A stretch of DNA of 64,000 nucleotides from Sabellastarte sp. h YS-2021. Lineage: Eukaryota > Annelida > Polychaeta > Sabellida > Sabellidae. The stretch lies in NCBI GenBank assembly GCA_964017235.1, contig OZ024931.1:100086221-100150220 (forward strand), in the 5' to 3' direction. The notes below the pieces were generated by a model that worked only from the letters and a program-made list of their open reading frames with translations, did not search any database and was not told the origin of the DNA. The number at the start of each line of letters is the position of its first letter. The stretch's first letter is position 1. This document shows, piece after piece, positions 1 to 64,000 of the stretch. The position numbers were made by a program, and so were the translations under genes.

Positions 1-985
1 GGTGTGTGTGGTTTTCACCGAAAGGCGATGACGGGGTGTTTTTGAAAAATGCTTAAACTTACCTTAAGTAAAGCTTAAGGTCTCCGCAAAGTATTGAAAA
101 AAAATTCCCGCCCCTATAGTTTTAAAGAAAGAAAAGAAGGAAAGAACAATCAATCAGTGCCAGTGAATGAAGAAAAGGATACAAAAGTTGTGCCCTGGAA
201 ATGGTATTCAGAAGGAAAGTAACAAGGTAACTGTTTAGGTGTAAGAAGTAGGTTAAAAACATATTTAAAGAAACTACTGCAAATACAACTTACTCAACAG
301 TGAGAATCTCAAAGTAGCTTTTGCTCAGATATGCAATTAGTTAAAGGGCTGCAATTTAAATATGGTATAGCTTACACAAAAGTAGATGAATCACATATTT
401 AAAGAAATACTGTAAATGAAATAGTTTTCAAGTTACAACTGATTTACTCCACAGGGTGTGAATCTGAAAGTAGCTATTCCTCAGCTATGCAAGGAGCTAC
501 AGGTCTACAATTTTACTATTTTATAGCTGACCCAAAAGTAGGTTAATAATGTATTTAAACAAAATACTGTACATGCAATAGTTTTCAAGTTACAACCGAT
601 TAACTGAACAGTGAAAATGTAAAAGTAGGTATTGCTCAGCTATGCCATGAGCTACAGGTCTACAAATTCACTCTGTTATAGCTGACCCATAAGTTTGTGA
701 ACAACATATTTAAACAGAATACTCTAAATGCAAAAGTTTTCCAGTTACATCTGATTTACTCAATAGTGAGAACCAGAAAGTAGCTCTTGCTCGGCTATGC
801 CATGACATACAGGTCTGCAATTTTACTATGTTATTGCTGACCAAAAAGTAGATGAACAACATATTTATAGAAAATACTTTAAATGTAATAGTTTTCAAGT
901 TACAACTGATTTACCTAACAGTGAGAACCTGAGAATAGCTATTACATAGCTATGCCATGAGCTACATGTCTGCAATTTTACAATG
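1..985. repeat. 155-bp satellite array with element head
   Basis: From about 230 onward the sequence repeats a unit of roughly 155 bp whose landmarks are CATATTTAAA, CAATAGTTTTCAAGTTACAA, GATTTACTCAACAGTGAGAA and GTTATAGCTGACC. The first 230 bases resemble the sequence just inside the hairpin-ended elements at 24264 and 45121 (GTTGTGCCCTG, GTAACAAGGTAA). No coding sequence is supported here. DIRS element A interrupts the array at 985/986. Confidence 0.85.
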
Positions 986-1170
986 TTGAAAATTTTAATT
1001 ACTTAAATGTAGCTTTTATAAACTACAAGCTTACCATGTGGGACTGAATGCTTTATTGGTTGCCGCGAGGAACTACGACCAACGTTTAAGAAAAAAAGAC
1101 ATTTATTCTTGGCCGTAGCCTCAGGTTGTCGTCACGTGATCTGCCCCTTATGTTACAACTTTTCTCGTTG
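986..1170 (+). repeat. DIRS A left inverted terminal repeat
   Basis: Positions 1029-1170 are the reverse complement of the right end. Shared blocks include AGCTTACCATGTGGGACTG, GGTTGCCGCGAGG and GGCCGTAGCCTCAGGTTGTC. The outermost 43 bases (986-1028) are specific to the left end and hold a small hairpin (TGTAG...CTACA). A perfect palindrome TCACGTGA (E-box type) sits at 1132-1139. Confidence 0.88.
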
Positions 1171-1227
1171 AGATTTAAACCCATACCCCTCAGCTGTAAT
1201 ACAGCGGGGAGGCAGGGTGGGACTCTC

Positions 1228-1335
1228 CTCAGTCCCACATGGTAAGCTTGTAGCTTATAAAAGCTACATTTAAGTAATTAAAATTTTCAATTTTATTGCG
1301 CTACAATAGCTTACCATGAGGGACTGAATGCTGAA
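1228..1335 (+). other. DIRS A internal complementary region
   Basis: This segment is the reverse complement of the element's left outer end followed directly by the reverse complement of its right outer end, meeting at AATTTTCAATTTTATTGCG. That is what a circularised copy would show at its end-to-end junction, and it is the defining internal complementary region of DIRS elements, used as a template to rebuild complete ends. The junction dyad CAAT-TTT-ATTG is visible. Confidence 0.88.
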
Positions 1336-1684
1336 TCCAACCATATGGAGGAGGGATTACAGCTGAGACTGGCAGATAAGTCTGTTTTTTCTTAGAATTT
1401 TGATAATAATAGTAGAATGAAAGATCGAAAGTACCACTCTGAGTCCCGTCTACAGGGCCCCAATCCCGAAGACCGGGCCTGTAGAAGCCAAAAACCTGAA
1501 TGAATGACAGTGCTAAAAAACTGTCAGGGTGTTTGACGAGAAGGAGATGTGTACCCTAGATACACAGACGGGGTCAGTCCCAAGGACGATCATGGGAGAA
1601 CCCGAGCTTAAGGGTCGGGTACTGACTAAAATGACTACCTTGAGGTCTTTAATACAATGTACAATTATAATGATTAGATAGACC

Positions 1685-3286
1685 TTACCTGAAACACCCT
1701 GATGAGGTAGACGTATACCTAGACCCTGGGCTTAGACTCCTGAAGACTTGGTTGTAGCGGATGTGCCCCCCCACTTTCCTTTCTTTCCGAGGATGACTAG
1801 ACTGAGGAGAAGGGTCTAGGACCTGTTGTGCCACTACTACTGGTCCCAGATACAGATTGTCGTCATTGTCCGACCAAGTAAGGTCTTTTAGATAAAAATT
1901 GGTAAAAGTGTTGTGAGCTTTCCAGTGACAGGCTTGCATGATCTGGTCCACCGATACCCCACCATAAAACGCCTTAGAGGCTGCAAAGGCCCGAATGTCA
2001 TGCGCCTTGACTTGGACTAAATCCAAGGCTTGCTGGTCTGCTTGTTTATAACAAAGTAGGATGGTTTGTTTTAACCAAGAAGAGAGAGTAGCGGGTCTGA
2101 TGTCTGAGGTATGTCCTTTCTTGAAGGAAATGAAAGGGAGGGACCGGGAACCTCTTAGGTCCTTGGTTCGGTCCAGATAGTACCTCAGGGCCCGCACCGG
2201 ACACAGGGTCCTGTCTTCTTTGAACTGTCTATCCACAATGGTAGTCAAAGCAGGAATAGTCACCGGAGACACACTTTGAGAACCTTCTCTTGCTAGTTGG
2301 TTTTTGGCTATGAAGTCAGAAGAAGGGAACAAGGAGACCTTTTCCCAGCGGCCTAGATTAGATACTTTGTTTGCAACCCAGGCATGGATTTCACTGCGGC
2401 GCTTGCCGGAGGCCAAAGCTAGCAAGAAAGCAGTTTTGAGAGTGAGATGTTTGAGGTCTGTGTCTTTCATAGGCTCAAAGGGTGCTTTTGTGAGCTCATT
2501 GAGAACAACAGAAAGGTACCACTTGGGGAGATTTCTGGAGCTTTTGGGGCGATCCCTGTGGAAACTGGAGAGCAACCTATGAAGGTCGTCATTATGAGCA
2601 ATATGTTGGCCCGATGCGCCCAAGGTGTCAACAATGGCAGTCCTGTAACCATCAATGGTGGAGGGGCGCCTGTTTAGGTCTTGGTACAGATACATGAAGA
2701 AATCTGAGATTTGTTTCACAGATGGAGTGGAGAAATCCACCGCATTTTCTCTGCACCATTTTTCAAATAGGGCCCACTTTGATTTGTAGATGGTCCTTGT
2801 TGATGACCGCTGAGGTGCAGCAATTCTCTCTGCCACTTCCACAGAGAAGCCTTGTTCTTGGAGTTGTCCACTCCTAGACACCAGGCGTGGAGGTTGAGGT
2901 GCTGCGGGTTGCTGTGGAACACGTAGTTGTGGGACTGCTTGAGGAGTGTTGTCGACACCGGGAGCTGCAGTGGGATCTCTGTTGAGAGCTGCACTAGGTC
3001 CCAAAACCAGGGCATCCCTGGCCAGCCTGGGGCTATTAGTATGATCAGACAATTGCATTGCCTGATTTTTTGGATCACCCTGTGAAGGAGAGCCGTTGGA
3101 GGGTAAGCATAGGAGGTGAGACCCGTCTAGTTTATGTTTAGAGCATCTATGTCCCAGGCCTTCGGGTCTGGGATAGGAGACACGTACAGTGGAAGCTTGT
3201 GGTTCAGATAAGTGGCGAATAGGTCCACGTGGGGAGTGAACCACCTTTGGCAGATCTGTTTGAACACCTGTGGATGTATCGACCAT
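1685..3286 (-). CDS. tyrosine recombinase (DIRS A)
   Basis: Tyrosine recombinase (integrase) of element A, expected to recombine the circular cDNA into the genome. The open frame is 533 codons. Roughly the first 130 residues overlap the methyltransferase-like region in another frame and may not be translated as such; recognisable recombinase sequence starts near residue 140 (VEVAERIAAPQ). Catalytic signatures are visible: GKRRSEIHAW (first Arg of the active site), KAHDIRAFA (HxxR), ACHWKAHN (His/Trp box) and NFYLKDL (nucleophilic Tyr). All key residues are present, so this could still be an active enzyme although the element's RT is lost. The C-terminal tail is Ser/Pro-rich. The true start is unknown. 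Confidence 0.85.
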   Translation of the reverse strand: MVDTSTGVQTDLPKVVHSPRGPIRHLSEPQASTVRVSYPRPEGLGHRCSKHKLDGSHLLCLPSNGSPSQGDPKNQAMQLSDHTNSPRLARDALVLGPSAALNRDPTAAPGVDNTPQAVPQLRVPQQPAAPQPPRLVSRSGQLQEQGFSVEVAERIAAPQRSSTRTIYKSKWALFEKWCRENAVDFSTPSVKQISDFFMYLYQDLNRRPSTIDGYRTAIVDTLGASGQHIAHNDDLHRLLSSFHRDRPKSSRNLPKWYLSVVLNELTKAPFEPMKDTDLKHLTLKTAFLLALASGKRRSEIHAWVANKVSNLGRWEKVSLFPSSDFIAKNQLAREGSQSVSPVTIPALTTIVDRQFKEDRTLCPVRALRYYLDRTKDLRGSRSLPFISFKKGHTSDIRPATLSSWLKQTILLCYKQADQQALDLVQVKAHDIRAFAASKAFYGGVSVDQIMQACHWKAHNTFTNFYLKDLTWSDNDDNLYLGPVVVAQQVLDPSPQSSHPRKERKVGGHIRYNQVFRSLSPGSRYTSTSSGCFR

Positions 3287-4449
3287 TCGGTCGACTGTAC
3301 CTGATTCGACCTGGAAAGTAGGTCAGCCATCACATTCAGACACCCTGGAATGTGCCTGGCTTTCAATGTGATGTGAGAATGATGGCACCAGCACACATCT
3401 CCGCTGAGTGTGTTCCCCCTTGTTTGTTTATGTAAGCCACCACAGTTGAGTTGTCCGTCGCAACTAGCACTGTTTGGTCCTGACACTGGTCTTTGAAGCG
3501 TCTCAGGGCCAGAAAGACAGCTTTTAATTCTAGGACGTTTATGTGAAGCCCTTTTTCCTGGGGAGACCACAGACCTTGTGTAGAACTTGGTTCTAAGTGA
3601 GCGCCCCAACCTTCATTTGAGGCGTCTGTAAAGAGTTGGATACTGTGGTCTTTGGGATGAAGGTTTGAGCCTTTCATCACGTTTGCAGGGTTCTGCCTCC
3701 AGTCTAGGTGTGCAGAGATGGCTTCTGTCCAAGGAAGGAGGCTGTCCAGTGGTTGAGGAAATTTCCAGTGCTCCTTGAGGTGAAACTGAAAGGGCCTCAT
3801 GTGAAGTCGTCCCTCTTGTTTCCATCTTGAACTTTTCTACATGTAGAAAAGTGTTGAGCCTGCTTAGGTCTATCACTGGCCTCCACCTTTGGTGAGGCTT
3901 GGGTACTAGAATCAGGTGACTGTAAAACCCGAGAGATTTTACATTTTCCACCCTTTCGATAACGTTCTTTGACAGCAGAGACTGGATGCAATCGGCTAAG
4001 GCTTGGTCTTTTGAAAGGGCCTTGTATTCTGATATTATCAGAGCAAATCTGACTAAGTTTGGTTTTGAGAGGAATGGCAGTACGTAGCCATTGGTGATAA
4101 TGTTTAACACGTTGGATGAACAATTGTTTTCTTGCCAGTCTCTACTGAAAGAACGGAGGCGACCTCCTACCGGTGGACTGTTTGAGGCTTTGAAGGAGTC
4201 ATTGGGAAGAGGGGTTTCCATGCCCTCTTCCCCTATTGTGGGGTCGAAAACGACCCCTGGAGCCTCTGAATTTTTGTTTTCCCCTATTGGAAGAAAACGA
4301 TTGGTTACTGCTTTGTGAGGAATTGCCCCCGTAGGGGCGTTTCCTGTAGGAGCCTCTTTTCTTGTGGGGACCACGAAAGGGCTTATTCTGGTAGGGTCCG
4401 AAACCCTGAGAATCTTTTGAGGTGCCTTTTTTAAGAAGGAAGTCCTCAC
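2716..4449 (-). pseudogene. RT-RNase H-MT remnant (DIRS A)
   Basis: Remnant of the polyprotein upstream of the recombinase. The N-terminal RT segment reads to LVPKPHQRWRPVIDLSRL and KMET, then jumps straight into the connection before RNase H (LHMRPFQFHLKEHW). The RT palm with the YLDD box is therefore absent; element B keeps about 550 bp at this point. RNase H retains FTDASNEGWGAH, NVLELKA and VATDNSTVVAYIN (the Asp-Glu-Asp residues). A frameshift near 3400-3600 separates RNase H from RHIPGCLNVMADLLSR, DLFATYLNHKLP and LIAPGWPGMPWF, the methyltransferase-like part, which also carries a stop near 3130. The RT frame overlaps the end of gag in the +1 frame. Confidence 0.85.
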
Positions 4450-6370
4450 CTTCCTTTAGAAACTGTGATTTAAACAAGGAAGGCGGCCAGAAGGACGCAT
4501 TCCTGAGTTCTTGGCGCCTGGTTTCTCCTAAGTGGGGTTGTAATAGGGTCATTTTGGCTCGTGCCTGAGCAAGCCAGTATTGCCCATTGAGTATAATTCT
4601 CTCTGGAGAATATGGGCCAGGGATTTACTAAGGTAAGTTAAGGCTCTGTGTTGGATTAGGATGGCTTTATTTCACAAATCCAGATACTCACAGGCTTCCT
4701 CATATCCACGTTTCACTGCTTTTTCAGGGTCGGCACCTTTCCTGATCTGAGACTTTACCTTTTTGAAGGTCGCTTTCAAGCTATGTTGACACTTCTCCAG
4801 AGTGACATTACAGGAGGAAGAAGTCTTGGCAAAGGTGGTAGCGAAATTGAGCGTGGAAATATTCTGTCTAGCCTGATGTTTCAATTCTTTGAGAATTGGC
4901 ATAGGGACCTTGCCCATAGGAGCCCCAGATGGTTTAGGAGAAATGCAAATTTTGGCAAAGTCTGTATTCAGCTCTTGTATCTTGTCCTCATAACAAGGCT
5001 GGCCTACCATGTACCACTTGGCAGTGGAGGGAGGTGGTTTGATGTACTTGCCCTCAGGTAAATTGGCTGCCTGGAAGTCCTGATCAAACTTCTCGAAGGC
5101 ATCCTTGATGACTGAATTGAGAGGCAACATGGAGTAAGGACCTCTTGGTCTAAGTTCTTGCCTGCCTTTCTCATCATCAAGGCCCATGACCGCTGTTGAA
5201 GATCTAGGTAAGGATTCCCTAGGATCTGGTAGTTTCAGGATGCGTCGGAACGTATCCACCTCCTCCGCGTATTGGGATGGGATGTCAGACAATGCTACTT
5301 CCCTGTAATAAGGAGGGTCAGGGTCATGTTGGGGGTGGTCCTGATCAGAGTGAGACTTCCTGGAGGGCTTGGGGGACCTATGCCTATGTTCAGGGGACTG
5401 ATCCTCCTCTGAAGATGGGGCTAAAAATCTGGACCTCGACTTGTGTTTTGACTTATCAGAGTGCTTTTTGGGCCTACTAGGGGCTGGTTGAGGGTCAATA
5501 GAATAGTCCGAATAGTGGTCCGAGGCAGAGCTCGGATCCACAACATGGTACCTAGAAGAGTGTGCTGCTTGTTTAGGTTTGGTCGAGGCAACCTGCGAGG
5601 GATCCTCGGCACAACAACTACGAACTTCACCCGAGTCGTCTTCGAGGCGACTAGAATACGAGTCGAGGCGAGGCGGAAGATCTGGGCCATACTCCACCTC
5701 CATAGACTCGATAGCACTACTGGCTTTCGAGGGTTTGTCCAGATCTTTGGAGGGTGCGGTCATTTTTGTAGCAGAAGAAGAAGAGGTCTGATCCACCTCT
5801 CTTGGCTTTTGTAAAGATTTTTGAAAATCTTCACGAAGATTATTGAACGCCTCCAACATACTGGCCTGAAAAGCCCCCATTTTCTGATCCATTTGTATGT
5901 TAATGTGAGAAGACAGAGATTTCTCGAGGTTTGCTTGTACTTTTAGTTGTAAGGCCTACCTGGTGTAGGCGGGACAGTACGAGCAGGGGTTCGACTGGAC
6001 AATGCCTTGAATGAGAGAGGTTGTGGGCGAGGCGGGGATGTGGAGAGGCGATCAGCAGCCATTTCCAGCCTGCCTGCGAGCCTCCAAACGATTCAATAGA
6101 ATTATCGTCTAATAATTCCGAACCCGTGTCTTCTGCCTTGTCTTTCTTGTCAGATTTTTTAGAATAACGCTTCCTGTGAGAGATCTTGGTGATCTGTTCT
6201 TCAGTAAATGAAGAGCAAATGGTACAGGAAGAGACAAGAGTTACACACGGATCATCGCCCTTACCTGCCTCTCTGCAGGTAGGGCAGAAGTTGTGTGTGT
6301 CAAATGGATGGCAGAAATGATTGCATTTTGCTGCGCAAGGTTTATCTCTACTAGCTTGGTGGGATGCCAT
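4199..6370 (-). pseudogene. gag remnant (DIRS A)
   Basis: Capsid-like protein of element A. The start at 6370 (MASHQ) is chosen because it opens a Cys/His cluster (CNHFC, HNFCPTCREAG, CTIC) also present at the N-terminus of family-2 gag. The second block (4672-5892) begins MDQKMGAFQASML, has a Ser/Pro/Asp-rich low-complexity centre and a conserved helical-looking C-terminal part. The last block (4199-4552) is basic and Gly/Arg-rich (RGSRGRFRPHNRGRG), as expected for nucleic-acid binding. Damage: frame changes between blocks, and TGG to TGA after EYLDL at about 4673 (B keeps Trp). It ends with UGA-CUC, without the Cys-rich extension of family 2. Confidence 0.75.
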
Positions 6371-6618
6371 GTTTGACACGCAATAAAACAAACGCGAGTA
6401 TAACCTCGAATAAAGACTCGCAGAAGAAAGCCAGTCGATGCGAGTTCACAAAACTTAAAATTAAGGACAATTACAAAAGCGGAAGTGCTGAAAATTGGCC
6501 AGAATGTGCTATATACAATAATAAATGAAATACATAAAAAGGGACATATAACACTGCACTGAGATATAGATTGAAAACGGCAGTAAATACTTCCCAAAGA
6601 CTGTAAAATGGCGGTGAC

Positions 6619-6778
6619 CAACGAGAAAAGTTGTAACATAAGGGGCAGATCACGTGACGACAACCTGAGGCTACGGCCAAGAATAAATGTCTTTTTTTTC
6701 TTAGACTTGGTCGTAGTTCCTCGCGGCAACCAATAAAGCATTCAGTCCCACATGGTAAGCTATTGTAGCGCAATAAAA
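6619..6778 (+). repeat. DIRS A right inverted terminal repeat
   Basis: Reverse complement of the inner part of the left end. It includes TCACGTGA at 6650-6657 and CAGTCCCACATGGTAAGCT, and ends in GCGCAATAAAA. Because the genes read leftward, this end should contain the element's promoter. Confidence 0.85.
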
Positions 6779-8166
6779 TTATAGCTAATTCAAAAGTAGA
6801 TGAATACAATATTTAAACAAAATTCTCTGAATGCAATAGTTTTCAAGTTACAAGTGACAACAGAGACAAGAGGGTCAGAGATACCCCAAAAGGCGGGTTG
6901 CACAGGAAATATTGAATATTGACGGACAGACAAATGGACAAAAAATGGACAAACGAACAGACAGAAGTACACTAATTTAGAAAGCAACCTAGCTATGAGG
7001 ATCTATCTCCCTGTCAAGTTTGAATTAGATTGGACAAAGCATTTTCGAGCAAGAGTTCGGAAATGAAAATGTTGACCCACAGACAAACGGATGGACAGAG
7101 TTACACCAATTTTGAAAGCAACCTAGCTATGATGGTGATCTATGTCCCAGTCAAGTTTGAATTCGATTGGACAAAGCATTTTTGAGTTAGAGTCCGGAAA
7201 CGGAAATGTTGAGGGACAAACAGACAAAAAAACGGACAAACGAACACACAGAATTACACCAATTTCGAAAGCAACTTAGCTATGATAGTGATCTATCTCC
7301 CTGCCAAGTTTGAATTCGATTGGACAAAGTGTTTTCGAGTTAGAGTCCGGAAACAGAAATGTTGACGGACAAAAAACAGACAAATGAACGGACGGAATTA
7401 CAACAATTTCGAAAGGAACCTAACTATGATGGTGATCTATCTCCCTGTCAAGTTTGAATTCGATTGAACAAAGCTTTTTTGAGTTAGAGTCCGGAAACGA
7501 AAATGTGGACAGACAGACAGACGGACAGACAGACGGACATCGGATACATCAATCGACTAGGCGAGTTGGTTACATGCAACCTGCCTAAAAACCTCAAAGT
7601 AGCTATAGCTTGGCTATGGGATGAGCTACAGGTCTGCAACGTTACCATGTTATAGCTGACCCAAAACTGGGTGAACAAGGTATTGAAAGAAAATACTCTA
7701 AATGCAATAGTTTTCCGGTTACAACTGATTTACTCAACAGTGAGAACCTGAAAGTAGCTATTGTTCAGCTATGCCATGACGTACAGGTTTGCAAATTCAC
7801 TATGTTATAGCTGACCCAAAAGTAGGTGAACAACATATTTAAACATAATACTTTAAATGCAATATTCTTCAAGTTACAACTGATTTACTCAATGGTAAGA
7901 AGCTGAGAATAGCTATTACACAGGTACGTCATGAGCTACAAGCTTCAATTTTACAATGTTACAGCTAATTCAAAAGTAGATGAATAACATATTTAAACAA
8001 ATTCTTTAAATGCAACAGTTTTCCAGTGACAACTGATTTTCTCAACAGAGAAAACCTCAAAGTAGCTATAGCTCAGCTAAATAAGGAGATACTGGTCTGC
8101 AACTTTACTATGTTATAGCTGATCCAAAAGTAGGTGAATAACATATTTAAAGAAAATACTCTAAAT
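6779..8166. repeat. 155-bp satellite with a ~145-bp tandem block
   Basis: Positions 6779-6870 and 7560-8166 are 155-bp satellite units. Between them (6880-7560) is a different array whose copies carry GGACAGACAAA-type runs, CAAGTTTGAATTCGATTGGAC and GAGTCCGGAAAC; CAAGTTTG starts at 7017, 7152, 7305 and 7449, spacing 135-153 bp. No gene is seen. Confidence 0.8.
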
Positions 8167-8271
8167 TTGAAAATTTTAATTACTTAAATGTAGCTTTTAT
8201 AAGCTATAAGCTTACCATGTGGGACTGAATGCTTTACTGGTTGCCGCGAGGCATCACGACCAACGTCTAAG

Positions 8272-8504
8272 ATTAAGTTTATTTGGGGTTTTACGTCGCT
8301 TTCAACACTGTACAGGTCATATCACGACGGGTAGTTGGAAGGGCAGAGGAAACCAGTACATATAGTTCGCTAGGGTTCTGTACTGTAAACTGCCGACCAA
8401 CGGCAAGCAACTACCAGCTTTCCCACTTACGGCCATGACAGGGATCGAACCCCGGCTGCAGAGGTTGGGAGGCGAGAGTGTTACCACTCTGCCACCGTGG
8501 CCCC
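8272..8504 (-). mobile_element. tRNA-derived SINE
   Basis: On the minus strand it begins GGGGCCACGGTGGCAGAGTGG, with a pol III A box (TGGCAGAGTGG) and B box (GGTTCGATCCC), and ends in a 3' tail GCGACGTAAAACCCC followed by an A/T tail. A perfect 13-bp target-site duplication ACCAACGTCTAAG lies at 8259-8271 and 8505-8517, inside the left terminal repeat of DIRS B. The tail type resembles SINEs I associate with molluscs (memory, not checked). Confidence 0.9.
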
Positions 8505-8660
8505 ACCAACGTCTAAGAAAAAAAGATGTTTATACTTGGCCGTAGCCTCAGGTTGTCGTCACGTGATCTGCCCCTTATGTTACAACTTTTCTCGTTGAGA
8601 TTTAAACCCATACCCCTCAGCTGTAATACAGCGGGGTGGCAGGGTGGGACTCTCCTCAGT

Positions 8661-8765
8661 CCCACATGGTATGCTTGTAGCTTATAAAAGCTACATTTAA
8701 GTAATTAAAATTTTCAATTTTATTACGCTACAATAGCTTACCATGTGGGACTGAATGCTGAATCC
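8661..8765 (+). other. DIRS B internal complementary region
   Basis: Same arrangement as in A: reverse complement of the left outer end (GTAGCTTATAAAAGCTAC, a 7-bp-arm hairpin) followed by reverse complement of the right outer end, joined at TTTTCAATTTTATT. Confidence 0.85.
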
Positions 8766-9146
8766 AACCGTCCGGAGGAGGGATTACAGCTGAGACTGGC
8801 AGATAAGTCTGTTTTTTCTTAGAATTTTGATAATAATAGTAGAATGAAAGATCGAAAGTACCACTCTGAATCCCGTCTACAGGGCCCCAATCCCGAAGAC
8901 CGGGCCTGTAGAAGCCAAAAACCTGAATGAATGACAGTGCTAAAAAACTGTCAGGGTGTTTGACGAGAAGGAGATGTGTACCCTAGATACACAGACGGGG
9001 TCAGTCCGAAGGACGATCACGGAAGAACCTGAGCTTAAAGCTCGGGTACTGACTAAAATGACAACCTTAAGGTCCTTAATACAATTATAATGATTTAAAG
9101 ATTAGATAGACCTTACCGGATACACCCTAAGGAGGTAGACGTATAC

Positions 9147-10489
9147 CTAGACCCTGGGCTTAGACTCCTTAAGACTTGGTTGTAGCGGATGTGCCCCCCC
9201 CCCCCCCTTCCTTTCTTTCCGAGGATGACTGGACTGAGGAGAAGGGTCTAGGACCTGTTGTGCCGCTACTACTGGTCCCAGATACAGATTGTTGTCATTG
9301 TCCGACCAAGTAAGGTCTTTTAGATAAAAATTGGTAAAAGTGTTGTGAGCTTTCCAGTGACAGGCTTGCATGATCTGGTCCACCGATACCCCACCGTAAA
9401 ACGCCTTAGAGGCTGCAAAGGCCCGAATGTCATGCGCCTTGACTTGGACTAAATCCAAGGCTTGCTGGTCTGCTTGTTTATAACAAAGTAGGATGGTTTG
9501 TTTCACCCAAGAAGAGAGAGTAGCGGGTCTGATGACTGATGTATGTCATTTCTTGAAGGAAATGAAAAGGAGGGACCGGGAACCTCTTAGGTCCTTGGTT
9601 CGGTCCAGATAGTACCTCAGGGCCCGCACCGGACACAGGGTCCTGTCTTCTTGAACTGTCTATCCACAATGGTAGTCAAAGCAGGAATAATCACCGGAGA
9701 CACACTTTGAGAACCTTCTCTTGCTAGTTGGTTTTTGGCTATGAAGTCAGAAGAAGGGAACAAGGAGACCTTTTCCCAGCGGCCTTGATTAGATACTTTG
9801 TTTGCAACCCAGGCATGGATTTCGCTGCGGCGCTTGCGGGAGGCCAAAGCTAGCAAGAAAGCAGTTTTGAGAGTGAGATGTTTGAGGTCTGTGTCTTTCA
9901 TAGGCTCAAAGGGTGCTTTTGTGAGCTCATTGAGAACAACAGAAAGGTTCCACTTGGGGAGACTTCTGGAGCTTTTGGGGCGATCCCTGTGGAAACTGGA
10001 GAGCAACCTATGAAGGTCGTCATTATGAGCAATATGTTGGCCCGATGCGCCCAAGGTGTCAACAATGGCAGTCCTGTAACCATCAATGGTGGAGGGGCGC
10101 CTGTTTAGGTCTTGGTACAGATACATGAAGAAATCTGAGATTTGTTTCACAGATGGAGTGGAGAAATCCACCGAATTTTCTCTGCACCATTTTTCAAATA
10201 GGGCCCACTTTGATTTGTAGATGGTCCTTGTTGATGACCGCTGAGGTGCAGCAATTCTCTCTACCACTTCCACAGAGAAGCCTTGTTCTTGGAGTTGTCC
10301 ACTCCTAGACACCAGGCGTGGAGGTTGAGGTGCTGCGGGTTGCTGTGGAACACATAGTTGTGGGACTGCTTGAGGAGTGTTGTCGACACCAGGAGCTGCA
10401 GTGGGATCTCTGTTGAGAGCTGCACTAGGTCCCAAAACCAGGGCATCCCTGGCCAGCCTGGGGCTATTAGTATGATCAGACAATTGCAT
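9147..10489 (-). pseudogene. tyrosine recombinase (DIRS B), frameshifted
   Basis: Homologue of the recombinase in A, very similar at nucleotide level. The first part (9617-10489) covers the N-terminal SAM-like domain and the first catalytic region (ASRKRRSEIHAW). A single-base loss near 9652 (TCTTCTTGAAC versus TCTTCTTTGAAC in A) throws it out of frame, and another change follows near 9545. The C-terminal part (9147-9506) keeps HDIRAFAA, CHWKAHN and FYLKDL. It cannot make a full-length enzyme. Confidence 0.85.
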
Positions 10490-10624
10490 TGCCTGATTTT
10501 TGGATCACCCTGTGAAGGAGAGCCGTTGGATTGTAAGCATAGGCAGTGAGACCCGTCCAGTTTATAGTTTAGAGCATCTATGTCCCAGGCCTTCGGGTCT
10601 GGGATAGGAGACACGTACAGTGGA

Positions 10625-10854
10625 TTTATTTATTTGGGGTTTTACGTCGCTTTCAACACTGTACAGGTCATATCACAACGGGTAGTTGGAAGGGCAGAGG
10701 AAACCAGTATATAGAGTTCGCTAGGGTTGTGTACTGTAAACTGCCAAACAACGGCAAGCAACTACCAGCTTTCCCACATAAGGCCTTGACGGGGATCGAA
10801 CCCCGGCCTCAGAGGTGGGAGGCGAGAGTGTTACCACTCTGCCACCGTGGCCCC
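10625..10854 (-). mobile_element. tRNA-derived SINE
   Basis: Second copy of the SINE at 8272, same orientation, with A box TGGCAGAGTGG, B box GGTTCGATCCC and the ACGTAAAACCCC tail running into AAATAAATAAA. A perfect 14-bp duplication ACACGTACAGTGGA flanks it (10611-10624 and 10855-10868). It interrupts the methyltransferase-like region of DIRS B. Confidence 0.9.
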
Positions 10855-10879
10855 ACACGTACAGTGGAAGTTTGTGGTT

Positions 10880-12365
10880 CAGATAAGTGGCGAATAGGTC
10901 CACGTGGGGAGTGAACCCCTTTGGCAGATCTGTTTGAACACCTGTGGATGTAGTGACCATTCGGTCAACTGTACCTGATTCGACCTGGAAAGTAGATCGG
11001 CCATCACATTCAGACACCCTTTGGAATGTGCCTGGCTTTCAATGTGATGTGAGAATGATGGCACCAGGTCATGATTCTCCACCGGAGTGCACACATCTCC
11101 GCTGAGTATGTTCCCCCTGTTTGTTTATGTAAGCCACCACAGTTGACTTGTCTGTAGCAACTAGCACAGTTTGGTCCTGACACTGGTCTTTGAAGCGTCT
11201 CAGGGCCAGAAAGGCAGCTTTTAATTCTAGGACGTTTATGTGAAGCCCTTTTTCCTGGGGAGACCACAGACCTTGTGTTGAACTTGGTTCTAAGTGAGCG
11301 CCCCAACCTTCGTTTGAGGCGTCTGTAAAGAGTTGGATACTGTGGTCTTTGGGATGAAGGTCTGAGCCTTTCATCACGTTTGCAGGATTCTGCCACCAAC
11401 CAGGTGTGCTGAGATGGCTTCTGTCCAAGGAAGGAGGCTGTCCAGTGGTTGAGGAAATCTCCAGTGCTCCTTGAGGTGAAACTGAAAGGGTCTCATGTGA
11501 AGTCGTCCCTCTGGGACCATTTTCTCCGTTGAGGCTAGCGACCCAATTAGAGACATCAAACATCTTGCAGTCAAAAACATGTTTGGACTTGAGGTGTAGG
11601 ATAAAATCCTGGAGTTTGAGCCAATTCTCATGAGTGGGTTTTACAAGGGCTGAATCCAGGTGGAACTCGTAACCCACGAACGAAAAACACCTGAGTGGGA
11701 TTCAGTTGATTTCATTGATTGATGATCCATCCCAAGGTCTGGGTTAGATCTACCACTGCCTGAGTGTTCACTAGGGCTTCCTCCCCCGACTGCGACCTGA
11801 TCAGCCAGTCGACCAGGTATTGGTGGAGTCTGAGACCTGGAGAGGGCCATGAGCTTCACCTCCTTTACGATCATGGTAAAGACCTGGGGTGCTGTGGCCA
11901 GTGTGAAAGGTAGGGAGGTGAACTGGAACACCTGAGACCTGTGGCAAAATCTAGGTATTTCTTTGAGTGAGGATGGATGGGGATGTGAAGGTAGGCGTCC
12001 GATAGATCTATCGACGATACCCATTCCCCTGGAATCAGGGAGGTCCTGACGAACTCTGGAGTTTCCATCTAGAATTTTTCTACATGTAGAAAAGTGTTGA
12101 GCCTGCTTAAGTCTATAACTGGCCTCCACCTTTGGTGAGGCTTGGGTATTAGAAACAGGCGACTGTAAAACCCGAGAGATTTTACATTTTCCACCCTTTC
12201 GATAACGTTCTTTGACAGTAGAGACTGGATGCAATGGGCCAAGGCTTGGTCCTTTGGGAGGGCCTTGTATTCTGATATTATCAGAAAAAACTGACCAAGT
12301 TGGGCTTTGAGAGGAATGGCAGTACGTAGCCATTGGTGATAAGGTTTAATACGTTGGATGAACAA
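10880..12365 (-). pseudogene. RT-RNase H-MT remnant (DIRS B)
   Basis: Broken polyprotein of element B. RT pieces at 12069-12365 (LIPKPHQRWRPVIDLSRLNT) and 11871-12068 (IDLSDAYLHIPIHP, the first catalytic Asp region) lie in different frames, and the palm continues out of frame to about 11510. RNase H (11069-11677) keeps FTDASNEGWGAH, NVLELKA and VATDKSTVVAYIN. Downstream MT-like sequence (DLFATYLNHKLP) is cut by the SINE at 10625. Unlike A, this copy retains the RT palm region, which shows that A suffered the deletion. Confidence 0.82.
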
Positions 12366-12408
12366 TTGTTTGTTTGCCAGTCTCTGCTGAAAGAACGGAG
12401 GCGACCTC

Positions 12409-14170
12409 CTACTGGTGGACTGCTTCAGGCTTTAAAGGAGTCATTGGGAAGAGGGATCCACGACCCCTGTTGTGGGGTCGAAAAAACGACCCTTGGAGCC
12501 TCTGAAGTTCTGTTTTCACCTGTTGGAAGAAAAACGACTGGTTACTGCTTTGTGAGGAATTGCCCCCGTAGGGGCGTTTCCTGTAGGAGCCTCTTTTCTT
12601 GTGGGGAGCACGAAAGGGCTTATTCTGGTAGGGTCCGAAACCCTGAGAACCTTTTGAGGTGCCTTTTTTAAGAAGGAAGTCCTCGTCTTCCTTCGCCAAC
12701 TAGTTCTTGGCGCCTGGTTTCTCCTAAGTGTGGTTGTAATAGGGTCATTTCGGCTTCAAGCCTAATCAAGCCAGTATTGCCCATGGAGTATAATTTTCTC
12801 TGGAGAATATGGGACAAGGACTACTAAGGCAAGTCAAGGCCCTGTGTTGGATCAGGATGGTCTTATTCCACAGATCCAGAGACTCACAGGCTTCCTCATA
12901 ACCACGTTTCGCTACTTAATCAGGGTCGGCACCTTTCCTGATCTGAGACTTGACCTGTTTTAAAAAGTGTTTCAGGCTATATTGACACTTCTCCAAAGTG
13001 ACATGACAGAAAGAGGAACTCTTGGCAAAGGTAGTAGCGAAATTGAGAGTGGAAAAATTCTGTCTTGCCTGATGTTCCATTTTTTTTTTTTTTTAAGAAT
13101 TGGAAGAGGAACCTTGACCATAGGAGCCCAGATGACTTAGGAGAAATACAAATCTTGGCAAAGTCTGTATTCAGCTCTTGTATTTTGTCCTCATAACAAG
13201 ACTGGTCTAGCTGGTACCACTTGACAGTGGAAGCAGGATGTTGTTACCCTCAGGTAAATTTGTTGTTTGGAAGTCCTGATCAAATTTATCAAAGGGATTC
13301 TTAATCATTGAATTGAGAGGCAACATGGAGGAAGGACCTCTTGGTCTAAGTTCTTACCTGCCTTTCTCATCATCAAGGCACATGACAGCAGTTGAAGATC
13401 TAGTTAAGGATTCCCTAGGTTCAGGCAACTTGAGGATGCGTCGAAACATATCCACCTCCTCAGCATATTGGAATGGGATGTCAGCCAATGCTACTTCGTT
13501 ATAATAAGGAGGGTAGGGGTCATGTTGGGGTTTCCTTCACCAACTCTGAATTAAGTAGTCCTGATCAGGGTATGACTTCCTGGAGGGCTTAGGGAACCTA
13601 TGCATATGTTCAGGGTACTGATCCTCCTCTGAAGATGAGGGTACGAATCTGGCCCTCGACTTGTGTTGGCTTATCAGAGTGCTTTGGGCCTACTAGGGGC
13701 TGGTTGAGGGTCATTAGAATAGTCCGAATAGTGGTCCGATTGTTTTGGGCTGGGCGAGGCAACCTTCAAGGGATCCTCGGCCGAACTACGACCTTGACCC
13801 GAGTCGTCTACGAGGCAACTAGAATACGAGTCGAGGCGAGAATTTGTTGAGTTCTGGGGCGAACTCCACCTCCAGTGACTCAATAGCACTACTGGATTCG
13901 AGAATATGTCCAGATCTTGGAGGGTGCGTTCGTTTTGTGAGCTGAAGAAGAGGTCTGATCAACCTCCCTTTGCTTTTGTAAAGATTTCTGAAAATCTTCA
14001 CAAAATTTATTGAACGCCGAATATATGTATGTCAACGCGAGAAGACAAAGATTTCTCGAGATTAACTGTGACACACGGATCGTCGACCTTACCTGCCTCT
14101 CTGCAGGTAGGAAAGAAATAAATGCATTTGCTGTAGGTATTTTTATTACTAGTTTGATGAGAAGACATGC
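12409..14170 (-). pseudogene. gag remnant (DIRS B)
   Basis: Degenerate gag. The basic Gly/Arg C-terminal part (GNSSQSSNQSF, PHNRGRG) is at 12409-12699. The middle is scattered over several frames, with an A/T homopolymer at 13081. N-terminal pieces (EDFQKSLQKQREVDQ, PAERQVRSTIRV) lie at 13819-14188. Relative to A about 310 bp of the N-terminal coding region, including part of the Cys/His cluster, is missing near 14060. Confidence 0.7.
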
Positions 14171-14288
14171 TTTAATGCAATAAAACAAACGCGAGTAGAC
14201 CTCGAGTCAACAACTCGCAGAAGAAAAGCCAGTCGAGGCGAGTTCATAAAACTTAAAATAAGGACAATTTAAGCAGAAGTGCTGAAAA

Positions 14289-14502
14289 TTGCAAATTTAA
14301 TAGTAAATTAAATTTTTATAAGTTAATACCCTATCCAATGGACAATAGCTTATCCGGTCGGCGCAGACCGGCCCGCCAAACGTCAGAAAAAGACGTCCTG
14401 TGTCTCCACTGGCCAGGCCGGTCCAGTGCTGTGCACTCGCCAGGTGGCGTGTAGTACTTCCTTCCTGTCTAGACAGCGTGACGTCATAGCATCTTTTTCA
14501 TT
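14289..14502 (+). repeat. DIRS C left inverted terminal repeat
   Basis: Inverted copy of the right end from about 14330 inward (CCAATGGACAATAGC, ATCCGGTCGGCGCAGACCGG, GTGACGTCATAGC). The outermost bases hold a 9-bp-arm hairpin AAATTTAAT-AGTAA-ATTAAATTT at 14293-14315. A perfect CRE-like palindrome TGACGTCA is at 14479-14486. Confidence 0.88.
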
Positions 14503-14564
14503 GTCTAAACCATTAGACCCCTAGTAAACTGATAGCGGGGTCGGTGGGAGGGTCTTGTGTGTCC

Positions 14565-14650
14565 ATTGGATAGGGTATTAACTTATAAAAATTTAATTTA
14601 CTATTAAATTTGCAATTTTATTGCGTTAATACATCCTATGCTATGGACAA
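14565..14650 (+). other. DIRS C internal complementary region
   Basis: Reverse complement of the left outer end (CCATTGGATAGGGTATTAAC...) followed by reverse complement of the right outer end (TTTTATTGCGTTAATACATCC), joined as AAATTTGCAATTTTATTGCG. The junction contains the dyad GCAAT-TTT-ATTGC. Confidence 0.9.
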
Positions 14651-14975
14651 TAGCTGAATAACTACCGCTTGGAACGCTAAGAAGTTACTAGGGACTTAAC
14701 TGAACTCATAAATAAACTAACAACTTTTCAGGCCTGGGTCGACTCTGAGGTCAGGAAACCCTTAAGGCTATAGTCGGTCAACAGATACCGGTTAACCGGT
14801 CTCACCGACTTACCCCCCCCCCCCCTTTTGAACAGACCTGCTCTGAGGTAGGGGAAGAGAGGGCTGAGTTCAGTCCCCTGAGAAGGAATAAACACCCCGA
14901 AGGAAGCACGTCTGAGTTTGTTTGTTTTTTGTTTACTTAACTGTATATACACTATTCACATATTACAAATCTCCT

Positions 14976-16090
14976 CTAGGTTCTAGGTTGTTGGTGGATC
15001 TGCTGAGCAGCCACTACAGGACCTAGGTGGAAGAGCTCTGAATCAGCCCAGGCCACATCCTTCAGATAAAACTGCATGAAGGTATCATGTGATTTCCAGT
15101 GGCAAGCTGATAAAATCTGCTCCAGGGAAACTCCCGACTGGAAGGCCTTAGAAGCAGCAAAGGCCCTGACATCATGAGCTTTAACTTGATGCAGGGTGTG
15201 GGCTTGATGATCGGAGAGCTCATAGCACAGGATCACAGTCTGTTTGATCCATGAGGAGATGGTGGCAGGGGAGATGTCTTTGTCGAAGCCCTTCTTGAAG
15301 GAGACAAAGACTAGTTCCTTGTGCTGCCGGAGGTCTGAAGTCCTGTCCAAATAGTAGCGCAAGGCTCTGACTGGACAAAGGGATCTGTCAGCCTTGAGGG
15401 ACTTATCCAGAGTAGGAGCCAGGGCTGGTATGACCACTGGGGCTACACTCTCTGGACCCTCTTTGGCCAGCTGATTCTTGGAAAGAAAGCTGGGAGATGG
15501 AAACAGGGATACCTTAGACCAATCGGCTTGGTGTCTGATGTTCCTGTTTTGCCATGCATGGATCTCACTCCTTCTTTTACCAGAGCCCAGGGCCAAAAGG
15601 AAGACAGTTTTGAAGGTCAGATGCTTCAGTGATGCCTCCCTAAGAGGTTCGAAAGGAGCCTTTGTCAGCTGGTGTAGTACCAGGGAAAGGTTCCAGGAGG
15701 GTATTCCCCTCCGCCCTTTGGGTCTATCTCTGTGGAAACTTTCGAAGAGACGAGTGAGATTATCATCTTTGCTAACATTGACTGTTGTATTACCTAGTTT
15801 ATCAGCAATGGCAGACCTGTATCCATCAATGGTGCTGGGCTGTAACTTCCTGTCCTCAAAGAGGTACAATAGGAAGTCAGCCACCGACTTTATAGGTGGT
15901 GACCTGAAGTCCACCTGATTAGTGATGCACCACTTTGTAAAAATGGTCCACTTTGTCTCATAGACCGATCTAGTCGATTTTCTTTGAGGAGCCTGAATTC
16001 TTGCTGCCACTGCCTCAGAGAAGCCCTGTTCCTTGATTTTTGTGGCTCCAGGAGCCAGGCATGGAGGTTTAGATTTGTCAGATTTCTGTG
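14976..16090 (-). CDS. tyrosine recombinase (DIRS C)
   Basis: Tyrosine recombinase, at the C-terminal end of a very long open frame that has no stop from the gag UGA (18194) to 14976. Recombinase homology with A begins near residues EQGFSEAVAARIQAPQRKS, hence the start given here; the real N-terminus is unknown. Active-site signatures: GKRRSEIHAW, KAHDVRAFAASKAF, ACHWKSHD and QFYLKDVAW, all complete. The N-terminal part overlaps the end of the RT-RNase H-MT frame by about 200 bp. It is in the same frame as gag and the Cys-rich extension, so it might be reached by stop-codon readthrough, or be translated separately. Confidence 0.85.
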
Positions 16091-18094
16091 AGGGATCTGA
16101 TTGAAGGGCTGTGTCAGCAAATTGGGCAGGTTGGGCAGGTAGAGAGGGACCTGACTGGACATTGTCACCAGGTCCCAAAACCAAGGCATGTTGGGCCACC
16201 CCGGGGCAATCAAGATGAGTCTCTTGCACGGGGAGTCCAGAAGCTTCTCCACTACTTTGCCCAATATGGCGGTCGGTGGGAAGGTGTATGCATCCAGATC
16301 CCCCCATGGCAGAGTAAGTGCATCCACTGCAATAGCCAGGGAGTCCGGTACTGGAGAGACAAACTGAGGTAACTTGTGGTTGAACCTCGTGGCAAACAGA
16401 TCCACTTGAGGCCGGTGCCATTGGTTGCAGATCTGTTGGAAAATCTCCGGGAGGAGGGACCACTCTGTTTGAATGGTCTGACCCAGCCTGGATAGCTTGT
16501 CGGCTATCACATTCAAACGGCCAGGGATGTGTCAGGCTTTTAGAGTTACTTGTCGCTGGGAACACCAGGTCAAGGTTCTCCACAGTAGGGCACAAAGCGG
16601 GCCCGACCTCATGCCTCCTTCCTTGTTTATGTAAGCTACCACTGTAGTATTGTCGGTTGCTATTAGAACTAGCTTGTCTACGCAGAGATTTTGGAACTCT
16701 TTTAAGGCTAGAAACACAGCCTTGAGTTCCAGATAGTTTATGTGCAGCTTGCTTTCCGGCACCGACCAGGACCCTCTTGCAGTGAATTCGTTTACGTGAG
16801 CACCCCACCCTTCTTTTGATACGTCTGTAAAAATTTGCAGAGCATGTCTTACTGGGTGTAATGGTTGACCTTGAAGCACATTGTCTTCGTCTAGCCACCA
16901 TTGTAAGTGAGGATGTAGGGCCCTTGGTAGAGGGATAATCTTCTCTAGAGATTCTGGTACCCTCCAGTTGTTTTTGAGATGCCACTGTATGGGTCTCATG
17001 TGTAGTCGGCCGAGGTGAACCTGTTTTTCTGTGGCTGTTAGCAGACCTATCAGGGACATGAACTGCCGGACCGGACAGGCCGGTAGCAGCAAGAGTGCAT
17101 GTATCTTGTCCTGAAGGCTTTTCCACCGGCCCGGAATCGGTCTGACCCGGCCGGACCTGAGGTCGAACTGGTAACCTACGAAGTCGAAGACCTGTTTGGG
17201 TTCCAGTTCTGATTTCTCTAAATTTACCAGCCAACCTAAGTTCTGGCACATCGTCACCAGGATTTGGGTATGTCGGAGACAAATTTGCTGGGATCTGGCT
17301 CTCACCAACCAGTCGTCTAGGTATTGGTGGATCCTTATACCCCTTTGTATGGCCATCAGTTTCACTTCCTTTGCTAACACAGTGAAATCCATGGGCGCTG
17401 TGGACAGACCAAAGGGCAGTGCCCTGAACTGATAAGTCCGGCCCTGGACATGAAATCTTAGATATTTCCTGGATTGTTCCTGTATTGGTATGTGGAAGTA
17501 GCCGTCCTTGAAATCTACTGAGGTAACCCATTCTCCTTGTTGGAGGGATGTTCGGATGGTTTCCGGTGTCTCCATTTTGAATTTCTCCACCTTGAGGAAA
17601 AGATTTAGGTTGCTTAGGTCCAGTATTGGCCGCCATTTGTTGTTGGGTTTGGGGACTAGAAATAGTCGGTTGAAAAACCTTGGAGAGTTTTGATTTCGAA
17701 CCCTTTCCACTGCTTTGTCTATAAGCTGATGTAATGCCTCCAGCAGGTAGCTGTTCCTGTGGGGATTGACATAACGGCTTATGACTGAAGGAGACCGTGT
17801 GAGTTGGGGCCGGATCCGAAAGGAAAGGGTGTAACCCTCTTTCAGGATTTGAACTATTTTCGGACCGGCCCCCAGATCCAGCCAAGTTTTCCAAAAGTTT
17901 TGTAGTCTGGCCCCTACAGGTTGATCGTTTACAACATTTTGGACAGTTTTTACAGGTTGGACACAAGACAATTGAGTGACACAAGAAACAGGTTTCACAT
18001 ATTTTAATTTGTGACACACCTTTGATTGACACTCTGCCCACCCGGGACTTAACTCTCTCTTTTGGGAGTGCCCGGGTGCAGAAGGTACATCCAT
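15890..18094 (-). pseudogene. RT-RNase H-MT (DIRS C), one nonsense codon
   Basis: Polyprotein in the +1 frame relative to gag. The start at 18094 is the first ATG of this frame after the gag stop (MDVPSAPGHSQ). RT: LVPKPNNKWRPILDLSNL, SVDFKDGYFHIPI (first Asp), FRALPFGLSTAP and HQYLDDWLVRA (YLDD). RNase H: FTDVSKEGWGAH, NYLELKAVFLAL, IATDNTTVVAYINKEGG. The MT-like domain follows: LNVIADKLSRLGQT, QVDLFATRFNHKLP, YTFPPTAIL, LIAPGWPNMPWFWDL. A single TGA at 16532-16534 replaces the Arg codon of the RHIPG motif (CGA in D), separating RT-RNase H from MT. Otherwise it is intact. FKDGY has Gly where E and D have Ala. Confidence 0.9.
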
Positions 18095-18191
18095 TACAAC
18101 ATGATAATTTACAGAGTCTAATGTCTTTTCTTGTGCTAGAGTCTTGCTCCCGGCCAGCAGTCCCTCCTGTAAACTGTTTACAAAGTAATTG
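17904..18191 (-). CDS. Cys-rich gag extension after UGA (DIRS C)
   Basis: In-frame continuation of gag after its UGA stop, about 95 codons, with no further stop. It contains two Cys clusters: CKLSCCNGCTFCTRA, then KERVKSR, then ICETCFLCHSIVLC followed by CPTC..CPKCC..STCRGQT. In total 14 Cys and one His are arranged as CxxC-like pairs, suggesting zinc binding. The Cys positions are identical in elements D and E although intervening residues differ, which argues that this frame is translated. I do not recognise the domain. It overlaps the N-terminal part of the RT frame, so the DNA is read in two frames here. Confidence 0.7.
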
Positions 18192-18194
18192 TCA
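18186..18194 (-). promoter_or_regulatory. leaky stop context UGA-CAA-UUA (DIRS C)
   Basis: Gag ends with codons Tyr-Lys-UGA followed by CAA UUA. A stop followed by CAR YYA is the established tobamovirus-type readthrough context. The same arrangement is present at 38665-38673 (UGA CAA UUA) and 61250-61258 (UGA CAA UCA). Function is inferred, not shown. Confidence 0.65.
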
Positions 18195-20270
18195 TTTATA
18201 GGACTGCTGGCCCTTGGCTGGTCGCGAGGAGTAGTAAGAGGCCTTGCCCTTATTCTTCTTGCCCTGACCCTTGTTGCCAATGTTCTTCCATGCAGGACGG
18301 TCTGGTTTCCTGTAGTCCGAACGCTTTTCTGGTCGTTCGTATGGATGGAAGCGACCTTTCTTTCCTGACTGGCCTTGGTTTTTACTCTCAAAATTTGCAA
18401 TGTCTTGCTCGGCCTGTTTCAATGCGGCATCTGGGAACAGGGTTGAGATATGGAGAGGCCCAGTCCGTAAGGCACCCAGGGTGTCCGGCTTTATACCCAT
18501 CTTAAGATGAGAGAGGTAGGCATCTCTTCTGATGAGTGTCGTATTGGCAACCGTAACAAACACAAAATCCGATAAATGTTCAAGGGTTTTTGCCATGGAC
18601 TGTGTTATGCTAGAATTAAAGTTCATGAGAAACTGTAATTCGTCAGCAGCATGAGAAAGTTTCCCTGAGGATTTCCCTTTGGTCAGTTCTGCTTTGATAG
18701 CTTTGAGTTCGGACTGCATGTTGTCCTGTACCCTGTATAGACATCGGTTGAAGCCAGCCGCTTGGTTGCAAATAATAGAGGCTTCGCGGGCTGACTTCTC
18801 CCACTTGCGTAAATTGTCCTGGGAAATCTGGCGTGAAGCAGGTGGGGTTGATGCAATGCCAGCTGCCTTCGCGATGCGACTATAAGAGCTATTAACTTTG
18901 GATGCGTCAGTGCTCCAAGTCTGTACGGTTTTCCCAGTTTCCTGATCACTCTTCTGTATTGTAGGTACAAAGTTATACCACTTGGCCTGGAACTTTGGGG
19001 GTCGGACGAACTGGTCCTTGAGGAGACCTCCAGCCTCCGAACTACGCGATGGGTATCCCTCTGTAAGTGTGAGGTTGAGCTTCCCCATCTTGTTGCATAG
19101 CCACTCATCCGTGGGCATGGTGACCGAAACCTTTCCTGTGGGCTGGGCTTTAGGGCCAGCAAATGGGTTATCTTCCGACTTGGAAGCTGCAGTGTCAATC
19201 TCTGGGATGTGGTTCCACCCCATAAACGATCTGATCCCACTCATCGTTTCTCTGTAATTCTGTTCCTCTGAGAGGGTCAGATCTGGGTCGTTAACAGAGG
19301 CTTCGCGATCTTGGTCAGAGAGCTCTCCCTCTTCAACAAAAATGTCCACAGGCGGACGGTCAGACAGGTCGGAGTCGGTATCCATGGAAGATACACTGGT
19401 TTTCCTTGCCGGTGCTGAAGATGCTCTGCTGGGTACCTGTTGTGACAAGGGAGAGTCGGTACCAGCCACATCTGGATGCCGGTCGGTAGGCACCTTTGCT
19501 CTTGACGATTTGCTGGTCGACTTGGATACAGTCTGACAAACACCAGGCAAATCTGAAGATAGCTGAGGGGCAGCTGAAGTCTGTGGTTGGTCGGTATCCG
19601 GTCTCTGAGAGACGAGGTCGGTGGCCGACAACTCCGTATCTTGAGGTTTGATGAAAGGTTTGGACGAGATAGCCGAACCTGAAGGAGGTGAGTGTGCTGG
19701 GGTGACTTTCACTGTAGTAAAGGTCGGTTCTCTATCCAAGGACTTGGCTAACAAAAGCGCCTCTAGTCTGTTAAACCGATCAGACCATTTCTGGTCTAAC
19801 TCATCGATCCTTGTGTCCGGTGAGAATCTGTGAGTCTTGGAAAGCGACTTAGAGGGTTTGTCAGAAGCCAGTTTGGAATCTTTTGAAGAATGAGTCTTAG
19901 TCTTTTCAGAAGGATTAGGTTTCTTCTTCTTTTCAGAACTAGCACCCGGGGACTGCAAAATCCCCTGGTCGTCCACAGCTCCCACTACCGTCACAGAGGA
20001 TGGGTCTATGAGAGAGGAACTGGTAGAGTCCTCTTTTGGAGTATCCGCAGATTTTTTAAGATCTCTTTTTACCTTCTTTAATCTGTAAGACGGAGTGGAC
20101 AACTGTAAACGTTGTTCCTCAGACAAAATGTTACAAGAGTTACAGTCCTTCTTGGCAACGCACGGATCTGACCCCTTACCCTTTTCTCTGCAACGTGTGC
20201 AGAAACAATGGCTGTCGAAGCTAGCCATGATGTGGCCACAACTTCCATGCTTCTGTGAAGGGGAAGACAT
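18192..20270 (-). CDS. gag protein (DIRS C)
   Basis: Capsid-like protein of 692 residues. The start at 20270 (MSSPSQKHG) is chosen because D and E share MSSPGQ. Residues 10-50 hold a Cys/His cluster (CGHIMASFDSHCFCTRCREKG, DPCVAKKDCNSC) of a kind I recall from fish DIRS gag proteins. Residues ~60-330 are Ser/Pro/Lys/Asp-rich and probably disordered, with a conserved DELDQKWSDRFNRLEALLL segment likely helical. Residues ~340-640 form the conserved core (YRETMSGIRSFMGW, NPFAGPKAQPTGKVSV, TEGYPSRSSEAGGLL, QISQDNLRKWEKSAREASI). The C-terminus is Lys/Gly/Ser-rich. It ends at a UGA that may be leaky. Confidence 0.88.
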   Translation of the reverse strand: MSSPSQKHGSCGHIMASFDSHCFCTRCREKGKGSDPCVAKKDCNSCNILSEEQRLQLSTPSYRLKKVKRDLKKSADTPKEDSTSSSLIDPSSVTVVGAVDDQGILQSPGASSEKKKKPNPSEKTKTHSSKDSKLASDKPSKSLSKTHRFSPDTRIDELDQKWSDRFNRLEALLLAKSLDREPTFTTVKVTPAHSPPSGSAISSKPFIKPQDTELSATDLVSQRPDTDQPQTSAAPQLSSDLPGVCQTVSKSTSKSSRAKVPTDRHPDVAGTDSPLSQQVPSRASSAPARKTSVSSMDTDSDLSDRPPVDIFVEEGELSDQDREASVNDPDLTLSEEQNYRETMSGIRSFMGWNHIPEIDTAASKSEDNPFAGPKAQPTGKVSVTMPTDEWLCNKMGKLNLTLTEGYPSRSSEAGGLLKDQFVRPPKFQAKWYNFVPTIQKSDQETGKTVQTWSTDASKVNSSYSRIAKAAGIASTPPASRQISQDNLRKWEKSAREASIICNQAAGFNRCLYRVQDNMQSELKAIKAELTKGKSSGKLSHAADELQFLMNFNSSITQSMAKTLEHLSDFVFVTVANTTLIRRDAYLSHLKMGIKPDTLGALRTGPLHISTLFPDAALKQAEQDIANFESKNQGQSGKKGRFHPYERPEKRSDYRKPDRPAWKNIGNKGQGKKNKGKASYYSSRPAKGQQSYK

Positions 20271-20416
20271 GACGATCCGTAACCAAAAACAAGTCAAAAT
20301 GATCTATACACACTCTTGAACACAATAATTAAAAAAGAAAGCACACTCTGAAGAATAACTTTAATAAATCCCAAAATATATTTCACTCAGAAAATTCGTG
20401 TACACAACACATACGC

Positions 20417-20610
20417 CAAACGAAAAAGAAGCTATGACGTCACGCTGTCTAGACAGGAAGGAAGTACTACAGACCACCTGGCGAGTGCACAGCACTGGAC
20501 CGGCCTGGCCGGTGGAGACACAGGACGTCTTTTTCTGACGTTTGGCGGGCCGATCTGCGCCGACCGGATAAGCTATTGTCCATTGGATAGGATGTATTAA
20601 CGCAATAAAA
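20417..20610 (+). repeat. DIRS C right inverted terminal repeat
   Basis: Reverse complement of the left repeat, with TGACGTCA at 20435-20442, GTCTAGACAGGAAGGAAGTA, a CCGGCCTGGCCGG palindrome and the end sequence ACGCAATAAAA. It lies immediately upstream of gag and is the likely promoter end. Confidence 0.88.
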
Positions 20611-20900
20611 TTGGCCAGAATGTGCTTAATACAATAATAAATGTAATACATAAAAAGGGACATATAACAATAACACTGCACTGAGATATAGAAAGAAAAA
20701 GGCAGTAAATACTTCCCAAAGATAGTAAGATGGCGGCGACCAACGAGAAAAGTTGTAACATAAGGGGCAGATCACGTGACGACAACCTGAGGCTACGGCC
20801 AAGTATAAACGTCTTTTTTTCTTAGACGTTGGTCGTGATGCCTCGCGGCAACCAGTAAAGCATTCAGTCCCACATGATAAGCTATTGTAGTGCAATAAAA
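20611..20900 (+). repeat. DIRS B right terminal repeat
   Basis: Resumes element B after C. It contains the GCCAGAATGTGC leader, TCACGTGA palindrome, GGCTACGGCCAAG and GCCTCGCGGCAACCAGTAAAG, and ends TGCAATAAAA. It pairs with 8167-8270. Confidence 0.87.
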
Positions 20901-22130
20901 GCAATAGTTTTCAAGTTACAACTGATTTACTCAACAGCGAGAACCTAAAGGTAGCTATTACTCAGCTATGCCATGACATACAGGTTTGCAATTTCACTAT
21001 GTTATAGCTGACCCAAAAGTAGGTGAACAAAATATTTAAACAAAATACTCTAAATGCAATAGTTTTTCAAGTTACAACTGATTTACTCAACAGTGATAAT
21101 CGCAAAGTAGCTATTACTAAGCTATGCAATGAGATACAGGTCTGAAATTTTACTATGTTATAGCTGACCCAAAAGGAGGTGAACAACATATTTAAGCAAA
21201 ATACTGTAAATGGAATAGTTTCAAGTTACTGATTTACTTAATAGTGAAGTGGCCACTTAATTACTAAGTTAACTGTTGAGGAGTAAAATGTAGGTAGTAA
21301 CGTATTGAAACAAAATACTGTCAATGCAATAGTTTGAGAGTTACAACTGATTTATTCAGCAGTGAGAATCTCAAAGTAGCTTTTGCTTAGCTATGCAATA
21401 AGTTAAAGGGTTAAAATGTTACTATGGTATAGCTGACCCGAAAGTAGGTGAATAACACATTTAAAGAAAAATACTGTAAAGGCAATATTTATCAAGTTAC
21501 AACTAATTTACTCAACAGTGAGAACCTGAAAGTAGCTATTGCTATGCTATGCAATGAGCTATAGGTCTGCAATTTCACTATGTTACAGGTGATTGAAAAG
21601 CAAGTGAATAACATATTTAAAGAAAATTCTCTAAATGCAATAGTTTTGAAGTTACAACTGATTTATTCAACAGTGAAAACCTTAAAGTAGCTATTGATCA
21701 GCTATGTCATGAGCTACAGGTCTATAATTTCACTATATTATAGCTGACCCAAAAGTAGGTGAATAACATATTTAAACAAAATTCTCAAAATGAAATAGTT
21801 TTTGAGTTAGAACTGATTTACTCAACAGTGAGAACCTCACAGTAGCTGTTGCTCCGCTTTGCAATAAGCTACAGGTCTGCAATTTCACTGTTTTATAGCT
21901 GATCAAAAAGTAGGTGAATAACAGATGTAAACAAAATACTGTAAATGGAATAGTTTTGAAGTTACAACTAATTTACTCAATTGTGAGAACCTGAAAACAG
22001 CTAGTCAACACCAATACTCTGAAAGTAGCTATTGCTGAGCTATGCAACGACCTATAGGTCTGCAATTTTACTATGTTATAGCTGACCCAAAAGTAAGTGA
22101 ACAACATATTTTAACAAAATCACGGTTTAA
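20901..22130. repeat. 155-bp satellite array
   Basis: About eight diverged units with CAATAGTTT, GTTACAACTGATTTACTCAAC and GTTATAGCTGACC landmarks. DIRS B lies at its left edge. Confidence 0.85.
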
Positions 22131-22770
22131 TAGTTTGACAGTCTATCGGTCCGTGTAGTGTTTTCATGGTTAAATAATGCTTACACTTGAAAAATTTTGA
22201 AGACTGTTTATCTTTATGACTGTTTCTCTCAGTGACCACCCATGTATATAAATTTGTAAAGCTTGCTATTAAAAAACACCATACCACACGGTAAACCACC
22301 ATAAATAGTGACAAAAACATCAACAAAACTAATTCCTCAATTGTCTACCCCCTCCTGCTGAATGAAACTGGAACTAAGTATAATATTTTGAATGTGTGTA
22401 TTATGCACCTAAAGCCTAGAATTGGTGAAGAGTCATACAGTGTCTATTGGGAAGATACTTTCTATTCCAATTTGAAATTTAACTGTTAGATAATCTGTTA
22501 GAAAAGACATGCCATTAGTCCAATTGCAGTATCTGCCTCCTTACTCATCTCACTGATATAACCGGTTGCTAATTGCAATTTTCAGTTAGAGTGAGAGTGA
22601 CGTTGTTGAGAGTTCACAGTCATCTAAGTTTCAATTCATTGAGAGTCAAAGGGTCATACACTGGTTGTAACACTCGTTTTTCACATTTTCCTGCCATTAT
22701 TTCACATAATTCACGGATGTACTAGTGTTATATAAACTACACCGATCAATAGCAACTCCGTTAAACAAAA
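22131..22770. other. unique AT-rich sequence, no gene seen
   Basis: No repeat landmarks, no long open frame and no splice-flanked coding segment were recognised on either strand. Confidence 0.6.
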
Positions 22771-23650
22771 TACTCTAAAAGCAATAGTTTTCAAGTTGCA
22801 ACTGATTTACTCAATAGTGAGAACCTGAAAACAGCTATAATTTGCTCAGCTATACCATCAGTTACACGTCTGCAATTTTACTATGTCAGAGCTGATTCAA
22901 AAGTACATGAAAAACATATTTAAACAGGATTCTGTAAATGCAATAGTTTTCAACTTACAACTCATTTACAGTGAGAATCTCAAAGTAGCTATTACTCAGC
23001 TATGTAATGAGCTACAGGTCTGCAATGTTTCTATGTTATAGCTGACCAAAAATTACAAGAATAACACATTTAAACTAAATACTCTAAATGTAATAGTTTT
23101 CAAGTTATAACCGATTTACTCAACAGCTATATTCTGAAAGTAGCTATTGGTCAGCTCTCCAATGAGTTACATGTCTGCAAGTGCACTATGTTATAGCTGA
23201 GAGAAAAGTAGGTGAATAACATATTCAAACAAAATACAGTAAATGCAATAGTTTTTAAGTTACAACTGTTTTACTCAACAGTGAGAACCTGAAAACAGCT
23301 ATTACTGAGGTTTGCCATGAGTTATACGTCTGCAATTTCACTATGTTGTAGCTGATTCAAAAGTACATGAATAACATAATTAAACAAAATTCTGTAAATG
23401 CAATAGTTTCCAAGTTACAACTCATTTACTCAACAGTGAGAACCTTATAGTAGCTATTGCTAAGCTATGTAGTGAGTTACAGGTCTGAAAATCTTCTATG
23501 TTATTGCTGACCAAAAATTAGAAGAATCAAATATTTAAACAAAATACTCTAAATGTTATAGTTTTGAAGTTACAACTGATTTACTCAATATCTATATTCT
23601 GAAAGTAGCTGAATAACATATTTTAACAAAATGCTCTAAATGCATTACTT
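22771..23650. repeat. 155-bp satellite array
   Basis: About six diverged units of the same satellite as at 20901, ending where the conserved terminal domain at 23651 begins. Confidence 0.82.
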
Positions 23651-24263
23651 TTCAAGTTGAAAGTGATTTAGTGTATGATTTCATGAATTTTAATGCATTA
23701 AAAATTATTTAAAAAATTCATAAAAAAATTAAGAAAGATCCAGGCCTGATACTCAGACAAGGGAATCTACTTGAGGCCTAGAACACTTATGTGCAAGATA
23801 TGCGAGAAATCCCTGCAATAGTCAATCAGAAAATTGTGATAAAGTGTTAAAATTATCACACTTAGGGTGGGGGGTACCTCACTTGTAATGGCTCTAGCAA
23901 ACAGACGAACAAACAGATCTGCATGCCTTGAACAATTTTTCATCCTCGGTAGATAGGGTATCTTTTTTTTTAAAACAAGCATATCTCTGGGCCTTGTACT
24001 TTTGGAGAAGTTGTTCACGCAGACGTGGACGTGTACATGTCCATCCATGCCGCAGAGTGATTATATAAAAATTTATTTTTAAAATTCATAAAAATATAAT
24101 TAAGAAAGATCCAGGCCTGATATTCATAGAAGGGAACTATTAGTGGCCTAGTACATACCGTATATGCAAGATAAGAGACAAATCCCTGCAATAGTAAAAT
24201 AATTGATTAAGTGCATGATTTCATGAATTTTAATACATTAAAAATTATTTTAAAAAATTCATA
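23651..24263. repeat. terminal domain of a tandem-core element, 1.5 copies
   Basis: Positions 23651-24062 match 28160-28580 and 42815-43140 (AGATCCAGG, ATCCCTGCAATAGTCA, GGCTCTAGCAAACAGACGAA, TTTTTCATCCT, GTTGTTCACGC). A second truncated copy follows at 24063-24263. Both look like non-coding ends of hairpin-type mobile elements. Confidence 0.75.
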
Positions 24264-24539
24264 AACAAGAGGAGAGTGCCCGTGAACGGGCACTGTGTCA
24301 GCTGACTGAATGTTTTTGATTTATGATGGTGATAATGAGAGGAAAGCATAATTATCAGGGAAAGGGCTGTACAGAAATACAGTAAATGGTAACTGAACAG
24401 CATGTTCGAAAGATATTCTGAAGCTGACAGAAGAAAAGGACAAAAAAGTTGTGCCCTGCAAATGGTATTATGAAATAAAGTAACAAGGTAATTGTTTAAG
24501 TGTAAAAAGTAGGTTAAAAATATTTAGAGAAATACTATA

Positions 24540-25365
24540 AATGCAATATCCTCGTTCGACCATGAAGAAGGGGTCCAAAGGTCAAATCTGACCATACCAA
24601 AAGATTCCCAGCCAAAGAATTTAGGATGGTTTACCATCCCAAACCTCTCGGACCAATAATAAGTGAGTCATAGGCACTTTTTAAGTTTGGCTATCCTTGT
24701 TTGACCTTGACGGAGGGGTCCAAGGTCAAATCCGACCACACAAAAAAATTCCCAGCCCATGATTTCCTGTAGCTTGTTTACCATCCCAAACCTGTAGGAC
24801 CAATAATAAGCGAGTTATAAGCAATTGTAAGTTTGGCTATCCTCAATTGACCTTGAAGGAGGGGTCCCAGGTCAAATCTGACCACACCAAAAGAATCCCA
24901 GCCCATGATTTCCTATATGTTGGTTTACCATCCCAAACCTCCAAGACCAATAATACGCGAGTTATAAGCACTTTAAGTTTGGCTATCTTCGTTTGACTTG
25001 GAAGGAGGGGTCTAAGGTGAAATCCGACCACACCAAAAGATTCCCAGCCCATGATTTTCTATAGGTTGGTTTTCCATTCCAAACCTCTAGGACCAATAAT
25101 AAGTGAGTTATAAGCACTTTTAAGTTTGGCTATCCTCATCTGACCTTGAAGGAGGGGTCCAAGGTGAAATCCGACCACACCAAAAAATTCCCAGCTCATG
25201 ATTTTCTATAGGTTGGTTTTCATTCCAAACCTCTAGGACCAATAATAAGCGAGTTATAAGCACTTTTATGTTTGGCTATCCTCATTTGACCTTGAAGGAG
25301 GGTTCCAAGGTCAAATCGGACCATATTAAGAGATTCCCAGCCCATGATTTCCTACAGGTTGGATA
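24540..25365. repeat. ~146-bp tandem repeat
   Basis: Units carry TTTGACCTTGAAGGAGGGGTCC, AGATTCCCAGCCCATGATTTCC and ACCAATAATAAGCGAGTTATA. TATCCTC/TATCTTC starts at 24838, 24984, 25131 and 25277, giving 146-147 bp. The same array recurs at 45400-45970. Confidence 0.85.
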
Positions 25366-28150
25366 CAATGATTTACTCAACAGTGAGAACCTGAAAGAAG
25401 CTATTGCTCAGCTATGCCATGACATAGAGGTCTGCAATTTCACTATGTTATAGCTGACCAAAACGTCTGTGAATAACATATTTAACAAAATACTCTAAAT
25501 GTAATAGTTTTCAAGTTACAACTGATTTACTCAAGAGTGAGAACCTCAAAGTAACTATTACTCAGCTATGCAATGAGCTACAAGTCTGAATTTTTGCTCT
25601 GTTATAGCTGACCTAAAAGTAGGTGAACAACATATTTAAGCAAAATACTGTAAATGCAATAGTTTTCAAGTTACAACTGATTTACTCAATAGTGAGAACC
25701 TGAAAATAGCTATTGCTCCGCTATGCCATGAGCTATAGGTCTGTAATTTCACTATGTTATAGCTAACCCAAAAGTAGGTGAACAATATATTTTAACAAAA
25801 TACTCCAAATGCAATATTTTTCAAGTTATAGCCGATTTACTCAACAGTCAGTGCCTGAGAATAGCTATTGCTCAGTTGTGCCATGAGCTACAGGTCTGTA
25901 ATTTCACTATGTTATAGCTGACCCAAAAGTAGCTGAATAACATATTTGCACAAATTTCTGTAAAGGCAATAGTTTTCCAATTACAACTGATTTACTCAAC
26001 AGTGAGAACTTCAAAGTAGCTATTACTCAGCTGTGCAATGAGCCACAGGTCTGGAACTTCGCTATGTTATAGCTGACCCCAAAATAGGTGAATAACATAT
26101 TGAAACAAAATACTCTAAATGCAATAGTTTCCAAGTTATAAGTGATTTACTCAACAGTGATAACCTAAAAGTAGCTATTACTCAGCTATGCCATGAGCTA
26201 CAGGTCTGAAATTTTACTATGTTATAGCTGACCCAAAAGTAGCTGAATAACATATTTATACTAAATTCTCTAAATGCAATAGTTTTCAAATTATAAGTGA
26301 TTTACTCAACATTGAGAACTTCAAAGTAGCTATTACTCAGCTATGCAATGAGTCACAGGTCTGGAACTTCACTATGTTATAGCTGACCCCAAAATAGGTG
26401 AATAACATATTGAAACAAAATACTCTAAATGCAATAATTTCCAAGTTATAAGCGATTTACTCAACAGTGATAACCTCAAAGTAGCTATTACTCAGCTATG
26501 CCATGAGCTACAGGTCTGAAATTTTACTATGTTATAGCTGACCCAAAAGTAGGTGAACAACATATTTAAGCAAAATACTGTACATGCAATAGTTTTCAAG
26601 TTCCAACTGATTTACTCAATAGTGATGACCTAAAAGTAGCTATTACTCAGCTATGCCATGAGCTACAGGTCTGAAATTTTACTATGTTATAGCTGACCCA
26701 AAAGTAGCTGAATAACATATTTATACTAAATTCTCTAAATGCAATAGTTTTGCAATTACAACTGATTTACTCAATAGTGAGAACCTCAAAGTAGTTATTA
26801 CTCAGCTATGCAATGAGCTACAGGTCTGAAATTTTACTATGTTATAGCTCACCCAAAAGTAGGTGAACAACATATTTAAGCAAAATACTGTAAATGCAAT
26901 AGTTTTCAAGTTACAACTGATTTACTCAATAGTGATGACCTAAAAGTAGCTATTACTCAGCTATGCCATGAGCTACAGGTCTGAAATTTTACTATGTTAT
27001 AGCTGACCCAAAAGTAGCTGAATAACATATTTATACGACATTCTCTAAATGCAATAGTTTTCCAAGTACAACTGATTTACTCAATAGTGAGAACTTCAAA
27101 GTAGCTATTACTCAGCTATGCCATGACCTACAGATCTGAAATTTCACTATGTTATAGCTGGCCCAAAAGTAGCTGAATAACATATTTATACGAAATTCTC
27201 TAAATGCAATAGTTTTGCAATTACAACTGATTTACTCAATAGTGAGAACCTCAAAGTAGTTATTACTCAGCTATGCAATGAGCTACAGGTCTGAAATTTT
27301 ACTATGTTATAGCTGACCCAAAAGTAGGTGAACAACATATTTAAGCAAAATACTGTAAATGCAATAGTTTTCAAGTTACAACTGATTTACTCAATAGTGA
27401 TGACCTAAAAGTAGCTATTACTCAGCTATGCCATGAGCTACAGGTCTGAAATTTTACTATGTTATAGCTGACCCAAAAGTAGCTGAATAACATATTTATA
27501 CGAAATTCTCTAAATGCAATAGTTTTCCAATTACAACTGATTTACTCAATAGTGAGAACTTCAAAGTAGCTATTACTCAGCTATGCAATGAGCCACAGAT
27601 CTGAAACTTCACTATGTTATAGCTGATCCCAAAATAGGTGAATAACATATTGAAACAAAATACTGTAAATGCAATAGTTTCCAAGTTATAAGCGATTTAC
27701 TCAACAGTGATAAACTAAAAGTAGCTATTACTCAGCTATGCCATGAGCTACAGGTCTGAAATTTTACTATGTTATAGCTGACCCAAAAGTAGCTGAATAA
27801 CATATTTATACGAAATTCTCTAAATGCAATAGTTTTGAAGTTATAAGCGATTTATTCAACAGTGATAACCTAAAAGTAGCTATTACTCAGCTATGCCATG
27901 AGCTACAGGTCTAAAATTTTACTATGTTATAGCTGACCCAAAAGTAGCTGAATAACATATTTATACGAAATTCTCTAAATGCAATAGTTTTTAAGTTACA
28001 AGTGATTTTACTCATAATGGAAGTTACTGAAAAGCCCAAAAGTAGCTATTACTCACTTAGCTATTGAGACAGGCACCCAACTTACTCACCATATTGTAGC
28101 TATGAAAAAAGTAGCTGAATAACATATTTTAACAAAATGCTCTAAATGCA
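25366..28150. repeat. 155-bp satellite, main array
   Basis: About 18 head-to-tail units. CATAT starts at 26096, 26251, 26406 and 26561, exactly 155 bp apart. Alternating unit subtypes (CATATTGAAACAAAATACTC, CATATTTATACGAAATTCTC, CATATTTAAGCAAAATACTG) indicate local block duplication. Confidence 0.92.
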
Positions 28151-28585
28151 ACACTTTTCAAGTTATAAATGATTTTGTGCATGATTTCATGAATTTTAAT
28201 GCATTAAAAATTATTAAAAAAATTTATTAAAAAAAAAGTAAGACAGATCCAGGTCTCATACTCACACAAGAGAATCTACCTCTGGCCTAGTACATATATG
28301 CAAGATATGAGAGAAATCCCTGCAATAGTCACTGAGAAAATTGTGATTAAGTGTTGAAATTTTCACACTTTTGGTGGGGGTACCCCCCTTGTAATGTCTC
28401 TAGCAAACAGACGAACAGACAGATTTGCATGCCTTGAACCATTTTTCATCCTCGATAGATAAGGTATCTTTTAAAAAAAACAGCACGTCTCTAGGCCTTG
28501 TAGTTTTGGAGGAGAAGTTGTTCACGCGGACGCGGACGCGTACGCCCACGCCGCAGAGTGACGACATAGTCAGCTGACATAAAAA

Positions 28586-28869
28586 ACTAGAAAAATGTTT
28601 TTGCTAACAAAAACTAAGCGTCCCAAAAAGGTTCACTGCAATATAATATACAGTAGAAAAGGTTTTTAAAAATAAAAACATGCAGTACTGAGAGAAGAAG
28701 TGAAAGTTAAGCAGACAGTGTGGAAGTTCATGCATTAACATGAAAGAAAAATTTAAGATTTATTTTGTTTTCTATGGTCATAAATTGTGAAAAGTTAATT
28801 GAATAAATGCTCTGGCTAAGAATGCATAAAGCATCAATACTTATAATAAGTCGAACGTTACACCATAAA
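28586..28869. repeat. fragment of another hairpin-type element
   Basis: Starts ACTAGAAAAATG then GTTTTTG-CTAA-CAAAAAC (7-bp-arm hairpin) and AAGCGTCCC. The same head recurs at 49187, and a variant at 47253. No coding sequence. Confidence 0.5.
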
Positions 28870-30352
28870 ACTAGAAATAGGACGCCCTGTTGATAGTAGC
28901 TGCGACATATGAATAGAAACAGGATAGCATAGAAGAACACACATTATCATGTGTAATGTCCACCCCATGAACCTTTTGCCAAAATTGTACAGTAGTCTTA
29001 CAAGACCCTGTTTCATTTGTGAAATATATCAATGATGGTTAAATATTTATTAGTGTACATTTAAATTATTTCAGCTTCATGCCTTTTTGCATTGGTTGGG
29101 TCGAAAATTTTGACGAAATCACTCTATCTTGCACGGTTAAGAAGATAGAAGCAAATTTCTGTTTTTCTATTTTTGGCAAAAATTTGAAAATTCAAAATGG
29201 CCACCATTTTTGGGAAGAGGAAAATTTTTTGAAAATTGCCAAGAGTACATTTCTTAGATACCCCGTGGGTCGAAAATTTCACCAGAATAACTCTATTTTG
29301 CATGGTTAAGGCAAAATTCAAATTGGCCGCCATTTTTGGGAAGAGGAAAATTTTTTGAAAATTGCCAAGAGTACACTTCTTAGATACCCTATGGGTCGAA
29401 AATTTCACCGAAATAACTCTATTTTGCACGGTTAAGGCACATTTGTGTTTTTCCATTTTGGGCGAAAATTCAAAATGGCCGCTATATGTGGGGGAAAAAT
29501 TTTTGAAAATTGCCAAGAGTACATTTCTTAGATACCCCATGGGTCGAAAATTTCGACGAAATCGCTCTATCTCGCACGATTAAGGAGATAGAAGCAATTT
29601 TGTGTTTTGCCATTTTGGGCAAAAATTCGAAAATTCAAAATGGCCGCCATATGTGGGAAGAGGAAATTTTTTGAAAATTGCCAAGAGTACATTGCTCAGA
29701 TACCCTGTGGGTCGAAAATTTTGACGAAATCCCTCTATCTCGCACGGTTAAGGAGATAGAAGCAATTTTGTATTTTGCCATTTTTGGGAAAAATTCGAAA
29801 ATTCAAAATGGCCGCCATTTTTGGGGAGGGGAAAATTTTTTGAAAATTGTAAAGAGTACATTCCTTAGATACCCTGTGGGTTGAAAATTTCGACGAAATC
29901 GCTCTATCTCGCACGGTTTAGGAGATATGAGCACATTTGCCTTTTTCAGTATTCAAAATAGCCAATTACTCATTTATTTAATTAATTACTCACTCATCTA
30001 TGAAGCAATTACCCCCAAAAGCAATCCCATACAAGCTATTAACCCAATGAACTTCCATACCAAATTTCAGAAAGCTAGGCTTTATAGCATTCCTTAAAAT
30101 GTCTGGAAACCAAAGAGATACTCAAAAGTAGCAAAGTAGCTATTACTCAGTTAGCTATACAGCTATCATCACCAAAAGCAATCCCATACAACCTATTAAC
30201 CCAATAAACCTGCATGCCAAATTTGGTAAAGATAGGATAAGAACTGTTGCCTAAAATGTCTGGAAACCAAGTGGGATGCCGGGACGCCGGAAAAAGTAAA
30301 AATAATATGTCCAAACCCCCCACCCCACCCCCCCACCCCTGGGTGGACATAA
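28870..30352 (+). mobile_element. hairpin-ended tandem-core element, copy 1
   Basis: Begins ACTAGAAATAGGACGCCC and ends GGGTGGACATAA. The subterminal motif TGTCCACCC at 28957-28965 is repeated at the right end as a hairpin arm, partly eroded here. The core (29080-29950) is a tandem array with TTAGATACCCTGTGGGTCG, CGAAATCGCTCTATCTCGCA and AATTCAAAATGGCCGCCATT, units about 126-170 bp. Its copy at 32975 is closely similar end to end. Open frames inside are by-products of the repeat. Confidence 0.7.
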
Positions 30353-30882
30353 TTATTGTACAGGACAAAGGGAATGTTTAACAATATTAACTTCTTCCTT
30401 CCTATATTTCCTGTTTTACTGAATGCCAACTTTCCTGTTAACACCCTCTCAATCCCCCTTTTATGCACCCAATCTTGTTTAAATTGTAACCAAATATCTG
30501 TCCCCCTTTTTATGTGCCTGTGCACACACAAGTATTTACGGCTCATTTCGATGTCAGTTTTACAATGTGTTAAAGATGAAGTTATCACCCCCTCCTCTTT
30601 TCTTCTCTGCTTCTAAAAGAGCTTTGTTCCACGGCTTAAGACCACTTGAAAGTGGCATAAATCGACCCGCTGCCACACGACAATTCACATCAATTGTCTC
30701 AAGTTTACAAACACACAGGCCTCTGGCTGTTGGCTAGCTATTTATATTTGCACCCCTGGTTTTCTATAAAAAATAGCTGTACTACATGTAGTGCAAATGT
30801 GGAGAATACTTATTAAGCTCCACACAAAATAGTGTACCACCTAGAAAAAGCGTCATCTTGTTTAACAACTGAACTGTTTATT
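30353..30882. other. unique sequence, no gene seen
   Basis: No repeat landmarks and no convincing coding segment. A short open frame at 30356-30616 has no recognisable similarity. Confidence 0.5.
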
Positions 30883-31121
30883 TACTTATTTATTCATACA
30901 TTTATTTATGTCACACAAAGTACTTCATCATTTATATTGTGACTGGTACCTGGAAGGGAAGAGGAAGCCAGTACATACAGTTGGTCAAGGTTATCTACTG
31001 TAAACTGGCAATGGCAAGCAATTATCAGCTTTCCAACATGAGGTCAGGCCAGGATTTGAACTCAGACTGATCTCAGAGGGGTGGGAGGTGGGTGTTACCA
31101 CTTCGCCAACCATGGCCCCTT
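30883..31121 (-). mobile_element. old tRNA-derived SINE
   Basis: Diverged copy of the SINE at 8272: minus strand starts GGGGCCATGGTTGGCGAAGTGG, with an eroded B box (GAGTTCAAATCC) and matching middle (TTGCCATTGCCAGTTTACAGTA). An imperfect flanking duplication, CTGAACTGTTTA versus CTGAACAGTTTT, is visible. Confidence 0.75.
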
Positions 31122-32084
31122 CTGAACAGTTTTCTAGATTTTGCTTCATATTTTGTTGCTCCCATTTCTTAGTTTATTCTTGTTGAGATTAAATTTGTTA
31201 AAAAATCATAAAAAAATTAATACTTTATGAATTCTTACCCTTAAATGGATCTTTAGCATTGTTCAATCCTTCTCCAATTTATTTTTTCTTGGGACCAGTT
31301 GAACCTTTATTTTTACATATATTATTATCAATTTCTATTAACACATTTCAACTTTTACCCTGTCCTGTTATTTAAAACTGCCTCTTCCATTGTTTTTTTA
31401 TTTATTTATTTTTTGGATGAGCTTTAACTAAACTGTAAATCCCACTACTTAGCTGACGAATATAGAATTACCTGATCATTTTAGTACTTTTTTTTCACTA
31501 TTTCAACATAAAGTAACAGTCAACACTGGGACACCTGAACTTGAAAATTGTTCCTGATTATCAGCTGAAGTCTAAAGAAACTGGTTTCTCTCCAACGTGC
31601 TCAGATTTTACAGTTTTTAAGGGAGAAACACTTAACAGTATTGTACTGAAGTGGGTTCAACTGTAAGTGGGTACAGCTTAAGTTAATCACCAAACATACT
31701 TAAAGACTAAAGCGTTGGAGGACTAAACCCACATAAGAAGAGTCCCTTTAGAGTAAGAACTGTAACACTTGCTATGGTATGTGATATTTGCCACTGACGA
31801 AAACCCCCTGATTCCAGCAGGTATGGGCGAGTATACATGGGAGTCTGAATGCCTCCACCAGGCATTATAAAACAGACAGTTGTGCAATGAATGAAAATGC
31901 ATTTCTATGCATATTGTCGGAGTACTTTATACTTTGTTTTCTGTTATTACATTCTTTAAATGAGACTTAACAGAAAAAAATCTAAAAGAAAAAATAAATA
32001 AATTTTAAAGCAAGCAATAAACACAAAATATTGTGCCATACAAATGTTTTTATTATTATTATGACAAAGTCCTACAAAATTTGC
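31122..32084. other. AT-rich unique sequence, no gene seen
   Basis: Low-complexity T-rich tracts. A short conserved-looking patch near 31780-31870 could not be assigned. Confidence 0.5.
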
Positions 32085-32250
32085 AGAGGTCTTCGGTGGC
32101 CTAGTAGTTAACAAGCTCGACATCTAATCATAGGCTGTCACCTCTGTGGGTTCGAGTCCCACAAGTGGCCATGCTGAGGACCTGTCCCAATATGACCCTG
32201 ACTGTTGAATGGGACGTAATACCCCAACTTTGACTTTGACTTACCAAATT
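32085..32250 (+). mobile_element. second type of tRNA-derived SINE
   Basis: Plus strand: a GGCCTAGTAGTTAACAAGC segment in A-box position and a perfect B box GGTTCGAGTCC, followed by a 3' part with GGGACGTAATACCCCAAC and a TTTGACTTTGACTT tail. The tRNA-like part lacks a foldable CCA-ended acceptor, so it is a SINE rather than a tRNA gene. Confidence 0.7.
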
Positions 32251-32403
32251 TGCAATTTTATGATGATTTTGAACCAACTGTCTAATCTATTCCACAATTT
32301 CTGTAAATTTTCCTCTTATTTTACTTAATTCTAAGAGCTACCCCCTAGTAGCATATTTCACCTGCTGCGGCAAATTTCATGGTTATTCCTCTCTGTGTAC
32401 AAG

Positions 32404-32502
32404 AAGACTGTATTTAGACAGCCTGGGTTTGGAGTGGGAATGGCCATGTGCTCTGTGTTTGCTGAAGGCTATTTGAAGAGTCATAAGGGCGTATTCAAGT
32501 AG
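32404..32502 (+). CDS. possible terminal exon, unknown gene
   Basis: A pyrimidine-rich stretch ending TACAAG precedes 32 open codons and a TAG stop. The peptide contains QPGFGVGMAMCSVFAEGYL, which looks protein-like, but I do not recognise the family and see no upstream exon. It may be chance. Confidence 0.2.
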   Translation, partial: KTVFRQPGFGVGMAMCSVFAEGYLKSHKGVFK

Positions 32503-32974
32503 GTCTGGTATTTATGGGTATAGGATGTTGTTGCAGTTTTGGTTGCCATCAACTTCTGTACCAAAATACAGTTAATGTAGCAGTGAATGACAGCCTTTTG
32601 ATGCAGTGTACCAGAACTAATGGGAAATAATCTTCAATTATAGAAGATTGATTTAAAGATTTTTATTTTGCATTAATGAGAAATTAATTCTCAATATTGT
32701 TGAATGTATGTAGGAGGATTCAATGGCATACATTTGGCTTTTAAGAATTCAGATATGAATTATGATTAGATATTATTTTATCTTTCCTTGTTAATATTTC
32801 ATTTATAAGAATCTTTAATGATAATGTTAATCCAGGCAAATTATGCTTCCACAGTATGTTTACTGTAAACTATCGCATTTGGTCATTATACTGAACTTTT
32901 TGATATTACAAATTTACAACTTGTAAGTCCAGTTATATACATGCATGTACAAGTAAATAAATTATATTATTATA
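32503..32974. other. AT-rich sequence, no gene seen
   Basis: No landmarks recognised on either strand. Confidence 0.5.
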
Positions 32975-34310
32975 ACTAGAAATAAGACGCCCTGTTGATA
33001 GTAGCTGCGATATATGAATAGAAACAGGATAGCATAGAAGAACACACATTATCATGTGTAATGTCCACCCCATGAACCTTTTGCCAAAATTGTACAGTAG
33101 TCTTACAAGACCCTGTTTCATTTGTGAAATATATCAATGATGGTTAAATATTTATTAGTGTACATTTAAATTATTTCAGCTTCATGCCTTTTTGCATTGG
33201 TTGGGTCGAAAATTTTGACGAAATCACTCTATCTTGCACAGTTAAGAAGATAGAAGCAAATTTCTGTTTTTCTATTTTTGGCAAAAATTTGAAAATTCAA
33301 AATGGCCGCCATTTTTGGGAAGAGGAAAATTTTTTGAAAATTGCCAAGAGTACATTTCTTAGATACCCTGTGGGTCGAAATTTCACCGAAATAACTCTAT
33401 TTTGCACGGTTAATGAAATTTGTGTTTTTCCATTTTGGGCCAAAATTCGAAAATTCAAAATGGCCGCCATTTTTGGGGAGGGGAAAATTTTTTGAAAACT
33501 GCAAAGATTACATTCCTTAGATACCCTGTGGGTCAAAAATTTCGACGAAATCGCTCTATCTCACACAGTTAAGGAGATAGAAGTAAATTTGTGTTTTGTC
33601 ATTTTTGGGGATAATTCGAAAATTCAAAATGGCCGCCATTTTGGGGGAGGGGAAATTTTTTTTTTAAATTGCCAAGAGTACGATACTCAGATACCCTATG
33701 GGTTGAAACTTTCGACGAAATCCCTCTATCTCGCACGGTTAAGGAGATAGAAGCAAATTTGTGTTTTGCCATTTTTGGCAAATATTTTCGAAAATTCAAA
33801 ATGGCCGCCATTTTTGGGGAGGGCAATTTTTTTGAAAATTGCAAAGATTACATTCCTTAGATACCCTGTGGGTTGAAAATTTCGACGAAATCGCTCTATC
33901 TCGCACGGTTTAGGAGATATGAGCACATTTGCCTTTTTCAGTATTCAAAATAGCCAAGTACTCATTTATTTAATTAATTACTCACTCATCTATGAAGCAA
34001 TTACCCCCAAAAGCAATCCCATACAAGTTATTAACCCAATGAACCTCCATACCAAATTTCAGAAAGATAGGCTTAATAGCATTCCTTAAAAGAGATACTC
34101 AAAAGTAGCAAAGTAGCTATTACTCAGTTATCTATAGAGCTATCATCACCAAAAGCAATCCCATACAACCTATTAACCCAATAAACCTGCATGCCAAATT
34201 TGGTAAAGATAGGATAAGAACTGTTGCCTAAAATGTCTGGAAACCAAGTGGGATGCCAGATGGCGGAAAAAGCAAAAATAATATGTCCACCCCCCAGTGG
34301 GTGGACATAA
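32975..34310 (+). mobile_element. hairpin-ended tandem-core element, copy 2
   Basis: Copy of the element at 28870. Subterminal TGTCCACCC is at 33062-33070. The right end is a perfect 9-bp-arm hairpin, TGTCCACCC (34284-34292) with GGGTGGACA (34299-34307), followed by TAA. Core repeats at 33190-33950 carry the AAAATGGCCGCCATTTTTGGG block. No genes. Confidence 0.75.
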
Positions 34311-34379
34311 CTACTTAATTAAAGAGTAACAGTGCTTTATAAATGCCATATATCTATTTACATTTTAGAAAAAGGCATA

Positions 34380-34645
34380 GTAAAATCTGACAGGGGGTAA
34401 ATCTGACCAGCTATCTAGACTCTTCACATAAGGTTTCCCAATACCTCTGAATACATTGTAAATCTCTAAAAGCAAGAATAAAATAGATATAAGGCAAAAA
34501 CACAAAATCGGCTATTTTATGACCCCAGTTTGACCCATAAGGGGGGATCCGGGGGTAAATCTGACCAGCTATCTAGACTCTTCACATAAGGTTTCCCAAT
34601 ACCTCTTAATACATTCTAAAACTCTAAAAGCAAGAATAAAGGAGA
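34380..34645. repeat. ~150-bp satellite, left part
   Basis: Units with GGGGGTAAATCTGACCAGC, TAGACTCTTCACATAAGG, AATACCTCTTAATACATTCT and GCAAGAATAAAGGAGATA. The array continues at 41127 after two insertions. Confidence 0.85.
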
Positions 34646-34651
34646 TAAGAG

Positions 34652-35233
34652 TTTTATTTTGGGGTCTATCTGTTGCCAACCTACGCAAGCTACAATGCAT
34701 TCAAAACAGTCTGGCCAGAACTGTTTGTAGAGCCACATGTCTTTCTCACACCACTCCACTAAGAAAAGCCCTTCATTGGCTACCCATAAGGCACCGTTGC
34801 ATCTTCAAGACTGCCTTGTTCGTATACAAATACCTATATACTAACTGTCCTAAATATTTCATCCCATTTCTCAAAGTTAGACAATGCGCCTATAATACCC
34901 GGTTGAGTCAATCTGATGGTATAATTCTACATGTTCCTCAATACCAACCATCTATTTACACATCCACAAAGCAGTTTAGTTTAAGCTTTGCATATGATGC
35001 TCCCAAAATATGGAATGAACTCCCTGATGATGTACGATCTGCCACTTCCATTGCTTCCTTCAGAAAAAAACTTAAGGCATACCTGTTCTGCCAAGCTTAT
35101 CCTCCTTAGTATTTTCGACCATTGCTATGGACAAGGACGATGATTTTTGTGACTATACCTATGATGTAGCGCCTTAGAGTCTGTCACTCTGGCAGAGATT
35201 AAGCGCTATAAAAGCTGAATTGGAATTGGAATT
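34652..35233 (+). mobile_element. 5'-truncated L2/CR1-like LINE tail
   Basis: The frame from about 34660 to 35109 encodes the C-terminal end typical of L2/CR1-type reverse transcriptases: LQSIQNSLARTVCRA, PLRKALHWLPIRHR, LFVYKYL, FAYDAPKIWNELPDDVR and FRKKLKAYLF before the stop. The 3' end shows AAGCGCTATAAAAGC then ATTGGA repeats. A 6-bp duplication TAAGAG (34646-34651 and 35234-35239) flanks it. Joining the flanks restores the satellite motif GAGATAA-AGGCAAAAAC. Confidence 0.85.
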
Positions 35234-35520
35234 TAAGAGGCAAAAACACAAAATTGCAAATTTAATAACTAAATTAAATTTTTATAAGTTAATACCCTAT
35301 CCAATGGACAATAGCTTATCCGGTCGGCGCAGACCGGCCCGCCAAACGTCAGAAAAAGACGTCCTGTGTCTCCACCGGCAGGTCGGTCAGTAGTACCAGT
35401 GCACTCGCCAGATGGCGTGTCGTACTTCCTTCCTGTCTAGACAGAGTGACGTCATAGCATCTTTTTTGTTGTCTAAACTTATTAGACCCCTAGTAAGCTG
35501 ATAGCGGGGTCGGTGGGAGG

Positions 35521-35625
35521 GTCTTGTGTGTCCATTGGATAGGGTATTAACTTATAAAAATTTAATTTACTTATTAAATTTGCAATTTTATTGCGTTAAT
35601 ACAACCTATCCAATGGACAATAGCT
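35521..35625 (+). other. DIRS D internal complementary region
   Basis: Reverse complements of the two outer ends joined at TTAAATTTGCAATTTTATTGCG, as in C. The outer hairpin AAATTTAAT...ATTAAATTT is also present here. Confidence 0.88.
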
Positions 35626-35990
35626 GAATAACTACCGCTTGGCCGGCGGGTAAGTTACTAGGGACTTGTGTGAACTCATGTTAGAGATAATGAAAATTCC
35701 TTCTTAAAGCCTGGGTAGACCTTGAAGTCAAAAACCCTTAAGGCTATGGTCGAATATCATCATCCGGTTCACCGGACTGGAACCGTCAGAGTCGACCTCG
35801 TCTCCCCCCCCCCCCCTTTTTTACAGACCTGCTCTGAGGTAGGGGAAGAGAGAGATGAGTTCAGTCCCATAAAATTAAGTCTCCCGGAGGAAGTACGTGA
35901 GATTTTTTTTTTTTTTTTTTGTGTTGCTCCTCAACTATATGTGCAATATATACAAATATGTACAACTATTTACATAGGTACAGATCTCCT

Positions 35991-37562
35991 CTACGTACCA
36001 GTCTGTTGGTGGATCTGTTGAGCAGCAACAACAGGACCAAGATGGTAGAGCTCTGAGTCAGCCCAAGCCACATCCTTCAGATAGAATTGAGTGAAGGTAT
36101 TATGAGATTTCCAGTGGCTGGCTGATAAGATCTGCTCCAAGGAGACTCCCGACTGGAAGGCCTTAGAGGCAGCGAAGGCCCTGACATCATGAGCTTTAAC
36201 TTGATGCAAGGCGTGGGCTTGATGATCGGAGAGCTCATAGCATAGGATCACAGTCTGCTTGATCCATGAGGAGATAGTGGCAGGGGAGATGTCTTTGTCG
36301 AAGCCCTTCTTGAAGGAGACAAAGACTAGCTCCTTGTGCTGCCTGAGGTCTGCAGTCGTGTCCAAATAGTAGCGTAAGGCTCTGACTGGACAAAGGGATC
36401 TGTCAGTCTTGAGGGATCTATCCAGAGTAGGTGCCAGGGCTGGTATGACCACTGGGGCTACACTCTCTGGACCCTCTTTGGCCAGCTGGTTCTTGGAAAG
36501 AAAGCTGGGATATGGAAAGAGAGACACCTTAGACCAGTCGGATTGGTGTCTGATGTTCCTGTATTGCCATGCATGGATCTCACTCCTGCATTTGCCAGAG
36601 CCCAGGGCCAAAAGGAAGACTGACTGATGTAGTACCAGGGAAAGGTTCCAGGAGGGTATTCCCCTTCGCCCTTTGGGTCTATCTCTGTGGAAACTCTCCA
36701 AGAGACGAGTGAGATTATCATCTTTGCTGATATTGACTGCTGTCGGTGGGAAGGCATATGCATCCAGCTCCTCCCATGGCAGAGTAAGTGCGTCCACTGC
36801 TACAGCCAGGGAGTCCGGTACCGGGGAGACAAACTGAGACAACTTGTGGTTGAACCTCGTGGCAAATAGGTCTATCTGAGGCCGGTGCCATTGGCTGCAT
36901 ATCTGATGAAAAACTTCTGGAAGTAGGGACCACTCTGTCTGGATGGTTTGACCCAGTCTGGATAACTTGTCTGCTATCACATTTAAGCGGCCTGGAATGT
37001 GTCGGGCTTTTAGTGTGACTTGTCGCTGGGAATACCAGGTCAAGATGCTCCACAGTAGGGCACATAGAGGGCCTGACCTCATGCCCCCTTCTTTGTTTAT
37101 GTAAGCGACCACTGTAGTATTGTCGTTTGCTACTAGAACTATTTTGTCTACACAGAGATTGTGGAACTCTTTGAGGGCCAAAAACACCGCTTTGAGTTCT
37201 AGATAGTTTATGTGCAGTTTGCTTTCCGGTACTGACCAGGATCCTCTTGCAGTAAACTCGTTTAAGTGAGCGCCCCACCCTTCTTTTGATGCGTCTGTAA
37301 ATATCTGCAGAGCATGCTTTATGGGGTGTAATGGTTGGCCGGTGAGGAGATTGCTTTCGTCTAGCCACCATTGCAAGTGAGGATGCAGAGACCTGGGCAA
37401 AGGGATGACCTTTCCCAGGGATTCCGGTACTCGCCAATTGTTCTTGAGATGCCACTGAATGGGTCTCATGTGTAGTCGGCCTAAGTGAACTTGTTTTTCT
37501 GTGGCTGTCAGCAGACCTATCAGGGGCATGAACTGCCGGACCGGACAGGCCGGTAGTAACAA
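35991..37562 (-). pseudogene. RNase H-MT-recombinase fusion (DIRS D)
   Basis: A 523-codon open frame produced by deletion. It begins in the RT-RNase H connection (LMPLIGLLTATEKQVHLGRL-like), includes RNase H (FTDASKEGWGAH, NYLELKA, VANDNTTVVAYIN, where the usual TDN is NDN) and the MT-like start (IDLFATRFNHKL, AYAFPPTA), then jumps directly into the recombinase (NISKDDNLTRLLESFHRD). About 475 bp relative to C is missing near 36740, which joined two frames into one. A further ~63 bp is missing near 36620. The recombinase has GKCRSE in place of GKRRSE, losing the catalytic Arg, while HDVR, SHWKSHN and FYLKD remain. Probably inactive. Confidence 0.85.
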
Positions 37563-37633
37563 AAGTGCTTGTATCTTCTCTTGAAGACTTTGCCACCGGT
37601 CCGGTGTCGGTCGGACCCGGCCGGACCTGAGGT

Positions 37634-38606
37634 CAAACTGGTAGCCTACAAAGTTTTAGATTTGTTTGGGCTCCAGTTCTGATTTTTCCAAATTCACCAA
37701 CCAGCCTAGATCCTGGCATATTTTGACAAGCATTTGGGTATGTCGGATACAGGTTTGGAGGGATTTGGCTCTCACCAACCAGTCGTCTAGGTACTGGTGG
37801 ATTCTTATACCCCTGTGTATGGCCATTAGTTTTACCTCCTTTGCTACTACAGTGAACTCCATGGGCGCTGTGGACAGACCAAAAGGCAGAGCTTTGAACT
37901 GGTAGGTCCGGTCCTGGACCTGAAATCTGAGGTATTTCCTGGACTGTTCCTGTATCGGTATATGGAAATAAGCATCCTTGAAGTCTACCGATGTAACCCA
38001 TTCCCCTTGTAGAAGGGAGGTTCTGATGGTTTCCGGTGTTTCCATCTTGAATTTCTCCACTTTGAGGAATTGGTTCAGATTGTTGAGGTCTAATATCAGT
38101 CTCCATTTGTTGTTGGGTTTGGGGACTAAAAAGAGTCGGTTGTAAAACCCCAACGAGGTCTGATTGGACACCGGTTCTACAGCATTTTTGTCGATAAGCT
38201 GATGCAATGCCTATAACAGGTAGCTGTTCCTGAGAGGATTGCCATAGCAGCTTATGACTGTAGGAATTCTTGTAAGTTTTGGTCGGATCCGAAAGGGGAG
38301 GGTGTAGCCCTCTTGCAGGATTTGAACCACTTTCGGACCAGCACCCAGGTCCAGCCAGGTTTGCCAAAAATTTTGCAGTCTGGCCCCTACAGGCAGAGTG
38401 AGGGCAACATTTGGTACATTTGAAACAGAATTGACACAAGACAATTGAGTGACACAAGAAGCACCTTTCACAGATTTTAATTGACACTTTTTTAATTGAC
38501 ATTCTGGCACTCCGGGACTTATCCCTTTCCTTTGTGGAAGCCCGGGTGCAGAAGGAACAAATTTGACAACAAGAGGCTTTACATCTAAATTTAACAGATT
38601 GTTCAT
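37634..38606 (-). pseudogene. reverse transcriptase (DIRS D)
   Basis: N-terminal and catalytic RT region in the +1 frame relative to gag. It opens with an ATG at 38606 and contains GARLQNFWQTWLDLGAGPK, LVPKPNNKWRLILDLNNL, SVDFKDAYFHIPI, KALPFGLSTAPMEF and HQYLDDWLVRA. Nonsense codons lie near 38208-38210 (Glu to TAG in a RNSYLLEALHQL-type segment) and near 37653 (in the KQIFDFVGY motif). Otherwise it is open and continuous with the 37562 frame. Confidence 0.88.
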
Positions 38607-38670
38607 TGTCTCGTTCGTGTGAAAGTTCCGGGTCAGCAGCCGACTTGTATCCCTGTTTAAACAATAATTG
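38377..38670 (-). CDS. Cys-rich gag extension after UGA (DIRS D)
   Basis: In-frame continuation of gag after UGA (38671-38673), followed by CAA UUA. About 98 codons without a stop up to CRGQT. It has CKASCCQICSFCTRA, then KERDKSR, then ICERCFLCHSIVLC and further CxxC pairs ending in SACRGQT. All Cys positions match elements C and E even though this copy's gag and RT have decayed. Confidence 0.68.
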
Positions 38671-40809
38671 TCATTTATAATGTTGCTGACCGCGGGAATG
38701 TCGGGAAGAGAAGTTGGAGGCTTTGCCCCTGCCTCGCTTGAAAGGACGCCTGTTGATATTACTCCAGGCGGGTCTGTCCTGTTTTACCTCTGACCGACTC
38801 TCCTGCTTTTTATCCGCCCGTTCATACGGGTGATAACGGTGTCTGGCATGTGATGTGGTAGCCGTGGGATGACTCTTGTTATCATAAAGGGCAATTTCTT
38901 CCTCGACCTTCTTAACAACCGATTCTGAGAACAAGGTGGCTATATGGAGTGGGCCGGTCCTGAGGGCAGCAAAGGTGTCTGGTTTCACTCCATTCTTTAA
39001 GTGGCTGAGGTATGAGTCTCGACGGGCCAAGGCAAGGTTTCCCATAGTGATGAAAACAAAGTCTGTCAAATGTTACATTGCCTTGGCCGTCGCTTGTGTG
39101 ATGCTTGAGTTAAATTCCATAAGGAATTGCAATTCCTCAGCGGCTTCGGACAGTTTCTTGGAGACTTTACCCTTGTTTTCCAACCTGATAACTTTTAGTT
39201 GTGTCTGCATGTCCCCTTGCACTTTAAACAAGCAGCGGTTGAAACTGGCCGTCTGGTTGCACACTACTGAGGCCTCTCTGGCCGTCCTCTCCCAATGCCT
39301 AAGCGTATCTTGTGAGATCCTACGGGAAGCTGGAGGTGTAGCTGCCAAGGCGGCTTTCCTGGCTTTTCTCCCGAAGCTGTTGTTTAGCTTGGCAGGGCCT
39401 GTATGCCAACTGGTGACTGTGGCCAGATCCAATTGCTGGTCAGAATAAAGACCGTACCATTTTGTTTGTGGTTTCGGAGGTCTGAGGAAATGGTCGATAG
39501 GAAGGCTACCGGCTTCAGTGGTTCTGGAGGGGTATCCCTCAGTCATATTGAGGTTGAGCTTAGATAATTTTCGGCAGAGCCAGTCCTCTGTAGGCATTTG
39601 TACTGAGATCTTGCTGGGTGCCGGAGCCTTGGGGCCCGCGAAAGGGTTGTCGTCAGAAGGGTTTGAACTGTCCATATCGGGAACATGCGACCACCCCATA
39701 AAGGAGCGTATGCCTCTCATGGTTTCCCAGTAGGTTTGTTCTTCTGACGTCGGGAGTTCTTGGTTAAATTCTTGATCGTCGGACAAATCTCCCTCCTCTA
39801 CGAAAAGTTCCACTGGGGGAGTGTCGGAGAGCTGACTCTGGGTATCCGAGTCCAAACTAGAGATACTGTCTTTCCTGCCCTTCTGAGGGGTCGGTGAAAA
39901 AGAGCCGGTTGAACTATAAGGTCAGTCGGAGGGAGGGTGGTCGGATGCCTCAGCAGAAAGAGTTGATGGTCGGTGAGAGTCGGTACTAGGCTTACCGGTC
40001 GACTTTTGCTTCTGAGAAGCGGTGTCTGGACCAGTGCGCCCCTGTGTAGAAATGTTTGGTTTAGCCTTCAGCTTACCGGCCGACTTTTGCTGTGAAGCAA
40101 TATTGTCTAGGCCAGTGCGCTTAACAGTTGAAGATCCCTGCTAGGCAGGGTCTGTGGTTAGCTTACCGGCCGACAGCTGCAAGGCAGCACTAGAGTCTGG
40201 GCCAGTGCGCTGAGAAGTATTCAGAGGTTTATCAGATGGTTGAAAAAAGGGTTCAGAGTCTCGTGTAACATTTCCTGGAGGAGGATGATCTGGAGCGACC
40301 CTGACATCTGAAGAGAAAGTAGGTTCTATGGATCTGGCTAAGAGTAAGGCTTCTAGCCTGTTGAAGCGATCCGCCTATTTGTCCTCTAGGGCTGAAAACT
40401 TGTCTTCCGTGGCAGAAGAGAGAGCAGAAGATGATTTCTTTGATTTAATAGGGGGCTTGTCCTTTTTAGGTTTCTTTTCAGGAGGGGCAGGTGATTTATC
40501 CGCACTAGGCCCACTCACAACCCCAATAACGGAGACCCTGGAAGGGTCTACAAGTTCGTCCGTGGGTTGGGTATTATCCACACGTTTTGCCTCCCTTTTC
40601 TCCTTCTTGATTTTGTACGATGGAGTAGAGATCTGGGCACGCTGCTCAGGGGTGAATGAATTACACAGAGTACAGTCTGCAGTGTCTTTATTAGCAATAC
40701 ACGGTTCCTCACCTTTCCCCTTTTCCCTACAACGTGCGCAGAAGGTATGTCCGTCGAAAATAGCCATTGCATGGCCACAACTCCCTCTCTTCTGGCCAGG
40801 TGATGACAT
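38671..40809 (-). pseudogene. gag remnant (DIRS D)
   Basis: Family-2 gag with start MSSPGQKRG at 40809 and the N-terminal cluster CGHAMAIFDGHTFCARCREKG. Breaks: TGG to TAG in the QKWSDRFN equivalent near 40374, at least one stop in the low-complexity centre (for example near 40140), and GAA to TAA near 39070 in the AMEHLTDF motif. The pieces 40375-40809, 39073-39855 and 38671-39069 are all in one frame, so decay is mainly by substitution. It ends GQQHYK then UGA. Confidence 0.85.
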
Positions 40810-40924
40810 AGTTCATAAAATATAGCTGTAACTTCAAATTAATAAGATTCAAGACGATTTCACGCAAATAAACTACCAAAAACACAATTTCTGGCAGAGA
40901 TAAAATTTTCCACTGTGCACTGGT

Positions 40925-41126
40925 TCGCGCCAAATGAAAAAGATGCTATGACGTCACTCTGTCTAGACAGGAAGGAAGTACGACACGCCATCTGGCGAGT
41001 GCACTGGTACTACGGACCGACCTGCCGGTGGAGACACAGGACGTCTTTTTCTGACGTTTGGCGGGCCGGTCTGCGCCGACCGGATAAGCTATTGTCCATT
41101 GGATAGGTTGTATTAACGCAATAAAA
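40925..41126 (+). repeat. DIRS D right inverted terminal repeat
   Basis: Contains TGACGTCA, GTCTAGACAGGAAGGAAGTA, the GGCGGGCCGGTCTGCGCCGAC block and end sequence ACGCAATAAAA. It pairs with about 35254-35466. Confidence 0.87.
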
Positions 41127-42815
41127 TTGGCTATTTTATGACCCCAGTTTGACCGGGGGGGGGGGGGGGGGGGGGGGGTCCAGGGGTAAATCTGACCAGC
41201 TATCTAGACTCTTCACATATGGTTTCCCAATACCTCTTAATACATTCTAAAGCTCTAAAAGCAAGAATAAAGGAGATAAAAGGCAAAAACACATAATCAG
41301 CTATTTTATAACCCCAGTTTGACCCATAAGGGGGGATCCGGGGGTAAATCTGACCAGCTACCTAGACTCTTCACACAAGGTTTCCCAATACCTCTTAATA
41401 CATTCTAAACTCTAAAAGCAAGAATAAAGGAGATATAAGGCAAAAACACAAAATCAGCTATTTTATGACCCCCAGTTTGACCAATAAGGGGGGGTCCGGG
41501 GGTAAATCTGACCAGCTATCTAGACTCTTCAATACCTCTTAATACATTCTAAAGCTGTAAAAGCAAGAATAAAGGAGATAAAAGGCCAAAACACAAAATC
41601 GACTATTTTATGACCCCAGTTTGACCCATAAGGGGGGATGCGGGGGTAAATATGACCGCCTATCTAGTCCCATCACATAAGGTTTCCCAATATCTCTTAA
41701 TACATTCTAAAACTGTAAAAGCAAGAATAAAGGAGATATAAGGCAAAAACACAAAATTGGCTATTTTATGACCCCAGTTTGACCCATAAGGGGGGGTCCG
41801 GGGGGTAAATCTGACCAGCTATCTAGACTCTTCACATATGGTTTCCCAATACCTCTTAATACATTCTAAAGCTCTAAAAGCAAGAATAAAGGAGATAAAA
41901 GGCAAAAACACATAATCAGCTATTTTATAACCCCAGTTTGACCCATAAGGGGGGATCCGGGGGTAAATCTGACCAGCTACCTAGACTCTTCACACAAGGT
42001 TTCCCAATACCTCTTAATACATTCTAAACTCTAAAAGCAAGAATAAAGGAGATATAAGGCAAAAACACAAAATCAGCTATTTTATGACCCCCAGTTTGAC
42101 CAATAAGGGGGGGTCCGGGGGTAAATCTGACCAGCTATCTAGACTCTTCAATACCTCTTAATACATTCTAAAGCTGTAAAAGCAAGAATAAAGGAGATAA
42201 AAGGCCAAAACACAAAATCGACTATTTTATGACCCCAGTTTGACCCATAAGGGGGGATGCGGGGGTAAATATGACCGCCTATCTAGTCCCATCACATAAG
42301 GTTTCCCAATATCTCTTAATACATTCTAAAACTGTAAAAGCAAGAATAAAGGAGATATAAGGCAAAAACACAAAATTGGCTATTTTATGACCCCAGTTTG
42401 ACCCATAAGGGGGGGTCCGGGGGGTAAATCTGACCAGCTATCTAGACTCTTCACATATGGTTTCCCAATACCTCTTAATACATTCTCAAGCTCTTAATAC
42501 ATTGTAAAGCTGTAAAAGCAAGAATAAAGGAGAGAAAAGGCAAAAACACAAAATCGGCTATTTTATGACCCCAGTAGGGAGGGTCTGGGGATAAATATGA
42601 CCGGCTATCTAGTCTCTTCACATATGGTTTCCCAATACCTCTTAATACATTCTCAAGTTCTAGAAGTAAGAATAAAGGAGATATAAGGGGAAAAGATGAA
42701 ATTGGCTATTTTATTACCCCAGTTTGACCCCTACGGGGGAGGGGGGGGGGGGGGGGGAATTTGACTTGCTTTCTAGACTCTAGAAACCAAATAAGTGCCC
42801 TTTCAGGGACGCTTA
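41127..42815. repeat. ~150-bp satellite with 619-bp higher-order repeat
   Basis: The array resumes after D. The ~150-bp units form a four-unit block that repeats exactly: CACATATGG lies at 41214, 41833 and 42452, and the variant GATGCGGGGGTAAATATGACC recurs with the same 619-bp step (about 41638 and 42257). Long G runs are at 41155-41178 and 42737. The array ends at hairpin AAGTGCCC-TTTCA-GGGACGCTT (42793-42814), the same style of end as the element at 47253. Confidence 0.88.
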
Positions 42816-43140
42816 ATTAAGACAGATCCAGGTCTGATACTCACACAAGGGAATCTACTTGTGGCCTAGTACATACATATATACAAGATATGAGAGAAAT
42901 CCCTACAACAGTCAATGAGAAAATTGTGATAAAGTGTTGATATTTTCACACTTTTGGTGGGGGTACCTCCCTTGTAATGGCTCTAGCAAACAGACGAATA
43001 CATTTGCATGCCTAAAACAATTTTTCATCCTTGATAGATAAGGTATCTTTAAAAAAAAACAGCATGCCACTAGCCCTTGTCGTTTTGGAGGTAAATTGTT
43101 CACGCAGACACGGACGCCAACGCCGGAGTGATGACATAAC
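42816..43140. repeat. terminal domain of a tandem-core element
   Basis: Copy of the conserved ends at 23651 and 28160 (GACAGATCCAGGTCTGATAC, GGCTCTAGCAAACAGACGAA). Non-coding. Confidence 0.75.
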
Positions 43141-43274
43141 AACTGAATATTAGGTTACCATACACTACACTCTGATCACCCTCATTCATGATCATAGAAC
43201 ACTTACCTAAAAATCTTTTCATTTACCATCATAATGTTTACATATGTTATAAAGCTGTCATCACATAGTCATAC

Positions 43275-43406
43275 CTAACCCCAATGGACTTGATGCCATG
43301 CACCCTGCAGTCACACCCATCACTGTGGCAGCGCCGGATATTTATCTGCACTATTGGATAATGAACTTTGGCATTTTCTAAGAGGACAACATCACCGGTA
43401 ATATGG
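43275..43406 (-). CDS. DOC-domain gene, exon c
   Basis: Predicted 132-bp exon of a host gene. On the minus strand it follows a T-run and CAG (TTTTTTTTTTCAG) and is followed by GTATGA, with entry and exit in the same phase. The peptide includes ITGDVVLLENAKVHYPIVQI and RRCHSDGCDCRVHGIKSIG, resembling the C-terminal half of the DOC (APC10-like) beta-sandwich domain, which often has a hydrophobic-Cys then G-[IC]-D-x-[RK]-[IV]-H-G pattern. Candidates from memory are HECTD3-, HERC2-, ZZEF1- or CUL7/9-like proteins. No domain search was possible, so the family is unresolved. Confidence 0.7.
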
Positions 43407-43499
43407 CTGAAAAAAAAAACAAGCAATCAGTGACGGAATGAATTGGTCACATATAGCGTTGGTACCGACTTTGACAACTTACAAGAACTTCGAACACCT

Positions 43500-44940
43500 G
43501 ACAGTTTCCAACATATAGCCGGGATAAGATTTTAATAGTCAAGGTCACTATCGCAAGGTCAAAGGTCAAATGAAGGCCACATCATTATGTTTCACACCTA
43601 CACCCCCCAACGAATGCCCCTATTAAGTCTCAACTTCCTACAAGTTACAGTTTCTGAGATACAGCCCGAAAAAGATTTTAACGGTCAAGGTCACCATGGC
43701 AAGGTCAAAGATCAAATGAAGGTCACACCATGAAGTTGCACACCTACACCCAAAACCAATAACCTTACCAATTACTAAGTTTCAACTTCCTACATCTTAC
43801 ACTTTCTGGGATACAGCCCAGACAAGACTTTCAAACTCAAGGTCACTACTGTAAGGTCAAAGTCAATCCCCCTTATGGTTTCCGAGATATAGTCCGGACA
43901 AGATTTTCAAACTCAAGGTCACTACGGCAAGGCCAAAGGTCAAATCAATGTCAGACCATGACATTGCACACCTACACCCCCTAACCAATGTCCCTAGTAA
44001 GTATCAACTTCCTACACCTCACGGTTTCCGAGATATAGCCTGGACAAGATTTTATAGGTCAAGGTCACTATGGCAAGGTCAAAGGTCAAATCCTGGTCAG
44101 ACCATGAGGTTGTACAGCTACACCCCCTAACCAATGTCCCTACCAAGTATCAATTTCCCATACCTTACGGTTTCCTAGAAATAGCCTGGACAAGATTTTT
44201 AAAGGTCAAGGCCACTACGGGAGGTCAAATTTCCAATTAAGGTCACACCATGACGATGCACACCTACACCCCCTAACCAATGTCCCTACCAAGTATCAAG
44301 TTCCTACACCTTATGGTTTCCGAGATATAGCCCGGACAACATTTTATAGGTCAAGGCCACTACAGCAAGGTCAAGGATCAAATCAAGGTCAGACCATGAC
44401 GCTGCACACCTACACCCCCAACCAATGTCCCTACCAAGTATCAACTTCATACACCTTACGGTTTCCGAGATATAGCCCGGACAAGATTTTATAGGTCAAG
44501 GTCACTACGGCAAGGTTAAAGGTCAAATCAAGGTCACACCATGACGTTGCACACCTACACCCCCTAACTAATGTCCCTACCAAGTATCAACTTCCTACAC
44601 CTTATGGTTTCCAAGATATAGCCCGGACAAGATTTTATAGGTCAAGGTCACTACGGAAAGGTCAAAGGTCAAATCAAGGTCAGACCATGACGTTGCACAC
44701 CTACACCCCCTAACCAATGTCCCTACCAAGTATCAACTTGCTACACCTTACGGTTTCTGAGATATAGCCCGGACAAGATTTTCAAACTCAAGGTCACTAC
44801 GGTAAGGTCAAAGGTCAAATCAAGGTCAGACCATGACGTTGCACACCTACACCCCATAACCAATGTCCCTACCAAGTATCAACTTCCTACACCTTATGGT
44901 TTCTGAGATACAAGCCGGACAAACTTCTTCCTGCCGCCCG
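43500..44940. repeat. ~145-bp tandem repeat in host intron
   Basis: About ten units with GGTCAAGGTCACTACGGCAA, CACACCTACACCCCCTAACC and AAGTATCAACTTCCTACACC. It lies in the predicted intron between exons at 43275 and 46928. A related array is at 51350-52240. An open frame at 43948-44130 is a by-product. Confidence 0.85.
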
Positions 44941-45120
44941 CCCGCCATGGACACTAACAAAACCATACCAGCTCATGTTTTTGATAGTATGTACACGTGG
45001 ATAAAATTACAAGCCTCTGCTGTTAGTAGATTTTGCTGAGAGGCGATGACAGGCGGATGTACCCAAAATAACTATTTTTTGATCATGTCACATGTGGAAA
45101 ATTTTTCCCGCACCTAAGGT

Positions 45121-46795
45121 AACAAGAGGAGAGTGCCCGTGAACGGGCACTGTGTCAGCTGACTGAGTGTTTTTGATTTGTGAAGGTGATTAGAGGACAG
45201 AATAATTATCAGGAAAAGGGCTGTACAGAAATACAGTAAATGGTAACTGAACAGCAAGTTCGAAAGAAATTCCGAAGCTGACAGAAGAAAAGGATAAAAA
45301 AGTTGTGCCCTGTAAATGGTATTATGAAGGAAAATAACAAGGTAATTGTTTAAGTGTAAAAAATAGGTTAAAACATATTTAAAGAAATACTACAAATGCA
45401 ATATCCTCGTTCGACCTTGAAGAAGGGGTCCAAGGTCAAATCTAACCACACAAATACATTCCCAGCCCATGATTTCCTATGGTTTACCATTCCAAACCTC
45501 TAGGACCAATTATAAATGAGTTATAAGCACTTTTAAGCTTGGCTGTCCTCATTTGACCTTGAAGGAGGGGTCCAAAGGTCAAATCTGACCATACCAAAAG
45601 ATTCCGAGCCAATGATTTCCTATGGGATGGTAAACTCTGTCACCAATAATAAGCGAGTTGTAGGCACTTTCAATTTTCGCTATCCTCATTTGACCTTGAA
45701 GGAGGGTTCCAAGGTCAAATCAGACCATATCAACAGATTCACAGCCCATGATTTCCTGTCTGTTTACCATCCCAAACCTCTGGTACCAATAATAAGCGAG
45801 TTATAAACACTTTTAAGTTTGGCTATCCTTGTTTGACCTTGAAGGAGGGGTCATTGAAGGTCAAATCTGACCACACCAAAAGATTCCCACCCCATGATTT
45901 CCTACAGGTTGGTTCATCATCCCAAACCTCTAGGATCAATAATAAGGGAGATATAGGCACTTTTCATGACTGACAAAAAACACCTGTGGCAGCCATCTTG
46001 TTTCTCAAAATGAGACCAAAAATATTCCCAGACAACATTTTATGGTTATTAATATATACTGCAAACTTAAGAAAGCTAGCTATAATATTTTTTTTCATCA
46101 GAGCAGTAATGGTGAAATCTCTCTCTACACACTGCGGCTATCCAGTGGATACAATGATTTACTCAACAGTGAGAACCTGAAAGTAGCTATTGCTCAGCTA
46201 TGCCATGACATAGAGGTCTGCAATTTCACTATGTTATAGCTGACCAAAAATTATGTGAATAACATATTTAACAAATTACTCTAAATGTAATAGTTTTCAA
46301 GTTACAACTGATTTACTCAACAGTAAGAACCTCAAAGGAACTATTACTCAGCTATGCAATGAGCTACATGTCTGAAATTTTACTATGTTACAGCTAACCC
46401 AAAAGTAGGTGAACAACATATTTAAGCAAACTACTGTAAATGCAATAGTTTTCAAGCTACAACTGATTTACTCAATAGTGAGAACCTGAAAATAGCTATT
46501 GCTCCGCTATGCCATGAGCTATAGGTCTGTAATTTCACTATGTTATAGCTGACCCAAAAGTAGGTGAACAATATATTTTAACAAAATACTCCAAATGCAA
46601 TATTTTTCAAGTTATACCTGATTTACTCAACAGTCAGTACCTGAGAATAGCTATTGCTCAGTTGTTCCATGAGCTATAGGTCTATAATTTCACTATGTTA
46701 TAGCTGACCCAAAAGTAGCTGAATAACATATTTGCACAAATTTCTGTAAATGCAATAGTTTTCCAATTATAACTGATTTACTCAACAGTGAGAAG
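45121..46795. mobile_element. hairpin-ended tandem-core element, truncated
   Basis: Starts AACAAGAGG with the same hairpin as 24275 (AGTGCCCGT at 45132-45140, ACGGGCACT at 45143-45151) and GTCAGCTGAC, then ~146-bp repeats (45400-45970) and 155-bp satellite units (46150-46795). The far terminal domain is missing. It lies in a host intron. Confidence 0.65.
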
Positions 46796-46927
46796 TAATG
46801 CCTTAGAATTTTAGCAAAAAATGCTTGGCTTAGAGTAATATGTCATTTTTGGAGGAGTTTTTAACGTGACATAAAATACAGCAACATTTCTCAACACAAG
46901 TTATCAAGATATTCAATCTTCACTTAC

Positions 46928-47074
46928 CTGGAGATTCGGACTTCCTTGATTTCTTTGAGGGAGTGTGCATTCTTTCCCACAGATACACTGACCACTTGTG
47001 GCATGTAACTCTGATCTGCTGAAGCAACACTAATAGCCAGCTGTTTAATGACCACATTAGACTTGATTCTTAGC
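46928..47074 (-). CDS. DOC-domain gene, exon b
   Basis: Predicted 147-bp exon: acceptor TGTTACTGTAG, donor CCAG-GTAAGTG (a strong consensus). Phase matches exon c, giving a joined Ser codon. The peptide includes KSNVVIKQLAISVASADQSY followed by MPQVVSVSVG, typical of DOC domains (D-x-S-[YF]-M-P then hydrophobic strand and Gly). With exons a and c it gives a continuous DOC domain, which supports all three. It is separated from exon c by about 3.5 kb of repeats. Confidence 0.75.
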
Positions 47075-47143
47075 CTACAGTAACACAAAAATTCAGTCTT
47101 GTATCATTATTTTCCTTGAACCAAGTAATCATTGACTGTAAAC

Positions 47144-47252
47144 TTGAAAATTTTGATTACTTAAATGTAGCTTTTATAAGATACAAGCTTACCATGTGGG
47201 ACTGATTGCTGTTCTCGGATGGCCGCGAGGCATCAGGCCAACGTCTAAGAAA
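47144..47252 (+). repeat. DIRS family-1 left-end fragment
   Basis: Matches the left outer end of A and B (TTGAAAATTTT, GTAGCTTTTATAAG, AGCTTACCATGTGGGACTG, AACGTCTAAGAAAA) and stops where the element at 47253 begins. A relic or solo terminal piece in a host intron. Confidence 0.8.
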
Positions 47253-48650
47253 ACTAGATAATGTTTTTTCTGTGCAAAAACAAAGCGTCGCGAAAAGGAT
47301 ATAAAGGTGGGTGCTAAAGTATTAAGAAAATGCTCTGCTTTTAGCCTTATACTGATGTGGAACCAAAGTCTTCGTAGTCTGCTCTATCTAGCACGGTTTT
47401 CGAGATATAAGCATTTTTGTGTTTTGCATTTTTTGCGAAAAATTCGAAAATTCAAAATGGCCGCCATTTTGGGCGAGATAACATTTTTTTGAAATTTGGG
47501 ATGGCTACTCTGCAGATACCCTGCGTGTCAAAAATTTCGTCGAAATCGCTCTATCTAGCACCTTTTTCGAGATATAAGCATTTTTGTGTTTTGCAATTTT
47601 TGCGAAAAATTCAAAATGGCCGCCATTTTGGGCGAGACAAAAACTTTTTTGAAAATTGGCATGGCCACTCTGCAGACATACCCTATGGGTCAAAAATTTT
47701 GTCAAAATCGCTCTATCTAGCACGGTTTTCGAGATATAAGCATTTTTGTGTTTTGCAATTTTTGCGAAATATTTTAAAATTCAAAATGGCTGCCATTTGG
47801 GGCAAGAGAAAATTTTTTTGAAAATTGTGATGGCTACTCTGTAGAGATACCCTGAGGGTCATAATTTCATCGAAATCGCTCTATCTAGCACGGTTTTCGA
47901 GATATAAGTATTTTTGTGTTTTGCAATTTTTGCGAAAAATTCGAAAATTCAAAATGGCCGCCATTTTGGGCGAGACAAAAATTTGATGAAAATTGGGATG
48001 GCCACTCTGGAGAGAAACCCTGTGGGTCAAAAATTTCGTCGAAATCGCTGTATCTAGCACGGTTTTAGAGATATAAGCAATTTTGTGTTTTGCAATTTTT
48101 GCAAAAAATTCGAAAATTCAAAATGGCCGCCATTTTGGGTGAGACAAATTTTTTTTGAAAATCCAGATGGCTACTCTGCAGAGATACCCTGTGGGTAAAA
48201 AATTTCGTCGAAATCCCTCTATCTAGCACGGGTTTCGAGATATAAGCATTTTTGTGTTTTCCTTATTTGGATAATTTGTAATGATTAATTAATCATTAAT
48301 TACTCGGCCATTTCTTAACCAATCAATGCCAAAATCTATTAATTTCCAGATTTTAATAGAATGAATGTATTTGCCAAGTTTCCGGTGAATTGATAAAATC
48401 CCTTTCAAGTTATCATCCGGACAAGCTTACCCATCGAAAAAAGACATTTCTGGTCATGTGACCTCTCTGATTGGTCGAAATGTCACTGCAGCATATTCAA
48501 AAAAATTCCCCAAGGCTACTGCATACACCTGCCAAATTTGAAAAGAATCTGCCCAATGGTCACAAAGTTATAAGGAAAACGAAACGCGGAGCTGACGGAG
48601 CCTCATTTCCTCCCATATCCAAACAAGCGTCCTTTGCGGGACGCTTACTT
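47253..48650 (+). mobile_element. hairpin-ended tandem-core element
   Basis: Begins ACTAGATAATG, has subterminal AAGCGTC at 47283-47289, and ends in hairpin AAGCGTCC (48625-48632) with GGACGCTT (48639-48646). The core is about six units of ~165 bp (CTATCTAG at 47384, 47551, 47713, 47881) carrying GAGATATAAGCATTTTTGTG and AAAATGGCCGCCATTTTGGG. The long open frame at 47417-47821 simply reads the repeat. Confidence 0.7.
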
Positions 48651-48767
48651 AATTTGTTTGAACTTTTAGTTTAGCATCCATTTCTTATTATTTAAATTCA
48701 GAAGAACCAAATATTCCAAAATATCTTGACGCAAAACATGTCTCAAATTTTTTCACAGTTGTCTCAC

Positions 48768-48813
48768 CTTTTCAAGTGAAGGGAGACAGTCTGTCTCGCA
48801 TTGAGAGCGAACA
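48768..48813 (-). CDS. DOC-domain gene, exon a
   Basis: Predicted 46-bp exon: acceptor ACATGCAG, donor AAAAG-GTGAGAC. In the phase required by exon b it reads ALNARQTVSLHLK then a split Arg codon, the kind of first strand expected in a DOC domain. Short, but supported by phase agreement with exon b. Upstream exons were not found and are probably beyond the window or in sequence I could not interpret. Confidence 0.6.
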
Positions 48814-49186
48814 CTGCATGTATGAAAGTTAAACTTTCATTCATGGCCCATCTTTTGGTTTAAGTTATCCACTTTATTCCCCTATAATAATGATATGTAT
48901 ATGAAATATCTTACACTAAGTTAATTAATAGTAAAATAGTTATAAATATTTGAAATAAATTTGAAATAAAAGTGTCAATTATGTAAAGCATATTTTTAAT
49001 GGGAATAATATAAAAGGGGTAACAAAATACTCACAAATCATCAATGGTTCAGTCTATCTATTTTACAAACTTGCAATACCAAAAGCTTAGTTAATCTTAT
49101 GACTAATAAAAAAAATCCAATATATAAATAAGGAATGTCCAACCAACAGGAAAATTATGCCTCCCTATTTAAATATAAACTAGAAA

Positions 49187-50800
49187 AAAGTTTTTGCTAA
49201 CAAAAACAAGCGGCCCAGATGGAGAGCTGTACCAGTTGGAGTATGAGACTGTAAGCAGAACGTAAGCTTTAAAAACTGTAGCAGTTACAATATTAAACTG
49301 TAAGCAAAATGTGAGCTTTATTGTGTTTCGTAAAGTAGTATATTTGACGAAGCATTTTTGCTAGAGGTTGGCTGAAGAGAAACTGTAGCTGTAAATGTGG
49401 AATCGTAAATTTTTTCCAGGATATATTTAATTTAAGGCTTTTTCCATTCTCTCAAAACAGACAAGACACCGCAGAGCAATACCATAACAAGCATTCTGAC
49501 GCATGCATTTATTTCCCGCCGTATAAATTAGATGTACTAAAGATAGTGGAATATAAATTTTCTTGTGAGATGGAGGTACATGTAGAAGTGACAACAAGCA
49601 AGAGGCACTTAAATGTTTGATTGCAATACTTTTAAAAGACAAAAGGCATTTACTCATTTTAGTAGCTATTACTCTGCCATCCAAAGAGCTACAGTTCTGC
49701 AACCCTATTATGCAGTAGATCAACCCAAAGTAGGTGAAGGACAAATTTAGAAAAAATTGTCTATCTGTAACACTTTCAGAGATAAAAGGCATTTACTCAT
49801 TTTAGTGGCTATTACTCTGCCATCCAAAGAGCTACAGTTCTGCAACTTCACTATGTGGTAGATCGCCCAAATGTAGGTGAAGGACTTACTTAGAAGAAAT
49901 TGTGTATGTCCAATACTTGTAAAGATAAAAGACATTTACTCATTTAAGTACCTATTACTCAGGTATGCAAAGAGCTACAGTTGTGCAACTTCACTATGTG
50001 GTAGATCACCCAATAGTAGGTGAACAACTTATTTAGAAGAAATTGCCTATCTGCAATACTTTTAGAGATAAAAGACATTTACACATTTTAGCAGGTATAT
50101 GACTCAGCTATGCAAAGAACTATAGATGTGCAACTTCACTATGTGGTAGATCAGCCACAAGTAGGTGAATGACTTATTTAGAAGAAATTGCCTACCTGTA
50201 ATACTTGTAGAGATAAAAGACATTTCCTCATTTTAGTACCTATTACTCAGCTATCCAAAGAGCTACAGTTCTGAATGACTTATTTAGAAAAAATTGTGTG
50301 TATGCAATACTTTTAAAGATAAAAGACATTTACTCATTTTAGTAGCTATGACTGAGCCATGCAAAGAGCTAATTATCTGAAACTTCACTATGTAGTAGAT
50401 CAGCCAAAAGTAGGTGAATGACTTATTTAGAAAAAATTGCCTATCTGTAATACTTTTAGAGATAAAAGACATTTGCTCATTTTAGTAGCTATTACTCAGC
50501 CATCCAAAGAGCTACAGTTCTGCAACTTCACTATGTGGTAGATCACCCAAAAGTAGGTGAATGACTTATTTAGAAGAAATTGCGTGTAGGCAATACTTTT
50601 AGAGATAAAAGGCATTTACTCATTTTAATAGCTATGAGTGTGCTATGCAAAAAGCTATAGATCTGCAACTTCACTATGTGGTAGATCACCCGAAAGTAGG
50701 TGAATGACTAATTTAGAAGAAATTGCCAACCTATAATACTTTTAGAGATAAAAGACATTTACTCATTTTGGTAGCTATTACTCAGCTATCTACTCACTTA
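49187..50800. repeat. ~145-bp tandem repeat array
   Basis: Head ACTAGAAAAAAG-TTTTTGCTAAC resembles 28586. From about 49640 it runs as units with TTCACTATGTGGTAGATC (GTGGTA at 49855, 49998, 50143), GACTTATTTAGAAGAAATTG and GATAAAAGACATTTACTC. Distantly similar to the 155-bp satellite. Confidence 0.8.
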
Positions 50801-51349
50801 GCTATTGACCTAGAACTGCAAAAGCAACAAAAATATAAAGGACACAGGAAAGTAAGCTTATCAAAATAGCATCAGAGATGCCCGTACCCCACAGCCTAGG
50901 GAAATATTTTTAACACCATGAGATATGGAAGTACTGTATCAGTACAAAGTTCAGGATACTTTCAGAGCACTGTCAGTTATATAAAGGTCCAAACAATGTT
51001 TAAATGGAGAAAATAATGTCTAAAAGAAAGATAATGCATGTAAAGATGAAGTATTAAAACAAGATAATTCAATAACAAGATGACAGCATTAATCAGTAAA
51101 CTAAAATTACAACACTCTTTATCTACATCTGCATGGCCGAATTATGGTTTAGATGTTTTGAATATTACCATGCACACAGAAGTGGTAATACATTCAATGA
51201 ATGCTTATGTGTGGTGTTGGACCAAAATCTGTGGCTCACTTGATGAAATTCCATCTCTTACAATGGGAAGTTATAAACGTAAAATTCTTAATAAATTCTA
51301 ATATGACTTTAACAGTGCTTAATCTGCATCAAAAGACAGACCCAAAGGT
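50801..51349. other. unique sequence, no gene seen
   Basis: An open frame at 51080-51301 on the plus strand has no recognisable similarity, and no splice-flanked exon could be fitted to the DOC gene here. Confidence 0.5.
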
Positions 51350-52310
51350 GCAACATGATTTTAAAGGTCAAGGTCACTACGACAAGGTCAAAGGTCCAAT
51401 TAAGGTCACACCATAATGCACACCTATAACCCCTAACCAATGTCCCTGCCAAGTATCAACTTCCTACACCTTACAGTTTCCGAGATATAGCCCAGAAAAG
51501 AGTTTATAGGTCAAGGTCACTACAGCAAGGTTAAAGGTCATATCAAGGTCAGACCATGACGTTGCACACCTGCACCCCCTAACCAATGTCCCTAGTACAT
51601 ATCAACTTCCTACGAGATATAGCCCGGACAAGATTTTATAGGTCAAGGTCACTACGGAAAGGTCAAAGGTCAAATCAAGGTCAGACCAAGACGTTGCACA
51701 CCTACACCCCCTAACCAATGTCCCTGCATAGTATCACCTTCCTACACCTTACGGTTTCCAAGATATAGCCCGGACAAGTTTTATAGGTCAAGGTCACTAC
51801 AGCAAGGTCAAAGGTCAAATCAAGGTCACACCATGACATTGCACAACTACACCCCCTAACCAGTGTCCCTACTAAATATCAACTTCCTACACCTTACAGT
51901 TTCTGAGATATTGCCCGGACAAGATTTTATAGGTCAAGGTCACTACGGCAAGGTCAAAGGTCAAATCAAGGTCAGACCATGACATCGCACAACTACACCC
52001 CCTAACCAATGTCCCTACCAAGTATCAACTTCCTACACCTTACGGTTTCCCAGATATAGCCCGGACAAGATTTTCAAACTCAAGGTCACTACAGCAAGGT
52101 CAAAGGTCAAATCAAGGTCATACCATGACGTTGCACACCTATACCCCCTAACCAATGTCCCTACCAAGTATCAACTACCTACACCTTACGGTTTCTGAGA
52201 TACAGCCCGGTCAAACTTTTTCCCCCCACCCACCCGCCCGCCCGCCCATCCGGACAGCATGGGTGAAAACAATACCCCGACAGCCCTTGAGGACTGTGGG
52301 GTAAAAAACT
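51350..52310. repeat. ~145-bp tandem repeat with end hairpin
   Basis: Same family as 43500-44940. It finishes with a CCCGCCCGCCC tract and a hairpin TACCCCGACAG (52272-52282) opposite CTGTGGGGTA (about 52294-52303), resembling the hairpin ends of the other tandem-core elements. Confidence 0.75.
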
Positions 52311-53013
52311 AGATGAATAACAAATGAAAAGATTTGCCTAACTTTAATACTTGTGAAGATATTTGACATTTATTTCCATCATAATTTTGCTACAAATAAG
52401 AAAATAGCTATTGCTCACTTATGACACGCATTGGAACCCCAAACGATATGCCATGTTATAGTTAAGGAAAAAGTAGCTGAACAAATTATTTTTGGAAAAT
52501 ACTGTAACTGCAATAGCTTTTGAGTTGCAATGGATTTACTCAACAGTCAGAATTTCACAGTAGCTATTACTCAACTATCCAATGTGCAACAGGTCTGCAA
52601 CTTTACTATCTGATAGCTTATCAAAAACTAGATGAATAACATATTTGAAAATATTTCCCAACTTTAATACTTTTGAAGATATTTGAAATTTACTTATGTG
52701 GTTATTTTGCTACAAATAAGAAAATAGCTATTACTCACTTATGGCATGCAATAGAACCCCAAACTATATGCCATCAAGGTGAGCCCTTTACTCCAAGTAG
52801 CTAAGATTGCTATTACTCACTTATCTTTAGGCCTAAGTCCATAAAACAAAAAAAATTTTCAAGGGCGTGAAAATTCATTGGCACAATTAATTTACAAAAA
52901 ATCTGTGCTGTAGTAGTTTTGGAGAAATCTGCGTGACTAACTAACGCACACACGCACGCACACACAGGCATCATTTCATAATCTCCCTCCCGGGCTAAAG
53001 CCCGGCGGGAGAT
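52311..53013. repeat. diverged satellite units with GC-rich end hairpin
   Basis: Degenerate units (GAATAACATATTTGAAAATATT, GCTATTACTCACTTATGGCATG) end in a strong hairpin ATCTCCCTCCCGGGC-TAAA-GCCCGGCGGGAGAT at 52981-53013. The next 240 bases (53014-53251) show no recognised feature. Confidence 0.65.
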
Positions 53014-53251
53014 AATAAAGCAAAACCATTTGACAAAATACATTAAAATTTGACATTTGAAAATTCAGGGTTTTTGTATCCAGAATGTGATCTGGATTTT
53101 TTCACAAAATTTAATTTCATTTCCTTCAGTCAGCCCTATGTACATAAAAAATTTCATAAGGATTTGTTCATGTCTTTTCGAGTATTAAGAAACAGAGGTA
53201 CAGACAAACACATCCAAAACATAACCTCCTTATGGTAGTAATGAGAACAGA

Positions 53252-55997
53252 TTTTTTTTTTTTTTTTTGTGGCAAAATAACTTTATTCTAACACTTTATA
53301 AATGTTTACAAGCATCAATTACACTACCAATACAATAAGGTATAAATAAAGAAACACACAGCACTCTGACTTTACCTTTCTACAAAACCCAAATGAACAA
53401 ATAGCATCTCCTGATAATGTATTATAGTGTAGAAATCATATTGAACTATTACCATTGAAAAATATCTTTAATGGATTCCATTTGCTCTTTAATTTTTTAT
53501 CATTTATAGACTTAAACACTGTTCTTCTCAATATCATATACTTCTCTTATACTATTATGCACTGCTGAGATATTGAGTTTAGATGGCACAAATTTAATAA
53601 TATAAATATACCTTTTAACAATAATAAGTAAATGATTAATTAAATGCATGTTGTCTCCACTGGTAACCCCTAAAAGAATGCACTTTGCATTTATTACAGA
53701 ACTGAGATTGATACATGGTGAAAGACTATAGGCAATTTGATTCCAAAATGCTTTTACAAAGTGACACCCAAAAGGGTGCTCTATAGTTTCAATTTCTTTT
53801 TGGCAAAAGCTATAGCAATCATTATTTCTAATGTTACACAATTTTAGGAATTTATTTGTGGGCAAAATTCTTTGTAAAATCTTGTACTGGAAGCTACGTA
53901 GTTTAGATTCTATAGTACTGATGAACGGGATTGTGTAAAACGTTTTAAAAGAGTTTACTTCAATATTTTGATTTAAGCCTAAAATCCATTTTTCAATGTT
54001 CTTCCTTTTTGATTTATGCATATTAACGAAAGTCCAATAAGTCATTTTACATACCTTGTCCATTGATAAGATATCACTTAAGATCTTTTGATATACCATA
54101 TTAGCATCCAGCTTTATTTTGGTTTGAGTAAGGTTAGTTTTCCAACTCCTTGGAATGGCATGGGTTAAAGAATAGAAGTCTACAAAATTAAGATTGATTT
54201 CAAACTTTTTAAAAGATAAGTATCCCATTAAGTTTCCAGACTGATCTAACAGATAATTTATGTAGTACACACCTTTGTTCTGGAGTTTAGGTCTAAGTAA
54301 TATTAAATTTTGGCTAACCGTAAAAAATGTATTCCAAATAGGAAAAGTTCTTGCATCAATAGTGTTAACAAAGCAGGATTTGTAGCTGCACCAACCAAGC
54401 AAAACCTCTTCCCAAAATTGGTTATTTAAAGTACTACTAAGATGTTTGAAGTGAGAGTATATCAAGTTCCCACACCTTATTTCTGTCAATGCCTATGAAG
54501 TTTTCAAAGTTAGATTGCCACGCTCCAGGTTTGTTCATTACTCTTTTAATCCAAGAAAGTTTTAGTGCATTATTCAAGCTGAGAATATTTGTCAGTTTGA
54601 GCCCTCCTTCTGGAATATCTTTCTCTAGATCTCTAAGTGATATCCAAGGTTTGCCTGTGCCCCAAATAACTTCCTAAACATTGCTTCTAATCGCTCGACC
54701 ATATCTGTTTTAGGTTTTGGCAGAACTGACATTGCATACTCCAATTTTGGAATTGCCATCGATTTAATGTCAGTAATTTTTCCAATCAAGGATAATTTTC
54801 GTTTCTCATATGACCTTGATAGTTTTTCAATATTATTTATAATTTCTGCATAATTTTTTTCTACCATAGATTCTAAATTGATATCAAAATTAATTCCAAG
54901 CAGCCTGCATTGTTCCACCGAAGACAAATCTTGTATTAATTTTTTTCTTACTGTTCTTGATAAACCAATCCAGGCCACTTGTATCTTTTCCATATTCATT
55001 TTGAGACCAGAGCAGTGATAGAACTCTTGAAATGTGTTTAAACATTCTTGTAGAGAATTGTCTCCTTCCTCCAGTAACAAAAAAGTATCGTCTGCATATT
55101 GCCCGACTTTGCACTGATCATTCTCAATTTTCATACCCTTTATATTATTTGACTTTATATCCATAGCCAATGGTTCAATTGCCAAAATAAAAGATATGGA
55201 CTAAGAGGATCCCCTTGTCTGCACCCTCTCTCCAGAAGAAATTGCTGGGAAAATAACCCGTTATTAATGACACATGAGCAAGGATCATTGTAAAGCAATT
55301 TGATCCATTTTATGAAATCATTTCCAAAGTTGTACGCCCTCAAAACTTTAAAGATATATCCCCATTCGAAAGAATCAAATGCTTTTTCAAAGTCTATTAA
55401 AACCATTAACTCCCTTTGGCCCAATTTCTTCAGCTTACTCATTACATCATATACCAACCGTATGTTTTCACCTATATACCTTCCCTTCAAAAATCCCTTT
55501 TGTGTGTCACTTATTATGTCTGACAAAACATATTGCATTCTCATGGCCAAAATTCCTAAAGTAATATGACGAAGATTTTTCATAAATTCCCTGGGTTTAT
55601 CACCCTTTGGCAAACAGGTCAAAACTCCTAATTTTTGAGTCACGGAGGGCTCACCTTTTATAAAAGCACAGTTCAAACTATCTAATAGATTGTTCCCAAG
55701 GTCATTCCAACAGAATTTGTAAAACTCTGCTGGAAAACCATCACTTCCAGGAGTACGACCATTTTTCATATTCTTTAGCACATGTTTTGCCTCAGATTCT
55801 GATACAAAACCTTCACATATAGATTTGTTAGTGTCAGAAAGCTTTCTAATATTGCTCTCTCTCAAAATTTTTTTTAGTTCTGATACATTTGATAATTTTG
55901 TACTATAAAGTTTTTTATAATAGGCTCTCATTTCATTTATGATGTCTCCTTGGTTTTGTATTGTGTTTCCATTAAATCATGAAACTAATTTTTTTGA
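53252..55997 (-). mobile_element. Tx1/L1-like LINE, 5'-truncated
   Basis: Non-LTR retrotransposon on the minus strand. The 3' end is an 18-base poly(A) (T run 53252-53269). The frame starts just upstream of the RT domain (DIINEMRAYYKKLYS). RT motifs: NGRTPGSDGFPAEFYKFCW, LVLTCLPKGD-like (VLTCLPKGDKPREF), LIDFEKAFDS, GCRQGDPLSPYLL and GQYADDTFLLL (YADD). The C-terminal region (53512-54489) has a Cys/His cluster (LCNIRNNDCYSFCQKEIETI, then EHPFGCHFVKAFW) typical of the L1/Tx1 group. Frameshifts occur near 55190 and between 54490 and 54625. The endonuclease domain is absent. Confidence 0.88.
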
Positions 55998-57443
55998 AAT
56001 TGCTTGGTTGCAAATGATGGAAGCTTCGCGGGCTGACTTCTCCCACCTTCTCAAATTGTCCTGGGAGATCTGGCGTGAAGCCGGTGGGGTTGATGCAATG
56101 CCGGCTGCCTTTGCTATGCGGCTGTAGGTGCTATTAACCTTGGATGCATCCGTACTCCAACTGTTCACAGTCTTGCCCATCTCCTGTTCACCTTTCTGTG
56201 GGTTCGGTACAAAACTATACCATTTTGACTTGGGGGGTCGGACGAATTGGTCTTTAAGCAGACCTCCAGCCTCTGAGCTGTGCGACGGGTACCCCTCTGT
56301 AAGAGTGAGATTGAGTTTGCCCATCTTGCTACACAGCCACTCATCCGTGGGCATTGTGACTGAAACCTTTCCTGTTGGCTGGGCCTTTGGACCTGCGAAA
56401 GGGTTATCTTCCAGCTTGGAGGTTGCTGTATCAATCTCTGGGATGTGACTCCACCCCATGAATGACCTGATCCCACTCATCGTTTCCCTATAGTTCTGTT
56501 CCTCTGAGAGGGTCAGATCAGGGTCGTTAGCAGAAGCCTCCAGATCCTGGTCAGACAGTTCCCCTTCTTCAAAAAAAATGTCCACTGGGGGATGATCAGA
56601 AAGGTCGGTGTCGGTGTCCATTGAAGATGTACTGATTCGTCTTGCAGGAGCCGATGACGACCTGCTGGGTACCTGCTGTGATAAGGGAGAGTCAGTACCA
56701 GCTAGATCTGACTGTCGGTCGGTAGACACCTTTCCTTTGGACGATTTGCTGGTCGACTTGGAAGCAGTCTGAGCATTACCAGGAAAATCTGAAGATTGTT
56801 GAGCCGTGTCCGGTCCCAGTCATTGGTCGGTAGCCTGTTTCTGAGAAGTGAGAAGAGAAGGTCTAATGAAGGGTTTCGCAGAGATAACCGAACCAGGAGG
56901 AGGAGAGTGTGCTGGTGTCACTTTCACAGTGGTAAATGCTGGTTCCGGTTTATCCAATGACTTAGCTAGCAGAAGGGCCTCTAGTCTGTTAAAGCGTTAC
57001 ACCCATTTCTGGTCCAACTCGTCAATCCTAGAATCAGGGGAGGATCTGTGAGATTTAGAAGCAAGCAACTTAGAGGCCTTATCTGTACCAGTCTTCGGAT
57101 CTTTGGAAGAATGTGCTTTGGCTTTCTCAGAAGGGTTGGCCTTCTTTTTCTTTCCTTTTTTCTTTTCCTGGACTGCAAAATCCCCTGGTCGTCTACAGCT
57201 CCCACTACCGTCACAGAAGACGCGTCAATGAGAGAGGAACTGGAGGAGTCCTGTTTGAGTGTATCACTGGTTTTCTTAAGATCATGTTTCTCTTTTTTTG
57301 AGCCTATAAGAAGGCGTGGACAACTGCAAACGTTGGTCCTCAGTTAATATATTGCAAGTTACAATCATTATGGGAGACACAGGGATCTGAGCCCTTACCC
57401 TTCTCTCTGCAATGTGCGCAGAAACTATGGCTGTCAAAGCTCC
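55998..57443 (-). pseudogene. DIRS family-2 gag fragment F
   Basis: Part of a gag close to that of C: from FDSHSFC-like sequence at 57440 through the Ser/Pro-rich centre to SAREASIICNQA at about 56000. Stretches such as YRETMSGIRSFMGW and NPFAGPKAQPTGKVSV are identical to C. It lacks the first ~17 residues, the C-terminal third and all other DIRS parts. One edge abuts the LINE 5' truncation point, the other abuts the left end of element E. It has frameshifts near 57160-57290 and a stop near 56820. Confidence 0.88.
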
Positions 57444-57637
57444 TGTTAATACCCTATCCAATGGACAATAGCTTATCCGGTCGGCGCAGACCGTCGGTCC
57501 CTAGTACTAGTGCACTCGCCAGGTGGCGTGTCGTACTTCCTTCCTGTCTAGACAGAGTGACGTCATGGCATCTTTTTCGTTGTCTAAACCTATTAGACCC
57601 CTAGTAGACAGATAGCGGAGTCGGTGGGAGGGTCTTG

Positions 57638-57735
57638 TGTGTCCATTGGATAGGGTATTAACTTATAAAAATTTAATTTACTTATTAAATTTGCAATTTT
57701 ATTGCGTTAATACATCCTATCCAATGGACAATAGC
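57638..57735 (+). other. DIRS E internal complementary region
   Basis: Joined complements of both ends (CCATTGGATAGGGTATTAAC ... TTAAATTTGCAATTTTATTGCG ... AATACATCCTATCC). It preserves the left outer end sequence that is missing from the element's own left edge, so the lost end can be identified. Confidence 0.88.
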
Positions 57736-58065
57736 TGAATAACTACCGCTTGGATGGCGGGTAAGTTACTAGGGACTTAGGTGAACTCATGAATAGAACT
57801 AATAATTTCCTTTCCAAGCCAGGGTACACCATGAAGGTCGGAAAACCCTTAGGCCATAGTCGGTCAACAGAGGCCAGTTAAAACGGTCCCAACCGACTTA
57901 CCCCCCCCCCCCTTTTTCTTTCACCTGCTCTGAGGTAGGGGAAGAGAGGGACGAGTTCAGTCCCATGGAATAAAAAAAACCTCCCGAAGGAAGCACATCA
58001 CAGTTTTTTGTTTTATATATACAATATATACACATGTACACTATTCACATATGTACAACTCTCCT

Positions 58066-59110
58066 CTAAGAACTGGGTCTTTGTTGTATCTGCTGAGCCG
58101 CTACTACGGGACCCAGATGGTAGAGCTCTGAATCAGCCCAGGCCACGTCCTTCAGATAGAATTGGGTGAAGGTATTGTGCGATTTCCAGTGGCAGGCTGA
58201 CAATATTTGTTCTAAGGAGACTCCCGACTGGAAGGCCTTAGAAGCAGCGAAGGCCCTGACATCATGGGCTTTGACCTGATGTAAGGTGTGGGCCTCTTGA
58301 TCAGAAAGCTCATAACAAAGGATCACAGTTTGTTTGATCCACGAGGAGATAGTGGCAGGTGAGATGTCCTTGTCAAACCCTTTCTTAAAGGAGACAAAGA
58401 CTAACTCCTTGTTCTGTCTGAGATGTGAGGTCCTGTCCAAATAGTGGCGCAAGGCTCTGACCGGACAGAGAGACCTGTCAGATCTGTGGGACCTGTCCAG
58501 AGTAGGGGCCAGGGCTGGTATAACCACTGGGGCCACACTACCTGGACCCTCTTTGGCCAGCTGATTCTTAGACAGAAAGCTGGGCGATGGATACAAAGAC
58601 ACCCTTGACCAGTCAGATTGGTGCCTAATGTTTCTATTCTGCCAAGCATGAATCTCACTTCTGCGTTTCCCGGAACCAAGAGCCAGCAAGAAAACTGTTT
58701 TGAAAGTCAGATGCTTCAGAGAAGCCTCTTTGATAGGTTCGAAGGGAGCTTTGGTCAACTGGTGTAAAACCAGGGAAAGGTTCCAGGAGGGAATACCCTC
58801 CGTCCCTTGGGCCTGTCTCTGTGGAAACTATCCAAGAGACGAGTGAGATTTTCATCCTTGCTGATATTTAGGGATGAATTTCCCAGTTTATCAGAGATGG
58901 CAGACCTATAACCATCGATGGTGCTGGGTTGCAGTTTCCTGTCCTCGAATAGGTACATAAGGAAATCCGCTATTGACTTTATAGGGGGTGACCTGAAGTC
59001 CACCTCATGAGTGAGGCACCACTTTGTAAAAATGGACCACTTTGCCTCATAGACTGATCTGGTTGAGACCCTCTGAGGAGCTTCAATTCTTGCTGCCACT
59101 GCCTGAGAGA
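58066..59110 (-). pseudogene. tyrosine recombinase (DIRS E), frameshifted
   Basis: N-terminal part at 58755-59099 (AARIEAPQRVSTRSVYEAKW, STIDGYRSAI) and catalytic part at 58066-58758 (GKRRSEIHAW, KAHDVRAFAASKAF, ACHWKSHN, QFYLKDVAW) lie in different frames. The shift falls in the GRRGIPSWNLSLVL equivalent near 58790. A further frameshift near 59110 separates it from upstream sequence. All catalytic residues are present. Confidence 0.87.
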
Positions 59111-61191
59111 AACCCTGTTTCTTGATGCTGAGGCTCTAGGAGCCATGCGTGGAGATTTAGATTTGTCAGATTTCTGTGAGGGATCTGATTGAAAGGCTGT
59201 GTTAACAGGTTGGGTAGGTTGGGCAGACTCAATGGGATCTGGCTGGACATGGCCACTAGGTCCCAAAACCAAGGCATGTTGGGCCATCCCGGGGCAATGA
59301 GAATGAACCTCGTGTAAAGGGTGTCCCGTAGTTTCTCTACTACCTTGCCCAGAATGGCTGTCGGAGGGAAGGCGAATGCGTCCATATCCTCCCATGGTAG
59401 ACTGAGTGCATCTACTGCCGCGACGTGGGGATCCGGTATTGGAGACAACTTGTTGTTGAACCTCGTAGCAAACAGGTCTATCTGTGGCCGGTGCCATCTG
59501 TTGCAGATCGCTTGGAAAACTTCTGGGAGAAGGGACCATTCGGTTTGAATGGTCTGGCCCAGCCTGGATAACTTGTCTGCTACTACATTCAGCCTGCCTG
59601 GGATGTGTCGTGCCCTGAGGGTCACCTGCCTCTTGGTGCACCAGGTTATAATTCCCCAGAGTAGAGCACAGAGGAGGCCTGACCTCATACCCCCTTCTTT
59701 GTTTATGTAAGACACTACTGTAGTGTTGTCAGTTGCTACTAGAACAATCTTGCCGGCACAGAGGTCTTGAAACTGCTTCAAGGCTAGAAAAACTGCCTTT
59801 AGCTCTAGGTAGTTTATGTGCATGTTGGTTTCTGGCAGAGACCAGTACCCTCTGGCGATGTGCTCGTCTAAGTGAGCGCCCCACCCTTCTTTTGATGCGT
59901 CTGTAAAGATTTGCAGAGCATATTTTATTGGGTGTAATGGTTGGCCTTTGAGAACATTTTCTTCGTCTAACGACCAACGTAAGTGGGGATGAAGAGACCT
60001 GGGGATTGGAATAATCTTTTCCAGAGACTCTGGCACCCGCCAGTTGTCTTTGAGGTGCCACTGTATGGGCCTCATATGAAGTCGGCCTAGGTGAACTTTC
60101 TTCTCTGTGGCTGTTAGTAAACCTATCAGGGACATAAACTGCCGGACCGGGCAGGTGGGGAGTGACAGCATCTCTAATATTTTCTCCTGAAGGTTCTGCC
60201 AACGGTCCTGTGTCGGTCGGACCCGGCCGGTCTTGAGGTCGAACCGGTAGCCTACAAAATCGAAGATCTGCTTGGGCTCCAGTTCCGACTTTTCCCAATT
60301 CACCAGCCAACCAAGTTTTTGGCATAATGCGACAAGGTCCTGAGTAAGTTGGAGACAAGCCTGGTGGGATCTGGCTCTCACCAACCAGTCGTCTAGGTAT
60401 TGGTGGATCCTTATACCTTGGTGCATGGCCATCAGCTTCACCTCCTTTACTACCACAGTGAACTCCAGGGGTGTCGTGGACAGGCCAAAAGGTAGAGCCT
60501 TGAATTGGTATGTCCGGCCCTCCACATGGAATCTCAGATATTTCCTGGATTGTTCCTGTATTGGTATATGGAAGTAGGCGTCTTTGAAGTCTATTGAGGT
60601 GACCCACTCCCCTTGTTGGAGGGATATCCTGATGGTTTCTGGTGTCTCCATTTTGAATCTTTCTGCCTTGAGAAAAGGGTTTAGCTTGCTCAGGTCTAAA
60701 ATGGGTCTCCACTTGTTGTTGGGTTTTGGGACCAGAAATAACCCTAACGATGTTTGGTTGTGGACCAGCTCTACGGCGTTTTTGTCCATAAGCTGATGTA
60801 ATGCCTCTAACAGGTAGCTGTTCCTGTGAGGATTGACATAACAGCTTACTACTGAGGGAGACCTTGTGAGATGTGGCCGGATCCGGAAGGGGAGGGTGTA
60901 ACCCTCTTTCAAAATTTGAACCACCTTCGGACCCGCACCTAGTTCCAGCCAAGTTTGCCAAAAAGTTTGAAGTCTGGCCCCTACAGGCAGATTTGGAACA
61001 ACATTTGGGGCACATGTTACATGATTGACATAAGACAATTGAGTGACACAAGAAACACTGTTCACATATTTTAATTCTTGCTTTATGTAATGACAATCTG
61101 CTGTCCCGGGACTTACTCCTTTCTTTTGGGAATGCCCGGGAGCAGAAGTGGCAAGGTTGACAACATTTAAGTTTACATTCAAAAAGTTCAA
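59083..61191 (-). CDS. RT-RNase H-MT polyprotein (DIRS E), open
   Basis: The longest intact polymerase frame of the window (702 codons); there is no obvious ATG before the RT fingers, as the frame opens at a TTG. RT: RWRPILDL-type motif (NNKWRPILDLSKL), TSIDFKDAYFHIPI, KALPFGLSTTPLEF and HQYLDDWLVRA. RNase H: FTDASKEGWGAH, NYLELKAVFLAL, VATDNTTVVSYINKEGG. MT-like: RHIPGRLNVVADKLSRLGQ, QIDLFATRFNNKL, FAFPPTAIL, LIAPGWPNMPWFWDL. The (D/N)PP(Y/F) methyltransferase motif appears as FPPT, so catalysis by that domain is doubtful. It lies in the +1 frame relative to the gag/Cys-rich frame. The absence of an early ATG suggests expression by recoding. Confidence 0.9.
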   Translation of the reverse strand: MNFLNVNLNVVNLATSAPGHSQKKGVSPGTADCHYIKQELKYVNSVSCVTQLSYVNHVTCAPNVVPNLPVGARLQTFWQTWLELGAGPKVVQILKEGYTLPFRIRPHLTRSPSVVSCYVNPHRNSYLLEALHQLMDKNAVELVHNQTSLGLFLVPKPNNKWRPILDLSKLNPFLKAERFKMETPETIRISLQQGEWVTSIDFKDAYFHIPIQEQSRKYLRFHVEGRTYQFKALPFGLSTTPLEFTVVVKEVKLMAMHQGIRIHQYLDDWLVRARSHQACLQLTQDLVALCQKLGWLVNWEKSELEPKQIFDFVGYRFDLKTGRVRPTQDRWQNLQEKILEMLSLPTCPVRQFMSLIGLLTATEKKVHLGRLHMRPIQWHLKDNWRVPESLEKIIPIPRSLHPHLRWSLDEENVLKGQPLHPIKYALQIFTDASKEGWGAHLDEHIARGYWSLPETNMHINYLELKAVFLALKQFQDLCAGKIVLVATDNTTVVSYINKEGGMRSGLLCALLWGIITWCTKRQVTLRARHIPGRLNVVADKLSRLGQTIQTEWSLLPEVFQAICNRWHRPQIDLFATRFNNKLSPIPDPHVAAVDALSLPWEDMDAFAFPPTAILGKVVEKLRDTLYTRFILIAPGWPNMPWFWDLVAMSSQIPLSLPNLPNLLTQPFNQIPHRNLTNLNLHAWLLEPQHQETGFLSGSGSKN

Positions 61192-61255
61192 AGTCTGTTC
61201 TTGTGTGTTGCTCCCGGCAAGCAGTCTCCCTTGATACTGGGTTAAACAGTGATTG
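60971..61255 (-). CDS. Cys-rich gag extension after UGA (DIRS E)
   Basis: Continuation after UGA (61256-61258) and CAA UCA, open through CRGQT. It carries CKLKCCQPCHFCSRA, then KERSKSR, then ICEQCFLCHSIVLC and CQSC..CPKCC..SACRGQT. The Cys pattern is identical to C and D. Confidence 0.68.
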
Positions 61256-63461
61256 TCATTTACATGACTGCTGGCCCTTGGCGCCGCAGGAGGAAAAGTT
61301 AGCAGAGCGTCCTCTGCCTCTCTTAAACTGCTGTCATCCTATGTTTTTCCAAGCCGGCCTTTCCTGCTTGCCCTCCGACCGACTCTCAGGTTTCTTCGTA
61401 TCAGGTCTTTCATAAGGATGGTAACGAGCTTTACCCCGGCCAAAGGTAGCAGACTGGCCCTTGCTATCATAATGAGAAATTTCCTCTTCCGCCCTCTTGA
61501 TAATAGAATCGGGAAAAAGAGTTCCAATCTGTAGTGGGCGGTTCTGAGGGCAGCAAAGGTGTCCGGTTTTATCCCATTCTTGAGGTGGCTAAGGTAAGCG
61601 TCACGCCGGGCCAGAGTGGAGTTACCCATAGTGATGAAAATAAAGTCTGTCAGGTGCTCCATAGCCTTGGCGGCAGCCTGAGTGATGCTACTGTTAAAGG
61701 TCATGAGGAACTGCAGTTTATCAGAAGCTTCGGACATCTTTTTGGAACCTTTGCCTTTAGACTCACCACGGATAGTCTTAAGTTGTGACTGCATTTCTTG
61801 CTAGACCTTGAAAAGGCAGCGATTGAAACTAGCCGCTTGATTGCAAATCACAGAGGCCTCTCTTGCACTCTTCTCCCACTTTTGCGTAATGTATCCTGTG
61901 AGAGGCGGTGTGAAGCTGGGGGAATGGATGTCATACCAGTCTTTCTAGAAATTCTACCAAAATGGCTGTTAAGCTTTGATGGTCCAGTATTCCAACTTGA
62001 AACTGTAGAGGAATCACTTGCTTGTCCGGGATAAAGCCCGTACCATTTACTCTGTGATCTGGGTGGTCTTAGGAATTGGTCCATAGAAAGGTGACCAGCT
62101 TCAGCCGTCCTTGACGGGTATCCTTCTATGAGGGTTAAATTCAGTTTTCCCATTTTCTTACAAAGCCACTCTTCAGTGGGCATTTGCACCGACACCTTGT
62201 TCGGAACAGGGGCTTTAGGACACGCAAAGGGGTTATCATCCGACGGGTTAGAGCTGTCCAAGTCAGGCACGTGGGTCCATCCCATGAAAGAGCGGATACC
62301 ACTCATAGTTTCTCTGTACGTTTGTTCCTCGGAATTAGGTTGTTCAGATTCCCCAAAGTCCTGATCCTCTGAAAATTTGCCTTCCTCAACAAAGAGCTGG
62401 ACCGGAGGTCGGTCGGAAATGTCACTTTCTGCCTGAGAACCTACACTTGAAAAGCTGTCTCGTCCATCAGAATGTTGAAGAGGAGGCAATTCCGAACCAG
62501 CAAGCAAAGATGAGCCTGGTCGGTCGGTACGAGGTCGGTCGGAGAGCAGGTTGCTAGTAGACTGAAGCTTGGAACTGGCATGGTCGGAGTCTGAAGGTAA
62601 ACTATCCCCTTGGTGTCGGTCGGATGAAGGCTGACCGGTCGACAGAGGCTTTTCAGCAGTGTCTGGACCGGTGCGCCCTGATGATGATGGTTTGGGTCGG
62701 TGGGAGTCCGACTTTAGCTTACCGGCCGACTTATGCTGCAAGGCATGTGTGTCTGGGCCAGTGCGCTCTAAATCTGTCTTTCTTTGACCAGTCTTGTTTA
62801 TCTTTGGCTTACCGGCCGACAACTGCAAGGCAGTATGAGTGTCTGGGCCAGTGCGCCTATCTGGTGAAGATTCCCTAGGTCGTTGGGATGGTTGAAAAAA
62901 TGGTTCTGAGTCCTTACTTATACCAGCAGGTGGAGAGTGTGTGGGGGATACCCGGACCTCTGAAGTAAAAGCTGGATTAAGAGATTTTGCCAACAGAAGA
63001 GCTTCAATCCTGTTGAAGCGCTCGGACCACTTCTGGTCTAATTCAGAGATCTTGCTATCAGCAGTTGAGGTATCCACAGACTTCTTGGATTTTGACGGAA
63101 CCTTTTCTTTCTTTGGTTTCTTTTCTGGGGGAGCTGAGTCGATCTGAGAGGCACTTGAATCACCCACAACCCCAATAACTGCTACAGTAGCAGGGTCCAC
63201 AAGGGTATCGTCCGCAGGGGGATTAGAGTCAGTGCGTTTTGCCTCCCGCTTTTCTTTTTTAATCTTGTATGACGGAGTAGCAAGCTGAGCTCGTTGCTCA
63301 GGGGTGAGGGCATTACATAACTTACAATCTGTAGTCTCTTTATTAGTCACACACAGTTCCTCCCCTTTTCCTTTATCGCGACAGTGTGCACAAAATGCAT
63401 GTCCGTCGAAACTGGCCATAGCGTGGCCGCAACTTCCCCTTCTTTGTCCTGGTGAAGACAT
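61256..63461 (-). pseudogene. gag remnant (DIRS E)
   Basis: Family-2 gag with start MSSPGQRRG at 63461 and the cluster CGHAMASFDGHAFCAHCRDKG. It is open to about 61848 (core YRETMSGIRSFMGW, NPFACPKAPVPNKVSV, RLSQDTLRK), then frameshifts. CAG to TAG occurs near 61802 and another shift near 61540 (AALRT). The central region contains imperfect internal repeats of SAGKLK and RTGPDTHALQ type. It ends with GQQSCK then UGA. Confidence 0.87.
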
Positions 63462-63589
63462 AATGTTCCACACACTCTTAGAAGATATATATAATAAATC
63501 AAAGTAGAAATCCTTCCAATAATTAACAAAAATCCACAAATTTCCTGGCTGCTATGAAAAAGCTTGTACACTAGTTCGCACCAAACGAA

Positions 63590-63777
63590 AAAGATGCCAT
63601 GACGTCACTCTGTCTAGACAGGAAGGAAGTACGACACGCCACCTGGCGAGTGCACTAGTACTAGGGACCGACCTGCCGGTGGAGACACAGGACGTCTTTT
63701 TCTGACGTTTGGCGGGCCGGTCTGCGCCGACCGGATAAGCTATTGTCCACTGGATAGGATGTATTAATGCAATAAAA
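63590..63777 (+). repeat. DIRS E right inverted terminal repeat
   Basis: Contains TGACGTCA (63600-63607), GTCTAGACAGGAAGGAAGTA and the GGCGGGCCGGTCTGCGCCGAC block, ending ATGCAATAAAA. The matching left repeat is 57445-57570. The remaining 63778-64000 shows no recognised feature. Confidence 0.87.
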
Positions 63778-64000
63778 TGGGTCATACAATAATGAAACAT
63801 TAAATTTCCAAAAACGTTGTTCCCTCTGACACACCTTGGTGTTAATTGTTAACTAAATAATTGAGTGATCAGTGCGATATACTGGGAATACCCCAGAATG
63901 AATTGTTGACCCAATTTTGAAAAAGACTAAAAGGGATATTTAATCCATTTTAACAAGATTTATAACAAATTGCTCCATAAGGTCTATTTAAATAAAAGTG

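Follow-up and report, generated by a model that had tools for sequence, protein, structure and literature searches.

How does a DIRS-type retrotransposon express overlapping gag, reverse transcriptase (RT) and recombinase frames from one RNA? The element family described here, found in a 64,000-nucleotide stretch of the genome of the annelid Sabellastarte sp. (the window), addresses this question. In three of its copies, C, D and E, all read from the minus strand, gag ends in UGA (18192..18194, 38671..38673 and 61256..61258, respectively), and the next six letters are CAA UUA in C (18186..18191) and D (38665..38670) and CAA UCA in E (61250..61255). Letters and positions are those of the original prediction, which had read all three sites as UGA-CAR-YYA: the minus strand is TGACAATTA at 18186-18194 and again at 38665-38673, and TGACAATCA at 61250-61258. 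Throughout the window, only 16 of 6853 stop trinucleotides precede CARYYA (0.23%; both strands, any frame, the three real sites included), and on such counts CARYYA at gag stops is more than chance. We consider it probable (about 0.72), from sequence evidence, that the gag stop of this DIRS-type family is programmed to be leaky and gives a fusion of Gag, a Cys-rich module and the recombinase.

Architecture of the elements

Copy C spans inverted repeats from 20591 to 14330. Self-comparison places the arms, unstranded, at 20419..20591 (5′ end) and 14330..14502 (3′ end); they are 173 nt long and 97% complementary, and an internal complementary region near the 3′ end (14285-14344 with 14560-14619) extends over 60 nt at 100% complementarity. 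The minus strand carries a gag frame of 703 codons from stop to stop (18195..20303), an RT/RNase H frame of 628 codons in gag +1 (16532..18418; RVT_1, E 2.8e-22) and a putative tyrosine recombinase (YR) domain (15063..15611; Pfam Phage_integrase, E 0.0011). The Phage_integrase match, at 19.3 bits, lies below the curated cut-off of 27.1, and the RNase H matches are weak and under the Pfam cut-off. R, HxxR and Y, which we take to be the tyrosine-recombinase residues, are visible by eye in the YR of copy C. No Pfam match to a methyltransferase domain was found in 15893-16531 of this copy.

The gag +1 frame holds RT in C, D and E, and also in copy A, a family 1 element of the same window whose RT core starts ~8 codons past its gag stop. 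Readthrough to a Gag-pol protein is ruled out by this frame relationship. Because the gag frame beyond the UGA leads to the YR and RT sits in +1, the product would be Gag-recombinase rather than Gag-pol. The in-frame gag extension that had been proposed thus exists, with the correction that it leads to the recombinase and not to RT/pol. It was predicted to be open in all three copies, and it runs for 1071 (C), 345 (D) and 508 (E) codons to the next stop. Copy A was said to lack it, and does, because its gag ends TGA CTC and the next stop follows 18 codons on.

Other repeats share the window. On the minus strand, 9252-12311 is another DIRS-like copy, now broken, in which similarity to RT and YR can be recognised, at about the distance of copy A from C, and 55851-57450 is a further partial gag without the stop region, 67% identical to gag of copy C (residues 56-563). 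A satellite of 155-nt tandem units occurs at 404-28000 and 46165-46621, also adjoining DIRS copies (34 matches of a 300-nt reference at at least 60% identity).

Conservation of the gag stop across the genome

The genome of 1,785,957,881 bases was searched with DNA queries and with the extension proteins. Each extension search yielded 14,317 to 15,044 first-look candidates, 150 of them scored, which points to very many candidate copies in one genome. The comparison covers 101 places: three in the window, 61 at the 60 loci L009-L068, 20 at L069-L088, 14 at L089-L102 and three at L103-L105. In L009-L068 the stop places were found by alignment, with no use of the motif itself for locating them. 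One of these loci, L028, has two gag-end sites (2428 and 3601) 1.2 kb apart, a local duplication. Scans of viral contigs (one of these scans with a gag-frame query in place of the RT frame) and of genome contigs found no relatives.

The alignment of many copies at the gag stop, suggested originally as a check, finds UGA in 98, CAR-YYA in 100 and both in 97 of the 101 places, which are interdependent in that family copies share descent and were picked from search lists, partly for long frames. The contrary outcome named beforehand, with most copies having sense codons, other stops or contexts that are not CAR, did not occur. UGA is replaced by UGG in L097, by UCA in L102 and by ATC in L096, where unrelated DNA is joined upstream of the stop; the only exception to CAR-YYA is CAATAA in L071. 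Between families the hexamer is CAATTA, CAATCA, CAGTTA or CAGTCA, that is, CA(A/G)T(T/C)A, so it varies at the degenerate letters only. The expectation that UUA and UCA both obey YYA holds between families, though this one kind of change alters the amino acid, and CAA/CAG likewise keeps CAR.

How unusual is this constancy? Across the 60 loci, from three families, the 9-mer has one change in 540 letters, the remainder of the stretch has 755 in 29,393, and 5 of 492 nine-column windows are as invariant as this level. Equally invariant windows in L009-L068 start at -27, -26 and -25 before the UGA, plus one at +256.

Most of the gag homologs listed end at the same place. Among 120 gag homologs listed, of 469 found, 104 have the C-terminus GQQxx(K/T), with K in 103. 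The other 16 include P0060 and P0079, in which tryptophan takes the place of the stop and the protein continues; the remainder are truncated or extended by other routes. P0026 (639 aa), in which gag is joined to the extension, also has tryptophan at the stop.

The P0025-like family includes L069 and 17 further places at 100% identity, and in 14 of these 18 near-identical places the post-stop frame is 1074 codons long. Such copies are, judging by their sequences, a sign of recent activity.

The frame after the stop

The post-UGA frame of copy C (14976..18191, minus strand; gag frame, 1071 codons plus stop) comprises a Cys-rich module, an overlap with RT and the YR. The module takes up the first 95 codons after the stop (17907..18191) and has its counterparts at 38380..38670 in D and 60974..61255 in E, both on the minus strand. 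An alignment of 12 module sequences (A3) has 30 invariant columns, 14 of which are cysteine, and the module is probably metal-binding. A profile search with the 12 sequences found no relative in the PDB, and a structure model of the module was discarded (mean pLDDT 49).

With the Cys-rich query, 37 homologous proteins were found, 14 of them 1037-1072 aa long, and the clusters of these 14 hold 609 member sequences (the lengths being those of representatives). One of the 14, P0009, crosses into the RT frame midway. Fused proteins of ~1770 aa are absent among the 37, the longest being 1072 aa in a search whose limits allowed the fusion length.

Is the frame beyond the module maintained? Over RT, the post-UGA frame (ORF2) has no stop in nine and one stop in two of 11 copies, taken from 40 rows and chosen for long frames; synonymous shuffles give means of 15-26 stops, and in each of the 11 copies none of 400 shuffles is as low. 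The kept motif and a downstream frame open far beyond chance thus support the stop-readthrough reading put forward in the original prediction. Within the overlap, the RT frame is by substitution pattern the conserved one: between C and D, over 149 codons, changes per RT codon position are 0.13, 0.09 and 0.33.

The Cys-rich stretch behaves differently from this pattern, with changes about even across codon positions and shared variants of 13/16/17 by position, a little third-position excess at most. Even changes fit either double use or weak constraint; on this evidence, single-frame protein constraint in the stretch is weak, cysteines excepted. Because codon-position changes are even, the coding case for the module rests on its cysteines and its open frame. 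Stops in the ORF2 frame arise from none of 46 shared variants versus 7 of 119 private variants. The RT frame over the Cys-rich stretch has no stops, and given shuffled means of 0.2-2.0 its openness there is weak evidence of translation. Openness over the last 75 gag codons is uninformative, the shuffled mean being 0.0 in 9 of 11 copies; in E and L015 it is 0.6 and 1.0, and each has one stop.

The most invariant stretch in a comparison of C, D, E and L050 is CCTGTAGGGGCCAGACT (17904..17920, minus strand). It marks the junction at which the Cys-rich part of the gag frame ends and the RT core begins, and may possibly be a second recoding site.

Could the UGA instead serve chiefly for a +1 frameshift into RT, with CAR-YYA kept for slow termination and the extension secondary? 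Such a shift would deliver ribosomes to the frame that RT occupies in C, D, E and A. In C, D and E no stop interrupts the RT frame where it passes the gag UGA, and from 25 codons before to 96 after the stop no RT-frame AUG is common to the families. However, a frameshift leaves the open ORF2 frame over RT and the invariant cysteines unexplained, and inspection by eye recognised no known slip sequence; we regard this explanation as very improbable.

Start codons and splice sites near the stop

A leaky stop is one way to reach the extension; fresh initiation is another. Under termination-reinitiation, the 40S subunit would be retained after the gag UGA and restart a few codons on, making free Cys-recombinase and no Gag fusion. 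The third post-UGA codon is an AUG in L089 and in L069-L080, which represent the young P0025-like family together with its relatives; in L103 and L104 the AUG comes as codon five. Because this AUG lies three or five codons after the UGA, reinitiation could occur in those elements, and because the early AUG is limited to some families, it is not the shared feature. At other loci the third codon is TTG, CTG, CTT, TTT, TTA, TTC or CAG, and in the C, D and P0010-like families together with E, 58 of 59 copies lack an in-frame AUG within 26 codons after the stop (the lone exception, L066, has one at codon 10). The start-codon count builds on the open-frame rows, 40 of 43; L031, L033 and L047 were left out because the pattern used to pick rows included the motif, which location by alignment finds in these three as well.

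A further AUG shares letters with the UGA (AUGA), as reinitiation might use, yet it opens the third frame, which closes after four codons in 35 of 40 rows. A conserved mini-ORF starting at this overlap is ruled out, the third frame reaching 12-19 codons in L028, L044, L046 and L048. Reinitiation, moreover, has no need of CAR-YYA, and overall we think it unlikely as the route to the recombinase.

Splicing that skips the UGA would likewise place the post-stop frame in an mRNA. There is a precedent in Drosophila copia, which, according to an extract of PMC2194720, makes separate gag and gag-pol RNAs by regulated splicing. Against this, no GT is common to C, D, E and L050 within 230 nt upstream of the UGA, and splicing would not maintain UGA and CAR-YYA. 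Of the explanations weighed here we hold it to be the least probable.

A hairpin encloses the stop

The UGA is enclosed by a hairpin of 11-12 bp with compensatory changes, a feature that, from alignment and folding, is new here. Positions -18 to -7 pair with +31 to +42, and UGA and CAR-YYA lie in the loop. In copy C the arms are at 18201..18212 (5′) and 18152..18163 (3′); the hairpins of D (38631..38691) and E (61216..61276), also on the minus strand, form 9 and 10 of the 12 pairs, with GGTC/GACC replacing GGCC/GGCC in D. The loop is shorter in L103, with both arms kept.

In a hand-chosen alignment of 22 rows, one or a few per family (A7), 92.0% of the cells are paired, versus 5.0 to 50.0% in slid controls. 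Cells changed on both sides number 11 (shuffle mean 2.4), a count that none of 500 shuffles reaches; the covariation score, too, exceeds all 500 shuffles (which ignore relatedness). These double changes fall in three pairs: C-G to U-A in five rows, U-A to C-G in one, and the variable innermost pair, which is U-A, C-G or G-C and is unpaired in 11 of 22 rows. Two other measures are unexceptional: 26 of 500 shuffles equal or exceed the count of doubly changed pairs, and 463 of 500 equal or exceed that of additional pair types. RNAalifold recovers 11 of the 12 pairs unaided, with a covariation term of only -0.09, and the folding z-scores of eight sequences are -2.5 to -6.9. An inner hairpin 3′ of the UGA (columns 31-36/40-45) was rejected, 59 of 500 shuffles reaching its paired fraction.

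Might the pairing follow from the encoded protein? Codon sets drawn at random among synonyms form 6.2 to 8.5 pairs on average, and those that attain the observed number make up less than 2.5% in 20 of 22 rows; in D (0.27) and L087 (0.16) the pairing is no more than coding gives. By this test, pairing is beyond protein coding alone in 20 of 22 rows. A covariance model, run on the window and 10 loci, picks up C, D and E within the window but misses A, and its weaker plus-strand matches are the same palindromic sites.

Proposed mechanism

We propose that most ribosomes halt at the gag UGA and release Gag, and that a minority would decode the UGA, with CAR-YYA next. These would continue in frame through the Cys-rich module, then through a poorly conserved linker that overlaps RT, and then into the recombinase. 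CAR-YYA is the likely driver of this readthrough, by analogy with known signals, and the hairpin, with UGA in its loop, probably tunes it. Once UGA is in the A site, the ribosome covers most of the hairpin's 5′ arm, and therefore the helix would not be closed during UGA decoding. Melted at that moment, it may slow the approaching ribosome or shut the site in the interval between one ribosome and the next.

If the recombinase is fused to Gag, the packing of the integration enzyme together with Gag would be explained. More tentatively, and at somewhat less than even odds, the stop-enclosing hairpin with CAR-YYA in its loop may be an undescribed recoding layout with up to three outcomes: Gag, a Gag-Cys-recombinase from readthrough, and a Gag-RT from a +1 shift at or near the stop. 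If such a switch exists, it would be the first recoding signal known from tyrosine-recombinase retrotransposons and would fix how much recombinase is made relative to Gag. The 61-nt element is compact enough to go directly into a reporter.

Comparison with known systems

So, does this family resemble elements and signals already described? The comparisons that follow draw on extracts of the cited papers. As in DIRS1-like elements, there are gag, RT/RNase H and YR frames, inverted terminal repeats and an internal complementary region, and long ORF overlap occurs in half of the 28 DIRS1-like elements described (Piednoel et al. 2011, PMC3266345). The extracts of that paper mention neither stop codons nor the route of YR expression. 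In the present family the YR frame continues the gag frame from the codon next to the UGA and starts with a Cys-rich module. Copy A, from this window, is similarly DIRS-like with RT in gag +1; it differs in having UGA CUC, no extension and no match to the hairpin model. A search of literature on readthrough, CARYYA and DIRS, with most subscription papers outside it, returned no report of readthrough for tyrosine-recombinase retrotransposons.

The likeness to type I (tobamovirus) signals lies in the CAR-YYA hexamer immediately after the stop (PMC3542737). Natural cases generally have UAG, whereas here the stop is UGA with an enclosing hairpin; the same source indicates that CARYYA can act on UGA. 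In an OPRL1 reporter, CARYYA gave ~15% readthrough, UGA being similar to UAG, and all six letters mattered (Loughran et al. 2014, PMC4132726).

Stops in frame between the genes of a retroelement are read through or bypassed in MLV, SIRE1 and Tca2 (PMC2194720), and RIRE2 is a candidate for the same arrangement (PMC2754532). The family described here shares with these an in-frame stop between two genes. They differ from it in being LTR elements or a retrovirus, with the stop between gag and pol or between pol and env. The gag UGA of Candida Tca2, with a possible 3′ pseudoknot, gave no readthrough in a yeast reporter (PMC2194720), which by analogy counts against a leaky stop here. In MLV the structure is 3′ of the stop, whereas in these DIRS-type elements the hairpin encloses it, and a layout of this kind, with the stop inside a hairpin, would be new among the readthrough signals known so far.
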